From Azonexus sp. (GTDB taxonomy: Bacteria > Pseudomonadota > Gammaproteobacteria > Burkholderiales > Rhodocyclaceae), in assembly GCA_031260295.1 (NCBI GenBank), contig JAIRKE010000028.1:62001-126000 (forward strand): a stretch of 64,000 nucleotides of DNA, written 5' to 3'. Below the pieces are notes generated by a model. That model did no database searches. It was not told the DNA's origin and worked only from the letters and a program-made list of their open reading frames with translations. Shown piece by piece: positions 1 to 64,000 of the stretch. Each line of letters opens with the position of its first letter. Position 1 is the stretch's first letter. The position numbers were made by a program, and so were the translations under genes.

Positions 1-514
1 TGCCGATGCGGTGACCAGCTACCTGAATGCCCAGATCGATTCCGGCGCCCAGGCGGTGATGATTTTCGACACCTGGGGTGGCTCGCTGTCGCATGCCGCC
101 TACCGGGAATTTTCGTTGGCCTACATGCAGCGTATCGTTGCCGGCCTGCAGAAGGAGAAGGACGGCCAGCGCATCCCGTGCATCGTGTTCACCAAGAACG
201 GCGGCCTGTGGTTGGAACAAATCGCCGCCATCGGCTGTGACGCGGTCGGTCTGGACTGGACCGTGGACATCGGCGAGGCCCGTCGCCGCGTCGGCGACCA
301 GGTGGCGCTGCAGGGCAATCTTGACCCCAACGTTCTGTTCGCAGCACCGGAAATTGTCGCCGCCGAGGCGCGCAAGGTGCTCGACAGCTTCGGCCCCGGC
401 AATACCGGCCACGTTTTCAATCTCGGCCACGGCATTTCGCAATTCACGCCGCCGGAAAGCGTCACCGCATTGGTCGAAGCCGTGCATGGTCACAGCCGCC
501 TGTTGCGCAAATAA
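1..514 (+). CDS. hemE: Uroporphyrinogen decarboxylase, C-terminal part (start outside window)
   Basis: The reading frame is open from base 2 and ends with TAA at 512-514, so only the last ~170 residues are here. HemE decarboxylates uroporphyrinogen III to coproporphyrinogen III in cytoplasmic heme and siroheme synthesis. Visible family segments are the FDTWGG stretch, the [10 protein letters not shown] stretch and the conserved end [10 protein letters not shown] followed by TPPE. Family length is about 355 residues, so roughly half is missing to the left. It lies just upstream of priA in the same orientation, separated by an AT-rich spacer with DnaA boxes. Confidence 0.95.
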
Positions 515-544
515 CCGTCTTGCGCAGTCAGGATAAGGCGGGAC

Positions 545-745
545 TTATACACAGCGAAGCATTCTGTTCCGCGCGGTTTTTGACGAAATTCGCTTGACAG
601 TTTTTGCTTTTGTCAAGCCATTGAAAATAAAAGAAATATTTTTTTGCCCAATATTTCGGCAGAGTAGGAAACTCCGCTGCAACCCGCGATCCTGCGTGTA
701 GTCGGAGTTGTAATCCACAAAATTATCCACAGAATTTGTGGACAA
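545..745. promoter_or_regulatory. DnaA-box cluster in AT-rich hemE-priA spacer
   Basis: The 293 bp between hemE and priA is markedly AT-rich and holds four DnaA-box-like 9-mers: TTATACACA (545-553) and TTATCCACA (723-731), both perfect matches to TTATNCACA; TAATCCACA (711-719), one mismatch; and TGTGGACAA (737-745), the reverse complement of TTGTCCACA. The last two face each other across 5 bp. An A/T-only-like stretch at 619-655 sits between the first and the other boxes. Box identity is seen directly; a role as DnaA binding site, origin or titration locus is inferred. Confidence 0.55.
593..617. repeat. Inverted repeat in the hemE-priA spacer
   Basis: CTTGACA at 593-599 and TGTCAAG at 611-617 form a perfect 7-bp inverted repeat around a T-rich loop. 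It may be an operator or hairpin for the hemE end or the priA leader. TTGACA also looks like a -35 hexamer, but I see no -10 at 17 bp. Confidence 0.4.
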
Positions 746-807
746 CTTACGCCCCTCGATTTATGACGGAGCGATACACCTGAATCCGGAGATTCGCCGG
801 TCCCGCC

Positions 808-2796
808 ATGCCCGTATTCCGCGTCGCCCTCGATCTGCCGCTGCATCGCCTGTTCGACTACCTGGCGCCGGAGACGGCAGGCCGGGACGACATCGGCCTG
901 CGGGTCCGGGTGCCCTTCGGACGTGGTGAGCGGGTCGGCGTCATCATCGATGTCGCGGCCAGCGGCGCATGGCCGCTCGAACAACTGAAAGCGGCCGGCG
1001 AGGTGTTGCGCGATCTGCCGCCGCTACCATCGGATTTCTTCGCTCTGTGCTCGTTTGCCAGCACTTACTATCAAGCTCCGCATGGTGAAGTGGTGTTGCA
1101 GGCTCTACCGGCCGGGCTGAAACGCTGCGCTCCGCCAAACCGGCGTTCGGTCCGTCCGCCGCTGCCCGGCGAGCCACCGTTGGCGCTGCCGGACCTGACC
1201 GCCGAGCAGGCGGCGGCCGTGGCGGCGGTGGCGTTGGATGCCGGGTTCTCCGTCCATCTGCTGTACGGCGTCACCGGCAGCGGTAAGACCGAGGTGTACC
1301 TGCGCCTGATCGAGCGCGTGTTGGCCTGCGGCCGTCAGGTGCTGCTGCTGGTGCCGGAAATCAACCTGACGCCGCAATTGGAGGAGCGAGTGCGCGCTCG
1401 CTTTCCGCAGCGTACCGTGGTTGCGCTGCACAGCGAACTGGCTGAGGCGGCGCGCGAGCGCAACTGGCGGGCCGCCTTCGTCGGTGGTGCCGATATCGTG
1501 CTCGGCACCCGCTTGGCCATCTTTACCCCGCTGCCGCGGCTCGGCCTGATCGTTGTTGACGAGGAGCATGATCCCTCCTTCAAGCAGCAGGACGGCATGC
1601 GCTACTCGGCCCGCGATCTGGCCGTGGTCCGTGCCCGCCAGGTCGGTGTGCCGGCCGTCCTCGGTTCGGCGACACCGTCGCTGGAAACTTGGGCCAACGC
1701 CGGTGGTGGCCGTTACCGGCGGCTGACGTTGAGTGAACGGGCCAATCGCCAGGCCACGTTGCCGCAGATCCGCATTCTCGACACCCGCCGCCTGCCCTTG
1801 CACGAGGGCATCGCCGCGCCACTACTGGCAGCCATCGATGAGCGCTTGGCGCGCGGTGAACAAAGCCTCGTCTTCCTCAACCGTCGCGGTTACGCGCCGG
1901 TGTTGGCCTGTCCCGCCTGTGGCTGGGTTTCGCACTGTCGGCGCTGTGCTGCCAACCTGGTGCTGCACTTGGCCGACCGCCGTCTGCGCTGCCACCATTG
2001 CGGCTTCGAGCAGCGCATCCCGTCGGCTTGTCCGACCTGCGGCAATCAAGACATCCACCCCTTTGGCCGTGGTACCCAGCGTCTTGAGGAATGGTTGCAG
2101 GGCAAGTTCCCGGCGGCGCGTATCCTGCGTGTCGACCGCGATTCGGTGAAGAGCCGCAAGCAGTGGGAAGTGATGCTCGAACGTATCCACAGCGGCGAGG
2201 CCGATATCCTGGTCGGCACGCAAATGCTGGCCAAGGGGCACGATTTTCCGAAGCTGACGCTGGTTGGCGTGCTCGGTGCCGATGCCGCGCTGTATGCCGC
2301 CGACTGGCGGGCGCCGGAGCGCCTGTTCGCACAGCTGATGCAAGTCGCCGGGCGGGCGGGGCGGGCCGAGCTGAAAGGTGAAGTAGTGATTCAGACCCAG
2401 TATCCCGAGCACCCGCTATTCACCGCGCTGGCCGTCCACGACTACGCCGGTTTCGCCGCCAGCCAGTTACAGGAGCGCGAACAGGCCGGTTTCCCTCCCT
2501 ATGCCTTTCAGGCCGTGCTGCGCGCCGAGGCGCCGCAAATGGCCGACGCCATCGCCTTCCTGAAAGCCGCTGCGGCACTGCCGACGGTGGCGGCGCATGG
2601 CGAGGTGCTGCTCTACGACCCGGTGCCGATGCGCATGGCACGCCTCGCTAACCTCGAACGCGGCCAATTGCTGGCCGAGTCGCTGTCGCGGCCGGCGCTA
2701 CAGGCCTTCCTGCCGCAGTGGCGGGAAGCCATCGAGGGCCTCAAGGCGCCGGCGCGGCTGCGCTGGCATCTCGAAGTCGATCCGCTGGAATTCTGA
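808..2796 (+). CDS. priA: Primosomal protein N' (replication restart helicase PriA)
   Basis: PriA is a 3'-5' DNA helicase that recognises stalled forks and reloads the replisome. The 662-residue product starts with the DNA-binding 3'BD domain. The Walker A motif GVTGSGKT is at about residues 154-161 and DEEH (Walker B) at 251-254. A zinc-binding block of eight cysteines in paired CxxC motifs lies around 368-411. Helicase motifs VGTQMLAKGHDFP and QVAGRAGR follow. It is somewhat shorter than the ~730 residues of Escherichia coli PriA, as is common in betaproteobacteria. The ATG at 808 has a weak upstream ribosome site. The spacer before it carries DnaA boxes, which fits a replication gene. Confidence 0.95.
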   Translation: MPVFRVALDLPLHRLFDYLAPETAGRDDIGLRVRVPFGRGERVGVIIDVAASGAWPLEQLKAAGEVLRDLPPLPSDFFALCSFASTYYQAPHGEVVLQALPAGLKRCAPPNRRSVRPPLPGEPPLALPDLTAEQAAAVAAVALDAGFSVHLLYGVTGSGKTEVYLRLIERVLACGRQVLLLVPEINLTPQLEERVRARFPQRTVVALHSELAEAARERNWRAAFVGGADIVLGTRLAIFTPLPRLGLIVVDEEHDPSFKQQDGMRYSARDLAVVRARQVGVPAVLGSATPSLETWANAGGGRYRRLTLSERANRQATLPQIRILDTRRLPLHEGIAAPLLAAIDERLARGEQSLVFLNRRGYAPVLACPACGWVSHCRRCAANLVLHLADRRLRCHHCGFEQRIPSACPTCGNQDIHPFGRGTQRLEEWLQGKFPAARILRVDRDSVKSRKQWEVMLERIHSGEADILVGTQMLAKGHDFPKLTLVGVLGADAALYAADWRAPERLFAQLMQVAGRAGRAELKGEVVIQTQYPEHPLFTALAVHDYAGFAASQLQEREQAGFPPYAFQAVLRAEAPQMADAIAFLKAAAALPTVAAHGEVLLYDPVPMRMARLANLERGQLLAESLSRPALQAFLPQWREAIEGLKAPARLRWHLEVDPLEF

Positions 2797-2871
2797 GCGA
2801 CCGGCGCTCGGCAGTACCTGCTGGGGAGCCGCCTGTCGGTCTGGCCGTCTCAGCGCCGCTGGGGGCGGCAG

Positions 2872-3054
2872 CTAGGCGGTGCCGAAAGTCAGGAAGTAGG
2901 CGCTAGTCAGCAGACCGAGCGCATTGTCTGGCAGGCTCAACTCGTTGGCGATGACCGGCCCGAGCACGGCATTGACCATGCGGTACGGGTAAGACAGGAA
3001 ATGGCCAGCGGCAAGGGGCAGGAACAGACGGAAAACCAGGCGGCGCAAATCGGG
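2872..3054 (-). pseudogene. MFS transporter N-terminal remnant
   Basis: On the minus strand an open stretch of about 60 codons between two stops reads as the first two membrane segments of a major facilitator permease. It contains FLPLAAGHFLSYPYRMVNAV, then NELSLPDNALGLLTSAYFL, then stops at 2872-2874. No normal start precedes it, and the other ten helices are absent. The stretch from 2797 to 2871 shows nothing recognisable. The identification rests on the typical MFS pattern LSYPYRxVNAVLGP...LGLLTSAYFL; I infer a decayed permease, not a small protein. Confidence 0.6.
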
Positions 3055-3065
3055 TTAGCTCAAAC

Positions 3066-3755
3066 TTATTCCGGTTTCACGTGAAACGCCGGTGGCGCTA
3101 CGTTGGTTTGGTGCCGCAGCCAAGTCAAGCGCTGCTCGATCTTGTTTCGCCAATGGGCGGCGATGCCTTCGCTCGCTGCTAGACGCGCCAATTCGACCAG
3201 GTCAGGACGATGTTGCGCCCATAGCGCCATGGCATCCGCCAGGATCGGGTTGTCGCTCGCTGCTTTCTCCAGCAGCAATTCGTCACCCGGTGTCACCTCG
3301 CCCGCCGTCAGCACGCGCCAGTACCAGCCGGTCAGACGCTGTTCACCGATGAAAGCGGCCATGCCCTCGCTGCCGAAACGCTCGTCGATCTTCCAGCATG
3401 GCGTGCGCGGCTGGCAGACCTGCAGCCGGGCGCCGCCGAAGCGCCAGATATCACCGACGCGCACGCTGCTTTCGTCGAGGTCGGCGGTCGACAGGTTCTC
3501 ACCCATGCTGCCAGGGACCAATTGCCCAGCAGCTTCGGGAAAGTGCTCGGCCAGGCGGACGTAATGGGCGGCCGGGTAAAGATGCACCGCCTTCTCCGGC
3601 CCGCCGTGCACACGCCGGTCGGCTTGGACATCGCCGGCGAAACCTTCCTGGCCGAGTGTCAGGCGGTTATGCACCGGTTGCTTGTAAATGCCGGTTGGCC
3701 GGCCGGATTCGGGCAGCGACCGGATGCCGCCAATGAATAGGGAGATATGTGCCAT
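3066..3755 (-). CDS. MOSC domain-containing protein (YiiM-like)
   Basis: The 229-residue product has a MOSC domain of the kind found at the C-terminus of molybdenum-cofactor sulfurases. Family motifs are IGGIRSLP near the N-terminus, GxxGDxQADxRVHGGPEKAVHLYP, GSMGENLS, RxQVCQPRTPCWKI with the conserved cysteine, and GWYWRVL. It then has the C-terminal three-helix region typical of YiiM, which reduces N-hydroxylated bases using molybdenum cofactor. I chose the ATG at 3755 because the sequence before it does not belong to the family but to a decayed ROK kinase. It is read toward priA. The function is inferred from family. Confidence 0.85.
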   Translation of the reverse strand: MAHISLFIGGIRSLPESGRPTGIYKQPVHNRLTLGQEGFAGDVQADRRVHGGPEKAVHLYPAAHYVRLAEHFPEAAGQLVPGSMGENLSTADLDESSVRVGDIWRFGGARLQVCQPRTPCWKIDERFGSEGMAAFIGEQRLTGWYWRVLTAGEVTPGDELLLEKAASDNPILADAMALWAQHRPDLVELARLAASEGIAAHWRNKIEQRLTWLRHQTNVAPPAFHVKPE

Positions 3756-3779
3756 GAAACGGCGATTGTGCCATCGAGC

Positions 3780-3948
3780 GGGCGTTTGCCATAGGCCGGG
3801 TAGCGGGGGAAATTTCTCGTAGAGTCCGCCGCCGAGGACGATCACATCCGTGCCGAACAGATTGATGGCCCTGGCCCTCGCGGGTGTCATCGCCGCCCGG
3901 CGTGATGATCTCGATCTTGCTGCCGCCGAGATCAATGCCAAGGCACAT
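3780..3948 (-). pseudogene. ROK-family sugar kinase remnant, internally deleted
   Basis: Just after the methyltransferase stop, an ATG at 3948 begins MCLGIDLGGSKIEIIT, the typical ROK kinase N-terminal phosphate-loop strand. About 20 codons later a different frame carries INLFGTDVIVLGGGL followed by EKFPPLPGLWQ, the typical ROK C-terminus. The ~240 residues normally between them, including the CxCGxxGC zinc motif, are absent. This is a deletion relic joining both ends of one gene. It overlaps nothing functional; the MOSC gene starts just downstream. Confidence 0.65.
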
Positions 3949-3951
3949 GCC

Positions 3952-4602
3952 CTAGACTCGGACGGCGACACCCTTGACGTTGCCGTAAGTAGTGGTCAGC
4001 GTGCGCAGCACGCTGGCGCCACCTTCGAGCAGCAGCATGAACAGATTGCGCTCGGAGTACAGGCAGACCGGCTGGTCGATCTCGTACTTCGCGGCCATTG
4101 CTGGCGATAGGTAAGTGAAGCGCTGCTCGATGGGTAGATCCAGGCCGGGGTAGCCATCACCCAGTTCCGAATGCAGGCCGAGGATGGAGAGGTACAACTT
4201 GCCGCCGATCCTCAGGCGCAGCAGCAGCTGGCGGAGGGTGGCGCGGGCCTGGTGGTAGGGCAGGCAGCACAGGCCCCGGCGCACAACGATAATGTCGTAC
4301 GGGTCGCCGGGCAGATCGGTCGGCATCTCGCTCAGCGCGCAGGGAACGAAACGGACATTGTCTTGCACGCCAGCGGCCAGCGCCCGGTTCTCCACTTCCC
4401 GCTGATGGACTGGCCGGTCACCGACGGTGACGCTGGCGCCGAGGCGGGCGAACTGGATGGCTAGCTCGCAACGTCCCGCCGGGAAGACGAATACCGACAC
4501 GCGCCGATCGATGCGCTGGCGCTTGACGCACTCCTCCAGCGCCAGACGCTCGTTCTCGTCGTGACAATTGGCGATGGGATTGGCGCTAAGATGATCGTCC
4601 AT
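3952..4602 (-). CDS. Class I SAM-dependent methyltransferase-like protein
   Basis: The 216-residue product has a Rossmann methyltransferase layout. A glycine-poor motif I (VFVFPAGRCELAIQFARLGA) is followed by an acidic strand end (VTVGDRP), then YDIIVVRRGLCCLPYHQA as motif IV and LRIGGKLYLSILG as motif VI. Motif I lacks the usual GxGxG, so SAM binding is not certain. The start has a good ribosome site (AGAGGAAC before ATG at 4602). It is divergent from the DUF1840 gene across an 85-bp spacer and lies directly upstream of the ROK relic, which it may once have been co-transcribed with. The substrate is unknown. Confidence 0.65.
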   Translation of the reverse strand: MDDHLSANPIANCHDENERLALEECVKRQRIDRRVSVFVFPAGRCELAIQFARLGASVTVGDRPVHQREVENRALAAGVQDNVRFVPCALSEMPTDLPGDPYDIIVVRRGLCCLPYHQARATLRQLLLRLRIGGKLYLSILGLHSELGDGYPGLDLPIEQRFTYLSPAMAAKYEIDQPVCLYSERNLFMLLLEGGASVLRTLTTTYGNVKGVAVRV

Positions 4603-4687
4603 GGTTGTTCCTCTCTCCGTTCCCTTTCATTTTGCATGAAGGGTGGGGGGCGTGACAACCGATTGAAGGTCCACCAGGAGCCAGTTC

Positions 4688-5029
4688 ATGATTGTTACAT
4701 TTACTTCCAGCGAGACCGGCGAACTGCTGATGTTCGCCGCCGTGGCGCGTACCATCTTGCAGGTGCTGGGCAAGGAGACGAGCGCGCGCGGCACGTTCAC
4801 GCGGGACGAGATGGCTCCGGCCGCCGTTGCGCTACGTCAGGCGGTGGCGCGGGCCGCCGCAGCAGAGGAGGGTGTCGCCGAGGACGAGGAGGAAGAGGAA
4901 AAAGGGGCGAACAAGGAGCCAGTGATCACCCTCGGCCAGCGCGCTTGGCCGTTCATCGACATGCTCGAACGCACCGGGCGCAGCGGGCCGGATGCTCACA
5001 TCGTCTGGCAGGCGGCCGCCGATTTCTGA
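4688..5029 (+). CDS. DUF1840 domain-containing protein
   Basis: The 113-residue cytoplasmic protein starts MIVTFTSSETGELLMF, has a low-complexity glutamate run at about 68-77, and ends with ITLGQRAWPFIDMLERT. This pattern belongs to DUF1840, a betaproteobacterial family of unknown function. The ATG at 4688 is preceded by AGGAG at good spacing. The downstream amidase starts 68 bp later in the same direction, so the two may share a transcript. Confidence 0.8.
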   Translation: MIVTFTSSETGELLMFAAVARTILQVLGKETSARGTFTRDEMAPAAVALRQAVARAAAAEEGVAEDEEEEEKGANKEPVITLGQRAWPFIDMLERTGRSGPDAHIVWQAAADF

Positions 5030-5097
5030 GCGGCGGCGGGCTTGTCTCCGATGCAACGCGGTCGCGCTTGTCAGCAATTTGCCGCCATCATCACGGC

Positions 5098-5808
5098 GTG
5101 AACAAGCGCCCGCCGCTGTTTTTCCTGATGCCGACGCTGATCGCGGCGTCGGTCTACGCTGCCGAGGTGGCTGTCGACGTTGGTCATGGTCGGCTCGACG
5201 GCGGTGCCATCAGCGCCCGTGGCCGTTCCGAATTCGATTTCAACCGGCAGTTCGCCGAAGTTTTCGCCGCAGCGCTGGCACAGCGCGAGTTGGCGGTGCG
5301 TCGCATCAATTTCGCCGGCGACATCGGCAGCCTGGCCGAACGCCCCCAGCAGGCGATTGGCGCTGATTTCTTTCTGTCCATCCATCACGACTCGATCGGC
5401 GAGAGTTATCTGCAACGCTGGGAGCAGGATGGCGAGGAAATGACCTATACCGACGCCAAGCGAGGCTTCGGCCTGTTCGTCTCGGCGCGCAATCCAGATC
5501 TCGCCACCAGTCTGCGCTGCGCCTCGGCCATCGGCGCCGTGCTGCGCCGCAACGGCTTCCAGCCGTCGCCCTGGCACGGTCGCACGCATCTGGTCGCCGA
5601 CGGCGAAAACGGCGTCTGGTACTACGACAATCTCGTCGTGCTATACCGCGCCACGCTGCCGGCCGTGCTGTTCGAGGCCGGCGTCATCAAGCACCGGGAA
5701 GAGGAACTGGAACTGCTCGACCCGCAACGCCAAGCCCGGATGGCCGACGCGGTGGCAACCGGCATCGCAGCCTGCTTATCGATTACAGAAATACCGGCTC
5801 GGGATTGA
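5098..5808 (+). CDS. N-acetylmuramoyl-L-alanine amidase, exported
   Basis: This is an Amidase_3 family enzyme that cleaves the lactyl-amide bond between N-acetylmuramic acid and the stem peptide in the periplasm. The chosen GTG at 5098 gives a signal peptide ([21 protein letters not shown]) and a mature domain beginning [12 protein letters not shown], which holds the first zinc histidine. FLSIHHDS holds the second histidine, and [10 protein letters not shown] carries the catalytic-region glutamate. The length of ~236 residues is that of a bare catalytic domain with no AMIN or SPOR module. Its last 26 bases overlap the convergent 3' end of murB. Confidence 0.85.
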
Positions 5809-6789
5809 GGTCGACGGCGAATTTTTCGCGCACGGAGGCTTGCACGGCGGCCATCGTGCGCCGCACATCGGCGCCGTTGGCGCCGCCGTGATTGACCAGC
5901 ACCAGTGCCTGTTTCTCGTACATGCCAACCGGCCCGAGCGCCTTGCCCTTCCAGCCAACCTGCTCGATCAGCCAGCCGGCCGCCAGCTTGACCCGGCCAT
6001 CCGCTTGCGGGTAACAGGGCAGCACCGGGAATCGTTGTTTCAGCGCGGCGGCAACCTCGGGCGCGACCACCGGGTTGTGGAAGAAGCTGCCGGCATTCGG
6101 CGCGACGGCTGGATCGGGCAACTTGCGCCGACGGATGGCGATGATTGCCGCTGCGATGTCGCGGGCCGCCGGCGCTGCGATGGCGCGGGCCGCGAGTTCC
6201 TCGCCGACCTCACCGTAAAGGGGATTGGCGCGCCAAGCCTTGGGCAGTCGGAAGACGACGCTGGTGATCGCCAGCCGCCCGTTCAGATGCCAACCCTGCT
6301 GCTTGAATAGGCTGTCACGGTAGCCGAAGCGGCACGCTTCGCGGTCGAAGGAAACAAAGTCACCATGCGCGAAATCCCAGGCAGTCAAAGTGTGGAAGCA
6401 CTCACTAACTTCGAGTCCGTAGGCGCCGATGTTCTGGATCGGCGCGGCGCCGACCGTGCCGGGAATCAGGCTCAGGTTTTCCAGCCCTGGCCAGCCTTGG
6501 GCCAGCGTCCACTGCACGAAGTCATGCCAGTTCTCACCGCCCCCGGCCTCGACATACCAAGCCTCGGCATCTTCGCCGAGCAGGCGGCGGCCAGGAATGG
6601 CCATGTGCAGGATCAAGCCGTCGAAATCGCCGGTCAGCACCAGATTACTGCCGCCGCCGAGAACAAAGCGGCGTCCGGTGGCAAGCACCGGATCGGTTAG
6701 TTGCGCGGTCGCCGCGACCTTCAGGTAGCGCGCCGCCTTGCCCGGCAGGACCAGGGTATTGGCGGCGCGCAGGTCGACGTCAGTCTGCA

Positions 6790-6790
<1 letters not shown>
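5783..6790 (-). CDS. murB: UDP-N-acetylenolpyruvoylglucosamine reductase
   Basis: MurB is the FAD enzyme that reduces UDP-GlcNAc-enolpyruvate with NADPH to UDP-MurNAc, the second committed step of peptidoglycan synthesis. The 335-residue product has the FAD-binding [11 protein letters not shown] motif, [27 protein letters not shown] and the AGSFFHNP motif with the catalytic serine. This is the long type I form. Its ATG overlaps the metH stop (TGATG), so translation is probably coupled to metH. Its 3' end overlaps the convergent amidase gene. Confidence 0.97.
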
Positions 6791-10455
<3,665 letters not shown>

Positions 10456-10519
10456 GATTACCTCGGCAAGACGAAAACCGGGGACGCCGCAGAAACAATC
10501 GGCGTCACAAACCGGGGTT

Positions 10520-10590
10520 TGCGAGCGCCGTTGGTCGTTGCCGAGCCTGGCCCCGTGTGTAGGTAGGGTCGCAACGCTCCTCGGCAGAGG
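10520..10590 (-). promoter_or_regulatory. S-adenosylhomocysteine (SAH) riboswitch of metH
   Basis: The minus-strand leader holds TGCCGAGGAGCGTTGCGACC (5' part), then CCAGGCTCGGCAACGACC and finally AACGGCGCTCGC. This is the conserved core of the ahcY-type SAH riboswitch, known in beta- and gammaproteobacteria upstream of ahcY, metH and metF. P1 forms between TGCCGAG (10586-10580) and CTCGGCA (10545-10539). GAGCG pairs with CGCTC further in. The metH ribosome site region repeats TGCCGAG (10468-10462), so it could compete for the 3' strand of P1. The family is known to switch genes on when SAH is high; the sequence fits an ON switch acting on translation. Boundaries are approximate. Confidence 0.85.
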
Positions 10591-10738
10591 CGCTAGTTTA
10601 CCGGCCGCCTTGGCGACTGCCAAGGAGGTTGATTTGCTTGGCCGGCGATGGCAAGCGAGCGGCGGATTCGCTCATCCTCTCGGCCGGCAAGGACCTCACC
10701 GCCAAAGCCGCCCAGGCCAGCAGCGAACAGTCTTCCTC

Positions 10739-11233
10739 CTAACCTTCCGGCTCCACCCGGCGCGACGTCTTCTTGACCAGATCGGTTTCGCTGTCGAAAT
10801 GCACCATGAAATAGGTTTCGCCCATCACCGGCACGCCTTCGATCCGCCACTCCCAGATCTCCTCGCCCAAATTGCGGAAGACCGTGTGCGAACCGGGTGC
10901 GCCGAGCAGGCGGCGAATCTCGTGGCGGTTCATGCCGGGCTGGACGCGGACGTAGTTGGCGTCGTTCAATACTTGATCCAGACGGCTGACCACCTGCTGC
11001 CGGTCGAAGCTGATCATGTAGCAATGCACGCCGTTCGGCTGCCGGCTGTATTCCCAGGTTGCCGTGCCGTCGTCGTTGCTGAACCGATAGCCGGGCTCGC
11101 CCATGCGTTCGAGCACTTCGGCGGCGGTGGTGACGCCGGGCTGGATTTGCGGCAGGTTGACTGCGTCGCAGGCGGGCAGCAGGGCCGCCGCCAGCAGGCT
11201 GGCGAGGGCGGCGAACAATCCGGTCTTGGCCAT
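10739..11233 (-). CDS. BamE/SmpA-OmlA-like outer membrane lipoprotein
   Basis: The 164-residue product starts with a lipoprotein signal (lipobox LLPAC, Cys 22), which predicts anchoring to the outer membrane. Two related blocks follow, QIQPGVTTAAEVLERMGEP and VQPGMNRHEIRRLLGAPG. Both match the SmpA/OmlA fold of BamE, where the PGM..xEVxxxLGxP pattern marks the two-helix start. A duplicated domain suggests a BamE-related protein rather than BamE itself, which has one. It is upstream of metH on the same strand, with the riboswitch region between. The function is inferred. Confidence 0.75.
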   Translation of the reverse strand: MAKTGLFAALASLLAAALLPACDAVNLPQIQPGVTTAAEVLERMGEPGYRFSNDDGTATWEYSRQPNGVHCYMISFDRQQVVSRLDQVLNDANYVRVQPGMNRHEIRRLLGAPGSHTVFRNLGEEIWEWRIEGVPVMGETYFMVHFDSETDLVKKTSRRVEPEG

Positions 11234-11310
11234 GTCGAATTCCAGTGGTCGGGTAAGGCTGTAACTGTAGCCGGGGTTGCCGATTCAAAGAAAGCGCCCG
11301 GCGTTTGCCC

Positions 11311-12516
11311 CTACTCCGGCAACGGCCGTAAGCGACGGTGAGCCAGGGCGGCCAGGCCGCCGAGCAGCATCAGGCCGGTCATGCCGAGCGCCAGGCTGAG
11401 CGTCGCGCCCCACAGGGCCGGCGCAATGAGCGCCGCGGCCAGGCTGTTGAAGGTTGATTGCAGGCAGGTCTGGCAGGAGGCGGCGAGGCCGCGTTGGGCC
11501 GGGAAGGGGTCGAGCGCCAAGAGGGTTAGGCTGGGCGTCGTCAGCGCCATGCCGATGGTGTAGACGAATATTGGCGCCACGCTCCACGGCAGGCCGGGCG
11601 GTAGCGTCAGATTGATGCCGACATTGAGGGTCGCGGCGGTGGCCATCACCGCGTAGCCGAGAGCGATGGTTCGCGCCGTCGACAGCGTGCCGGCCAGTCG
11701 CGCGGATAGCCAAGAGCCGCACAGCAGGCCGCCCATGGCCGGGCCGAACAGCCACAGGAAGGCCGTTTCCGGCAGGCCCAGATGGCGCATCAGGAATACC
11801 GGCGCCGACAGCACATAGATGAAGAAGCCGGAGAAATTGAGCGACATCGCGGCGCAGGCGAGCAGGAAGGCGGGCGAGGTCAGCACGCGCCGGTAAGCGC
11901 GCGCCAGATAGGCCGGTTGCAGCGACTGGCGCCGTTCCGGCGGCAGGGTTTCCGGCAGCAGCTTCCAGCAGGCCAACCACAGGGCGGCGCTCATCAGTAC
12001 CAGGAAGGCGAATACCATCCGCCAGCCGAACCAGGTTTGCAACCAGCCGCCGATGACCGGCGCCAGCGCCGGGGCCAGGGCGAACATCATGGTGATTTGC
12101 GCCATCAGCCGCTGCGCGGCGGCGCCGTCGAACAGGTCGCGGACGATGGCGCGGCTGATGACGATGCCGGCGCCGGCGGTAACGCCCTGCATGGCGCGCC
12201 AGAACCACAATTGCCCGATGTTGGTGGTGGCGGCGCAGCCAGCCGAGGCGATGGCGAACAGTACTAGCGCGGCAAGGATCACCCGGCGGCGGCCGAAGCG
12301 GTCGGAAATTGCTCCATGCCACAGGGTCATCACGGCGAAAGCGAGCAAATAGGCCGACAGCGTTTGCTGCACCTGTAACTGACTGGCGCCAAGATTGGCG
12401 GCAATGTCGGGGAAGGATGGCAGATAGGCATCGATGGAAAACGGCCCGAGCGCCGACAGCGCCGCCAGTAAGAGGGCGATACCGTGAGTGTTGGCCGGTT
12501 TTCCCTTTTCAGCCAC
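11311..12516 (-). CDS. Bcr/CflA family multidrug efflux MFS transporter
   Basis: This is a 12-helix major facilitator permease of the drug:proton antiporter Bcr/CflA type. Family markers are LGPFSIDAYLPSFPDIAA in helix 1, LSAYLLAFAVMTLWHGAISDRFGRR (motif A region), RAMQGVTAGAGIVISRAIVRD and ALAPVIGGWL. I chose the GTG at 12516 (VAEKGKPANTHG), giving 401 residues. Longer upstream reading would cross a palindromic repeat and has no family match. The ribosome site is weak. The substrate is unknown. Confidence 0.8.
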   Translation of the reverse strand: MAEKGKPANTHGIALLLAALSALGPFSIDAYLPSFPDIAANLGASQLQVQQTLSAYLLAFAVMTLWHGAISDRFGRRRVILAALVLFAIASAGCAATTNIGQLWFWRAMQGVTAGAGIVISRAIVRDLFDGAAAQRLMAQITMMFALAPALAPVIGGWLQTWFGWRMVFAFLVLMSAALWLACWKLLPETLPPERRQSLQPAYLARAYRRVLTSPAFLLACAAMSLNFSGFFIYVLSAPVFLMRHLGLPETAFLWLFGPAMGGLLCGSWLSARLAGTLSTARTIALGYAVMATAATLNVGINLTLPPGLPWSVAPIFVYTIGMALTTPSLTLLALDPFPAQRGLAASCQTCLQSTFNSLAAALIAPALWGATLSLALGMTGLMLLGGLAALAHRRLRPLPE

Positions 12517-12521
12517 GGGTG

Positions 12522-12684
12522 AGTGTGCAGCCCCGCAAATAACCGCACATGAAACCGCGTCTTCGCGCCCCCGGCGGCGTTGCAAATGCTCGCGATACCG
12601 CCCGGTATCGCTGCGCTTTGCGCCTTGCCGTGAACGCGAATCCGGCGATTTCATTATGTGCGGCCATTTACGGGGCTGCACACT
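12522..12684. repeat. Palindromic MITE-like element A at the comM 3' end
   Basis: A 163-bp imperfect palindrome whose ends are AGTGTGCAGCCCCG (12522-12535) and CGGGGCTGCACACT (12671-12684). The similarity continues inward for about 20 more bases (AAAT..CCGCACAT..GAAA) with few mismatches. The centre is a second palindrome, GCTCGCGATACCGCC then CGGTATCGCTGCGC. No coding capacity for a transposase. The right arm supplies the last codons and stop of comM; the left end abuts the start of the efflux gene. I infer a small mobile or REP-like element. Confidence 0.6.
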
Positions 12685-14165
12685 AAGCGCCGGTACTGGA
12701 TGGCCTCACCGATATGCGCGGCACTGAGCGCATCGCTGCCGGTGAGATCGGCGATGGTGCGGGCGACGCGCAGGATGCGGTGCCAGGCGCGGGCCGACAG
12801 GTGGAGGTTGCGGCTGGCCTGTTCGAGCAACCGGCGGCCGTTGTCATCGGGGGCGCAGCAGGCGTCGACCTCGGCGCTCGTCAGGCGGGCATTGGTCTTG
12901 TTTTGCCGTGCCAGTTGCCGGTTGCGGGCGGCGACAACGCGCCGCCGAACCTCGGCCGAAGTTTCGCCCGTCGGCCGGTCGAGCAGGGCTTCCGGCGGCA
13001 GGGCGGGAACTTCGATCAACAGGTCGATGCGGTCGAGAAAAGGGCCGGAGAGCTTGCCGCGATAGCGGGCGATCTGGTCCGGCGTGCATCGGCAGCGCCC
13101 GCTGGTCGCGCCATGATGGCCGCAGGGGCAGGGATTCATCGCCGCGACCAGTTGAAAGTCGGCGGGAAACTCGGCCTGGCGGGCGGCGCGGGCGATGTGG
13201 ATGCGCCCGGTTTCCAGCGGCTCGCGCAGCGCTTCCAGCACCTTGCGGTCGAACTCAGGCAATTCGTCGAGAAACAAAATGCCTTGATGAGCCAGGCTGA
13301 TTTCGCCCGGACGCGGTGGATTGCCGCCGCCGACCACGGCCACCGCCGAAGCCGAATGGTGTGGCTGGCGAAAGGGACGGCGGCCGAAACCATGCGGCCG
13401 GAATTGTCCGGCCAGCGACAATATGGCGGCCGAGTCGCGCGCCTCGGTCGGCTCCAGATCCGGCATCAGGCCGGGCAGGCGGGCGGCCAGCATCGACTTG
13501 CCGGTGCCGGGCGGGCCGATCATCAATAGCGAATGGTTGCCGGCGGCGGCAATTTCGAGGGCGCGCTTGGCCTGAACCTGGCCGCGTACCTCGGCCAGAT
13601 CGGGCGGCGGCGGCACGGCTTCGCCTGCGGCCGGAACGGCGAGCGGCAACGCCTCGCGGTCGGTCAGATGGGCGCAGACGGCAAGCAGGGAAGCCGCCGA
13701 GAGAATGACGCCGCTGCCGGCCAGCGCCGCTTCACCGGCGCTGGCGCCCGGCAGGATGAAGCTTCGGCCGTGGTCGGCGCCGCCCAGCGCCATCGCCAAC
13801 GCGCCGCGCACCGGGCGCAACTCGCCGGACAGCGACAGTTCGCCGGCGAATTCGTAATCGGCCAGCGCTTTGCTCGGCAACTGGCCGCTGGCGGCGAGGA
13901 TGGCGAGGGCGATCGGCAGATCGAAACGGCCGGACTCCTTGGGCAGATCGGCCGGCGCCAGATTGACGGTGATGCGCTTGCCGGGAAATTCAAAGCCGGA
14001 ATTGACGATGGCCGCCCGCACCCGGTCGCGGGCTTCCTTGACTTCGGTATCGGGCAGGCCGACCAGGGTAAAACTCGGCAGACCGTTGGCGAGATGGGCC
14101 TCGACCGTGACCGGCGGCACATTCAGGCCATCCAGCCCACGGCTGTGCGCGATGGCTAGGGCCAT
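12654..14165 (-). CDS. comM: YifB/ComM family Mg-chelatase-like AAA+ ATPase
   Basis: ComM is a hexameric AAA+ helicase that promotes branch migration during integration of transformed DNA. The 503-residue product has the Lon-protease-like N-terminal domain (LVGLPDTEVKEARDRVRAA), then the Mg-chelatase domain with Walker A GPPGTGKS, Walker B GILFLDELPEF, the MNPCPCGHHG zinc-like motif and a C-terminal helical lid (LHLSARAWHRILRVARTIADL). The last nine residues (VCSPVNGRT) and the stop are encoded by the arm of a palindromic element, so the native C-terminus was probably slightly different. ubiK follows upstream on the same strand. Confidence 0.92.
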   Translation of the reverse strand: MALAIAHSRGLDGLNVPPVTVEAHLANGLPSFTLVGLPDTEVKEARDRVRAAIVNSGFEFPGKRITVNLAPADLPKESGRFDLPIALAILAASGQLPSKALADYEFAGELSLSGELRPVRGALAMALGGADHGRSFILPGASAGEAALAGSGVILSAASLLAVCAHLTDREALPLAVPAAGEAVPPPPDLAEVRGQVQAKRALEIAAAGNHSLLMIGPPGTGKSMLAARLPGLMPDLEPTEARDSAAILSLAGQFRPHGFGRRPFRQPHHSASAVAVVGGGNPPRPGEISLAHQGILFLDELPEFDRKVLEALREPLETGRIHIARAARQAEFPADFQLVAAMNPCPCGHHGATSGRCRCTPDQIARYRGKLSGPFLDRIDLLIEVPALPPEALLDRPTGETSAEVRRRVVAARNRQLARQNKTNARLTSAEVDACCAPDDNGRRLLEQASRNLHLSARAWHRILRVARTIADLTGSDALSAAHIGEAIQYRRLVCSPVNGRT

Positions 14166-14204
14166 GCCGGTTGTCTGCGGAACGGTTTGCGGGACAGCGC
14201 GCTA

Positions 14205-14444
14205 TTACTCGCCGCGCGCCTTTTCCAGCGCCTCGACGCGGGCTTCGACTTCCTTCAGCCTGTCACGGGTACGGGCCAGAACCTGGGCCTGTACGTCGAA
14301 TTCCTCGCGGGTCACCAGATCGAGCTTGGCGAAAGCGCCGCTGACCAGGGCCTTGGTGTTCTTCTCGATGTCCTTGACCGGCGAATTGGCCAGCAGGGCG
14401 CTCATCTTGGCGCCGATTTCTTCCAGGAATTTGGGGTCGAGCAT
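14205..14444 (-). CDS. ubiK: Ubiquinone biosynthesis accessory factor (BMFP/YqiC family)
   Basis: The 79-residue product has an amphipathic N-terminal helix (MLDPKFLEEIGAKMSALL) and a C-terminal coiled coil (LARTRDRLKEVEARVEALEKA), the two-part layout of the BMFP/UbiK family. UbiK binds UbiJ and lipids and assists aerobic ubiquinone synthesis. The ATG at 14444 has a GAGG-type ribosome site (ggaggacacc). It is upstream of comM on the same strand with a 39-bp gap. It is the last gene before the CRISPR island. Confidence 0.85.
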   Translation of the reverse strand: MLDPKFLEEIGAKMSALLANSPVKDIEKNTKALVSGAFAKLDLVTREEFDVQAQVLARTRDRLKEVEARVEALEKARGE

Positions 14445-14528
14445 GGTGTCCTCCGTAATTATGACAGTGTAGCACAGCGCTGCTGACGCGCTTTTGGCTG
14501 ATGCACGACTGGCTGCCCGGGCAGGTGT

Positions 14529-14595
14529 TTACTTGATCAGTGGCAACAGGGCGCGGAATTCGTTGGAACCGGCCCGATGCAGCTATTCGAACAGC
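14529..14595 (-). pseudogene. Relic of isochorismatase-like gene 3' end (left island boundary)
   Basis: These 67 bases match the last 67 bases of the isochorismatase-like gene at 28698-28764 with 60 identities. On the minus strand they read LFE, then TAG, then LHRAGSNEFRALLPLIK and TAA; the intact gene reads LFEWLHRAGTDEFRALLPLIK. The Trp codon has become a stop and no upstream gene body exists. To the right the frame joins an unrelated hydrophobic stretch (ISRLLLPLLMLGFASLAA). The two copies bracket the whole CRISPR-Cas island. Bases 14596-14752 hold nothing else I recognise. Confidence 0.75.
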
Positions 14596-14752
14596 GCGTA
14601 GATTGCGGCGAGCGAAGCGAACCCCAACATGAGGAGCGGCAATAACAGGCGGGAAATGCCGGGTGGATTTCAACACGCCGCACTAATAACAAATGTTGCT
14701 TCTGAACCGGCGGGGCAGGCCTCATCCTACGCTTGCTGGCCTTGTTCAAAGC

Positions 14753-15483
14753 ATATTAATCCCTTTGAAATCAGGGCATGTTTGAAACTTAATATGGCTA
14801 TCCGATTTTCGTGATTGATTGTCTTAATCCCTTTGAAATCAGGGTGTGTTTGAAACTGACTTATCCAAGCATACTCATTCACCCATCTTCGTCTTAATCC
14901 CTTTGAAATCAGGGCGTGTTTGAAACTCAAAGGAGTTGGGAATCCATGTTGCGTGTTACGTCTTAATCCATTTGAAATCAGGGCGTGTTTGAAACCAGAA
15001 ACTGGTCGTAGTTTGATGGATTTAACCATGTCTTAATCCCTTTGAAATCAGGGCGTGTTTGAAACCTCGCCTCTTCTCGCCTATTCCTCCTGGCTGGCCG
15101 TCTTAATCCCTTTGAAATCAGGGCGTGTTTGAAACTTCGACCGGGGCGCCGGCATCGAGCACGGCGCGCGTCTTAATCCCTTTGAAATCAGGGCGTGTTT
15201 GAAACATTATCATGAGAGTAGAGAAGAGCATTGCATACGGGTCTTAATCCCTTTGAAATCAGGGCGTGTTTGAAACTGAAAAGGCACGTGCACAAGCTGA
15301 AGCCATCGGTCTTAATCCCTTTGAAATCAGGGCGTGTTTGAAACTTTCCAAGGAGAGTGTCATGAAGTACATCAAAAGTCTTAATCCCTTTGAAATCAGG
15401 GCGTGTTTGAAACGACAATATCCTAGCGACCTTGAAGAGTCTCAGGAGTCTTAATCCCTTTGAAATCAGGGCGTGTTTGAAAC
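14753..15483 (-). CRISPR. CRISPR array, 11 repeats of 36 bp and 10 spacers
   Basis: Repeats start at 14753, 14821, 14891, 14960, 15030, 15100, 15170, 15241, 15309, 15378 and 15448. Read on the minus strand, the repeat begins GTTTCAAACACGCCCTGATT and ends AAAGGGATTAAGAC. Spacers are 32-35 bp and all different. The repeats at 15030 onward are identical. Those at 14753 (four changes), 14821 and 14960 (one each) are degenerate, so the old end is on the left. The hairpin CCCTGATTTCAAAGGG is followed on the minus strand by exactly eight bases, ATTAAGAC, the size of a Cas6-made 5' tag. Both facts indicate leftward transcription with the leader at 15484-15590, matching the cas genes. Confidence 0.97.
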
Positions 15484-15590
15484 TCATCCCCCACAAAATT
15501 CCGTTTTACATCAATCGCTTGGATAAGGCGCTGGGGAGAAGTTCGGGGCATCGGGGACTTATGGGTTGCAGAGCGCGCTAGCCATAAAAT
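15484..15590 (-). promoter_or_regulatory. Putative CRISPR leader
   Basis: The 107 bp between the cas2 stop and the first (newest) repeat is the only space for an array promoter and adaptation leader. It holds no ORF. The orientation is inferred from repeat degeneration and the tag geometry of the array. The sequence beside the repeat (tcatcccccacaaaattccg on the plus strand) would be the leader-repeat junction. Confidence 0.6.
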
Positions 15591-15884
15591 TTACCACGGG
15601 GAGGGCAGGCCGGACCATAGGATTCCAGGCGGCAGCACCGGGCGCCCCAGGCGTACCTTGAGGCCACGGGCCGGCAAGGGATAGGCGCGCAGATCATCTT
15701 CTTTCGGCTCGATGAGGCGCGCGGCTTGTTCCAGGCAACGGTCGAGTTGTCGTTGGTCGCCGGTGAATAGAAACACGGAATGCTGCATCGGGATGGCGTG
15801 TTTTTTGAGGTAGCGAAACAGGCGGCCCAGCCGCCTGGGGTGGCTGATGTCATAGCAGATGATTGTGTCATTGATCGCCGTCAT
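15591..15884 (-). CDS. cas2: CRISPR-associated endoribonuclease Cas2 (first copy)
   Basis: The 97-residue product begins MTAINDTIICYDISHPRRLG, with the beta-1 aspartate of the YDI motif, then RLFRYLKKHAIPMQHSVFLF and KEDDLRAYPL, the standard Cas2 ferredoxin-like pattern. Cas2 forms the Cas1-Cas2 integrase that adds spacers. Its ATG lies inside the 3' end of cas1 (17-bp overlap), so the two are translationally coupled. It is the gene next to the CRISPR leader. A second, divergent cas2 lies on the other side of cas1. Confidence 0.9.
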   Translation of the reverse strand: MTAINDTIICYDISHPRRLGRLFRYLKKHAIPMQHSVFLFTGDQRQLDRCLEQAARLIEPKEDDLRAYPLPARGLKVRLGRPVLPPGILWSGLPSPW

Positions 15885-16854
15885 TATCCTGCTCCGGGCC
15901 GGTTTCGAGCGGCGGGGCGGGAATGGCGTGGCCGATCTGCTCGGCCAGGGCTTGTATCTCCACATGGATGCCGCCGCGCAGCGCCTCGCTCTTTTCTTCG
16001 TAGGCGCTGTAATAACGCGCCCGCCCGGCCTTGCCCAGCAGGCAGCCGGATGGCGTGGTGGAGAAATCGTCGGCGCTGATGATTCGTTTGTGCGCCATTT
16101 CGAAACAGAACTGATCGCACAAGGGGCGTAGGGGTTCGAGCAGGTCGGAGGCGAGCGATTCCCGGGCAAAGGCGAGTTGGTGATAGAAGCCAACGCAGGG
16201 GTCAAAGCCGGCGCCATGAAGGGCGATGACGAGTTCGGCATGGGCCAGGGTGTAGGTGAGGGAAAGAAGGGCGTTGAACGGGTCTTTGGGCGGACGGCGA
16301 TTGCGGTTTTTGAAACCGAGGCTGGGCGGGAGCACGGCGCGCAAGCCTTCAAAGTAGCGCGCGGCGGCGGCGCCTTCGAGGCCGCGCAGGCTGGTGAGGT
16401 TGTTGGCGCGGCTCAGCTTGTTGCGCGCTTCCGCCAAATGACGCATGGCAAGACTGAGTTCGTATCGCGCTTGCATGTCTTTTTCGCGCAGGGCGGCGAA
16501 CCATTCGATCTGGCGTTGGAGTTTGCGGTCGATGAGTTGCCGGGCGATGCCCAGGCAGTATTCCGGATCGAAGCTTTTGCGGATTTGCTCGACGCGACGC
16601 GAGGCGTCGTTGTGAGGACGCGCCAGCATGAGACTGGCTTTGCCTCGCCGCCCGGAGAGTATGACGACGCCCACATCGCGCTCGCCAAGACGGCCCAGCA
16701 GCGCGGCGGACAAGCGCACATCGCCGCGTAGAAAAACGCGGGTGAGCGGGGCGACGGGCACGGTGCCGACGCGTTGCTGGTTTTCACGAAAAACGATGGC
16801 ATCGGAGTCAAGTTCAAGCTCGATGCTGCGGCGGTCGACGAAGAGGCTGGTCAT
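15868..16854 (-). CDS. cas1: CRISPR-associated endonuclease Cas1
   Basis: Cas1 is the metal-dependent integrase subunit of spacer acquisition. The 328-residue product has the N-terminal beta domain (LFVDRRSIELELDSDAIVFRE), the central SLRGLEGAAAARYFEGL region with the conserved glutamate, then LHGAGFDPCVGFYH with the active-site histidine and SLASDLLEPLRP with the aspartate. All three ligands appear present, so the enzyme should be active. It is read from cas2 (second copy) into cas1 with a 9-bp gap and overlaps the other cas2. Confidence 0.95.
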   Translation of the reverse strand: MTSLFVDRRSIELELDSDAIVFRENQQRVGTVPVAPLTRVFLRGDVRLSAALLGRLGERDVGVVILSGRRGKASLMLARPHNDASRRVEQIRKSFDPEYCLGIARQLIDRKLQRQIEWFAALREKDMQARYELSLAMRHLAEARNKLSRANNLTSLRGLEGAAAARYFEGLRAVLPPSLGFKNRNRRPPKDPFNALLSLTYTLAHAELVIALHGAGFDPCVGFYHQLAFARESLASDLLEPLRPLCDQFCFEMAHKRIISADDFSTTPSGCLLGKAGRARYYSAYEEKSEALRGGIHVEIQALAEQIGHAIPAPPLETGPEQDNDGDQ

Positions 16855-16863
16855 GAGTCTTCC

Positions 16864-17148
16864 TCAGACAATAATGAAACGATCTTGGCCGAACGTGGCG
16901 GCACGGCCAAAACAGCGGGGTTTCATGCGCGGGTCGAGCGCCAGGATATGAATCCGGTCTTCGTCCGCTGTCAGGATGGCTTCGAGCTGGGCGCGAATGT
17001 GCCGCAGCTCCGCCGTGGTGGCCCAGATTTCAAATACGGATTTCTGCCCGCCGACCTTGAAGCCGGTGAGAAAACGATGGATTTTGCTCAAACGGCGCGG
17101 ATTGCGCACGTCGTAGGCGATGAGATAAAGGTCGCGGCGCGTGTCCAT
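16864..17148 (-). CDS. cas2: CRISPR-associated Cas2 (second, divergent copy)
   Basis: The 94-residue product starts MDTRRDLYLIAYDVRNPRRL (YDV aspartate present), then HRFLTGFKVGGQKSVFEIWA and DEDRIHILALDPR, a Cas2 pattern more like those of type III and I-D loci than its neighbour. I chose the ATG at 17148; an upstream in-frame ATG at 17163 adds only five residues. It leads the adaptation unit cas2-cas1-cas2. A perfect 18-bp palindrome lies 37-54 bp upstream of its start. Confidence 0.85.
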   Translation of the reverse strand: MDTRRDLYLIAYDVRNPRRLSKIHRFLTGFKVGGQKSVFEIWATTAELRHIRAQLEAILTADEDRIHILALDPRMKPRCFGRAATFGQDRFIIV

Positions 17149-17184
17149 GCCGCAACCATACAAAATCTCATGCCGCCAGGGAGG

Positions 17185-17202
17185 CGCGGCAAGCTTGCCG
17201 CG
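17185..17202. promoter_or_regulatory. Palindrome upstream of the adaptation genes
   Basis: CGCGGCAAGCTTGCCGCG is a perfect 18-bp palindrome. Its core, GGCAAGCTTGCC, recurs at 18481-18492, with variants at 18628-18639 and 28561-28573. Its centre is about 46 bp upstream of the cas2 ATG, and a TATGGT hexamer lies about 27 bp downstream of the core. I infer an operator or activator site. The rest of 17149-17332 holds no gene. Confidence 0.5.
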
Positions 17203-17332
17203 ATGGCGGGGGAGCCGTGGTTATATCGGATCGGCCATCGAGTATTGAACGTCCTGCCGCGTCATTCCCGCGCGCTGTGGCTGGGAATGGCGGAAATGGA
17301 GCCGGCTGCGGCAATTTTTGGTGGCCGGCTGA

Positions 17333-18442
17333 CTATTTCAGGGTGATGGCTGCCGCAGGTACGGTGAGACCGCGCTCGGTGTGGCCGCGCGTGCCTTGGC
17401 TGGTGATCAGATAGGGGGCGGCGGCGGGGCCAAGGGCGCGTTTCAGTTTGCTGTTGAGCTTGGAGTTGTTCTCTTCGAAAAATGTCTTTTCCATTCCGTC
17501 CTGGAGGCGTTTTTTCGCGTTTTCGTAATCCCCCGCGTCAATACCGATGACGCGCTGGTAAAGATGCAGGAATTCATCTGGCTCGATGTCGCGCCAGCGG
17601 CGAAACGCTTTGCCGTCGAGAGCGGTTTGCGCCCAGAAACCCAGCCAGGCGATGAGCGAGGGGGTGAGCTGGAGGCTGTGCTGGCCGCAGCTTGCGCGGC
17701 GGGCTTGCAGGTCGATTTCGAGAGAAGGCGGGGCAAAGCTTTCCTGTATGGCTTGTACGGTGTCGATGTAGCTTGATTCGCCCTTGGCGAATTTTTCCGG
17801 CAGGCCGTGGCGTAGCCGCACGATGGGAATTTCGGCGAGCATGACCTGGGCGCCCGCGGTATCGATATGAGTGCCTTCGCGGGTGGCAAGACGACGAGAT
17901 TTGGGCGGCGGGTAGAAAAATTCCGGATGGGTTTCAAAGGCGGGGGAAACCAATACATGCGAGAGGCGATCCTGCTCCCGGGCGTAGAGCGAGAAGGCGT
18001 AGCCGAGATAAAAGCCCATGGTTTTTCGCCCGCCGGCAATCGAGGCATGCAAGGCGGCATCGCCATCGCGCGTAAGTTCAGCCAGTTTCGTGGTGATGGC
18101 GTCGGCGGCGGCGGCGTTGTCCTCGGGCGTGCGGATGTCGGAGAGCGGTTTGCCGTCTGGCCCCGGAATGACATGAATGTGCGTCTTGTCGAAAGCGGGC
18201 CGCCCCAGTGCGGGGTAGTCCTTGAGCAGGGCATGAAACTGGCCGCCATCGGCATGCAGCAGCGAGACTTCGGCATGCCGGGCGCCTTCGGAGGTGGAGA
18301 GCAGGTGTATTTCCGTCGGCACGAATGCGCTCGCCTGCTCTTTGGGGAAGGCCAAGGCATAAAGCGTCTCGGTGACGATTTGCGGCGTCATACCCGTGAT
18401 GCACAACAGAATACGGCGGGGAAATTGATTTGGCGTTTTCAT
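17333..18442 (-). CDS. CRISPR-associated CARF protein, NE0113 family (candidate ring nuclease/sensor)
   Basis: The N-terminal ~200 residues match the Cas_NE0113 family: RILLCITGMTPQIVTETLYA, PTEIHLLSTSEGARHAEV, KTHIHVIPGPDGKPLSDIRT and SIAGGRKTMGFYLGYAFSLY. The family is a CARF-fold domain that binds cyclic oligoadenylates made by Cas10, and members are often annotated as ring nuclease/Csm6-like. I see no RxxxxH HEPN motif, so it is unlikely to be the RNase. The C-terminal ~150 residues (TPSLIAWLGFWAQ onward) look like a helical or winged-helix extension I cannot assign. The start at 18442 is 38 bp from a GGCAAGCTTGCC palindrome. It is set apart from the effector operon by the small-ORF pocket. 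Confidence 0.8.
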   Translation of the reverse strand: MKTPNQFPRRILLCITGMTPQIVTETLYALAFPKEQASAFVPTEIHLLSTSEGARHAEVSLLHADGGQFHALLKDYPALGRPAFDKTHIHVIPGPDGKPLSDIRTPEDNAAAADAITTKLAELTRDGDAALHASIAGGRKTMGFYLGYAFSLYAREQDRLSHVLVSPAFETHPEFFYPPPKSRRLATREGTHIDTAGAQVMLAEIPIVRLRHGLPEKFAKGESSYIDTVQAIQESFAPPSLEIDLQARRASCGQHSLQLTPSLIAWLGFWAQTALDGKAFRRWRDIEPDEFLHLYQRVIGIDAGDYENAKKRLQDGMEKTFFEENNSKLNSKLKRALGPAAAPYLITSQGTRGHTERGLTVPAAAITLK

Positions 18443-18480
18443 GTGAGCAGATTAACAAAGCGAAAGGTAGAGCAGGTAAT

Positions 18481-18492
18481 GGCAAGCTTGCC
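18481..18492. promoter_or_regulatory. GGCAAGCTTGCC palindrome between NE0113 gene and small ORF
   Basis: A perfect 12-bp palindrome, the same core as at 17185-17202. Its centre is about 45 bp from the NE0113 start on the minus strand, nearly the same spacing as at cas2, with a TAATCT hexamer about 26 bp downstream. On the plus strand it heads the duplicated leader of the small ORFs. I infer a shared operator. Confidence 0.5.
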
Positions 18493-18573
18493 AGAAACAA
18501 AATTATTTTGGAATGAGACTAGACTGGGTTCATCAGCGCACGTTGTGTCGCGTCAATAATTAGGAGATTCATT

Positions 18574-18681
18574 ATGCCAACAAAGCCTAGGAGGGAGGAA
18601 GCTATGACAAGCTTGCTGTACTATTTTGGCAAGCTTGGCAAGGAACAAATAATTTTGAATGAAGCTAGACTGGTTTCGTAA
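18574..18681 (+). CDS. Small ORF 1 of the CRISPR pocket (35 residues, unrecognised)
   Basis: The ATG at 18574 follows TAGGAGATTC, a strong ribosome site. The frame encodes MPTKPRREEAMTSLLYYF and on to LNEARLVS, 35 residues: charged N-terminus and short hydrophobic middle. It runs through the second copy of the duplicated leader and stops where that copy's AGCACACGTTGTGCT palindrome begins. It may be a real small protein, a leader peptide, or what remains of the first copy of a duplicated gene. No function can be assigned. It is read opposite to the cas genes. Confidence 0.35.
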   Translation: MPTKPRREEAMTSLLYYFGKLGKEQIILNEARLVS

Positions 18682-18719
18682 GCACACGTTGTGCTGTTTC
18701 AGTCGCTAGGAGATATATC

Positions 18720-18887
18720 ATGCCTTTCCCTCTCGCTTTTCTTGCTTTTGCTCTTCCAACTCTCGGCGAACTCGCCGGCATCACCGCAACGGTTGTTGTT
18801 TCCACTGTCGTTGCAAAAGCGACTTCCGATACTTACGATGCATTTTCCGATGCAGTTACAGAAAGATCGGAGGATGATGACGACTGA
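18720..18887 (+). CDS. Small ORF 2 of the CRISPR pocket (55 residues, membrane-like, acidic tail)
   Basis: The ATG at 18720 follows CTAGGAGATATATC, a strong ribosome site with good spacing. The product starts MPFPLAFLAFALPTLGELAG, continues with a hydrophobic stretch (ITATVVVSTVVA) and ends in a run of acidic residues (SEDDDD). This predicts one or two membrane segments or a signal-like N-terminus with a cytoplasmic acidic tail. I do not recognise it. Its position inside a type III CRISPR locus, on the opposite strand and behind a palindrome-containing duplicated leader, would fit an accessory, toxin-like or guard peptide, but that is speculation. Confidence 0.5.
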   Translation: MPFPLAFLAFALPTLGELAGITATVVVSTVVAKATSDTYDAFSDAVTERSEDDDD

Positions 18888-19002
18888 GCAGCGCAAGACC
18901 GGCAGTGATGGGAGCAGGACTTTTTTTTGTGCCAATGTGAAAATAATTTGCCGGTTATTCTAAAATTTATTGCTGAATCTTACAAAGCGGAAGGAATATC
19001 GT

Positions 19003-19176
19003 ATGAACCTGCTCAATTTTATCGCGAAAAAAACTGGCGAAGCGCTCGCTCGTGGGGTAATCCTGAATGGAGATCCCAAAAAGAACGGCGGCCACGATCA
19101 TCGCTACAACCGCGGCGATGACCGCACTCCGGCACAGGCAGAAGGGGACAGGAAAAGGAGGAACCCAAAGACCTGA
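19003..19176 (+). CDS. Small ORF 3 of the CRISPR pocket (57 residues, basic)
   Basis: The ATG at 19003 follows GGAAGGAATATCGT, a good ribosome site, and is preferred over the in-frame ATG at 18970, which has none. The product starts MNLLNFIAKKTGEALARGVI, an amphipathic helix, then turns hydrophilic and strongly basic (KKNGGHDHRY, DRKRRNPKT). I do not recognise it. It is convergent with the csx1-like gene, with a strong hairpin between the two stops. Confidence 0.45.
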   Translation: MNLLNFIAKKTGEALARGVILNGDPKKNGGHDHRYNRGDDRTPAQAEGDRKRRNPKT

Positions 19177-19222
19177 TTCGATCTGGCTTGGCGATGGAAC
19201 ATCCTGAAATTCCTCAATCCCC

Positions 19223-19250
19223 CGTCATTCCCGCCTTCGCGGGAATGACG
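19223..19250. terminator. Hairpin between convergent transcripts (dispersed CGTCATTCCCGC repeat)
   Basis: CGTCATTCCCGC and GCGGGAATGACG form a perfect 12-bp stem with a CTTC loop, followed by TGATTTTCAATTTTT. It lies between the stop of small ORF 3 and the stop of the csx1-like gene, so it can end both transcripts. The same palindrome is a widespread dispersed intergenic repeat in proteobacteria. A decayed copy (CGTCATTCCCGCGCGC) is at about 17260. Confidence 0.65.
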
Positions 19251-19316
19251 TGATTTTCAATTTTTAACGAGAATTGGCGAGCATGAACATGGGAGCGTCA
19301 AGGCGATAGGTAGTTT

Positions 19317-20778
<1,462 letters not shown>

Positions 20779-20802
20779 GGCAAGGGGATCGGTTGGCGTG
20801 GT

Positions 20803-21747
20803 TTATGGCATGGCATGGAGCAACCGGTAGCCGCCCAGACCAAAGCTGGCTTCCTTGCCCACATGCAGCCATTGCCCGAGATGCAGAAAGGGTACAAAGG
20901 GAGCGAGGTCGCCCGAGAGTTTCCAGGCGCCGATGACGCCGCCCAGGTCCATTTTGCGATCCTGGCGACTGGAGTAGCGCGTCCAGTCGCGCCAGTGCAG
21001 CTTCTTTTCGCTGCGAATAACTTCGGCTTGCGCGGCCAGGCCGGAAAAATCCAGCGCCAGTGGTCCCGCGCCATGAAATTCGTTCATCAAGGCCACGCGC
21101 CGCACCAAGGTGGTGAGTAGCCGGCGCGGCGTGTATTCCTCAGCGGTGGCGCGGCGGCCATTGGCTTGCAGGCGGAGCGGTGTGTCAAATTGCAGGGTAA
21201 GGCTTTCGGCCGCGCAATCCGGCGGTGGCGCGATGGTGGTGTCGTGGTCGTCAATGTGGCCGCCGGGGCCATCAAGCACCACGGTTTCTTGTTCGCCCAG
21301 ATGAACGACGCGCAGCAATTGCGCCGTGCCATCGCCGCGCCCTACTCCCCGCTGGAAGGCCCGGGCAAAAGCCCAAAAAACCAGCGCGGCCTGATCCAGC
21401 GCCCGTCCGGCCAGCACCAGATGAAAAGACAGCATTTCACCGGGCGCGTAATCGCGTTCGCCCCATTGCGGCGGCTCGATGATGTAGGGATGCGGCACTT
21501 GCGTGAATTTTTGCAGCGCGTGCTCGCCCGTGAGCCGGCTCTCAAAGATGGTGGCGTAGGGACAGGTCGCCAGAAGCGGGCAGGCATCGCAGCTTTTTTG
21601 CCGCGTCATGCAGGCCGCCGAGCGCAGGGCATGACCAAAGGCGCCGCGCAAGGCGGAGCCGGAGTAGGCGGGCAGGCGCAGCGCGGTTTCGACTGTGAAT
21701 TCGAGGCGATAGCGCGCCAGGGGGAGGGCGGTCGCCATGCGGCTCAT
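20803..21747 (-). CDS. cas6: CRISPR pre-crRNA endoribonuclease Cas6
   Basis: Cas6 cuts the array transcript at the base of each repeat hairpin. The 314-residue product begins LARYRLEFTVETALRLPAYS, has GSALRGAFGHALR, a cysteine cluster (CDACPLLATCPY) and ends with the glycine-rich loop (WLHVGKEASFGLGGYRLL) of RAMP proteins. This is the pfam10040-type Cas6 of type III loci. Its ATG at 21747 overlaps the csm5 stop (ATGA). An upstream in-frame ATG at 21828 lies inside csm5 and is rejected. Confidence 0.87.
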   Translation of the reverse strand: MSRMATALPLARYRLEFTVETALRLPAYSGSALRGAFGHALRSAACMTRQKSCDACPLLATCPYATIFESRLTGEHALQKFTQVPHPYIIEPPQWGERDYAPGEMLSFHLVLAGRALDQAALVFWAFARAFQRGVGRGDGTAQLLRVVHLGEQETVVLDGPGGHIDDHDTTIAPPPDCAAESLTLQFDTPLRLQANGRRATAEEYTPRRLLTTLVRRVALMNEFHGAGPLALDFSGLAAQAEVIRSEKKLHWRDWTRYSSRQDRKMDLGGVIGAWKLSGDLAPFVPFLHLGQWLHVGKEASFGLGGYRLLHAMP

Positions 21748-23456
21748 GCCGCGCCTCGCAGTTTGGCGAACTGGAGTTTCTTGCGCTGTTCCTTGGCGTC
21801 CCAGGGAGCGATGGCTTGCGGCAGGCATTTTTCCAGCATGTCGGCCAAGCTTGCCTTGTCGTTGGCGTTCCAGCCCGAATTTTCTTGCAGCGCCGTTTTG
21901 ACCAGACGATTGGCATCCTGGTACAGGCCGGATTTATTGGCGTCGGCGGGCTGCGTCTTGTAGTTGCCATGCGGCGGGAGCTTGCCCGCCCAGTCTTCGC
22001 AAGCCTGGCGCAGTTCTTCAATTTGCCGGGCCTGTTCCGTCATTTTGGCCAAGGCTTGGGCGCGTTGTTCGGCGGCGATGCGCTCAGCCTCGACGGCTTC
22101 GGCGCGAGTGGCGGCCTCGGCTTGCATCCGGGCTTTTTGCGCTGCGGCCTCCTGGCGCAGGGTTTGTAATTGGGCGCGCTGCTCGGCCATGTCGAGGCGG
22201 CCGTGACTCTGTTCGCGGCACCATTGCTGCAAGGCGGCGCAATCACCTTGCGGGTCGATTTCCACCACGGCCCAGCCAAAGGGGATGAGGTGCTTTTGAT
22301 CGTCTTCTACCTGGGCGGCCAGCCAGACGGTCTTGGTCGTGCTCGCGAAAGTGGGCGAACTGCCCCTAGCGCCCATGATTTTGATGCTGGCCACGCCTTC
22401 GCCGGTAAGGGTTTTGCTGTCGGCGCCGCCGTAGCGCCCCAGACGGACGAGGAAAGCGCTGCCGGCTTCCAGTTGCTGATCCAGCTCGTTGATGAGCGCT
22501 TCGATGCCGCGCTTCCAGTCCGGGCATACCAGGCCACGGCCATCCAGTACGGCCAGTTCCTGACTCAGGCGTTGCCGATGATAGGTGTTGGATTGTTGGG
22601 CCAGGCGTTTCAGATCGACGCTGCCTTGATTCGTCAGTTGTTCAGCGTGTGGCGTCAGCGCCTGGCCTTTGCCATCGACGGCGCCCGTTTGCCGCAACAG
22701 GGCGGGCAGGGTGACATCGGCGGCAAACAGGCGGTACTGACCGGGCAGGATGCAGTCTTTGCGCGCTGCGATGCCCTTGGGCTGCGCCTCTCTGCCGTCT
22801 TTCATTACTCGCTGCTTTTTGCGGTTGACGGCGAACAGCACTTCGCGCTCAGGCTCGCGCGTGGGCATGAGGTCGGCCACTTTGAGCAGGCGCAGCGGGC
22901 TGGTTTGGAAATCGCCTTGCAGCAGGCGCTTTTCCATGGCGGCGCTGGACTTGGCTTCGCCATTCCTTTTGAATTCCACGTCGTGGGGCTTGCGTTTGTC
23001 GTTGAGATCATCCAGCCAGGCGGTGCGCAGCGCGCCCTTGAAGCTGCTGCCGGGGATGAAAGGCTGTTGCAGCGCCCCGGTGTAAACGTGGCGCTCGATT
23101 TCGAGCTTGTTGAACACTTGATTGCCGTCAGCTTCCACATTGGCGGCCTTGCCGATGCGCTTTTCGTACTCGCGCGCCACGCCGGCGCAGACCGGCATGA
23201 CGACATAGGCATGGGTCTTGAAAGCTCCGGCGTGGTCGCGGAAAAAAGCTTGTATGCCGGGCAGGGAGCCGCGCCGCGCCACCGCCATCAGCTTGTCGCG
23301 CTGGGCATCGTTCAAGGCGGCGCGGCTGGGGTCGAAGCCATAGAGCCAGCCGTCTTCAATCACGTAATTGGTGGGTTCGAAGTCCTCGCCGCAGCCGATA
23401 TGGATGGGCGATAGCGGCGTCAAGCGTAGCCGGTGGGTGGTCAAGAATTGGCTCAT
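21744..23456 (-). CDS. csm5: Type III-A RAMP protein Csm5 with long coiled-coil C-terminal extension
   Basis: Csm5 caps the 3' end of the crRNA backbone in the Csm complex. The N-terminal domain has LRLTPLSPIHIGCGEDFEP, YVIEDGWLYGFDP and FIPGSSFKGALRTAWL, all typical. At 570 residues it is longer than usual Csm5 (about 350-400). From about 423 to 490 there is an alanine- and glutamate-rich coiled coil, then an ~80-residue tail (DANRLVKTALQENSGWNAN onward) that I do not recognise. Start and stop overlap csm4 and cas6 by four bases each (ATGA). Confidence 0.9.
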   Translation of the reverse strand: MSQFLTTHRLRLTPLSPIHIGCGEDFEPTNYVIEDGWLYGFDPSRAALNDAQRDKLMAVARRGSLPGIQAFFRDHAGAFKTHAYVVMPVCAGVAREYEKRIGKAANVEADGNQVFNKLEIERHVYTGALQQPFIPGSSFKGALRTAWLDDLNDKRKPHDVEFKRNGEAKSSAAMEKRLLQGDFQTSPLRLLKVADLMPTREPEREVLFAVNRKKQRVMKDGREAQPKGIAARKDCILPGQYRLFAADVTLPALLRQTGAVDGKGQALTPHAEQLTNQGSVDLKRLAQQSNTYHRQRLSQELAVLDGRGLVCPDWKRGIEALINELDQQLEAGSAFLVRLGRYGGADSKTLTGEGVASIKIMGARGSSPTFASTTKTVWLAAQVEDDQKHLIPFGWAVVEIDPQGDCAALQQWCREQSHGRLDMAEQRAQLQTLRQEAAAQKARMQAEAATRAEAVEAERIAAEQRAQALAKMTEQARQIEELRQACEDWAGKLPPHGNYKTQPADANKSGLYQDANRLVKTALQENSGWNANDKASLADMLEKCLPQAIAPWDAKEQRKKLQFAKLRGAA

Positions 23457-24418
23457 TCGCTGACTCCCGTCAGACTGGATGCTTGGTTTTCAGGAATGTG
23501 AATGGGTACGACAGGGCAGTAGCCTTGCTGCACGGTTTCCGGCATGGATAAGGAAACCGGCGCGGAGATGCCGCCCAAGCCCTGGCCGATGTGGGTGCAG
23601 GCGGCATCGGCACGCTCGGGCCAGAACACGCTGCCGGCCTTGGCCAGCAGCACGGGGCGCTTGAAGGGCTGGCCCGATTGCACGGCGAGGTCGCCGTGGC
23701 GACCAAAGCGGGTCACGGTGTTCCAGTAGCTGCGCTGAGGGCAAAAACCTAAGCCTTGCGGGGCGCAAGGGCCAAGGGTCAGGTAGGCGTTGGCGGCATC
23801 GCTGATTCGCAGGTCGGGCCAGGCTTGCAGGTCGTCGCTGGCTAACTCGAATTTGCCCAGGCCTATGCTGGCATCACGGCCAAAGCCTTGCTGTCCCATA
23901 TGGGCGAGGGCGGTGAAGATGTCGGCGGCGGAGATGCGTTCGGTATCCAGCACTAGCCATAGATCCAGTTCGCTGCCGGGCACGGGCCAGATTTGCGTCA
24001 TGGTGTACGGCGCAAACATGCCGGTGCCGGTGGTGCCGGTTTGGCGGTTGATGGTGTTGTGCGGCTGAGGGTGTTCCTTGCCTGTTTTCAGTTCGACGGC
24101 GAATTGCTGCCATTTCGATAAGGGTTCTGGCAGTGCGACCAAGGGGAGCCAGCGTTTTTTCTTCAACGCCTTGCGGTCGTCGCCATTGGCTTGCCATGTG
24201 TCGGAAGGCAGGCTGGGTAGCGGGATGTGGCCGTAAGGCAGGGCGTCGGAAACGATGGCAAAAGGCCGCCCCTCGGCGTAATCCTGCAACAAGGCGGTGA
24301 GTCGTTCGTTGCCGAGTTGGTGGCGCAAGGTCCAGCACAGTTGGCCGAATAGCGTGTCGCCGGCCAGTGGGGTGCCGAATGCGGTCAAGGGCCGCAAGGT
24401 GATGCGAAAGGTTTGCAT
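23453..24418 (-). CDS. csm4: Type III-A RAMP protein Csm4
   Basis: Csm4 (Cas5 group) holds the crRNA 5' tag next to Cas10. The 321-residue product starts MQTFRITLRPLTAFGTPLAG with DTLFGQLCWTLRHQLG, the standard Csm4 N-terminus, and has the glycine-rich GQQGFGRDASIGLGKFEL loop. The ATG at 24418 is 14 bp after the csm3 stop. A longer open frame upstream lies inside csm3 and is out of family. It overlaps csm5 by four bases. Confidence 0.9.
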   Translation of the reverse strand: MQTFRITLRPLTAFGTPLAGDTLFGQLCWTLRHQLGNERLTALLQDYAEGRPFAIVSDALPYGHIPLPSLPSDTWQANGDDRKALKKKRWLPLVALPEPLSKWQQFAVELKTGKEHPQPHNTINRQTGTTGTGMFAPYTMTQIWPVPGSELDLWLVLDTERISAADIFTALAHMGQQGFGRDASIGLGKFELASDDLQAWPDLRISDAANAYLTLGPCAPQGLGFCPQRSYWNTVTRFGRHGDLAVQSGQPFKRPVLLAKAGSVFWPERADAACTHIGQGLGGISAPVSLSMPETVQQGYCPVVPIHIPENQASSLTGVSE

Positions 24419-24432
24419 GACGAGCCTCGGTG

Positions 24433-25164
24433 TTACGACTGCGCTCTGTTGAAAGGCTGGATGGCGTCGAAGCGGGCCTGGGCGTTTTGCTGGTCGATGT
24501 TCAGATCGGCAAAGCGCACCTTGCCGTAGCCACGCGAGCCGGAGCCGCCGATGCTGTCCAGTTCCAACAACCTCAGGCCCTGCAAGACGGTAGTCAGTAA
24601 TTCGTCGCCATCGCCCGCGAGGCGCTTGACGGACAGGCGGAAGTCGAAGCGGGCGCCTGCGGGCACGCGCTCGGTCTGGCGCGGGTGCTCGGCCACGCCG
24701 GAGATGCGGTTGATGCGGTTTTCGCTTTTGACTTCGGTCAGCATCTGGTTGTTGTCGCGCACCTGCTTCTGCCAATCGGCTTGCAGCTTGCAGTCCCAGA
24801 ACGAGAGGCGGCTGGGGCCGAGGTCTTGCATCTGCTCCATGCCCAGCCTGGTATCGCCGCTGATGCCGAACAGTTGCAAGATGCGGCGCATCTCGGCCTT
24901 GACGGCTTCATTGGCGTCCTGATAGTCCTTCCAGCCCAGAGGCTCCATCCGAACGGCACCGCTGCGCCATTCGAGCAGGCTGCGCATCTTGCCCTTGAGA
25001 CTGGAGCCGGGGATGTAGGGTTCTTGCGTGTGCGGATGGCGGATAACGGCGTTGTCTACGCCGCCAATGCGCATTTCGCTGTCGCCCGCGCCGATGCGCA
25101 GACCGCTGATCAGTTCCAGCGTGGCGGTGATGGTTGTGATGGCGGTGAGTTGCGGTTGAGTCAT
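24433..25164 (-). CDS. csm3: Type III-A RAMP protein Csm3 (backbone RNase)
   Basis: Csm3 (Cas7) forms the backbone and cuts target RNA every six bases. The 243-residue product has LISGLRIGAGDSEMRIGGVD with Asp 37 at the position of the catalytic aspartate, IPGSSLKGKMRSLLEW, and the C-terminal SIGGSGSRGYGKV loop. All key parts are present, so target RNA cleavage is expected. It starts two bases after the csm2 stop. Confidence 0.94.
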   Translation of the reverse strand: MTQPQLTAITTITATLELISGLRIGAGDSEMRIGGVDNAVIRHPHTQEPYIPGSSLKGKMRSLLEWRSGAVRMEPLGWKDYQDANEAVKAEMRRILQLFGISGDTRLGMEQMQDLGPSRLSFWDCKLQADWQKQVRDNNQMLTEVKSENRINRISGVAEHPRQTERVPAGARFDFRLSVKRLAGDGDELLTTVLQGLRLLELDSIGGSGSRGYGKVRFADLNIDQQNAQARFDAIQPFNRAQS

Positions 25165-25166
25165 GG

Positions 25167-25643
25167 TTATTTCTCCTGGGCTTTGTAGAAGCCCATGAAG
25201 GCTTCCATGAACAATTTGGCGTGGCGCAGGCTTTCTGCGTCGCTGATCTGGCGGATCAGGTGGGCGAACAGGGTTTCAAAGGATTCGTCCACATGCTTAC
25301 GGCCTTTGGCATAGGCCACCTTGGCGATCAGCATCTGGATGAAGGGCGCGACTTCCTGGTATTTGGTTTTGCGGTCTTCCGGGGTGCGCTCGAAGTGGAC
25401 TTTTTCAAACCACATGACCAGTTCGTCGTAGAAACGGCGCAACTGGGTGGAGTTGTTGGTGTTCTGGCTTTTACCCTGGGCAATCACTTGGGCTTTGTTT
25501 TCCGCAATTTCGGAAAACAGCGCTGTCTGGATGTCCTTGAGCTGCACGTCGCTGGTGTCAATGTTTGGGCGCGGCGCTTCCCGGTGCTGCGGGTTGCCCC
25601 GGCCTTGGTTGTTTCTGTTGAAGTCGGCTGTGTTGGTTGTCAT
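25167..25643 (-). CDS. csm2: Type III-A small subunit Csm2
   Basis: The 158-residue product has a disordered N-terminus and an all-helical body (FYDELVMWFEKVHFE, FIQMLIAKVAYAKGRKHVDE, FMEAFMGFYKAQ), the pattern of Csm2, which lines the guide-target duplex. It lies between cas10 and csm3 in the standard III-A order. Csm2 is specific to subtype III-A, so with csm5 it fixes the subtype. Confidence 0.88.
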   Translation of the reverse strand: MTTNTADFNRNNQGRGNPQHREAPRPNIDTSDVQLKDIQTALFSEIAENKAQVIAQGKSQNTNNSTQLRRFYDELVMWFEKVHFERTPEDRKTKYQEVAPFIQMLIAKVAYAKGRKHVDESFETLFAHLIRQISDAESLRHAKLFMEAFMGFYKAQEK

Positions 25644-25654
25644 TGTGCGTCTCC

Positions 25655-28384
25655 TTAACGTTGACGGTAGAAATAATTGAAAAGCGGTATGCGAAAGTAC
25701 GTACCCAGCCCGTGTTCAGGATTAATGCCTTGCTTGCCCAGCACTTCGGCCAGGCGGGTTTGAACCTGCGCGCGGTGCTGGGGGGCTTTGTCCTTGAGTT
25801 TGTCCACCACGTAGCGGCGCGTGCGGTAGGCAAAGCGGCTGCGCCACATGGCGTGTTCGGGGTTTTGTTTGTCGGTAGCCAGGTCAATCAGATGCAGCAG
25901 GCCATACACATAACCGGTGGAAAGCTGATAGGCCGCACACAGTTCATCCAACTGCTGCTGCATGGATTCGAGCTTGTGCCATTCGGGCCAGCGCACGCGC
26001 TCATCGAACAACACGACGGCGTTTTTGCGTTGCTTCTGGTCGGGGTGATTGCTGGCTTTGGCGGCTTCCAAAGCATCTTCCGCCTGCGCGACCAGGGTGT
26101 GCATGGGCAGGCCCGGTTTGGTCATGCACATGCCAGCGGAGAAGGTGATGCCGGGGTTGTGCGCCACATAGGTCTTGAATTCCTCGGCCATGCGGGCGGC
26201 CAGCTTTTGTGTGCCGAGCCAGGGGCCGATGAGGAAGAAGTCGTCGCCGCCGGCAAACACTGTGTAGGTATTGGGAAATTCCGCAGCGCACAGGGCTGGC
26301 AGATAAACGGCAAAAAAGGCATTCATCTGCCGTGACAGCGCGGCCATCTTGGCAAAGGTGGGTGCCTGCAAGCCTTGCCGAAAGATGTCGCCCAGGTTGT
26401 CCACATCGCCCTTGAGCGTCATCAGCGCCACCTGGCCTTGCCAGTTGGCAGCGTTGCTGGTGTCGGCGGTTTTGGGTTGCCGGTCTTCACAGGCGATGTG
26501 ATTGAGGGTTTTGCCCGCGCCGAATTGCACATCTTCGGGGCGGATGTCTTCTTCCTGCCCTTTGTATTTGGCCTGGGTTTGTATGTCTTCTTCGCTAAAG
26601 TGCGGCACATAGGCATTGATGTAGCGCCTAGCGTAGCCGTGCCAGAGCGTGTCGTTCAGGTCTTTTGCCAGGCTGAAATCCCAGCAGCGCGCCAGGGCGC
26701 CGCTCTGCGCGAGCTTGCCGAATTTGCCGCTGCTGTCTTGGTCGGAGGTGAAGGCGATGGTGTAGCCAAAGATGGGGACTTCGAGCGGCTGCACGTTGGA
26801 ACCGCTGGTCAAGTCATCGGCTTGGCGCAGCACCAGCAAGCGATCCTGACGCGACAAGCCTTTGCCGATGGCGATCTGGTCGCGTGACAAGGCCGAAGAT
26901 GCCTTGTTACTGCCTTCATCCCGGTCAGCGGGCAGTCGGTTGTTGTACATGCACACGCCATGCGGGTAATCGACGGCAAACACGGTGGGCGCAGCGGCGG
27001 TCAGATCAAAGCGATGCAGCTTGGCTTTTTCCAGGTCGGCGAACAAGCCGTTCATCAGCGCCTTGAAGCGGTGTGTCGGCGCTTTGTCCAGAAAGTCGTT
27101 GCAACTGGCGCTTTTGCCCGCCAGCCCCAGCCCGGCAAGGCCAAAGCTGTGTAGCAGGAACCATTGGTTCAACTCGGCGCGCACGCTATCGAGCCGCGCC
27201 TTGGTATCGGTGGTATTGGGGGCAACGATGAGGAATTTGCCTGCTGCATTGGTGATCTGGCTGGTGGGAGGCAGTTCCAATGCATCGAGCACCTTGAGGG
27301 CCGCCAGTTCTGTGAACAGGGAGACTTGAAAGGAGCGCCCGCGCAGCAGGCGGGCGGCATCTTTGCGGGTTTGGCTTCCGTCGGCAAAGATGAAATCCTG
27401 AATGCCGAAAAAGTCCCCCTGAATGAGCAGAAACTTATGTTCGTCCCAGTCGGCATGCTCTTTCAGGCACTTGACGGCATGGGCATCGGTCTGGCCGTTG
27501 GCTTCATGCCAGCACCACAAGGCAACGGCCAGGGCGGCAGTGGTCTTGCTGTGGTCGTACAGCGAAACCTCGGGCTTGGCGCCAAAGGCCGTCGCCGAGG
27601 GAATGGCATGGGTAAAGCTCAACCATGCGGTGTCGAGATGATCCAGCCATAGCGGCCAGTTGCTGCGGTGAGAAGCAGGGATGTCTTCAAGCGCTTGCCG
27701 AAATTTTTGCCATAGCGCTGCGTATTCCTTTTGCGCGGGTGCGTCCTGGGATGGCTCACACGCTTCGCGCTTCTTTGGAAAAATCGACTCGGCCGAGAGG
27801 GGTTGCAGCGGGTAACGCCATTGCAGCGTCTGGGGGCTGTGGCCTGCCGAGGCACCCGCGATCTGCTCCAGCAGCGAAAGCATGCGAGCCTGGTAGTGAT
27901 TACGGCCTGTGGGGGTGTCGGTGTTTTCGTCTTTGGCGGCGTTATAGGTATCGAATTCTTCCCGCTCAAGGCCGCTGGCCACGCGATCCGCAGTGGCGAT
28001 GATCCATTGCAGAAAGGTTTCGGGCCGGTGGTGCGCGGCTGCGGCGTTGAGGAGTGAGTCGGCGTCCGTGCCCAGGCTACCCGCGCCGGCGCTGGCTTGT
28101 AGTTGCGCGCGGTTGACGAATGGGGCCATGTCGCCTTCGATAAGGCGGGGGACGTGTTGCTCGATGCAGTCGAACGCCAGGGCGGTGTAAGCCGCATGCA
28201 GGTGACTGTGGTAGCCGTTTTTGCCGCTATCGTCGGTGCGCCAGGGACAGTACTGAGTTTTGTGGGCAGCCAGAATTTCGGATGGCGCCTCGATGCGGGC
28301 GCGCTCGGCGAATTTGCCAAGATCGTGCAGATATGCGGCCAATGCTACACGGCAGGAGGCGTTAAGTTGTGGTGGCGTTGTCAT
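25655..28384 (-). CDS. cas10: Type III-A Cas10/Csm1 (HD nuclease and cyclic oligoadenylate synthetase)
   Basis: The 909-residue large subunit begins with an HD domain (YLHDLGKF, His 20-Asp 21) for single-stranded DNA cutting. Later come GDFFGIQDFIF at the first palm domain, LMTLKGDVDNLG, and AGGDDFFLIG at the second palm domain with GGDD at 712-715. GGDD is intact, so cyclic oligoadenylate synthesis is expected. I chose the ATG at 28384, six bases after AAGGAA; an earlier in-frame ATG at 28402 would swallow that site. It heads the operon cas10-csm2-3-4-5-cas6-csx16-csx1. Confidence 0.95.
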   Translation of the reverse strand: MTTPPQLNASCRVALAAYLHDLGKFAERARIEAPSEILAAHKTQYCPWRTDDSGKNGYHSHLHAAYTALAFDCIEQHVPRLIEGDMAPFVNRAQLQASAGAGSLGTDADSLLNAAAAHHRPETFLQWIIATADRVASGLEREEFDTYNAAKDENTDTPTGRNHYQARMLSLLEQIAGASAGHSPQTLQWRYPLQPLSAESIFPKKREACEPSQDAPAQKEYAALWQKFRQALEDIPASHRSNWPLWLDHLDTAWLSFTHAIPSATAFGAKPEVSLYDHSKTTAALAVALWCWHEANGQTDAHAVKCLKEHADWDEHKFLLIQGDFFGIQDFIFADGSQTRKDAARLLRGRSFQVSLFTELAALKVLDALELPPTSQITNAAGKFLIVAPNTTDTKARLDSVRAELNQWFLLHSFGLAGLGLAGKSASCNDFLDKAPTHRFKALMNGLFADLEKAKLHRFDLTAAAPTVFAVDYPHGVCMYNNRLPADRDEGSNKASSALSRDQIAIGKGLSRQDRLLVLRQADDLTSGSNVQPLEVPIFGYTIAFTSDQDSSGKFGKLAQSGALARCWDFSLAKDLNDTLWHGYARRYINAYVPHFSEEDIQTQAKYKGQEEDIRPEDVQFGAGKTLNHIACEDRQPKTADTSNAANWQGQVALMTLKGDVDNLGDIFRQGLQAPTFAKMAALSRQMNAFFAVYLPALCAAEFPNTYTVFAGGDDFFLIGPWLGTQKLAARMAEEFKTYVAHNPGITFSAGMCMTKPGLPMHTLVAQAEDALEAAKASNHPDQKQRKNAVVLFDERVRWPEWHKLESMQQQLDELCAAYQLSTGYVYGLLHLIDLATDKQNPEHAMWRSRFAYRTRRYVVDKLKDKAPQHRAQVQTRLAEVLGKQGINPEHGLGTYFRIPLFNYFYRQR

Positions 28385-28697
28385 TGTCCATTCCTTTTGC
28401 ATGCACTTTGAGTGTTCGTTTGAACCCTGGGCAGGTTCTTGTGTGAGTTCCCGCCATAGGCTGCCAAGCCAAACAGATCAGCTTTCCGTTCCTGCTGGTC
28501 AGTGTTTGCATCAAGGCGCCTGCGGATGGACTATAGCCGGACTCGCAGCTACGAACGGCAATGACAAGCTTGCGCAGCGATGGGATGCGACGTGTGGCCT
28601 GCATTTCCTGGACTTCGATAATTCGTCCCTTGGCTATTCCCTTGAAGCTGAGGCAGCCCTCAAGAGCATTCGCTCAGAAATGCTGCTCGACCAGCAC
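28385..28697 (-). promoter_or_regulatory. cas10 upstream region (313 bp, no gene)
   Basis: No ORF here has family resemblance or a ribosome site. The stretch must hold the promoter of the Cas10-Csm operon. At 28561-28573 it carries ATGACAAGCTTGC, a one-sided variant of the GGCAAGCTTGCC palindrome found at the other CRISPR promoters, though ~180 bp from the cas10 start. It ends at the isochorismatase stop, the right boundary of the island. Confidence 0.4.
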
Positions 28698-29240
28698 TTA
28701 CTTGATCAGGGGCAGCAGGGCGCGGAATTCGTCGGTGCCGGCCCGGTGCAGCCATTCGAACAGCACCATCTCGGTGGTCACTACCTGCGCGCCGAGGGTG
28801 CGCAGGCGCTCGACAGCGGCGGCGCGGCTGGCCGGCGTGCGCGACGACGAGGCGTCGGCGACGAGGAAGACCTGGAAGCCGGCCTCCAAGAGGCCGCAGG
28901 CCGTTTGCAGCACGCAGATGTGGGTTTCGGTGCCGGTCAGGATGATCTGGCGGCGGTTGGCGGCGCGCAGCAGATCAAGCGCGCCCGGTTCGGCGGCGCA
29001 GGAGAAATGCATTTTCTCGAAGAAGCAGGCATGTCCGGCTGCTTCGCGGATGGCGGCGAGGCTGGGGCCGAGGCCGCGCACGTACTGCTCGGAGACGAAG
29101 GCCGGCACGGCCAGTTGGGCCGAGGCGCGGAGCAGGCGCGCCGAGTTGGCGGCTACCGTGTCGGCGTCGTGGATTGCCGGGGCCAGTTTTTCCTGGATGT
29201 CGACGATCAGCAGCAGGGAGTTTTCGCGGGCGATCAGCAT
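28698..29240 (-). CDS. Isochorismatase-like cysteine hydrolase
   Basis: The 180-residue product has LLLIVDIQEKLAP (catalytic aspartate at ~14), the FEKMHFSC lysine region and TGTETHICVLQTACG with the nucleophilic cysteine. It is a YcaC/hydrolase-type member of the isochorismatase superfamily; the substrate is unknown. I chose the ATG at 29240 (MLIARENSLL); upstream in-frame codons are not family-like. Its last 67 bases are duplicated, in decayed form, 14 kb to the left at the other edge of the CRISPR island. Confidence 0.88.
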   Translation of the reverse strand: MLIARENSLLLIVDIQEKLAPAIHDADTVAANSARLLRASAQLAVPAFVSEQYVRGLGPSLAAIREAAGHACFFEKMHFSCAAEPGALDLLRAANRRQIILTGTETHICVLQTACGLLEAGFQVFLVADASSSRTPASRAAAVERLRTLGAQVVTTEMVLFEWLHRAGTDEFRALLPLIK

Positions 29241-29336
29241 GGGTTTAGGGCATTTTCTTGGCTTCAATGGCAAGCATTCTTGCATCGCTGGCCCCATCCC
29301 GGCCTTTCCCCGTCAACGGGGGAAGGAGCCTGATTC

Positions 29337-30200
<864 letters not shown>

Positions 30201-30206
30201 GGGGGA

Positions 30207-30815
30207 TCAGGCCTTGTCGAAAGCCTTGTCGATTTCCTGGCGCAGGTCGTCGTAGTTAAGCACCACCGGAAATTGTGGGAATTCACGGATGACGTTTTCC
30301 GGCGGATGGAACAGGATGCCGCCGTGGGCTTCGCCGAGCATCGCCGTGTCGTTGTACGAATCGCCGGCGGCGACGATCTTGAACTTCAATTCCTTGAAGC
30401 GCTTGACCGCCTCCTGCTTCTGGTTCGGCATGCGCAGGTGGTAATTGACCAGCATGCCCTGGGCGTCGGTTTCCAGCGAGTGGCAGAACAGCGTCGGCCA
30501 GCCGAGCTGGCGCATCAGCGGGTGGGCGAATTCGTAGAAGGTGTCGGACAAAATGATGACCTGGTAAGCCTCGCGCAACTGGTCGAGGAAAGCGCGGGCG
30601 CCCGCCATCGGGCCCATTTCGGCGATCACCTTCTGGATATCCGGCAGGCCGAGCTGGCGCTCGCGCAGGATATTCAGGCGGTAGGTCATCAGCTTGTCGT
30701 AGTCCGGCTCGTCGCGGGTCGTGCGCATCAGCTCGGGAATGCCCGTGCGCTTGGAAAATTCGATCCAGATTTCGGGGACGAGCACCCCTTCGAGGTCGAG
30801 ACAGACGATTTGCAC
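30207..30815 (-). CDS. thrH: ThrH: phosphoserine phosphatase/homoserine phosphotransferase
   Basis: The 202-residue HAD-family enzyme begins MQIVCLDLEGVLVPEIW. In ThrH, DLEGVLVPE replaces the usual DxDGT motif but keeps the first aspartate nucleophile. VIILSDTFYEFAHPLM is motif II and IVAAGDSYNDTAML is motifs III-IV. In Pseudomonas, ThrH dephosphorylates phosphoserine and can move phosphate to homoserine. It heads a unit with purU. Confidence 0.92.
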   Translation of the reverse strand: MQIVCLDLEGVLVPEIWIEFSKRTGIPELMRTTRDEPDYDKLMTYRLNILRERQLGLPDIQKVIAEMGPMAGARAFLDQLREAYQVIILSDTFYEFAHPLMRQLGWPTLFCHSLETDAQGMLVNYHLRMPNQKQEAVKRFKELKFKIVAAGDSYNDTAMLGEAHGGILFHPPENVIREFPQFPVVLNYDDLRQEIDKAFDKA

Positions 30816-30928
30816 GGGCGGCTCCTAAGACGGCGAAAACCTTGAATTTTACCCGATTGCGCCAGGGACTTCGTGGCCAGGTAGGCGCCGGGGTGGTGAA
30901 AGGGGATGGGTAGTACCTCCGACCAGCG

Positions 30929-30944
30929 GACTAGTTAATTAGTC
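30929..30944. promoter_or_regulatory. Palindrome GACTAGTTAATTAGTC
   Basis: A 16-bp near-perfect palindrome (two mismatched positions) in the 254-bp divergent spacer between thrH and the crp/fnr-type gene. It could be an operator for either gene. No matching regulator is obvious. Confidence 0.35.
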
Positions 30945-30993
30945 ATTTAGACTACATAATCGGAAGTAGTCTGGATCGGGTATTGGGATGAAT

Positions 30994-31007
30994 TTGATCG
31001 AGGTCAA
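30994..31007. promoter_or_regulatory. FNR/DNR-type box upstream of the crp/fnr-type gene
   Basis: TTGAT-N4-GTCAA (TTGATCGAGGTCAA) differs from the FNR consensus TTGAT-N4-ATCAA at one base. It lies 62 bp before the start of the downstream regulator, whose recognition helix has the ExxSR signature that reads TTGAT. Autoregulation or control by an FNR paralogue is inferred. Confidence 0.6.
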
Positions 31008-31069
31008 ATTTTGCCGTCCGGTCTGTGCCCAAATGTCGCCTGTCGGTAACGGTTTTATAGGAGCAGCGC

Positions 31070-31843
31070 ATGAGCGGCAAGGAGTGGATCGACCTGCAGG
31101 CCTTCCTCGGCGGCATCGAACCCTATTCGGTTCTCGACGCGGCGGCCTTGTCGCGTCTTGCGGCCGCGGCACGGATGGTCCGGGTGGAACGGGGACAGTC
31201 CTTGTTCGAACAGGGACAGCCTTGCGCCGGCGTGCATGTCGTTGCCTCCGGCCAGCTCAAGCTGGCCTTCAGTTCGCCGCACGGGGCGGAAAAAATCGTC
31301 ACCATCGCGGTCTCCCGGGAGAGCATCGGCGAAACCTGCCTGTCGCTGGGCCAGCATTACCCTTTTCATGCCGAGGCGCTACGCGATTCGCGGTTGGTTT
31401 TCCTGCCCAAGCTGGCCTTGCGCGAATGCCTGCAAGCCAACCCGGACTTCCTCTACTGCCAGATGCAATGCATCGCCCGCAAGCTGCACATCCTGCTGGA
31501 GGATGTCGAATCGTCGTCGCTGCTGTCGGGCACCGAGCGCATCCTCGATTTTCTGATACAAGCGGTCGATAGCATCGAGGGGGACGGTTCGGCGACGGTC
31601 GAGCTGTCGCTGCCGAAGTCGATCATCGCTTCCCGCCTGAGCCTGACGCAGGAACATTTTTCCCGCCTGCTGCGGCAACTGTCGGAATCCGGGATGATTA
31701 CCGTTGCCGGGCGTAGCGTGTCCATTCCCGACGTCGACCGGGTCAGCCGCTATCTCGATTCCGGTGCTGGCCACGGCCAGTGTCGCGGCGGTCGCTCGGG
31801 GGGGCGCGGCCGGGCCGACTGGGAGCGCCTGGTGGTCGCCTGA
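31070..31843 (+). CDS. Crp/Fnr family transcriptional regulator
   Basis: The 257-residue product has an N-terminal cyclic-nucleotide-like sensor domain (RVERGQSLFEQGQPCAGVHV onward), a dimer helix, and a C-terminal winged helix whose recognition helix is SLTQEHFSRLLRQLSESG. The ExxSR pattern matches FNR-type proteins that bind TTGAT. It lacks the N-terminal four-cysteine cluster of FNR, so it is more like DNR or heme/NO sensors than an iron-sulfur oxygen sensor. After the wing there is an unusual ~27-residue Gly/Arg-rich tail (GQCRGGRSGGRGRADW). An FNR box precedes it. Confidence 0.85.
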   Translation: MSGKEWIDLQAFLGGIEPYSVLDAAALSRLAAAARMVRVERGQSLFEQGQPCAGVHVVASGQLKLAFSSPHGAEKIVTIAVSRESIGETCLSLGQHYPFHAEALRDSRLVFLPKLALRECLQANPDFLYCQMQCIARKLHILLEDVESSSLLSGTERILDFLIQAVDSIEGDGSATVELSLPKSIIASRLSLTQEHFSRLLRQLSESGMITVAGRSVSIPDVDRVSRYLDSGAGHGQCRGGRSGGRGRADWERLVVA

Positions 31844-31850
31844 GCCGGCT

Positions 31851-33758
<1,908 letters not shown>

Positions 33759-33821
33759 GAGGGGGCCGATTATAGCGGCGCCGATGCGCTAGAATTCCCC
33801 GAGATTCCAACCAATGACGCC

Positions 33822-35027
33822 ATGATCAAGCAAATCAGCACCGACCAGCTCAAGCCGGGCATGTACATCCATGACCTGAACTGCGGCTGGCTGGATCATC
33901 CCTTCCTGTCGAATGCCTTCCAGGTCCGCGACCAGGCGACGGTGGACAAGATCGTCAGTCTCGGCATTCACGAGGTGTACATCGACACCGTCAAGGGGGC
34001 CGATGTTTGGGCCGGGCGCACGCAACAGGAGGTCAACGCCGATCTCGACCGGCGTTTGAGCGAGATCGCCAGCCGCGGGCCGGACAAGCCGGTGACCACG
34101 GCGCTCAAGGAAGAGGTGGCGCGCGCCCGGCGGCTGCATGGCGAGGCGCACAAGATCGTCCGCAACATCATGGACGACGCCCGCCTCGGCCAGCAGATCC
34201 AGGTCGATCGCATGGAGCCGCTGGTCGAGAACATGGTCGATTCCATTTTTCGTAACCAGGACGCCCTGCTGCCGCTGGCCCTGCTCAAGAAGCACGACAA
34301 CTATACTTTCGCGCATTCGGTCAGCGTCTGCGCGCTGCTGGTCGCCTTCGGCCGGGGCTTGAAGCTGGAGCGGGCGGTAATCAAGGACATGGCGCTCGGC
34401 GGCCTGCTGCACGACGTCGGCAAGGCGCGCATTCCAGACGCCATCCTGAACAAGCCGGGCAAACTGAGCGACGACGAATTCATGCGCATGAAATCGCATG
34501 TCGATCTGGGCATCGCCGCGCTCCAGCAGACTCCCGACCTGCCCGACATCGCGCTGCGGGTCACCGCCGAGCACCACGAGCGCTTCGACGGCAGCGGCTA
34601 CCCGAACAAACTGAGCGGCGGGGGAATCAGTCTCTACGGCCAGATAGCGGCTATCGTCGACGTATACGATGCGATTTCCTCGGACCGCGTTTATCACAAG
34701 GGGATGTCGCCGACCCAGGCACTCAAGAAATTGCTCGAATGGAGCAGTCACCATTTCGACCCGCGGCTGGTGCAGGTTTTCATCCGCGCCATCGGCATCT
34801 ATCCGACCGGGACGCTGGTTCAGCTCGAAAGCAAGCGCCTTGGCGTGGTCGTCGAGCAGAATGAGAAGAATCTGCTGGCGCCGGTCGTCCGCATCTTCTA
34901 CCACGCTGGCCAGCGGCACTACATCCCCCCGGAAAACGTCGATCTCGCCAGATCGATGGATCGCATCGCCAGTTTCGAAAGTTTCGACAAGTGGAAAATC
35001 GACCCCTATCAGTGGCTGCCCGGTTGA
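33822..35027 (+). CDS. HD-GYP domain phosphodiesterase with DUF3391 N-terminus (intact)
   Basis: The 401-residue product begins with DUF3391 (ISTDQLKPGMYIHDLNCGWL) and has an HD-GYP domain at about 150-340: FAHSVSVCALL, GLLHDVGKARIP, VTAEHHERFDGSGYP and DVYDAISSDRVYHKG. All metal-binding residues and the GYP signature are present, so cyclic-di-GMP hydrolysis is expected. The ATG at 33822 starts MIKQIS. A diverged paralogue lies 550 bp downstream, and a coiled-coil gene overlaps its 3' end. Confidence 0.92.
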   Translation: MIKQISTDQLKPGMYIHDLNCGWLDHPFLSNAFQVRDQATVDKIVSLGIHEVYIDTVKGADVWAGRTQQEVNADLDRRLSEIASRGPDKPVTTALKEEVARARRLHGEAHKIVRNIMDDARLGQQIQVDRMEPLVENMVDSIFRNQDALLPLALLKKHDNYTFAHSVSVCALLVAFGRGLKLERAVIKDMALGGLLHDVGKARIPDAILNKPGKLSDDEFMRMKSHVDLGIAALQQTPDLPDIALRVTAEHHERFDGSGYPNKLSGGGISLYGQIAAIVDVYDAISSDRVYHKGMSPTQALKKLLEWSSHHFDPRLVQVFIRAIGIYPTGTLVQLESKRLGVVVEQNEKNLLAPVVRIFYHAGQRHYIPPENVDLARSMDRIASFESFDKWKIDPYQWLPG

Positions 35028-35569
35028 TCGCGCTGCTGCTGTGCAGCCTGCCGGCATTCGCGGCCGAAGGCGACACCGCCGCCGATGCCGACCGGGCCAG
35101 CCGGCTCGACCGCGCTACGGCGCTGAAAGCCGATGCGGCGGCGCGACGCCAACGGGCCAATGCCCTGCTCGAAAGCCAACAAGCCGATTGCGCCAAGCGC
35201 TTCCGGGTCAACGCCTGCCGTGACGACGCCAAGGCCGAACACCTGGAAGCCATCCTCGAAGCGCGGCGCTTGGAGGACGAGGGCGAGGCCATCGAGCGCG
35301 AAGTTCATCGTGAGGACGCGGCGCAGCGCGAAGTCGAGCGGACGGCCGAGGCCAAGCGGCGCGAGGCCGACCGGGCGGAGCGCGAACCCCGAGTCGCCGC
35401 CGAGCGACAGAACGCCGAAGAGGCCACCGCCAGGCATTTGGCCGAGAAGGAGAAAAAGGCCGCCGAAGGCGCCCGGCGCAAGGCGGTCGAGGCCGAGAAG
35501 CAGCGCCGGAAGCAGGCCGAGCACGCCGCCCGCGTCGCCGAGAAAAAACAGCGGGCCGAACAGAAATAG
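34991..35569 (+). CDS. Exported coiled-coil protein, Ala/Glu/Arg-rich
   Basis: The 192-residue product starts at a GTG (34991) inside the end of the HD-GYP gene (37-bp overlap). A signal peptide (LIALLLCSLPAFAAEG) is followed by an almost wholly charged helical region (LDRATALKADAAARRQRANA to the C-terminus) with the pattern of a long coiled coil. Two cysteines (ADCAKRF, NACRDD) could form a disulfide. The function is unknown. Its place between two HD-GYP genes, 11 bp before the second, suggests co-transcription. Confidence 0.75.
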   Translation: MENRPLSVAARLIALLLCSLPAFAAEGDTAADADRASRLDRATALKADAAARRQRANALLESQQADCAKRFRVNACRDDAKAEHLEAILEARRLEDEGEAIEREVHREDAAQREVERTAEAKRREADRAEREPRVAAERQNAEEATARHLAEKEKKAAEGARRKAVEAEKQRRKQAEHAARVAEKKQRAEQK

Positions 35570-35580
35570 GTAGAAGCGCT

Positions 35581-36798
35581 GTGATCCGGACGATCGCCAT
35601 CGACCAGTTGCAACCCGGCATGTACATCGTGGACCTGCACCGCCCCTGGCTGGCGCATTCGTTCTGGCGGGGCAGGTTCAGGGTCGGCGACGCGGCGCAG
35701 ATTGTCCGCTTGGTCGAGGAGGGCGTTACCGAAGTCAGCATCGACACCGGCAAGGGCCTCGATCTGCCGCCCGTTGAGCCGCCGATCGCTACCGATGACG
35801 AGATCGCCCGCCACTTCATCAACCGCCTGGCGCGCTTGAAAGCCAAGCCGGCGACCGTCTCGCTGGGCGAGGAGCGGCGCCGCGCGGCACGGCTGATCAC
35901 CGAGGCCGGGGCCGTCGTCGGCGATCTCATGCTGGCCGTCCGCGATGGCCGCGACGTTGATGCCGCCCGCCTCGAACCGATGGTCGGCAAACTGCTCGAA
36001 TCGGTACGGCGCAACCGCGACGCCTTGGCGCCGCTGGCCCGCCTGAAGCGTAGCGATGCCTATGCCAGCGAACACGCCGTCGCCACCACCGCGCTGATCG
36101 CCGCGCTCGGCTATCAGCAGGAATTATCAGAACCGGAATTGGAAAAGCTGGCCCTTGGCACCTTGGTCAAGGACATCGGCGAAGCGGCCATCGACACCCG
36201 CCTTACGGCCAAGCCAGGCATGCTCTCGCAATCCGAATACGCCCTGGTTCAGAGCCATGTCGAGGAAGGGCTGGCGGTGTTGCAGGCGACCGCCCGCCTG
36301 CCCGAAACGACGGTCGCCGTGGTCCTCGAACACCACGAACGCTACAACGGCTGCGGCTATCCCTGCCGCATGGCCGGTGCCGACATTTCCGCCGTCGGGC
36401 GCATGGCCGCCATTGCCGACACTTACGATGCGCTGACCTCGGATCGCCCCTATCGCCCGGCCATTTCCCCATCACAGGCGCTGCGTCTGCTGTACGAACA
36501 GGGTGGCAGCCATTTCGACCCCGAACTGGTTGCCGCCTTCGTCCGCACCGTAGGCATTTACCCAATCGGCACCCTGGTCATGCTCGAAAGCGGTCATCTG
36601 GCCGTGGTTGAGGAAATCCACCACGACAATCTCCTGTGCCCGGTGGTGCGTGTCATCTACCACGGCGCCCGTCGCCTGTACGTGGCGCCGGTGCGGATTG
36701 ACCTGGCCCGCAGCGTTGGCAACCATTATGGCCGCGTCGTACACGCCGATACCTTCGAGCGCTGGGGGCTTAGCCCCCAGCGCTGGCAACCTGCTTGA
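35581..36798 (+). CDS. HD-GYP domain protein with degenerate HD motif
   Basis: The 405-residue paralogue shares the DUF3391 start (IAIDQLQPGMYIVDLHRPWL), the downstream LEHHERYNGCGYP and the DTYDALTSDRPYRPA motif with the first copy. At the HD site, however, it reads LVKDIGEAA instead of LLHDVGKAR. The metal-ligand histidine is lysine and the conserved lysine is glutamate. HD-GYP enzymes need that histidine, so this copy is probably inactive as a phosphodiesterase and may act as a sensor or partner. It starts at a GTG; its last base is the first base of a palindromic element. Confidence 0.88.
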   Translation: MIRTIAIDQLQPGMYIVDLHRPWLAHSFWRGRFRVGDAAQIVRLVEEGVTEVSIDTGKGLDLPPVEPPIATDDEIARHFINRLARLKAKPATVSLGEERRRAARLITEAGAVVGDLMLAVRDGRDVDAARLEPMVGKLLESVRRNRDALAPLARLKRSDAYASEHAVATTALIAALGYQQELSEPELEKLALGTLVKDIGEAAIDTRLTAKPGMLSQSEYALVQSHVEEGLAVLQATARLPETTVAVVLEHHERYNGCGYPCRMAGADISAVGRMAAIADTYDALTSDRPYRPAISPSQALRLLYEQGGSHFDPELVAAFVRTVGIYPIGTLVMLESGHLAVVEEIHHDNLLCPVVRVIYHGARRLYVAPVRIDLARSVGNHYGRVVHADTFERWGLSPQRWQPA

Positions 36799-36900
36799 TT
36801 TCACTTCCGAATCAACCGATTATTTTGTCGGCTTCGCTTGCCGTACAAGCGTACTGTCTGCGCTTCGCCTTCGCGTACTCGGCTGATTCAAAAGTGAAAT
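36798..36900. repeat. Palindromic MITE-like element B at the mutY 3' end
   Basis: A 103-bp element with 22-bp imperfect terminal inverted repeats: ATTTCACTTCCGAATCAACC (plus GA) at 36798-36819, and its near complement at 36879-36900 ending AAAAGTGAAAT. The inner part is also self-complementary (GCCGTACAAGCGTAC). It lies between the convergent HD-GYP and mutY genes and supplies the last codons and stop of mutY. The layout is the same as element A at comM. Confidence 0.6.
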
Positions 36901-37911
36901 GAGCAGTTTGCCAATCGGCGTCGGCACGCCGGCCGTCGCCGCCTGTTCCAGCGCCACCCACTCGTAGCCGGGTTCGGCCAGTCGCGGCGACGCCTCGACA
37001 TCGCACAGCACCGGTTCCAGGGTCAGGCGAAAGTGTGTGAAGCTGTGGCGTAGCGGCGGTAGCGGCCGGCAGCCCCTGGCCCGCAGGCCAAGCCGGGCCA
37101 AGACCACGTCGACAGTGCCTTCCGGCGGCACCAGCAGGCCGCCCCACAAACCGACGGGCGGCCGCCGCTCAAACAGCAAACGGCCGCCATCGTGCAACAG
37201 CACAAAAGTTGCCGTGCGCTCCGGCAGCGCCCCCCGTGGCCGCACCGTCGGCAGCGTTGCCTGTCGTCCCTGCTGCCGTGCTTGACAGCCCGCCGTCAGC
37301 GGGCAACATTCACAGGCTGGACGGCTGCGCGTGCAGGTGCCGGCGCCGAGATCCATCAACCCCTGCGTGTAGGCCTCGATGTCGCCCTGTGGCAGCAGGC
37401 TTTCGGCCAGTTCCCAAAGCTGGCGGTGTACCGCCGCCGCACCGGGAAAACCGTCGATGGCGAAATAGCGGCACAACACGCGTTTGACGTTGCCGTCGAG
37501 AATCGCCGCCTGCTCGCCGAAGGCGAAGGCAGCCACGGCTGCCGCAGTGGACCGGCCAATGCCTGGCAATTCCTCTAGCCCGGCGGCGCTGGCCGGAAAC
37601 TGGCCGCCGTGGTGGGCGACGACCTCCCGCGCACAACGGTGCAAATTGCGCGCCCGGGCGTAGTAACCGAGCCCGGCCCAGTGCTCCATCACTGTCTCGA
37701 CCGGTGCCGCGGCCAGCGCCTGGACGTCGGGAAAACGGGCGAGAAAGCGCTGGTAGTAGGGGATCACCGTCGTCACCTGAGTCTGCTGCAGCATGATCTC
37801 GGACAGCCAGACCCGGTACGGATCGCGGGTGTTCTGCCAGGGCAGGTCGTGGCGTCCGGCGGTCTTTTGCCAAGCGACCAGGCGGTCGGCGAAGGAGGGA
37901 GTGTCAATCAA
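36820..37911 (-). CDS. mutY: Adenine DNA glycosylase MutY
   Basis: MutY removes adenine opposite 8-oxoguanine. The product has LPWQNTRDPYRVWLSEIMLQ, the helix-hairpin-helix ELPGIGRSTAAAVAAFAFG, the catalytic-region ILDGNVKRVLCR, an iron-sulfur cluster motif (CTRSRPACECCPLTAGC) and a C-terminal Nudix-like domain. I chose the TTG at 37911 because GAGG lies six bases upstream and family similarity begins there; it gives 363 residues. The final ~20 residues (RRRSADSTLVRQAKPTK region) are encoded by a palindromic element and are not MutY-like. Confidence 0.93.
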   Translation of the reverse strand: MIDTPSFADRLVAWQKTAGRHDLPWQNTRDPYRVWLSEIMLQQTQVTTVIPYYQRFLARFPDVQALAAAPVETVMEHWAGLGYYARARNLHRCAREVVAHHGGQFPASAAGLEELPGIGRSTAAAVAAFAFGEQAAILDGNVKRVLCRYFAIDGFPGAAAVHRQLWELAESLLPQGDIEAYTQGLMDLGAGTCTRSRPACECCPLTAGCQARQQGRQATLPTVRPRGALPERTATFVLLHDGGRLLFERRPPVGLWGGLLVPPEGTVDVVLARLGLRARGCRPLPPLRHSFTHFRLTLEPVLCDVEASPRLAEPGYEWVALEQAATAGVPTPIGKLLISLLNQPSTRRRSADSTLVRQAKPTK

Positions 37912-37930
37912 ATTCTGCCTCGACGTGGAC

Positions 37931-37972
37931 TTCGGGAGGACGGATAATACGGAGTTTTTGCCGTCTCCCGAA
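37931..37972. repeat. Inverted repeat in the mutY-flavin reductase divergent spacer
   Basis: TTCGGGAGGACGG (37931-37943) and CCGTCTCCCGAA (37961-37972) pair over 12 bases with one bulge, around a 17-base loop. It occupies most of the 69-bp spacer and ends 8 bp before the flavin reductase ATG, which lacks a clear ribosome site. It could be an operator or a leader hairpin. Confidence 0.5.
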
Positions 37973-37980
37973 TACCCGCC

Positions 37981-38466
37981 ATGAGCGACACCACCATCGC
38001 TACCCGGCCTTTGCGCAATGCCCTGGGGCGTTTTGCCACCGGGGTCGCCATCGTCACAGCACTCGATCCAGATGAGCGGCCGATAGGCCTGACCGTCAAC
38101 TCCTTCTCCGCTGTCTCGCTCGATCCGGCGCTGGTGCTCTGGTGCCTTGACAATGGCTCGCATAGCCTCGAAGCCTTTCGTCGTGCCAGCCACCACGCGA
38201 TCAACATCCTTGCCGCTGATCAGGTCCATCTTTCCAACCGCTTCGCCACCTGGCCGATCGACCGCTTTGTCGGCCTGCCCTGGCAACCCGGTGCCGGCGG
38301 CGCCCCGGTTTTCCCCGATTGCTGCGCGGTGTTCGAGGTCGCCAATGAAACCGCCTACGTCGGCGGCGACCACACCATCTTCGTCGGCCGTGTCGAACGC
38401 TTCGCCGAAACCCCCGATCTCGCCCCGTTGCTGTTCCACGCCGGCCAGTATCGACAACTTGCCTGA
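37981..38466 (+). CDS. Flavin reductase family protein
   Basis: The 161-residue product has RNALGRFATGVAIVTA, LTVNSFSAVSLDPALVLWCL and NILAADQVHLSNRFA, the FMN-binding split-barrel pattern of short-chain flavin reductases that supply reduced flavin to monooxygenases. No partner monooxygenase is nearby. The ATG at 37981 is divergent from mutY. Confidence 0.88.
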   Translation: MSDTTIATRPLRNALGRFATGVAIVTALDPDERPIGLTVNSFSAVSLDPALVLWCLDNGSHSLEAFRRASHHAINILAADQVHLSNRFATWPIDRFVGLPWQPGAGGAPVFPDCCAVFEVANETAYVGGDHTIFVGRVERFAETPDLAPLLFHAGQYRQLA

Positions 38467-38521
38467 GCGCGAGCATTGAAGCGCCCGGCATCTGCGCTTA
38501 GAATGCAGCCTCTTGCCCAGA

Positions 38522-38595
38522 GCGGGCGTCGTATAATGGTAATACCCTAGCTTCCCAAGCTAGAGCCGTGGGTTCGATTCCCATCGCCCGCTCCA
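38522..38595 (+). tRNA. tRNA-Gly (CCC)
   Basis: A 74-base cloverleaf. The acceptor stem is GCGGGCG with CGCCCGC. The anticodon stem CTAGC/GCTAG encloses the loop TTCCCAA with anticodon CCC. The T arm is GTGGG-TTCGATT-CCCAT and CCA is encoded. It lies between the flavin reductase and ribE genes. Confidence 0.96.
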
Positions 38596-38654
38596 CAACA
38601 GCCTTCATAGAAATCCAACGGATTTCATCATCTGTTCGCACAGCGGGTTCAGCT

Positions 38655-39248
38655 ATGTTTTCTGGAATCATCGCGGCAGTCGGCCGCATCACCCATTTGA
38701 CGCCGCGCGAAGCTGGGTTCCGCCTGCATGTCGACGCCGGCACACTCGGCCTCGGCGATGTCGCTCTCGGCGATTCCATCGCCCACAATGGCGTCTGCCT
38801 GACCGTCGTCGGCAAGGAAGGTAACCAGTTCATGGTCGACGTATCGCCGGAAACCCTATCCTGCACCGTCGGCCTTGACGCGCCCGGACCAGTGAATCTG
38901 GAAAAGGCCCTGCGCCTCAACGACGTCATCGGCGGCCACTTGGTTTCCGGCCATGTGGACGGCGTCGGCGAGGTGCTGCGCTTCGACCCGGTCGGCGACA
39001 ACCGCTTGCTGGAAATTCGGGCACCCGAGGAACTCGCCAAGTACATCGCACGCAAGGGGTCGATCACCGTCGACGGCACCAGTCTGACCACCAACGACGT
39101 GAACGGCCCGGTGTTCACCATCAACTTGATTCCGCATACGCTGGAAAACACTACGCTGCACCGGCTGGGGCCAGGCGCCCGGGTCAATCTGGAAGTTGAT
39201 CTCATCGCTCGCTACGTCGAACGAATGCTCAATGCCAGCCAAGGTTAA
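38655..39248 (+). CDS. ribE: Riboflavin synthase, alpha subunit
   Basis: The enzyme dismutates two 6,7-dimethyl-8-ribityllumazines into riboflavin. The 197-residue product begins MFSGIIAAVGRITHL and shows the two internal lumazine-binding repeats (DSIAHNGVCLTVV and GSITVDGTSLTTNDV), with ALRLNDVIGGHLVSGHVDG between. The start is set by the invariant MFSGII. I see no FMN riboswitch in the short leader after the tRNA gene. Confidence 0.96.
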   Translation: MFSGIIAAVGRITHLTPREAGFRLHVDAGTLGLGDVALGDSIAHNGVCLTVVGKEGNQFMVDVSPETLSCTVGLDAPGPVNLEKALRLNDVIGGHLVSGHVDGVGEVLRFDPVGDNRLLEIRAPEELAKYIARKGSITVDGTSLTTNDVNGPVFTINLIPHTLENTTLHRLGPGARVNLEVDLIARYVERMLNASQG

Positions 39249-39300
39249 CTTTGGTTGGTCGCAAATGACGAAGGAACGGGGTGGCATTTCGGAGTTTTTC

Positions 39301-39328
39301 TAAAGTTTTTCCTCTCCGGGACGTATAA
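39301..39328 (+). promoter_or_regulatory. Sigma-28 (FliA)-like promoter
   Basis: TAAAG-N15-ACGTATAA lies 47-74 bp upstream of the DUF5610 gene. The -35 half TAAAGTTT is a perfect FliA match; the -10 half matches 5 of 8 bases of GCCGATAA. Control by the flagellar sigma factor is inferred. Confidence 0.4.
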
Positions 39329-39374
39329 CTATAAGTAAGCAGTGCCATTTTCCTCATTCCCCCAGGAGTAGATC

Positions 39375-39968
39375 ATGTCAATGTCCATCCAAAACGTCAG
39401 CTCCTCGCTTTACGCCGCCAACTCCGTTACCGCCGCCGACAACAACAAGGCCGCGCCGCAAAAACTGGAGAGCGACGCCAGCATGCCAACCACTGCGGCG
39501 GGCATCCAACAGGCCGTGCGGCAATCCGTCAACATGCAGATTCTGCAAGAAGTCTCCGCCTTGGTTACGCTAACGGCAGGCAACCAGTCGCAGGCCTTGC
39601 TGTTCCGCTCGTCCATCGACCGGATCAACGACGCGTTGGCGCCACAATTCGGGCCGAATGCGATCCAAAACACGATTGCTGCGGGTATAGACACGTCGCC
39701 AGAAGCCACGGCGAACCGTATTCTTTCATTTTCAACGGCGTTTTTTGAAAGATACGCCGTGCAAAACCCAGGCAAGGATCCCAGTCAGTTGGCAACCGAT
39801 TTCGTAAACTTGATTCGCGGCGGTTTTGAAAAAGGCTTCAACGAGGCCAAGAACATCCTCAGTGGCCTTGGCGTTCTGCAAGGCGGCATCGCCAACGGCA
39901 TTCAACAGACTTGGGATCTGGTGCAAAAGGGCTACGACGATTTCCTGGCTTCAAAGTTGAATTCGTAG
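39375..39968 (+). CDS. DUF5610 domain-containing protein
   Basis: The 197-residue product starts MSMSIQNVSSSLYAANSVTA, has an Ala/Gln-rich middle and the DUF5610-type block RSSIDRINDALAPQFGPNAI followed by FFERYAVQNPGKDPSQLATD and a glycine-rich helical end. There is no signal peptide. The ATG has AGGAG six bases upstream. A FliA-like promoter precedes it, so it may belong to the motility regulon; the biochemical role is unknown. Confidence 0.75.
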   Translation: MSMSIQNVSSSLYAANSVTAADNNKAAPQKLESDASMPTTAAGIQQAVRQSVNMQILQEVSALVTLTAGNQSQALLFRSSIDRINDALAPQFGPNAIQNTIAAGIDTSPEATANRILSFSTAFFERYAVQNPGKDPSQLATDFVNLIRGGFEKGFNEAKNILSGLGVLQGGIANGIQQTWDLVQKGYDDFLASKLNS

Positions 39969-39996
39969 AGCCGCTTGAAGACTGGCCTGCCGCCGT

Positions 39997-42213
39997 TCAG
40001 GCGGCCTTGGCCGGGGGCGGGCTGGCGAATAGCAGGTCGATTGCCGCCAGCCGTTTGGCGCTCTCGCCGGTCACTTCCCCGGCGGCCGATACGATACGGT
40101 GCACGGCCTCAAGCAGTTTCTTGCGCGCCGCCGGCTCGGCCGGCAGCATTGCCGGAATGGCCTTGAGCGCCGCATCCTGATCGAGCAGCAGGCCGCCAAA
40201 CTGCTCGCGCAAGGCGAGCTTGAATTCTTGCAGGGTCATGCCCTGGTGTTCGGCGCGAATCTTCTCGACCAGATTGAAGGCGCGCTCATCGACGCCGGTC
40301 CCGGCCATGCAGATATAGACCACGCTGCGGATCAGCGCTTCGCGGGCGCCGCCCTTGGCGATGTTGGCGCGGATTTCGCCGATGCGCTGCTGAATGAAGG
40401 CAAGGCGCTCGGGGTCGGTGCCCGGACGCCGGCGCAGCGGCTTGTCGGAACCCTTCAGGCCGACCAGCGCCTGCAACAGCGGCGAGCTGTAGGTGGCGAG
40501 GAATAGCTGTTCCATGCCGTGGTCGCGCAGGTTGCGCCAGTTGTCGAGGGCGGCCACGATGCTGTCGGAGAATGCGGTCTGCCATTGCAGCATGGGGTTG
40601 TCGCCAGGCACCGGGTGGCGCTGGATGCGCACCTGTTCGGACAGCCTGGCCAGTTGCTGCATTATCGGGTTGCGGTCGGAGAAAAATTCGAACAGCAACT
40701 CGTCCGGGTCGAGTTTCTTCAGCGGTTCCAGCATTCCCGTGCTGGCGATGGCGCGGACGAAGGGCTGGAGCACGGCACGGTAGAGTCCGAGATTGATTTC
40801 GGAAACCCGGCGCACGGTGGCGAAGCGGCGTTCGTTTTCCGGGTCGGGCTTGACGATCTGGCGCACGTCGTCGAGCTGGCGCGGCTCGAAGCGCACGACC
40901 CAGTCGCCGGTGACCAGTTCGGGATTGGCCGTATCGGCGGTCTTGGGGGTCAGCACCGCTTGATACAGTCCCGGTGGCAGGACGTCGATCAGGTCGATGT
41001 TGGAGGCGAATTCCCGATGCTCTTTCCTGGCCACGCCGCCGGAGACGAAGATGCCCAGGTGGCCGACGCTGTCATGCACCATGTAAATGATGGTCTGGTC
41101 GGCGGCACGGATGTCGTCGTCCTTGCTGTAGAGATCGGTGATCCAGCCGAGCGCCTGTTGCGGCGGCGTGATGTTGTCGCCCTTGGAACAGAAACAGATG
41201 ATCGGCGAGCGGATGTTGCGCAGGTCGATACGGGTGCCATCGCTGGTGGTGATTTCGGCGGTCGCCAGACGGTTGCCGACGAACAGTTTGTCGACAATCC
41301 ACTGGATTTCCTCGCCGTTCAGATTGATGCAGGTGTTCCACCATTTCTCGAAATCGAGGAAGCGCTGCGCCCTCTGGTCGACATTGGCCCAAATGTCGTA
41401 ATTCTTGCTCCACAGTGTGTTGGCCGGATTGAGGTTCTCGAAATTCTTGACCAGATATTCGCCGGTGAACTTGCCGTTGCCCAGATCGCTGGCTAGGGCC
41501 GTCATCCACGAACCACCGGCCAGGCCGCCGGCGTAGCGCATCGGGTTCTTGCCGACCTCTCCTGCCCAGTACGACAGCGGTGCGCCGGCAATGATGATCG
41601 GTCCGCACAGTTCCGGCCGCGTCGCGGCCATCATCATCACCGCCCAGCCGGCTTGGCAGTTGCCGATGATGCACGGTTTGCCGTCCGCCTTGGGGTGGTT
41701 GGCGATGACCTTCTCCAGAAAGGCCGCCTCGGCCCGCATGATGTCTTCCAGCGTTTGTCCCGGTACCGGCTCTGCCGAGAAGCCGATTAAATAGCAGGGA
41801 TGGCCGGCACGCAGGGCGACGCCGATCTCGCTATCGGCCTTGAAGCCACCAATGCCGGGACCTTGTCCGGCGCGCGGGTCGACGACGACGAAGGGGCGCT
41901 TGCGTTCGTCAATGACGACGCCGGCCGGCGGCTTGATGTGGGCGATGCCGTAATTCACCGGACGGGGCAGGGTACGCCCGTCGAGCACTGGTTCTGCTGC
42001 AAAGCTCAGCACATTCGGTGCCTTTTTGGCTTTTTGCACGTAGTACTGGTCGCTGCGTTGGCGTAATACGTCCATGAACAGGATCGAGCGTTGCGTGATG
42101 TCCACCAGGTATTCAGCGAATGGTCCCCAAGCCTGCGCCGGATTGGAGTCGGCCACTGCCGGTGCGGTGCTGGGGGGGGCTTTCGGGCTGGACTTGCTTG
42201 CTTTAGTCGCCAT
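39997..42213 (-). CDS. DUF3141 domain protein, poly(3-hydroxyalkanoate) synthetase-like
   Basis: The 738-residue product has an alpha/beta-hydrolase domain like PHA synthases, with GNCQAGWAVMMMAA (a G-x-C-x-G box whose cysteine would be the nucleophile), CSKGDNITPPQQALGWI (aspartate region) and HDSVGHLGIFVSG (histidine). A long C-terminal DUF3141 region follows. Real PHA synthases are ~590 residues with a different end, so it is a related family of unknown substrate. The start at 42213 has AAGGAG upstream. It is convergent with the DUF5610 gene. Confidence 0.8.
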   Translation of the reverse strand: MATKASKSSPKAPPSTAPAVADSNPAQAWGPFAEYLVDITQRSILFMDVLRQRSDQYYVQKAKKAPNVLSFAAEPVLDGRTLPRPVNYGIAHIKPPAGVVIDERKRPFVVVDPRAGQGPGIGGFKADSEIGVALRAGHPCYLIGFSAEPVPGQTLEDIMRAEAAFLEKVIANHPKADGKPCIIGNCQAGWAVMMMAATRPELCGPIIIAGAPLSYWAGEVGKNPMRYAGGLAGGSWMTALASDLGNGKFTGEYLVKNFENLNPANTLWSKNYDIWANVDQRAQRFLDFEKWWNTCINLNGEEIQWIVDKLFVGNRLATAEITTSDGTRIDLRNIRSPIICFCSKGDNITPPQQALGWITDLYSKDDDIRAADQTIIYMVHDSVGHLGIFVSGGVARKEHREFASNIDLIDVLPPGLYQAVLTPKTADTANPELVTGDWVVRFEPRQLDDVRQIVKPDPENERRFATVRRVSEINLGLYRAVLQPFVRAIASTGMLEPLKKLDPDELLFEFFSDRNPIMQQLARLSEQVRIQRHPVPGDNPMLQWQTAFSDSIVAALDNWRNLRDHGMEQLFLATYSSPLLQALVGLKGSDKPLRRRPGTDPERLAFIQQRIGEIRANIAKGGAREALIRSVVYICMAGTGVDERAFNLVEKIRAEHQGMTLQEFKLALREQFGGLLLDQDAALKAIPAMLPAEPAARKKLLEAVHRIVSAAGEVTGESAKRLAAIDLLFASPPPAKAA

Positions 42214-42435
42214 GCTCAACTCCTTGAAAATCATGCATGCGCTGTTGGAGGGGAGATGCTTGAAAATCGGAGAGCAGGCAGAATAGCAGAGGGAGGGGCC
42301 GGGAAGTGGCGCGATATGTCACCCAAATTACCCGCGGCGAATTTTGCGGTTACCATCAATTCGCCCGCAGTGCCCCAGGCGGCCTTTCCAGTCGCCGGCA
42401 ACAGCGTTCCACCATCTCATTTTCAGGAGAACCAC

Positions 42436-42711
42436 ATGACTGCAAATGCTGAAGACGCAGGCGTCATCCAGACCTTGCTGGACCGTTTCAACAACCAGCG
42501 CCTTCCCCGGGCGCTGGGACTGAAGGCCAAGGTCGACCGGGGCGAGGAACTGAACGACATGGAGGTCGAATACCTGGCCTTGGTCGACGAAGACATCCGC
42601 GAGATGCAGCCGCTGGTCACCCGCCATCCAGAAATGGAGCCGATGGTCGTCAAGGGGATCGGCCTATACCAGGAAATTCTTGCCAAAGCCCTGGAAAACG
42701 CCAAGAAATGA
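42436..42711 (+). CDS. Small helical protein, unknown function
   Basis: The 91-residue acidic protein starts MTANAEDAGVIQTLLDRFNN and contains ALGLKAKVDRGEELNDMEVE and MVVKGIGLYQEILAKALENA, predicted all-helical and soluble. AGGAG lies eight bases before the ATG. I do not recognise a family. It is divergent from the DUF3141 gene (about 220-bp spacer with no other gene) and lies just upstream of tmRNA. Confidence 0.65.
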   Translation: MTANAEDAGVIQTLLDRFNNQRLPRALGLKAKVDRGEELNDMEVEYLALVDEDIREMQPLVTRHPEMEPMVVKGIGLYQEILAKALENAKK

Positions 42712-42779
42712 ATCCCTTGCGCCTGATTCCGTGCCGGGATCAGGCGTTTGCGGCGATGGCCGGGTTGTCAGGTAAAAGC

Positions 42780-43075
42780 CATAAAACCCAACCTCTTGAA
42801 AGCCCGCGCCAACACCCCCATAATGGAAAGCATGGTTGTGATTCCGGCAATCTGGAGGCGTTCTGGACAGGGGTTCGATTCCCCTCACCTCCACCTGAAC
42901 CCATCGCGGTGGGTTGAGTTGGGGGTGTACTGGCTTCGACAGGGCGGGCAAAGGTGCGCAGGCAACCCGAAAGGTGACGGACGTAATCCGCACAAATCCA
43001 TAAACGCCAACGATGAGCGTTTCGCTGTTGCCGCCTAAACGGCATAGCTGGGGCCGCTGAAGCCTTATTACCCAA
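42780..43075 (+). ncRNA. ssrA: tmRNA, circularly permuted two-piece form
   Basis: The 5' end of tmRNA, GGGGGTGTACTGGCTTCGAC, is at 42921, but the usual 3' end is not downstream. It lies upstream: a T arm (AGGGG-TTCGATT-CCCCT) and CACCTCC-ACC end at 42895. CACCTCC pairs with GGGGGTG over seven bases. Between them, 42896-42920 forms a small hairpin (AACCCA/TGGGTT) that would be removed. The tag frame is at 43006-43038 and encodes ANDERFAVAA then TAA. Permuted tmRNA that matures into two pieces is known in some betaproteobacteria. The outer boundaries are approximate. Confidence 0.85.
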
Positions 43076-43082
43076 GACAGCC

Positions 43083-43104
43083 GGCGGGGACTTCGGTCCC
43101 CGTC
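43083..43104 (+). terminator. Terminator after tmRNA
   Basis: GGGGAC-TTCG-GTCCCC, extended by three weaker pairs, forms a strong UUCG-capped hairpin. It is followed by GTCATTTTCGCTTT, a moderate T tract. It closes the tmRNA transcript before the convergent tonB gene. Confidence 0.7.
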
Positions 43105-43131
43105 GTCATTTTCGCTTTCCGTCGAAGTCGC

Positions 43132-43815
43132 TCAACTGTCCAGCCGAAAGACGATGGGCACGATCACCGAAGCTTCGACCGCTTCATCGCCGCGCCGGGC
43201 CGGCACGAAACGCCAGCTGGCGACGGCCTGCCGGGCGGCTTCGTCGAGGCGGGTGTAGTTGCTGCTTTTCTCCAGTTCCACCGCGCTGGCCCGGCCGTCG
43301 GTCGTCACCTGAACCCGGAGCAGTACCTTGCCCTCCTCGCCGAAACGTCGCGACAGAGGGGGATATTTCGGTTCTGGATTGTTCAGGTAGGCGGCGTTGT
43401 AGCGGGCGGCGATCAACACCAACCCGGCGGCAGGAGCCGTCGCAACGGCCGTTGTCGGGGCAGCCTGAGCCGGCTCGGCCACGATCTCAGGCGGTGCGGC
43501 AACGAGTGGTGTGGCCAAGGTTGGCGGTTGTTGTTCCGGTGACATGGCCAGTACCGGCCGCTTCTTTTGCCGTACCGGCGGCTCGGTAGCAGGCTTGGTT
43601 GGTGCCGGTGGCGGGGCGCTGACCGGTTGCAGTTCCGGCATGGATTGCTGGACCTCGATCAATTGCACCTGCAACGGCAGCGGCGTGGCTGCCACGGCCG
43701 GGGTACGTGGCCAGGCCAGTACTACTAGATGCAGCGCTGCCGCGATGAGAAAAAAAGGCCCGCTCCTGCGCCATTCGGGCAGTTCGGTCGGGCGGTCGAG
43801 GCATCGTTTAGACAT
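43132..43815 (-). CDS. tonB: TonB family energy transducer
   Basis: The 227-residue product has an N-terminal membrane anchor (GPFFLIAAALHLVVLAWP), a proline-rich periplasmic stretch (QPVSAPPPAPTKPATEPP) and a C-terminal TonB domain (YPPLSRRFGEEGKVLLRVQV, then AARQAVASWRFVPARRG). It couples the inner-membrane proton gradient to outer-membrane receptors. It lies directly downstream of a TonB-dependent receptor, but a terminator stands between them. No exbB/exbD gene is beside it. Confidence 0.88.
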   Translation of the reverse strand: MSKRCLDRPTELPEWRRSGPFFLIAAALHLVVLAWPRTPAVAATPLPLQVQLIEVQQSMPELQPVSAPPPAPTKPATEPPVRQKKRPVLAMSPEQQPPTLATPLVAAPPEIVAEPAQAAPTTAVATAPAAGLVLIAARYNAAYLNNPEPKYPPLSRRFGEEGKVLLRVQVTTDGRASAVELEKSSNYTRLDEAARQAVASWRFVPARRGDEAVEASVIVPIVFRLDS

Positions 43816-43960
43816 CGCTGCATTTTACGAGCGCCGGCCTGGTTGCTGTGCGGCGGCGCTGGCCATCAGAGAAATGGTTTTGTTGCGTCAGGTGGTCATC
43901 ATGCCGGTTGATGAGGTGGCGGGAAATGACATTTTTCAACTTCCTTCAGCTTGCGGCAAA

Positions 43961-43996
43961 GGAAAATTCCCGATCGGCGCGACCGGGAATTTTTCC
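43961..43996 (-). terminator. Terminator after the copper receptor gene
   Basis: GGAAAATTCCCG (43961-43972) pairs with CGGGAATTTTTCC (43984-43996) across an 11-base loop, with T or A runs on both sides. It lies 11 bp beyond the receptor stop and is a good intrinsic terminator in the minus direction, possibly in both. Bases 43816-43960 hold no gene. Confidence 0.75.
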
Positions 43997-44007
43997 GATG
44001 GCCGGGG

Positions 44008-46293
44008 TCAGAACTTGAGATTAACGCCGACATACAAAGAACGGCCCATGCCCGGCACGACCGTGCCCCACAGCGGCACCAGACCGTTTGGTACGTTGTT
44101 CATGCTGGCCGACATGGTTGTCCCCTGACCGAGGTAGGCGCCGCCGAGCGGCATTTCGTAATAGCGGTCGAACAGGTTCTCGATGCCGAAATCCAGCCGG
44201 AGGCGTTGCCAGGAATAACTGCCGCGCAGGTTGACCAGACTGTAGCCGCTTGTCTTCATCTCATTGCGCGGATCGGACGTTCTGTTCTTGGCGGCGACGC
44301 CGATGATTTCCAGCGCATTGTCCCAGCCGCCGAACTGCTGTGTCAGGGTCAGCTTGGCGTTGAGCGGCATGATGTTGTATAGGCCGTTGCCCGTGTCGCG
44401 GTTCTTGCCGTGGGTGTAATTGAGCACGCCTTTCAGTCCAAGGGCGCCGAAGTCGGTGCTGGCGAGCGGTATTTGTCCCGCCAGGTTGAGACCGTACAGG
44501 CGGGCCGACTGGTTGGTATAGCGCAGCACCGTGAACTGGTCGCGCAACGGAACGGAACGGGGGCTGTTGGTGGTCCCATCCCACTGGATCGCGTCGATGT
44601 AGTCAGCGATATGGGTATAGAACGGCATGGCCTTGAATTCCCAGCGGCGGTCGGTGGCATGCCAGTCGAAGGTGGCCGACAAGGTGTATGCCTTCTCGGG
44701 TTTCAGATCCGGATTGCCGACGTAACCGTTGCCGTCACCGACGAAATTGTTCATCAGTGCCGCCATTTGCCAGGTCGACCAGGGATAGGTTTCGTACAGG
44801 CCTGGGGAACGGACCTTGCGCGCGATGCCGATTTCAATGTCCTGGTTGGCGCTGACGGTGTAGCGGGCAAGCGCGGCCAGATCCCAGTTGTCGTCGCGGC
44901 GCGAACGGTCGCGGGCATTGAAGGCGTCGGCATCGCGCCCCTGATTGCCGGCGCCGGCCGGGTTGTAGCCCTGTACTTTGCCGGCGTCCATGCGCACATG
45001 CTCGTAGCGGATACCAAGCAGGGTCATCCATTGCGGGCTGTATACGCGCTCCCATTCAGCGAACAGCGCGTTGCGGTCACGCTCGCCGTTATGGATGTTG
45101 GCGAAGGTGCCTGGCCACATGCCGCCGCCGGATGGCGGCCACCAGTCATCCAGTTCATATCGTTGGGCTTCCGCGCCGACGCGCAGCAGATCGTTCTGGC
45201 CCAGCGTGATGTCGGCCTTGAGGCTGGCGCCGGTGGTGTCGCTCTTGGTGCGCATTGGCATTCCGGCTGCGCAGTTCGGGCCGAGCGGCCAACAGGGGGT
45301 TGGGTTGAGCGCACCGGGACCGCCGCTGTCCATGCCATACCAGTAGCGCTTATCGCGCCCGAAATCCATCAGGTGATCGACTTTCTCGCGGTAGGCGCGC
45401 GCTTCCAGCTGCCCCCAGTCGAACTGCCCGAGCCAGCGGAGGTTGAAGCGTTTTTGCTGATTGTCGAGTAGGTCCATGCGCTGGTTGGGGAAGTTTTGCT
45501 CCGCCATGTTCTGAAAGCCGAGGCTGACTTCAAACAGGTTTTTTTCGCCGCGTAGCGCGAAACCCAAAACATGGTTGGTCGTTTCGTAACCCGTCGAGCC
45601 GACCTCGTCGCGACTGAGTGTCCTGCCGGCCCGGCCGGTTGCCGTGTAGTCTTTGAAATTGCGGCCGGCGGTGTAGTTGTCGGCCTTGCTGTAGGCGCCG
45701 TTGTACCAGAGGCTGAAATTCTCGGTGGCCAGTGTGGCCGACAGGTTGGCGCCTCGCGCATCGTTGTTGCTGCGATAGAACGTGCCGATTTCGCCATTGG
45801 TGATGGTGCCTTGGCCGGGGGCGGCAAATTGGGGTGCACGGGTTTCGGCGACGATGGTGCCGCCGATGCTGTCGCCGCCGACGCTGACCGGCGTGATGCC
45901 GGCATAGACGGTCAGCTTGCCGACGTTACTCGGGTCGACGTAGGAGAGCGCCGGATTCATGTGGTTGGGACAGGAAGCGATCAGATCCATGCCGTCGACC
46001 TTGACCCGCAGCCGGTCGTCGGCCAAGCCGTTGATGGCCGGCAGGCTGGAAACGCCGCCGGTGCCGTAGAGACTGACGCCGGGCTCGTCGCGCAGCAGGC
46101 TGGCGGTATCGCTGCTGGCCGCGCGCAATTGCTGCTGTCGGGAGGGGGCGACCGTGCTGGCCTCCGGCATCGGACGGATGCGATCGGCGGATACCACGAC
46201 ATCATCCAGTTGTTGCGTTTCGGCGCCAGCCGGAACGACGCCGGCGAATAGCATGGCCACGGCTGCCGCCAGCGGGCGGATGCGATACCCCAT
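44008..46293 (-). CDS. TonB-dependent receptor, OprC/NosA-like copper receptor
   Basis: The 761-residue product has a signal peptide (AVAMLFAGVVPAGAETQQ), a plug domain (DDVVVSADRIRPMPEAST, SVGGDSIGGTI) and a 22-strand barrel ending in GRSLYVGVNLKF, with a C-terminal aromatic residue. In the plug, ASCPNHMNPALSYVDPSN carries a CxxxM motif like the copper site of OprC, and MPMRTK adds methionines. OprC and NosA import copper; NosA serves nitrous oxide reductase. The copper assignment is inferred from this motif. The start at 46293 has GAGGGAG upstream. tonB follows downstream. Confidence 0.82.
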   Translation of the reverse strand: MGYRIRPLAAAVAMLFAGVVPAGAETQQLDDVVVSADRIRPMPEASTVAPSRQQQLRAASSDTASLLRDEPGVSLYGTGGVSSLPAINGLADDRLRVKVDGMDLIASCPNHMNPALSYVDPSNVGKLTVYAGITPVSVGGDSIGGTIVAETRAPQFAAPGQGTITNGEIGTFYRSNNDARGANLSATLATENFSLWYNGAYSKADNYTAGRNFKDYTATGRAGRTLSRDEVGSTGYETTNHVLGFALRGEKNLFEVSLGFQNMAEQNFPNQRMDLLDNQQKRFNLRWLGQFDWGQLEARAYREKVDHLMDFGRDKRYWYGMDSGGPGALNPTPCWPLGPNCAAGMPMRTKSDTTGASLKADITLGQNDLLRVGAEAQRYELDDWWPPSGGGMWPGTFANIHNGERDRNALFAEWERVYSPQWMTLLGIRYEHVRMDAGKVQGYNPAGAGNQGRDADAFNARDRSRRDDNWDLAALARYTVSANQDIEIGIARKVRSPGLYETYPWSTWQMAALMNNFVGDGNGYVGNPDLKPEKAYTLSATFDWHATDRRWEFKAMPFYTHIADYIDAIQWDGTTNSPRSVPLRDQFTVLRYTNQSARLYGLNLAGQIPLASTDFGALGLKGVLNYTHGKNRDTGNGLYNIMPLNAKLTLTQQFGGWDNALEIIGVAAKNRTSDPRNEMKTSGYSLVNLRGSYSWQRLRLDFGIENLFDRYYEMPLGGAYLGQGTTMSASMNNVPNGLVPLWGTVVPGMGRSLYVGVNLKF

Positions 46294-46359
46294 GAAATGC
46301 TCCCTCGATCTTATTAGAAATAAGGGACGATTCTGCCCGGCTGGGCGGATGCCTGGAAT

Positions 46360-46374
46360 GTGACATATTGTCGC
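46360..46374. promoter_or_regulatory. Palindrome GTGACATATTGTCGC upstream of the receptor
   Basis: GYGACA-ATA-TGTCRC symmetry, 67-81 bp before the receptor start, in the 115-bp spacer to ptsI. It is a likely operator for the receptor gene; the regulator is unknown. A short AATAAGGGA-type hairpin lies nearer the start. Confidence 0.4.
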
Positions 46375-46408
46375 GCGCCCGGCCGGGCGGGCCGAGGCAA
46401 AGCCGGCG

Positions 46409-48151
46409 TCAGGCGTTGAGCTTTTCCAGTGCCTCGCGCAGTTTGCCCGGTTCTTCCTGGCGCAGCATGCGGCGGACGGTGGGGGCGAGCTCGCCCGCAT
46501 TGGCCTTGAGCACGCGATTCTTGACCTTGAGGATCTGTGACGGATGCATCGAGAAGATGCGCAGGCCCATGCCGAGGAACAGCCGGGTCAATAGCGGATC
46601 GCCGGCCATTTCGCCGCACACCGAAACCGGGACATTGGCCTTCTCGGCGCTGGAGATGGTGTGGGCAAGCAGCATCAGCACCGCCGGGTGGAGCGGGTCG
46701 TAGAGCGAGGCGACTTGTTCGTCGGAGCGGTCGATGGCCAACGTGTACTGGATCAGGTCGTTGGTACCGATCGATAGGAAGTCGAGGCGGCGCAGGAACA
46801 GGCCGATGGCCAGCGCGGCGGCGGGAATCTCGATCATGCCGCCGACCTGGATATCCTCGTCGAAGGCGACTTTCTCGCCGCGCAGGCTGGACTTGGCCTG
46901 CTCTAGCGCGGCCAGGGTCTGGTCGATCTCGTGGGCGTGCGCCAGCATCGGGATCAAGAGCTTGATCGGGCCGAACTTCGAGGCGCGCAGGATGGCCCGC
47001 AACTGCGTCTGGAACATCTGCGGCTCGGCCAGCGACAGGCGGATGGCGCGGCGGCCGAGCGCCGGGTTGGTCTTGACCCGATCATGGACGCTCGAATCGG
47101 GATGCAAATCCTTGTCGTTGCCGAGATCGAAAGTACGAATGGTGACCGGCCGCCCGCCCATGCCCTTGACCACCTTCTTGTAGGCCTCGTACTGCTCCTG
47201 TTCGTCGGGCATGTCGCCGCGGTCGAGGAAGAGGAACTCGGTACGGAACAGACCGATGCCCTCGGCACCGCCTTCCAAGGCTTCCGGGGTATCGACCGGC
47301 AACTCGATATTGGCGTACAACGCGACGTCAATGCCGTCGATCGTCTGCGATTTTGAGTTCTTCAGCCGCTTGAGCTTGGTTTTCTCCAGCTCGATCTGGT
47401 TCTTGCGTAGCTGGTATTCCTCGAGCACGCGCTCGTCCGGATCGATGATGACGACACCGCGCATGCCGTCGATGATCAGGACCTCGCCATCGCGGATCAG
47501 GGAACGGGCATTGCTCAGGCCGACCACCGAGGGAATGGCCATGCTGCGGGCGAGGATCGCCGTGTGCGAAGTGGCGCCGCCGACGTCGGTGATGAAGGAG
47601 GCGAAGCGATGTTCCTTGAACGAGATCACGTCGGCCGGCGACAGGTCGTGGGCGACCACGACCAGTGTTTCTTCCTTGAGACCCTTGTCGGCCTTCATCG
47701 CGGCCCGGCTGGGGTGGCCGAGCAACTCCTTGATCACCCGCTCGACCACCTGGCGGACATCGAGCTTGCGCTCGCGCAGGTAAGGGTCGTCGAACTGCTC
47801 GAATTGCGCGACCAGTTGCTCCATCTGCTGGACCAGCGCCCATTCGGCATTGCAGCGCCGGGCACGGATGATCTCGCGCGGCTTGTCGATCAGTTCCGGG
47901 TCTTCCAGGAACATCGTATGGATGTCGATGAAGGCGGACAGTTCGGCCGGTGCATGCTCGGTCGACTCCTTCATCGCCGCCAGCTCGCTTTTGACCGTTG
48001 CTACGGCCTGGTCGAAGCGGGCGATTTCCCTGTCCACCATGCGCGGGCCGACGGTCAGGTGCGACACTTCCAGCGTCGCGTGCGACATCAGCAGCGCCCG
48101 CCCGATGGCGATGCCGCCGGAGACGCCAAGCCCGTGCAAGGTGAAACTCAT
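46409..48151 (-). CDS. ptsI: Phosphoenolpyruvate-protein phosphotransferase, enzyme I
   Basis: EI takes phosphate from PEP and passes it to HPr. The 580-residue product has the N-terminal swivel domain with TDVGGATSHTAILARS (phospho-histidine) and a C-terminal PEP-binding barrel (GIGLFRTEFLFLDR, DFLSIGTNDLIQYTLAIDR, VCGEMAGDP). The ATG at 48151 fits the family. It is the last gene of a IIA-HPr-EI operon without sugar permeases, a layout typical of betaproteobacteria in which the PTS is regulatory. Confidence 0.96.
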   Translation of the reverse strand: MSFTLHGLGVSGGIAIGRALLMSHATLEVSHLTVGPRMVDREIARFDQAVATVKSELAAMKESTEHAPAELSAFIDIHTMFLEDPELIDKPREIIRARRCNAEWALVQQMEQLVAQFEQFDDPYLRERKLDVRQVVERVIKELLGHPSRAAMKADKGLKEETLVVVAHDLSPADVISFKEHRFASFITDVGGATSHTAILARSMAIPSVVGLSNARSLIRDGEVLIIDGMRGVVIIDPDERVLEEYQLRKNQIELEKTKLKRLKNSKSQTIDGIDVALYANIELPVDTPEALEGGAEGIGLFRTEFLFLDRGDMPDEQEQYEAYKKVVKGMGGRPVTIRTFDLGNDKDLHPDSSVHDRVKTNPALGRRAIRLSLAEPQMFQTQLRAILRASKFGPIKLLIPMLAHAHEIDQTLAALEQAKSSLRGEKVAFDEDIQVGGMIEIPAAALAIGLFLRRLDFLSIGTNDLIQYTLAIDRSDEQVASLYDPLHPAVLMLLAHTISSAEKANVPVSVCGEMAGDPLLTRLFLGMGLRIFSMHPSQILKVKNRVLKANAGELAPTVRRMLRQEEPGKLREALEKLNA

Positions 48152-48155
48152 ACCG

Positions 48156-48425
48156 CTATTCTCCTTCGCCGAAATAGTCGGCAATCAGCGCCAGCAGCGC
48201 CGCCATCGCCTCGGCCTCGTCCGGCCCGTCGGTCTCGATGCTGACCGTCGAACCCTTGCCGGCGGCCAGCATCATTACGCCCATGATGCTCTTGGCGTTG
48301 ATGCGGCGGCTGCCCTTGGCCATCCACACCTCGCACTGGTACTTACTGGCCAGTTGGGTCAGCTTGGCCGAGGCGCGGGCATGCAGGCCCAGCTTGTTGA
48401 TGATTTCGGTGTCGCGGGTCAGCAT
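48156..48425 (-). CDS. ptsH: Phosphocarrier protein HPr
   Basis: The 89-residue product has INKLGLHARASAKL with the active-site histidine and SRRINAKSIMGVMMLAAGKG with the serine that HPr kinase can phosphorylate. It starts one base after the ptsIIA stop and ends four bases before ptsI, so the three are co-transcribed. An in-frame ATG further upstream lies in ptsIIA and is rejected. Confidence 0.95.
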   Translation of the reverse strand: MLTRDTEIINKLGLHARASAKLTQLASKYQCEVWMAKGSRRINAKSIMGVMMLAAGKGSTVSIETDGPDEAEAMAALLALIADYFGEGE

Positions 48426-48426
48426 G

Positions 48427-48816
48427 TCAGTGATCCAGCATGTTGATGACGCCGTCGCGGCCGCCATCGCGGGTGCGTTGCAGCAGGACTTCCATGCCCT
48501 TGTCGCGATAAGTCAGGGCGCGCAACAGCATCGGCAGGTTGACCCCGGCCAGGCCCTCGACGCGGCCGGGTTCGAGCAGCTTGAGAGCGAGGTTCGACGG
48601 CGTTGCGCCGAATACGTCGGTCAGTACCAGCGCACCTTGGCCATTGTCGACCAGATCGAGCATCTGGCGGGCCAGCGGCAGCAGGTCGAGCGGATCGTCC
48701 TGGGCGGCGACGCCGAGCTGGTTGAGCTGCGCCGGGCGCTTGTTCAGCACGTGGCAGGTGTTCTGTACCAGCGCTTCGCCAAGGCTGCCGTGGGTAATGA
48801 GCAGGATTCCGATCAT
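48427..48816 (-). CDS. PTS EIIA component, mannose-type (PtsIIA-Man)
   Basis: The 129-residue product starts MIGILLITHGSLGEALVQNT with the phosphorylatable His 9, then VLTDVFGATPSNLALKLL and GVNLPMLLRALTYRD, the EIIA-Man fold. With HPr and EI but no EIIB or EIIC it is probably a regulatory phosphate acceptor. First gene of the PTS operon here. Confidence 0.9.
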   Translation of the reverse strand: MIGILLITHGSLGEALVQNTCHVLNKRPAQLNQLGVAAQDDPLDLLPLARQMLDLVDNGQGALVLTDVFGATPSNLALKLLEPGRVEGLAGVNLPMLLRALTYRDKGMEVLLQRTRDGGRDGVINMLDH

Positions 48817-48846
48817 GCGCGGGATTTTAACCCGAAGCCTGGGTGC

Positions 48847-48966
48847 TTACCGGCGGCCGATGCTCAGAATCCCGAGCACCACCAGCGCTGTACCGGCCGT
48901 CTGCGCCAGCGAGATCGACTCGCCGAGCAGCCACCACGCGAAGCCGATGGTCAGTATCGGCATGGT
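48847..48966 (-). pseudogene. EamA/DMT transporter C-terminal remnant
   Basis: A short minus-strand stretch reads MPILTIGFAWWLLGESISLA followed by TAGTALVVLGILSIGRR and a stop. This is the characteristic last two helices of an EamA drug/metabolite transporter (LGE..sl.q..G..lil.Gv). The other eight helices are missing; upstream codons are not transporter-like. I infer a decayed gene. The rest of 48967-49147 holds no gene. Confidence 0.55.
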
Positions 48967-49147
48967 GCCGCGCTCGGCGGTGCCGGCGGCGACCGCTCTG
49001 CTCATGCATCTGGCCGGCAAGGGCATGGTCGGCAGTGGTGCACCGGTCAATATCCGATAAATACGCTGGATTCAACTGATTTGCCCGTGGCATGATCGCA
49101 CCATTGGCCAGGGAACAGGCCATGAAAATGATTTTGAGGGGAACTGG

Positions 49148-49555
49148 ATGTCTTTCATGCCGTGGACGGATGCCTTTGTTTTGGGCATCGAAACCATCGA
49201 CCAGCAGCACCACTGGCTGGTCGACGCCACCAACCGCCTGCACGCGGAAATCAGCAAGCCCGAGCCACAGCGCGCCGTGCTCGGAGAAATCCTCGAAGGG
49301 CTCGTCGATTACACGATGAATCACTTCGTGCTCGAAGAAGAGTTGTTTCAGCGCCTGGGCTACAGCGAAACGGCGGCGCACAAGGCCGAGCATGACGCCT
49401 TCACCGCCACGGCGATGGACTTGTTGCTAAGGTTCGAGGCTGGCGAAAACATCGGTACCCCGATGCTCGATTTCCTCAAGGAGTGGCTACAGCACCACAT
49501 CCTCCAGGTCGACCGCGCCTACGCCCCGTTCCTGATCGCCGCCGGCGTACGTTGA
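49148..49555 (+). CDS. Bacteriohemerythrin
   Basis: The 135-residue product has the di-iron hemerythrin pattern: TIDQQHHWLVDATNRLH, NHFVLEEELFQRLG, HKAEHDAF and WLQHHILQVDRAYAPF. It reversibly binds oxygen and may store or deliver it, or sense it, in the cytoplasm. It is monocistronic and convergent with ilvE (13-bp gap). A second hemerythrin-like gene of a different type is at 54634-55164. Confidence 0.92.
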   Translation: MSFMPWTDAFVLGIETIDQQHHWLVDATNRLHAEISKPEPQRAVLGEILEGLVDYTMNHFVLEEELFQRLGYSETAAHKAEHDAFTATAMDLLLRFEAGENIGTPMLDFLKEWLQHHILQVDRAYAPFLIAAGVR

Positions 49556-49568
49556 ACCGCCCGCCGCG

Positions 49569-50483
49569 CTAGACGCGGCTCAGCCAATCGGCGTGCCGTT
49601 CGTCCTCGCCGCGCGCGCAGGCGAAGAAGGCCTGTTGCAGGCGGCGCGTTACGGCGCCCGGGTGGCCGTCGCCGATGCGCCGGCGATCGACCTCGACCAC
49701 CGGCGTGATTTCGGCGGCGGTGCCGGTCAGGAATACCTCGTCGGCGCAATACAGTTCGTCACGGGTGATGCGCTTGCTGCGCACCGCCAGCCCAAGCTCG
49801 GTGGCCAGCGTGCACACCGTGCGCCGGGTGATGCCGTCGAGCGCCGACGTGGTTTCCGGCTGCAGCAGTTCGCCGTCGCGGACCAGGAACAGGTTTTCGC
49901 TGGAGCCCTCGGCAACGTAGCCTTCGGTGTCGAGCAGTAGCGCCTCGTCGTAGCCGTCGCGCCTCGCCTCGCGTACCGCGAGGATGGAATTGGCGTACAT
50001 CGAGATGGCCTTGGCCCGGCACATCTGCACGTTCGGATGGTGCCGGGCGTAGGACGAGACGCGCACACGGATGCCCTCGTCGAGCGCCTGGCCGCCGAGA
50101 TAGGCGTCCCATGCCCAGGCTGTCACCGCCAAATGTGTCGCCGCTCCGGCCGGGTCGACGCCCAGTTTCTCGGGGCCGAGAAAGACCAGCGGCCGGATGT
50201 AGGCGCTCGCCAAGTGGTTGCGCGTCACTGCCTCGCGGCAGGCTTGAGCCAGCGTGGCGTGGTCGAATGGCAGATCGATGGCCAGGATGTGCGCCGAGTC
50301 CTCCAGCCGCCGCAAATGCTCGGCGAGCCGGAAGATGGCCGGGCCACCGGCCGTGGCGTAGGCGCGCAGGCCCTCGAAGCAGCCGTAGCCGTAATGCAGG
50401 GTATGGCTCAGCACGTGTACCTTTGCCTCGCGCCAGGGTAGCCACTGCCCGTCCAACCAGATGAAACCATCGCGGTCTTGCAT
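49569..50483 (-). CDS. ilvE: Branched-chain amino acid aminotransferase
   Basis: IlvE makes leucine, isoleucine and valine from their keto acids with PLP. The 304-residue product has VLSHTLHYGYGCFEGLRAY, YIRPLVFLG, MCRAKAISMYANSILA with the PLP lysine, and GYVAEGSSENLFLVRDG. The ATG at 50483 follows GAGGAGAACATC, a strong site, and is preferred to the ATG at 50504. Confidence 0.94.
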   Translation of the reverse strand: MQDRDGFIWLDGQWLPWREAKVHVLSHTLHYGYGCFEGLRAYATAGGPAIFRLAEHLRRLEDSAHILAIDLPFDHATLAQACREAVTRNHLASAYIRPLVFLGPEKLGVDPAGAATHLAVTAWAWDAYLGGQALDEGIRVRVSSYARHHPNVQMCRAKAISMYANSILAVREARRDGYDEALLLDTEGYVAEGSSENLFLVRDGELLQPETTSALDGITRRTVCTLATELGLAVRSKRITRDELYCADEVFLTGTAAEITPVVEVDRRRIGDGHPGAVTRRLQQAFFACARGEDERHADWLSRV

Positions 50484-50704
50484 GATGTTCTCCTCAAAAT
50501 TCATGGAACAGCCGCCAGGGCGGCTGGCAAGGCGCGCCGGGTGGGCGCGGCGGCTCCAGGACGGCGCGGGCCGGGTTGGCGGGCTGTCGGCGGAAAGAAA
50601 CGGTGAGGAGAGAATGCGGCGGCTTCACGGCAGGCTCAAACGAATTGACGCCGCATGAAATGAATTTATTTCATGTTACCCAGCGCCGCTGGCGGCCGGC
50701 CGGT
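50484..50704. promoter_or_regulatory. ilvE leader region with hairpins
   Basis: 221 bp without a supported gene. CAGCCGCC-AG-GGCGGCTG (50509-50526) forms an 8-bp hairpin close to the ilvE ribosome site. CATGAAAT...ATTTCATG (50654-50675) is a near-perfect 22-bp palindrome, a possible operator. A 14-codon plus-strand frame with a ribosome site (from 50614) is too short to support. Confidence 0.4.
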
Positions 50705-51574
50705 TCAGAATTCGGTGCGGGCGCCCTGCACCAGCCAGCGGATAAAGGCCATCGCCGCCGGCCGTTCCTGGATCGCAGGTGGCGCGACGATGTAGAAGCT
50801 ACGGTCGGGACAATCCGCGGCGAAAGGACGGGCGAGGCGGCCGGCGGCCAGGTAGGGGGCGGCGAGGCTGGCGGCCATCAACGCCACGCCGTGGCCGGCG
50901 ACGGCGCCTTCGAGCATCAGCCGGGCGTCTTCATAGAGCGGGCCGTGCGCCGGCTCGTCGCGCTTGAGGCCGGCGGCGGCGAACCAGCGCGACCAGGACA
51001 GCAGCGGGTGGCGCAGCAGGCGCTGGCGATCGAGATCGGCCGGCGTTTTCAACTGCTCGGCCAAGGCCGGGCGACATACCGGGAAAATGTGCTCTTCAAA
51101 CAGTTTCCAGGCGAGCAAGCCGGGCCATTCCTCCTCGCCGTAGCGCACGCCGATGTCGGCCTCGCCGGCGAGCAGCGGGCCAAGGCTGGTGGCGCTGCCG
51201 ATGACGAATTCGAGATCGGGATGTTGTTCCTGATAGGTGGCGATGTGGCCGACCAGCCACTGGCTACCGATTGCCGGCGCCACCGACAGGCGTAAGCGCT
51301 CGCGCCGTGGGGCGCGCAGCAGGGCACTGGCTTCGTCGAGGCGGAACAGGCTGTCGCGGACCACGGCCAGGTAGCGGCGGCCGGCTGCCGTCAGCCTAAC
51401 GGTACGGTGGCGGCGCTCGAACAGCGGCTGGCCGAGGTGGGTTTCGAGCAGGCGGATGCGGTGGCTGATCGCCGACGGCGTCAAATGCAGGGCTTCGGCG
51501 GCGGCGAGAAAGCTGCCCAGGCGGGCGGCGGCCTCGAAGGCCGGCAGGGCGTGGAGCGGGGGCAGGTCGCGCAT
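50705..51574 (-). CDS. LysR family transcriptional regulator (GcvA-like)
   Basis: The 289-residue product has an N-terminal winged helix (LPAFEAAARLGSFLAAAEAL, then LTPSAISHRIRLLETHLGQP) and a C-terminal effector domain (LRLSVAPAIGSQWLVGHI, GEADIGVRYGEEEWPGL). The layout is that of the GcvA/AmpR branch. The gene upstream, on the same strand, is a HerA-like ATPase; the target genes are unknown. Confidence 0.88.
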   Translation of the reverse strand: MRDLPPLHALPAFEAAARLGSFLAAAEALHLTPSAISHRIRLLETHLGQPLFERRHRTVRLTAAGRRYLAVVRDSLFRLDEASALLRAPRRERLRLSVAPAIGSQWLVGHIATYQEQHPDLEFVIGSATSLGPLLAGEADIGVRYGEEEWPGLLAWKLFEEHIFPVCRPALAEQLKTPADLDRQRLLRHPLLSWSRWFAAAGLKRDEPAHGPLYEDARLMLEGAVAGHGVALMAASLAAPYLAAGRLARPFAADCPDRSFYIVAPPAIQERPAAMAFIRWLVQGARTEF

Positions 51575-51613
51575 GGTCAGGCTTTTTCGGAATGGCTCGC
51601 CCTGCCGTGGCAG

Positions 51614-53233
51614 CTAGCGCTTTCCGCCGAGGATGGAGCCGAGCACGCCGCGCAGGATCTGCTTGCCGAATTCGCGGCCGACGGTGCCGGCGGCACCGCG
51701 GGCGGCGCTCTTGGCCGCCGATTCGAGTACGCCTTCGCGCTTGCCGCCGCGCGGGCCGGTGCTGCCGAGCAGAATGTCGCTGAGACCGCCGAGCAGACCG
51801 CCGCCGCTTTCCTGCGCCGTCGGAGGGCTTTGCCGCGGCTGCGGGGTGGGTGCCGGCCGGGGCGCGCCGGTGCTGTTGCTCCAGGTATTCGGATCGGGTG
51901 CCGCCGGGGGCGGCGGAATGGCGCCGGGGCCAGCCGGCTTGGGAGCCGCTTTGGCTGCTGACTCGCCGCGCAGGGCCTCATAGGCCGAGTAGCGGTCGAT
52001 GGCCTGGCCGTAGGTGGCGAGCAGCGGCGAGGCCTGGATCATGGTCTGCCGTTCGGTGGTGGTCAGTGGTCCGAGGCGCGAGGCGGGTGGGAAGATGAAG
52101 GCGCGTTCGACGATGTTGGGCCGGCCCTTGTCGTCGAGGAAGGAAACCAGGGCCTCGCCAACGCCTAGTTCGGTGATGGCGGTGGCGGCGTTGAACTTGG
52201 GATTGGCGCGCATGGTCTGGGCAGCCGCCTGCACCGCCTTTTGGTCACGCGGGGTGAAGGCGCGCAAGGCGTGTTGGACGCGGTTGCCGAGCTGGCCGAG
52301 GATTTTTTCTGGGACGTCGAGCGGGTTCTGCGTGACGAAGAAAACGCCGACGCCCTTCGAGCGGATCAGGCGTACTACCTGCTCGACCTTGTCGACCAGC
52401 GCCTGCGGCGCGTCGGTAAACAGCAGGTGGGCCTCGTCGAAGAAGAACACCAGTTTGGGCTGGTCGAGGTCGCCGGCTTCCGGCAGCCGTTCGAACAGTT
52501 CGGACAGCAGCCAGAGCAGGAAGGTGGAATACAGCGCCGGGGCGTTGATCAGCTTTTCGGCGGCGAGCACGTTGATGACGCCGCGACCATTGGCATCGAC
52601 CCGCATCAGGTCGGCAATGTCGAGCATCGGCTCGCCGAAGAAAATGTCGCCGCCCTGTTCTCCTAGTGTCAGCAGGCCGCGCTGGATGGCGCCGATCGAG
52701 GCGGTGGTGATGTTGCCGTACTCGGTCCTGAACTGCGCGGCGTTGTCGCCGACATGCTGGACCATGGCGCGCAGGTCTTTCAGATCGAGCAGCAGCAGGC
52801 CCTGGTCGTCGGCGATCTTGAACACCAGTTGCAGCACGCCGGTCTGGGTATCGTTGAGATTGAGCAGACGGGCCAGCAGCAATGGTCCCATGTGGGAGAT
52901 GGTGGCCCGTACCGGCACCCCGCCCTGGCCGAAGACATCCCAGAAGGCGACCGGGTTGGCGTAGGGCTGGAAGCCGTCCAGCCCGAGTTCGGCGACGCGC
53001 TGCAGCAGTTTCTCCGACGGCTGGCCGGCGGTGGCCATGCCCGACAGGTCGCCTTTGACGTCGGCCATGAACACCGGCACGCCGATGGATGACAGGCGCT
53101 CGGCCATCGACTGCAAGGTCACCGTCTTGCCGGTGCCGGTGGCGCCGGTAATCAGGCCGTGGCGGTTGGCCATCTGTGGCAGCAGGGCCGGGTAGCCCTC
53201 TTCGGACTTGGCGAGGTACAGGGGGGCGGACAT
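51614..53233 (-). CDS. HerA-like helicase/ATPase, DUF853 family (YjgR-like)
   Basis: The 539-residue product has Walker [13 protein letters not shown] near residue 30, [11 protein letters not shown], Walker [14 protein letters not shown] and the [20 protein letters not shown] motif of the FtsK-HerA superfamily. The C-terminus is Pro/Gly-rich then basic. DUF853 proteins are hexameric ATPases of unknown role. It is divergent from yebC. Confidence 0.88.
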
Positions 53234-53393
53234 GGCGGCAGGCTCCTCGGAAAATTTATCCAGTCATTCTAGCGCCCGGGCGCCGGGCCGGGCGCATCCG
53301 CCGGGCAGCGATATGGGTAGTGATGCGGGCCTGACGGGAAGCCGCCGGATGGGTAAAATTCCGGCTTCTTCGTTATCTGCATTCGGGAGCATC

Positions 53394-54119
53394 ATGGCCG
53401 GTCACTCCAAATGGGCCAACATCCAGCACCGTAAAGGCCGCCAGGACGAGAAGCGCGGCGCGGCTTTCTCCAAGATTGCCAAGGAAATCACCGTCGCCGC
53501 CAAAATGGGCGGTGGCGACATCGGCTTCAACCCGCGCCTGCGCGTTGCCGTCGACAAGGCCAAGGCCAGCAACATGCCCAAGGACAAGATCGATACCGCG
53601 ATCAAGAAGGGCACCGGCGAACTCGAAGGCGTCGATTACGTCGAGATTCGCTACGAGGGCTACGGCATCGGCGGCGCGGCGATCATGGTCGACTGCCTGA
53701 CCGATAACAAGACGCGTACCGTCGCCGAAGTGCGTCATGCTTTCAGCAAACACGGCGGCAACATGGGCACCGACGGTTGCGTTGCCTTCCAGTTCAAACA
53801 CTGCGGCCAGTTGATCTTCGCGCCCGGCACCGACGAGGCGGCGCTGATGGATGCTGCCATCGAAGCCGGCGCCGAGGACGTGGCGAGCAACGACGATGCT
53901 TCCATCGAAGTCATCACCAGTCCAGCCGATTTCATCGCCGTCAAGGACGCGCTGGAAGCCGCCGGTTTCACGCCGGAATTCGCCGAGGTGACGATGAAGC
54001 CGGAGAGCGAGAACCTGTTTGCCGGCGAGGACGCGGTAAAAATGCAGAAGCTGCTTGATGCGCTGGAAAACCTCGACGATGTGCAGGAAATCTACACCAC
54101 GGCGGTGATGGACGAATAA
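53394..54119 (+). CDS. yebC: YebC/PmpR family (TACO1-like) protein
   Basis: The 241-residue product begins [20 protein letters not shown] and has the three-domain YebC layout ([53 protein letters not shown]). YebC proteins bind DNA as regulators or help ribosomes pass difficult peptide stretches. It lies upstream of ruvCAB, its usual neighbours, but with two other genes inserted between. The ATG at 53394 is fixed by the conserved N-terminus. Confidence 0.95.
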
Positions 54120-54146
54120 ACGGTGATGCGCCGGCAAGGAACCCCG

Positions 54147-54623
54147 ATGATGAACCGATTCTTTCTGCTGGGCGCGCTAGGCGTTGCCCTGAGCCTGCCG
54201 GTGGCGGCCACGGAACTCTCCTGTCCCGACCTGGCGACCCTGGTGCAGGTCAATGGCTGCCCGACCGAGGAGGAGTTGCAATACACCTATGTCGGTTATT
54301 GCAGCGACAACGCCAAGGCCTATGGCAACCAGATGGACCCCTGCGCCGACTACGCCGATTATCGCAAGCTGAAGAATCTGGCGCTGTGGGAATCGGCCGA
54401 CGGCCAATTCACTGGCTATCTTTCCTGCGATCTGCCCGAGGCAGAGTGGCGAACACAGAAGCCAACCGGCATCGCGCTGGCCATGCAGGGCAAGATTACC
54501 AAGGTGGTTTGCAGTTATCCGCAAAGCATCAAGCTCACCTACCGCAGCCGCGAAACCTGCACCGTGGCGGATGCCAAGGCTTGCGCCGACAACGCCGCCG
54601 CCTGTCGCGCCACCTGTAACTGA
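54147..54623 (+). CDS. Secreted cysteine-rich protein, unknown function
   Basis: The ~158-residue product has a signal peptide (FFLLGALGVALSLPVAATEL) and a mature part with about ten cysteines spread through it (ELSCPDL, NGCPTEE, GYCSDN, DPCADY, LSCDLP, VVCSYP, ETCTVADAKACADNAAACRATC). Such even spacing suggests several disulfides in the periplasm. I chose the ATG at 54147, 11 bases after AAGGA. I recognise no family. It follows yebC closely. Confidence 0.7.
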   Translation: MMNRFFLLGALGVALSLPVAATELSCPDLATLVQVNGCPTEEELQYTYVGYCSDNAKAYGNQMDPCADYADYRKLKNLALWESADGQFTGYLSCDLPEAEWRTQKPTGIALAMQGKITKVVCSYPQSIKLTYRSRETCTVADAKACADNAAACRATCN

Positions 54624-54633
54624 CCAGCAAAAA

Positions 54634-55164
54634 TTAGCCGGTGTAGAGCGGGTACAGCGTCCCTTCCTCGCGCTCGATGCGGCTCACCAGCACCTTGCCG
54701 ATGCCGGCCAGATCGTGGGCAAAGGCCGCAGCCAGTTCAGGATGCGTGGCGAGTTCCTCATACTTGAGGAGAAAGCTGATCACCGCCTTGCCGATGCCGT
54801 CCATTTCATGGCGGAACTCGTGGATCAGCGAGTAGGTCGAGGGATCGTCGGCGAACAGGTGTTCAAGATAGACGTAGAGGCGGATATTTTCGGTCAGCAG
54901 GTGGCCCTGCAAGGCGGTGCGGAAGGCCTCGAGTCGTTCGGCAGCAGCCGCCACGTCGCCCTGCGCGGCGGCATGGCTCGTTTCGCCGAACAGGCTGAGC
55001 AGCAAGTGATGGTCGCCGGTCAACTTGTCGATGAGTTCCGGGTGAAAGCGAATATTCGTGCCTGGGGCGACCAATCCCTCCTGTACTGCGACCGGCGACG
55101 CCTCGACGGTCGGCTCATGGCGTTGGCCGAATAGCAGATTGAACAGCTGCTTGAATATAGACAT
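54634..55164 (-). CDS. Hemerythrin HHE-domain protein
   Basis: The 176-residue product has an N-terminal amphipathic stretch (MSIFKQLFNLLFGQRHEP) and a helical domain with LTGDHHLLLSLFGE, ALQGHLLTENIRLYVYLEHL, HEFRHEMDGIGKA and REEGTLYPLY. The histidine and glutamate spacing resembles HHE/hemerythrin-like iron proteins such as those linked to regulator-of-sigma-D (Rsd) folds. It is convergent with the Cys-rich gene. A TGTGCACTGCACA palindrome lies upstream. Confidence 0.72.
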   Translation of the reverse strand: MSIFKQLFNLLFGQRHEPTVEASPVAVQEGLVAPGTNIRFHPELIDKLTGDHHLLLSLFGETSHAAAQGDVAAAAERLEAFRTALQGHLLTENIRLYVYLEHLFADDPSTYSLIHEFRHEMDGIGKAVISFLLKYEELATHPELAAAFAHDLAGIGKVLVSRIEREEGTLYPLYTG

Positions 55165-55189
55165 GACAGCACCCCCCGCGCACAAGAAC

Positions 55190-55202
55190 TGTGCACTGCA
55201 CA
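55190..55202. promoter_or_regulatory. Palindrome TGTGCACTGCACA
   Basis: A perfect 13-bp palindrome 26 bp upstream of the HHE-domain gene, in the 124-bp divergent spacer to ruvC. Probably an operator for one of the two; the regulator is unknown. Confidence 0.4.
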
Positions 55203-55288
55203 CTATCCCTTGCCATCAGCAATGGCTTTAATCCGCATCAATTGCGCTTCTCGCAAACAGCGCACGCCGGGCCCCGTACAATGGCGCC

Positions 55289-55843
55289 ATGTCCGCCTCG
55301 CCTCCGAACGCTTTGCCCATCCGCCTGCTCGGCATCGATCCCGGCCTGCGGGTAACGGGATTCGGTGTCATCGAGAAGCACGGCAACCAATTGCGCTATG
55401 TCGCCAGCGGCTGCATCAAGTCGAACGACAAGCAGGGGTTGCCGGAGCGTATCGCTACACTATTTACCGGCATCGGCGAGGTGATCGCCACCTACCAGCC
55501 GGATCAGGCGGCGGTGGAGAAGGTGTTTGTCAACGTCAATCCGCAATCAACGCTGCTGCTTGGCCAGGCGCGCGGCGCGGCGATCAGCGCCCTGGTGCAT
55601 GGTGGCTTGCCGGTGGCCGAATACACCGCCTTGCAGGTCAAGCAGGCGGTGGTCGGGCAGGGTAAGGCGGCCACGGAACAGGTGCAGGCGATGGTTGTGC
55701 GCCTGCTTGGCCTGGCCGGCATGCCGGCCGCCGACGCCGCCGACGCGCTGGCCTGCGCCATTTGCCACGCGCACGGCGGGCAGGGGCTGGGCGCGCTGGC
55801 GACGGTGGGGTATCGCATTCGCGGCGGCCGGCTGATAGGATGA
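55289..55843 (+). CDS. ruvC: Holliday junction endonuclease RuvC
   Basis: RuvC resolves Holliday junctions. The 184-residue product has [16 protein letters not shown] (first catalytic aspartate), [20 protein letters not shown] (catalytic glutamate), [11 protein letters not shown] and [13 protein letters not shown] (C-terminal aspartates). It precedes ruvA by 34 bp. Confidence 0.96.
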
Positions 55844-55877
55844 TCGGCTGTTTGAACATACAGTATTCGGATTACCC

Positions 55878-56456
55878 ATGATTGGCAGACTCACTGGCCT
55901 GATCGCCGAAAAGAACCCGCCGCAGATCGTGCTTGACGTCGGTGGTGTCGGTTACGAGCTAGATGTGCCGATGAGCACCTTCTACAACCTGCCGGGCGCC
56001 GGCGAGCGGACGACGCTGCTGACCCACCTTGCGGTGCGCGAGGATGGCCATTTCCTCTACGGTTTTCTCAGCGAGGCGGAGCGTTTCGCTTTCCGCCTGT
56101 TGCTGAAGATTTCCGGCATCGGCGCGCGCACCGCGCTGGCGGTGCTGTCCGGCCTGTCGGTCGGCGACTTGGCGGCAGCCGTCGCCCGCCAGGAAATCGG
56201 GCGCCTGGTCAAGATTCCCGGCATCGGCAAGAAAACCGCTGAGCGCCTGCTGCTCGAACTGAAAGGCAAGCTGGCCGAGGTTGGCGGCGCGGCGCCCGGT
56301 GTTGCCGCCAGCGATGCCCGCGACGACGTTCTCAACGCCCTGCTGGCCCTCGGTTACAACGACAAGGAAGCGACGGCGGCGTTGAAGCAACTGCCGGCCG
56401 ACGTCGCCACCGCCGACGGCATCCGCCAGGCGCTCAAGCTGCTGTCCAAAGTCTGA
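55878..56456 (+). CDS. ruvA: Holliday junction helicase subunit RuvA
   Basis: RuvA binds the junction and loads RuvB. The 192-residue product has [38 protein letters not shown] and [20 protein letters not shown] (two helix-hairpin-helix motifs), and the flexible RuvB-binding domain III at the C-terminus. Its TGA overlaps the ATG of the next gene (TGATG). Confidence 0.97.
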
Positions 56457-57510
56457 TGCTGGCCGAATTCGACCCCAAGCGGCTGGCGCAGATCGCGCTG
56501 GTGGTGCTGCTCATCGTCGGCTGCATCGCCGTGGTGTTGCCTTTTGTCGGCGCCATTCTGTTCGCCTTCGTGATCTGGATCTGCTCCTGGAATTTTTACT
56601 GCAACCGGTTGCTGCCGCGCCTGGGTGGCCGCCGTTCGCTCGGTGCCTCGCTGATGGTGCTGATCCTGACGCTGATCCTGATTCTGCCGACGTTCATTCT
56701 CGCTAGTTCGCTCGCCAGTGGCGCGGATGGCGTGATCGCCTTCATCAAATCCCACATCGACACTGGCCTGCCCGCGACTCCGCCGACCTGGCTGGCCGGA
56801 CTGCCGTTGATTGGCGACGATATCGATCGTTTCTGGCAGCAAATGGCGAGTGACCGCGAGGCGCTCAATGCCGCCCTCCGGCAATTGATCGTCCCGGCGC
56901 GTGGCCTGGTCCTCGCCGCCGCCGGCATCGCCGCCAATGGCCTGCTGCAGATGGTGCTGGTGCTGTTCGTTGCCTTCTTCCTGTTCCGGGATGGCGAGAT
57001 GTTCAGTCAGGCGCTGACCGTTGCTGCCAACAAACTGGGGGGCGAACTGGGGGCCGGCATGCTGGTCAGGGCGCACGACACCGTGTTCGGCGTCATGGTC
57101 GGTCTGGTCGGCACTGCCGCCGCCCAAGGGACGGTGGCGATTATTGGCTTCCTCATCGCTGGTGTTCCAGGGGCGATGGTGCTTGGTTTTGCCACCTTCT
57201 TCTTCTCGATAATGCCAGCCGTCGGTCCCCCGCTGATCTGGGGAGGAGTTGCCATCTGGCTGTACGGCGAGGGACAGACCGGCTGGGCGATCTTCATGGT
57301 GCTGTATGGCACGTTCGTCATCAGCGGTATCGATAACCTCATCAGACCGATTCTGATGGCCCGTGGTGCCGGCCTGTCGACCCTGCTGGTCGCGCTTGGC
57401 GTACTGGGCGGCGTGCTGGTGTCCGGCTTCATTGGCATCTTCCTCGGCCCGGTGCTGCTGGCCCTCGGCCAGATGCTGTTCACCCGCTGGATAGGCCAGG
57501 AACAGGCAAC

Positions 57511-57514
<4 letters not shown>
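56456..57514 (+). CDS. AI-2E family transporter (PerM/YdiK-like) inside the ruv operon
   Basis: The 352-residue integral membrane protein has about eight hydrophobic segments, including [39 protein letters not shown] (the conserved FRDG motif), [16 protein letters not shown] and [22 protein letters not shown]-2E proteins include a proven autoinducer-2 exporter and sodium/proton antiporters; this one cannot be assigned. Start and stop overlap ruvA and ruvB, so it is translationally coupled with DNA repair genes. Confidence 0.88.
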
Positions 57515-58584
<1,070 letters not shown>

Positions 58585-58595
58585 TAGGGCGCAGC

Positions 58596-58619
58596 TTGGT
58601 TGCCGAAACGCTGTTAGGC
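58596..58619 (+). repeat. attC-like right end 1 (GTTAGGC core)
   Basis: A 24-bp sequence, TTGG then TTGCCGAAACGCTGTTAGGC, recurs with three mismatches at 59008-59031. Both end in GTTAGGC, which fits the integron core site GTTRRRY. Each stands just before an AT-richer small ORF. I infer the left border of a gene cassette; the left half of a full attC cannot be paired by eye. Confidence 0.45.
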
Positions 58620-58652
58620 TGTCTATATACTTCGAGTTATAAGGCGTCTCTT

Positions 58653-58868
58653 ATGCCATCGCATTTTTGGTTGTGCCCGTCCTGCAACGAAGAAAATCCT
58701 CCGTTTACGGAGGTATGTCGGTCTTGTGAAAAAAACGCGCCACCGAACGCGCCACCGAACGTGCCGCACACTCGCGCCAATCTGACAGTCTTCAACTATT
58801 TGTTCATGGGCTTGGAGATATTTGTTCTGCTTGTTGTCATTGGTTTCATAACTCGCAGTTTCCACTAA
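58653..58868 (+). CDS. Zinc-ribbon membrane protein, unknown (cassette-like ORF 1)
   Basis: The 71-residue product has an N-terminal zinc ribbon, LCPSCNEENPPFTEVCRSCE (CxxC-x10-CxxC), a Pro/Asn linker (APPNAPPNVPH) and one C-terminal membrane helix (YLFMGLEIFVLLVVIGFIT). Base composition is clearly lower in GC than its neighbours. It lies between two GTTAGGC-ended repeats, like an integron cassette. No function is known to me. The ribosome site is weak, as often in cassettes. Confidence 0.65.
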   Translation: MPSHFWLCPSCNEENPPFTEVCRSCEKNAPPNAPPNVPHTRANLTVFNYLFMGLEIFVLLVVIGFITRSFH

Positions 58869-58886
58869 ACAATATCCCGCGAGCCC

Positions 58887-58997
58887 GGTTGGGGTGAGTG
58901 CAGCGAAGCCCAACGTAACAAACGCAAATGCGAAGCAAGAAATTCCAGTGTGGCGGCAAGGCTGGCGATGTTGAGCTTCGCTGCGCTTACCCCAACC
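58887..58997. repeat. Palindromic repeat GGTTGGGGTRAGYGCAGCGA, 28-bp arms
   Basis: Arms at 58887-58914 and 58970-58997 match as inverted repeats in 25 of 28 bases, ending AGCGAAGCYCAAC. The 55-bp centre is unpaired. Such GTTGGG...CCCAAC palindromes are common dispersed elements in betaproteobacteria; here it also occupies the place where an attC stem would be. It separates the two cassette-like ORFs. Confidence 0.55.
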
Positions 58998-59007
58998 TAT
59001 GAGCTGT

Positions 59008-59031
59008 TTGGTTGCTGAAACGTCGTTAGGC
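59008..59031 (+). repeat. attC-like right end 2 (GTTAGGC core)
   Basis: The second copy of the 24-bp repeat (21 of 24 identical to 58596-58619), ending GTTAGGC at 59025-59031, two bases before the next ATG (59034). That very short distance from core site to start codon is typical of integron cassettes. Confidence 0.45.
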
Positions 59032-59033
59032 AT

Positions 59034-59480
59034 ATGAATCCAAGCCATGCCATCTTGGCGAGAAAAATATCTGTTGCCCTATGTGCTACCGCTCTGGCCG
59101 CTGGTGCAATAGCACTCTCTTATCGGGCTGGCTGTGCCCACAATGTTGCAGGCAATGCCACTTTTGAATCGCCTGATTACGAATTTTTCTCGGTATGGCT
59201 AATGCTTCCAAGCCTCGTGATGTTTGCAGCTTTATTTGCTGTAGCAGCAAACCATTCCTCTATGCTACGAACAGCATTTCGTGCGGCGTGCTTTCTCATT
59301 GTGGTCAGTCCATTGGCTCTTGCCGTATTGGTATACACCGAAGGTCGCGGCCAAACAGAACGCATCAATCCAGCATCGGCAAGCTGCAAGCGTTTTGTTT
59401 CAAGTGCTCCGCCCCCAGCTGACCAAGTACTTAGCATTAGGCTCAAGGCGGACCGCTTCGCCATCGTTTTATTTCGGTGA
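59034..59480 (+). CDS. Membrane protein, unknown (cassette-like ORF 2)
   Basis: The 148-residue product has three to four hydrophobic segments (ISVALCATALAAGAIALSY, FFSVWLMLPSLVMFAALFAV, AACFLIVVSPLALAVLVYT) and a polar C-terminus with one cysteine. GC is lower than in flanking genes. The ATG directly follows a GTTAGGC core site. After the stop, AGCGTG-CCCGGAA-CACGCT then GTTA may be a decayed third site or terminator. I recognise no family. It interrupts the space between ruvB and the tol genes. Confidence 0.6.
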   Translation: MNPSHAILARKISVALCATALAAGAIALSYRAGCAHNVAGNATFESPDYEFFSVWLMLPSLVMFAALFAVAANHSSMLRTAFRAACFLIVVSPLALAVLVYTEGRGQTERINPASASCKRFVSSAPPPADQVLSIRLKADRFAIVLFR

Positions 59481-59543
59481 TAGAAAGCGTGCCCGGAACA
59501 CGCTGTTACAAATGGAGGCCCTGTCGCAAGCTAAAATCCCGCG

Positions 59544-59966
59544 ATGAAATTTGCGCCCAGCCCCAACGCCTTCACCATTCCGGTCCGTATCTATTACGAG
59601 GACACCGACGCCGGTGGTGTCGTCTACTATGCCAATTACCTGAAATTCTTCGAGCGCTGCCGCACGGAATGGATGCGCCAAGCCGGGCATGACCAGTCGG
59701 CGCTGGCTGCCGAGGCGGGCGTCGGCTTCGTTGCCCGCAAGGCCAGTTGCGAATACCTGCGCCCGGCCCGCCTCGACGATCAACTGACGGTTGGCCTCGA
59801 AGTCGAGAAGCTGACCCGGGTGCGCGTCGTTTTCCGCCAGCACGTGCGCCGCGGCGACGAGGAGCTAGTCACCGGAGCGGTCGAGATTGCCTGCGTGGAC
59901 ATGGCTTCGATGCGGCCGGCGCCGATTCCCCAATACCTATATCAACAGTTGGAAGCCCTCAAATGA
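59544..59966 (+). CDS. ybgC: Tol-Pal associated acyl-CoA thioesterase YbgC
   Basis: The 140-residue hot-dog-fold enzyme has IPVRIYYEDTDAGGVVYYAN (catalytic aspartate) and YLKFFERCRTEWMRQ. YbgC hydrolyses short-chain acyl-CoA and acts with acyl carrier protein near the Tol system. Its stop overlaps the tolQ start (ATGA), the normal first gene of the tol-pal operon. Confidence 0.93.
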   Translation: MKFAPSPNAFTIPVRIYYEDTDAGGVVYYANYLKFFERCRTEWMRQAGHDQSALAAEAGVGFVARKASCEYLRPARLDDQLTVGLEVEKLTRVRVVFRQHVRRGDEELVTGAVEIACVDMASMRPAPIPQYLYQQLEALK

Positions 59967-60640
59967 ATGTCACCCAGGATCTTTCCATCCTCCACCTGAT
60001 CCTGGAGGCTAGCGCCGTCGTCCAGGCTGTCATGGCCTTGCTGGTGGTCGTCTCGATCATGTCCTGGTACTACATTTTCATGAAGTGGTTCGCTGTGCGC
60101 CAGGCGCGCGAGAAGACCGAAGGCTTCGAGCGTGATTTCTGGTCCGGCGGCGATCTCAACGTGCTGTTCCAAGGTGCCGCTGCCGACCGCCACCACAGCG
60201 GCTCGATGGAGCGCATCTTCGCCTCCGGTTTCCGCGAATTCACCAAGCTGCGCGGCCAGAAGAACCTCGATTCCAAGGATGTCGTCGATGGCTCGCGCCG
60301 CGCCATGCGTGCCACCTACCAGCGCGAGATGGATGCGCTGGAGGCGCATCTGGCCTTCCTCGCCTCGGTCGGCTCGGTCTCGCCCTACGTTGGCCTGTTC
60401 GGCACCGTTTGGGGCATCATGCACGCCTTCCGCGGTCTGGCCAACGTCGGCCAGGCGACGCTGGCTTCTGTCGCCCCAGGCATTGCCGAGGCTCTGGTTG
60501 CCACCGCCATCGGCCTGTTCGCGGCCATTCCCGCGGTGCTCGCCTACAACCGCTTCTCGCACGAAATTGACCGCTTGGCGACGCGCTACGAATCCTTCAT
60601 GGAGGAGTTCTCCAACATCCTCCAGCGGCAGATGCGGTAA
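59963..60640 (+). CDS. tolQ: Tol-Pal system proton channel subunit TolQ
   Basis: The 225-residue inner-membrane protein has three helices: AVVQAVMALLVVVSIMSWYY, SVSPYVGLFGTVWGIMHAF and APGIAEALVATAIGLFAAIP, with the GTVWGI and TAIGLFAAIPAV motifs of the ExbB/TolQ/MotA group. With TolR it uses the proton gradient to energise TolA. The ATG at 59963 overlaps ybgC. Confidence 0.95.
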   Translation: MNVTQDLSILHLILEASAVVQAVMALLVVVSIMSWYYIFMKWFAVRQAREKTEGFERDFWSGGDLNVLFQGAAADRHHSGSMERIFASGFREFTKLRGQKNLDSKDVVDGSRRAMRATYQREMDALEAHLAFLASVGSVSPYVGLFGTVWGIMHAFRGLANVGQATLASVAPGIAEALVATAIGLFAAIPAVLAYNRFSHEIDRLATRYESFMEEFSNILQRQMR

Positions 60641-60646
60641 ACAGCC

Positions 60647-61048
60647 ATGCGTCAGCGCCGCCTGAAAAACGAGATCAACGTCGTCCCCTACATCGACGTG
60701 ATGCTGGTACTGCTTGTCATTTTCATGGTGGCGACGCCGATGATGACCACGGGCTCGGTCGAATTGCCGGCTGCCGGCACGGCGCCGCAGAAACCGGACC
60801 GCTTCCTGCGCGTCCAGGTCGACCAGGACGGCGCGCTGTCGCTGTTCGATGCCGACGGCAAGGAACGCAAGCTCGATGGCCTCGCCGACCTGCGCAGCGC
60901 CCTGGCTGCCCAGCGCGACAAGACGCCGGAGATCGCGGTACTGGTCGCTGCCGACAAGGAAGTTGCCTACCGCAAGGTCATCGAGGCGCTCGACGAGGTG
61001 AAGAAGCAAGGCTACTCGCGCGTTGCGCTGGAAACCTCGGTCAAGTAA
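60647..61048 (+). CDS. tolR: Tol-Pal system protein TolR
   Basis: The 133-residue product begins MRQRRLKNEINVVPYIDVML with the essential membrane aspartate, one helix (VLLVIFMVATPMMTTG) and a periplasmic ExbD-type domain ending LDEVKKQGYSRVALETSVK. It lies six bases after tolQ. Confidence 0.95.
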   Translation: MRQRRLKNEINVVPYIDVMLVLLVIFMVATPMMTTGSVELPAAGTAPQKPDRFLRVQVDQDGALSLFDADGKERKLDGLADLRSALAAQRDKTPEIAVLVAADKEVAYRKVIEALDEVKKQGYSRVALETSVK

Positions 61049-61052
61049 GCCG

Positions 61053-61787
61053 ATGATCCCGGAACGTCCCGTAGAACCCGGCCGGAAAAAGGCGCTGACC
61101 TTCACGCTGCTGGTGCATCTGGCGCTGGCCGGGGTGCTGTTCCTGGGCGTCCAGTGGAAGCGCAGCGAGCCGGATGCGATGCAGGTTGAATTGTGGTCGC
61201 CGGTGCCGGTCAAGCCGACGCGTGTTGAGCCGCCGCCGCCTCCGCCGCCGCAAGTGAAACCAGAACCCAAGCCGGAACCGCCGCCGCCCCCGATCGAAGT
61301 GCCGAAGAAGCCGGAGATCGTCGTCAAGGAAGAAAAGAAACCGGAGCCGAAGAAGGTCGAGCCACCAAAACCGGACCCGAAGCCGGCGCCGAAGGTCGAT
61401 CCGTTCAAGGAAATGCTCGAACGGGAAAATCGCGAGCGGCAGGTCGCCACCGAGCAGAATCGTCTCGCGGCGCTGGCCGAGAAGGAGCAGCAGGCAGCGG
61501 CGGCACGGCGCGGCCTGGAAAGTTACGCGGCGAAGATCCGCGGCAAGGTACGTGGCAACATCGTGCTGCCGCCGAGCATCGCCGGCAATCCGGAAGCGGT
61601 GTTCGACGTCACCCAGTTGCCGACTGGCGAGGTGCTGGCGGTCCGCCTGAAGCGGTCGAGCGGCAATGCGGCGCTCGACGCCGCCATCGAGCGGGCGCTT
61701 TTGAAATCCTCGCCGCTGCCCAAGCCGGATGATCCGTCCTTGTTCCAGCGTGTGTTGGAAATCAGATACCGACCATTTGAAGAGTAG
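61053..61787 (+). CDS. tolA: Tol-Pal system protein TolA
   Basis: TolA spans the periplasm from TolQR to Pal-TolB. The 244-residue product has an N-terminal anchor (KALTFTLLVHLALAGVLFLG), a Pro/Glu/Lys-rich arm at about 58-125 (VEPPPPPPPQVKPEPKPEPP), a helical part and a C-terminal TonB-like domain (GNIVLPPSIAGNPEAVFDV). It is shorter than the Escherichia coli protein (421). The ATG at 61053 follows the tolR stop by four bases. Confidence 0.92.
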   Translation: MIPERPVEPGRKKALTFTLLVHLALAGVLFLGVQWKRSEPDAMQVELWSPVPVKPTRVEPPPPPPPQVKPEPKPEPPPPPIEVPKKPEIVVKEEKKPEPKKVEPPKPDPKPAPKVDPFKEMLERENRERQVATEQNRLAALAEKEQQAAAARRGLESYAAKIRGKVRGNIVLPPSIAGNPEAVFDVTQLPTGEVLAVRLKRSSGNAALDAAIERALLKSSPLPKPDDPSLFQRVLEIRYRPFEE

Positions 61788-61808
61788 AATTCTGCAAAAT
61801 TTGCCGAG

Positions 61809-63089
61809 ATGAGCCCTATGTACCGAGGTTTTCGCCATTTCTTCCTGCTCTGCTGCCTGCTGGCCGCCACCTTTGCCCAGGCACAACTGTCGATCGAGAT
61901 TACCGGCGCTGGTGCCAACCGCATTCCGATCGCCATTCCCGACTTCTCCGGCGATAGCGTCGCCGCCCGGGTGATCACCGGAACGGTGCGTTCCGACTTG
62001 GAGCGCAGCGGCCTGTTCCAGTTGATCGAAGCCAATGAGACCGGCCTCGACGAGGATTCGCCCATCGCTTACGCCGACTGGAAGGCGCGTGGCGCCGACG
62101 CCGTCGCTGCCGGTAGCGTCACACGCAAGGCCGATGGCCGCGTCGAAGCGCGCTTCCGGCTCCACGACACGCAGAAGGAGCTTTCCCTGGGCGGGGCTGC
62201 CTATGTCACCGGTAACGACCAGTTGCGCGCCGCCGGCCATCGCATCGCCGATTTCATCTACGAAAAACTGACCGGCGAGAAGGGTGTGTTCTCGACCCGC
62301 ATCGCCTACGTCGTCAAATCCCGTGGCCAGTTCCTGTTGCAGATCGCCGATGCCGATGGTCAGGGCGCGGCTACCGCGCTCGCCTCGTCCGAGCCGATTA
62401 TTTCGCCGGTCTGGTCGCCGGATGGCAGCAAGCTCGCCTACGTTTCCTTCGAGAAGAAAAAGCCCATCGTCTACGTCCATTCGCTGGCTTCTGGCCAGCG
62501 CCATATCGTCGCTAACCAGAAGGGATCGAACTCGGCCCCGGCCTGGTCGCCGGATGGCCGCAAGCTGGCCGTGGTGTTGTCGAAGGATGGCAATTCGCAG
62601 ATATTCACCGTCAATGCCGACGGCAGCGGCGCGCCGCAACGCCTCGTCACCTCGGCCGGCATCGACACCGAGCCGCGCTTCGCGCCGGACGGCAGCCTGT
62701 TCTTCACCTCCGACCGCGGCGGCAGCCCGCAGATTTACCGCCTGCCGCCAGGGGGTGGTGAGCCGCAGCGCATCACGTTCGAGGGGAACTACAACGTCTC
62801 CCCGCGTCCCTCCGCCGATGGCAAGACGCTGGCCTTCATCACCCGGCGTAACGGCCAGTTCCAGCTCGCCGTGATGGACTTGGCCAGCCGCCAGGTCCAG
62901 GTGCTGACCGATTCCAGCAAGGACGAGTCGCCCAGTTTCGCCCCCAACAACCGCATGATCCTGATTGCTACCGAAATTGGCGGGCGCGGTGTGTTGTCCG
63001 CCGTGTCCAGCGACGGCCGGATCAAGCAGCGTCTGTCGGTTGCCGCCGGCGATGTGCGCGAGCCAGCCTGGGGACCTTTTTTGAAGTAA
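61809..63089 (+). CDS. tolB: Tol-Pal system beta-propeller protein TolB
   Basis: The 426-residue periplasmic protein has a signal peptide (FFLLCCLLAATFAQAQ), the N-terminal IPIAIPDFSGD domain and a six-bladed propeller with repeated WSPDGSKLAYVS, WSPDGRKLAVVLS and FAPDGSLFFTSDRGG motifs. It binds Pal and TolA. An in-frame ATG at 61818 is an alternative start. Its last base is shared with an ATG that is not the pal start. Confidence 0.95.
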   Translation: MSPMYRGFRHFFLLCCLLAATFAQAQLSIEITGAGANRIPIAIPDFSGDSVAARVITGTVRSDLERSGLFQLIEANETGLDEDSPIAYADWKARGADAVAAGSVTRKADGRVEARFRLHDTQKELSLGGAAYVTGNDQLRAAGHRIADFIYEKLTGEKGVFSTRIAYVVKSRGQFLLQIADADGQGAATALASSEPIISPVWSPDGSKLAYVSFEKKKPIVYVHSLASGQRHIVANQKGSNSAPAWSPDGRKLAVVLSKDGNSQIFTVNADGSGAPQRLVTSAGIDTEPRFAPDGSLFFTSDRGGSPQIYRLPPGGGEPQRITFEGNYNVSPRPSADGKTLAFITRRNGQFQLAVMDLASRQVQVLTDSSKDESPSFAPNNRMILIATEIGGRGVLSAVSSDGRIKQRLSVAAGDVREPAWGPFLK

Positions 63090-63109
63090 TGAATCCAATG
63101 GAGAAGACC

Positions 63110-63652
63110 ATGTACAAGCTAATTATTTCCACTCTGCTGTCCGCCCTGATTCTCGGTTGCAGCTCCACGCCGCTGCCGGGGGATGGCGCCGATGGCGTGC
63201 AGGTCGAAACACGCGGCGATGGCACCATAACTCAGGTGACGGCCGGCGACCTCGACGCCAGCGGCCTGCCGCGTGTGCTGACCGATCCGCAGAGCAAGCT
63301 GTCCCAGCGCAGCATCTACTTCGACCTCGACCGCTACGAAATCAAAGGCGAATACCAGGGTCTGGTCGCCGCCCACGCCAAATACTTGGTCGACAATCGC
63401 GGCTTCAAGGTGCTGATCCAGGGCAATACCGACGAGCGCGGCAGCCGCGAATACAACCTCGCGCTCGGCCAGAAGCGTGCCGATGCCGTCAAGCGCTCGC
63501 TGCTCCTGCTCGGTGCCCGCGAAGACCAACTCGAATCGGTCAGCCTCGGCAAGGAAAAGCCGAAAAATCCCGGTACCGGCGAAGAAGCCTGGGCCGAGAA
63601 CCGTCGCGCCGACATCCTCTACCGGGCACCTGACCTGCGCGGCGAGTTCTGA
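63110..63652 (+). CDS. pal: Peptidoglycan-associated lipoprotein Pal
   Basis: The 180-residue outer-membrane lipoprotein starts MYKLIISTLLSALILGCSST (lipobox LILGC) and has an OmpA-like domain: IYFDLDRYEIKGEY, GNTDERGSREYNLALGQKRA and WAENRRADI, which binds diaminopimelate in peptidoglycan. I chose the ATG at 63110 because GGAGAAG precedes it and the lipoprotein signal then has normal length; the ATG at 63089 adds seven residues. Confidence 0.95.
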   Translation: MYKLIISTLLSALILGCSSTPLPGDGADGVQVETRGDGTITQVTAGDLDASGLPRVLTDPQSKLSQRSIYFDLDRYEIKGEYQGLVAAHAKYLVDNRGFKVLIQGNTDERGSREYNLALGQKRADAVKRSLLLLGAREDQLESVSLGKEKPKNPGTGEEAWAENRRADILYRAPDLRGEF

Positions 63653-63654
63653 AC

Positions 63655-64000
63655 ATGCGCCGGCTTCGTATCGCCCTGTTGCTGGCTGCCTTGGGTGTGA
63701 ACCACGCCCAGGCTGGCATGTTCGACGACGAAGAAGCGCGTCGCCAGATTGTCGACCTGCGCATCAAAGCCGAGGCGCGAGCCGAGCAAATGGCCCGCGC
63801 CCAACTCGAACTGCAAGCCCTGATCCAGCGCCAGGCGGACGAGATTGCCCACCTGCGCGGCCAAGTCGAGACTTTGAGCTACGAGCTGGAAACGGCCAAG
63901 AAACGTCAGCAGGATTTCTATCTCGACCTCGACAGCCGTTTACGCCGATTCGAGACGCCGGCTGGCTCAGGTGCCGGTGCGACGTCTGGCGCAGCTGCTG
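63655..64000 (+). CDS. cpoB: Cell division coordinator CpoB (YbgF), N-terminal part
   Basis: The frame runs off the window after 115 codons. A signal peptide (MRRLRIALLLAALGVNHAQA) is followed by a coiled-coil region (AQLELQALIQRQADEIAHLR, VETLSYELETAKKRQQDFYL) and DLDSRLRRFE, the trimerisation part of CpoB. The C-terminal TPR domain is outside. CpoB links Tol-Pal with PBP1B during division. It starts three bases after pal. Confidence 0.9.
   Translation, partial: MRRLRIALLLAALGVNHAQAGMFDDEEARRQIVDLRIKAEARAEQMARAQLELQALIQRQADEIAHLRGQVETLSYELETAKKRQQDFYLDLDSRLRRFETPAGSGAGATSGAAA

Follow-up and report, generated by a model that had tools for sequence, protein, structure and literature searches.

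The window analysed here, a stretch of 64,000 nucleotides from an Azonexus genome, carries a type III-A CRISPR-Cas locus bracketed by copies of one gene end: the terminal 67 bp of an isochorismatase-like gene stand intact at the right of the locus and recur, decayed and in the same orientation, at its left. We think it fairly likely that the locus entered the genome at this gene's 3' end through a target-duplicating recombination event, most simply a single crossover, which doubled 67 bp or more of the local sequence. Twice, in the window and in an island of another genus (genome G211), an insert has come to lie at the end or border of a gene, with local sequence duplicated and one copy decayed; the genes are unrelated and the duplication lengths very different. 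For both we infer general recombination as the mechanism, its simplest form being a single crossover of circular DNA that carried a piece of the target gene. Our literature search found no work on CRISPR-Cas together with Azonexus.

A duplicated gene end and the locus it brackets

The isochorismatase-like gene (28698-29297, minus strand; Pfam Isochorismatase, 1.2 × 10−32) is open over 199 codons. A repeat search of the window found that its 3' end up to the stop codon (28698-28764, minus strand) recurs in direct orientation at 14529-14595 (minus strand), 14169 bp away from start to start, with 60 of 67 positions identical when the two are set side by side. One boundary of the repeat coincides exactly with the isochorismatase stop codon (plus-strand TTA) and the other falls inside the gene, and beyond the 67 bp the sequence is dissimilar between the copies on both sides. 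The left copy lacks a gene body and has a TGG codon changed to TAG (Trp to stop); the other six differences comprise four synonymous and two amino-acid changes. As a control for chance, we compared random pairs of 1.5-kb segments lying 12-16 kb apart; none of 592 pairs gave a direct match at E ≤ 1 × 10−10, compared with 2.3 × 10−21 for the real pair. A search of the whole genome (2.94 Mb in 74 contigs; E ≤ 0.001) returned two matches only to the 67-bp stretch, the diverged left copy at E = 1.1 × 10−19, so that this genome has no third copy, nor a second complete gene to which the left copy could belong. The direct repeat is thus confirmed as real, and every property that an earlier note on this DNA had ascribed to it (length, 60 identities, orientation, Trp-to-stop change and missing gene body) was found again. 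Flanking direct repeats therefore mark the ends of the island (60/67), and no inverted repeat of at least 20 bp was found between these two ends.

The locus between the copies is a type III-A CRISPR-Cas system: PADLOC identified Cas10/Csm1, Csm2-Csm5 and Cas6, and the repeat search an array of 11 repeats of 36 bp (14753-15483, putatively on the minus strand). As the repeats at the left end of the array are degenerate, its leader is probably at the right end. All genes of the locus lie on the minus strand. Next to the array come a second cas2-like gene (15591-15860; Pfam CRISPR_Cas2, 5.8 × 10−13), cas1 (15868-16854; Pfam Cas_Cas1 and PADLOC Cas1), cas2 (16864-17163; Pfam CRISPR_Cas2) and a gene for a CARF protein of the Cas_NE0113 family (17333-18442; Pfam and PADLOC-search profile matches). 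Profile search with PADLOC assigned the remainder: a csx1-type CARF-HEPN protein (19317-20483), csx16 (20488-20778), cas6 (20803-21828), csm5 (21744-23456), csm4 (23453-24421, with its start placed by the profile match), csm3 (24433-25164), csm2 (25167-25643) and cas10/csm1 of type III-A (25655-28402; Cas10a, 1.3 × 10−143). All twelve assigned genes are thus cas or accessory genes, and neither Pfam nor PADLOC recognised an integrase or transposase among them, in agreement with the earlier note. The cas genes have a G+C content of 59.5%, lower than in the neighbours (68.1% and 63.1%), as would fit an acquired locus.

Two details of the gene order may be recorded here. The cas2-like genes on either side of cas1 (15591-17163) differ from each other, both matching Pfam CRISPR_Cas2, and in genomes G211 and G270 cas2 matches likewise lie on both sides of cas1. 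The 0.9-kb gap between the CARF gene and csx1 (18443-19316) holds short open reading frames only, of which the 90-residue one (18691-18963) was scanned against Pfam and had no match; the gap also contains two 31-bp direct repeats (18480-18510 and 18627-18657) that are 77% alike and have a TGGCAAGCTTG core.

The 14 kb between the copies had been described as exactly the CRISPR-Cas locus, which holds for the type III-A locus itself and not for its edges. To the left of the array, 157 bp (14596-14752) consist largely of dispersed repeats, and to the right of cas10, 295 bp (28403-28697) have no assigned origin: they gave no match in 75 other genomes or in plasmid records, and three peptides translated from them had no Pfam match. 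The left flank comprises two kinds of short dispersed repeats of the clade, found elsewhere in the same genome and in the relatives G031 and G032 (for example at G000:C1, G031:C64 and G032:C157). One of its motifs, with at most one mismatch, occurs at 14 places in the window's own genome, 7 in G031 and 14 in G032. At the left junction the gene end and a dispersed repeat overlap by 3 bp (AGC). We considered the dispersed repeats as a cause of the insertion and dropped the idea, since a motif at 14 places of the genome is ordinary repeat DNA; a 13-bp resemblance between the gene end and the flank of one dispersed-repeat copy was judged to be chance.

The junction in relatives and the setting of each copy

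On its left the island is followed by a gene matching Pfam BMFP (14205-14444), which we, like the earlier note, take to be ubiK, and by a comM-like gene (12654-14165; Pfam Mg_chelatase and ChlI domains), presumably comM on the strength of synteny in relatives. On its right, beyond the isochorismatase gene, lies a purU-like gene (29337-30200; Pfam Formyl_trans_N, with ACT under the cut-off), by synteny presumably purU. All three are on the minus strand. Across a genus sample of 76 genomes, the window's own included, the isochorismatase gene had a match in 71, some of these being distant family members, and the ubiK protein in 73. We compared the neighbourhoods of 36 relatives: both genes lay on one stretch in 29, on different contigs in 4, and in 3 the isochorismatase gene was outside the stretch.

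In the 29 relatives the two genes are 74-5131 bp apart with a single gene end each, and wherever the stretch is long enough purU lies beyond isochorismatase and comM beyond ubiK. An amtB-like gene, presumably amtB, stands between them in 26 of the 29 and a phosphoesterase gene in 11, the latter directed towards isochorismatase where its orientation was read. The prediction that CRISPR-free relatives would join ubiK to the isochorismatase gene through one copy therefore held as to the single copy and, as to the direct joining, in G031 (74 bp, no gene between), while 26 of 29 have at least the amtB-like gene in the gap. That of G067 (870 bp) contains the phosphoesterase gene only. In G032, one of the two nearest relatives, the gap measures 2681 bp, and the 2.7 kb of other sequence in it (L066, 1866-4543) has no match to the DNA of the window.

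With a second gene end defined as 46 or more identities of 67 within the stretches compared, none was found in 61 genus loci (many of which are one genome from two collections) or in 52 more distant loci, and thus no CRISPR-free relative carried both copies. For one of these loci (L071) the gene end was misplaced, ending in CGT, so that its row tests the stretch beside the end. A 37-bp match in G057 (L074) lies inside an open reading frame with GGDEF-like sequence, judged by eye, and was dropped as a second copy. No larger insert occupies this place in the 29 relatives, in which 5131 bp is the maximum, and other islands at the same gene end, for which the earlier note had suggested a search, were not seen there. 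A Cas10 of the window's kind was present in only 2 of the 76 genus genomes, the window's own and G038, where it lies elsewhere; the CRISPR-Cas locus is therefore probably an acquisition.

Which copy has kept which surroundings can be read from a short remnant. A 28-bp piece at 14497-14524 (plus strand) matches a calcineurin-like phosphoesterase gene, in its 3' part, at 26 of 28 positions (compared with L092; Pfam Metallophos for the gene in L067). The matching stretch in L092 lies 69-96 bp from the isochorismatase stop, and in most of the relatives displayed with the phosphoesterase gene its stop is about 10 bases or less from that of isochorismatase. In the window four bases separate the remnant from the left copy; order and orientation are conserved, and the ubiK leader follows. 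Against the 26/28 of the real piece, 1049 control pieces reached at most 22/28 with locus L085 left out. In a first control over ten loci, 60 shuffles reached at most 20 and one of 60 random window pieces also gave 26/28; L085 was removed because a dispersed repeat in its flank caused that hit. This dispersed repeat, found in the window at about 36850, also stands between phosphoesterase and isochorismatase in G068 (L085), by the isochorismatase stop, with 26/28, so that other small repeats insert at the same spot.

The ancestral downstream setting (remnant and ubiK) has thus stayed with the left copy, and the ancestral upstream setting (gene body and purU) with the right copy. The insert separates the two settings and the duplicated 67 bp are common to both. 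The claim that the island entered at the isochorismatase 3' end, leaving two direct copies, one of them since decayed, is borne out by the single copies of relatives and by this split of settings.

The two copies also differ in how they compare with relatives. The right copy matches G032 at 63 of 67 positions, as high as elsewhere in the gene. We considered a foreign origin for it and rejected this, as there is no breakpoint in the gene, whose final 67 bp are as close to G032 as the rest; to judge from the sequence, the right copy appears to be of its own lineage, with no sign of a gene end from afar. The left copy departs at two sites, one of them the stop, at which all 20 relatives compared agree, and is therefore taken to be decaying. 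At two further sites it has a rare base common to G031 alone (1/20), which we take as chance or shared mutation bias. From right to left copy, six changes are G/C to A/T, none the reverse and one neither; as a proof of decay this bias was rejected, not being distinctive (77 to 30, with 81 neither, from the right copy to 20 relatives). The 7 differences in 67 can be set beside fourfold-site differences to G032 of 17/101, 19/132, 4/37 and 54/285 in four genes: on these sites, which are too few, the duplication would be of the same order of age as the divergence from G032.

A second bracketed island in another genus

Among 395 genomes of the family, the Cas10 most similar to that of the window (80%) belongs to G211, in another genus. 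The G211 island is bracketed by a direct duplication as well, of about 1.1-1.2 kb, covering moxR and the start of a DUF58-like gene, and one copy has decayed. The array side has a 63-bp fragment from the start of the DUF58-like gene and an intact moxR-like gene (AAA_3), the duplicated stretch here being about 1.2 kb including a 121-bp extra piece. The cas10 side has the DUF58-like gene itself (326 codons; Pfam 1.2 × 10−4, just below the curated cut-off) and a moxR remnant in pieces, identical at its 3' end (68/68), 77% alike in the middle and 85% over 150 at the 5' end. The DUF58 start is 92% alike between the two copies. A comparison within G211's genus (21 genomes searched, 15 loci returned) showed moxR and the DUF58-like gene adjoining without interruption in all 13 of the other loci compared: their aligned parts are separated by 3 to 124 bp, and neither gene has a second copy over the stretch of up to 3.9 kb. 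In G211 and its sister G348 this junction is replaced by the array side of the island. HicB- and HicA-like small genes, recognised by eye, lie between the array and the gene fragment of G211 (L129, joined coordinates 37688-38407).

Both islands therefore share the layout of an insertion with duplication: the insert lies between direct copies of its target, with the upstream context on one side and the downstream context on the other. Since the duplication in G211 is at other genes and of another length, duplication length and target gene vary, and outside the cas genes and the array we found no sequence common to the ends of the two islands.

To see how general this scar is, we turned to the 31 places in 29 of the 395 genomes found by the family-wide Cas10 search, and surveyed 18 loci, namely those of 17 of these genomes (the window's included) and that of G038. 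A survey for brackets needs at least 3.5 kb on both sides, which 10 of the 18 loci have, and the cluster edges used are approximate, most of all in G123. Brackets were found in 2 of the 10 islands, the window and G211, which are the closest pair by Cas10, and in none of the other eight with both flanks (G278, G038, G123, G228, G183, G270, G468 and G471); the scar is therefore not general. A perfect 24-bp repeat in G270 lies in unrelated contexts and was not counted as a bracket, nor was a 76-bp match of 80% in G468, whose left half is inside the cluster. The brackets of the window and G211 may be a trait of their sub-clade, a sign of recency, or chance.

Routes of insertion and what the scar means

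Direct duplications of differing length at different genes point to general recombination as the route. We propose that CRISPR-Cas genes joined to a short piece of the isochorismatase gene would have formed a circularised DNA, and that a single crossover of the Campbell type at the 3' end of the resident gene would have placed the insert between direct copies; an alternative route could be an unequal exchange of sister chromosomes as DNA is taken up. The recombination event would duplicate the target to a variable extent, the isochorismatase reading frame would be kept, the useless left copy would decay, and a dedicated attachment site would be unnecessary. The window's Cas10 had no match in 50,697 phage records, and the stretch 14445-29234 had no near match in 72,556 plasmid records, which still leaves room for a circular donor.

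Precedents exist for a scar of this kind. In Marinomonas mediterranea MMB-1 a type III-B operon lies between direct repeats some 200 bp long, which its authors liken to integration scars, and strain CPR1 has no remnant of the operon (PMC5576922). MMB-1 resembles the window in that a complete type III operon stands within direct repeats; it differs in being III-B with RT-Cas1 and in repeat length, and the available part of the text does not describe the repeats as a gene end (PMC5576922). In E. coli, integration of recircularised DNA by one crossover gave partial target-gene duplications of 109-950 bp in 14 sequenced clones (PMC3240628). There too, the insert is bracketed by a partial target-gene duplication of variable length, although that study concerns a laboratory construct with lacZ, whereas in the window the donor is hypothetical and one copy has decayed (PMC3240628). 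For unequal exchange, a study of Streptococcus pneumoniae describes transformation combined with unequal sister-chromatid exchange; DNA uptake with unequal exchange there yields direct duplications of host DNA. These lie between repeats and span about 100-900 kb, which dwarfs the 67 bp of the window (PMC3784515).

Several points count against insertion by a single crossover. Crossover, staggered break, unequal exchange and a lost integrase would leave the same marks. The homology stops exactly at the stop codon, where a random end would rarely fall and which an att-type site would explain better; this argument is weakened by a deletion beside the left copy, which removed potentially telling sequence. 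The 67 bp resemble the recipient's own gene so closely that a circle bringing them would have to come from within the clade, and no such donor was seen. Eight of the ten islands with both flanks, moreover, show no bracket.

Site-specific integration, in which an integrase, later lost, used the isochorismatase 3' end as its attachment site and the element restored the gene end, is the alternative that survives best, and we consider it unlikely. It would account for a repeat at a gene 3' end that stops exactly at the stop codon, and for a gene that stays open with the displaced end at the far side of the insert. Published Vibrio III-A islands do lie at tRNA-Leu or at a metabolic gene and have an integrase, as far as the available excerpt describes them (PMC6360697). 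The window island likewise has a type III-A system at a gene, yet the two islands of that excerpt measure 26 and 46 kb and have an integrase, whereas the window's measures about 14 kb and none was recognised among its assigned genes (PMC6360697). Against such integration also stand the absence of a larger insert or second gene end at this place in the 29 relatives, the sister island of G211 at another gene with a duplication of more than 1 kb, and the lack of a common sequence at the ends of the two islands outside the cas genes and array. Usual att cores are far shorter than the G211 duplication. The earlier note had proposed the gene end as an attachment-like site, which our results do not support: no integrase was recognised, the site does not recur as a target in the 29 relatives, and G211 has its island at another gene with a more than tenfold longer duplication. 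The case also shows that a lone decayed gene end next to an island argues only weakly for an attachment site. Nor does the window's island resemble a transposon insertion, as there is no transposase among its assigned genes, no inverted repeat of at least 20 bp between its ends, and no fixed duplication length (67 bp, versus more than 1 kb in G211).

A staggered break, in which offset nicks were filled in and joined to incoming DNA so that the stretch between them was duplicated, seems to us distinctly unlikely. Both 67-bp copies look like the genome's own lineage, the duplications vary in length, and the AGC overlap lies at the left junction, all of which would suit it; offsets of more than 1 kb, as G211 would require, are hard to produce by staggered breakage. 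That the gene end was doubled first and the CRISPR-Cas locus placed between the copies later we regard as improbable. The anatomy is compatible with it and the site is unstable in the clade, where the gap measures 74 bp in G031, 870 bp in G067 and 2681 bp in G032, but two copies without an island occur in no relative examined (61 and 52 loci), and the same coincidence would be needed again in G211. An artefact of assembly or binning in this metagenome-derived genome is very improbable: in its favour are the 74 contigs of a fragmented genome and the dispersed repeats found at the left junction, yet the copies differ at 7 of 67 sites and hence share no long exact word, a single contig (C27) spans both junctions, and the G211 sister island has the same kind of anatomy, with its array-side junction in two genomes.

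Insertion by general recombination, with duplication of the target, thus remains the reading we prefer for the window. A wider idea, speculative and rather doubtful, is that the type III-A loci of this sub-clade spread without a recombinase of their own: DNA that is circularised, or recircularised, would take along a piece of a neighbouring host gene and re-enter by a single crossover, and decaying direct duplications of unrelated host genes would be its footprint. At the array end, the loci's own Cas1 and its two different Cas2 proteins might assist.

To our knowledge, phylogeny has been the main ground for inferring how whole integrase-less CRISPR-Cas loci move between bacteria. The two related loci described above, from different genera, each bear a legible scar, and the uninterrupted site is shown in relatives of each; the matching scar in the genus of G211 adds interest to the case of the window. 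Other genomes can be searched for the same signature, a bracketing duplication of local host DNA.
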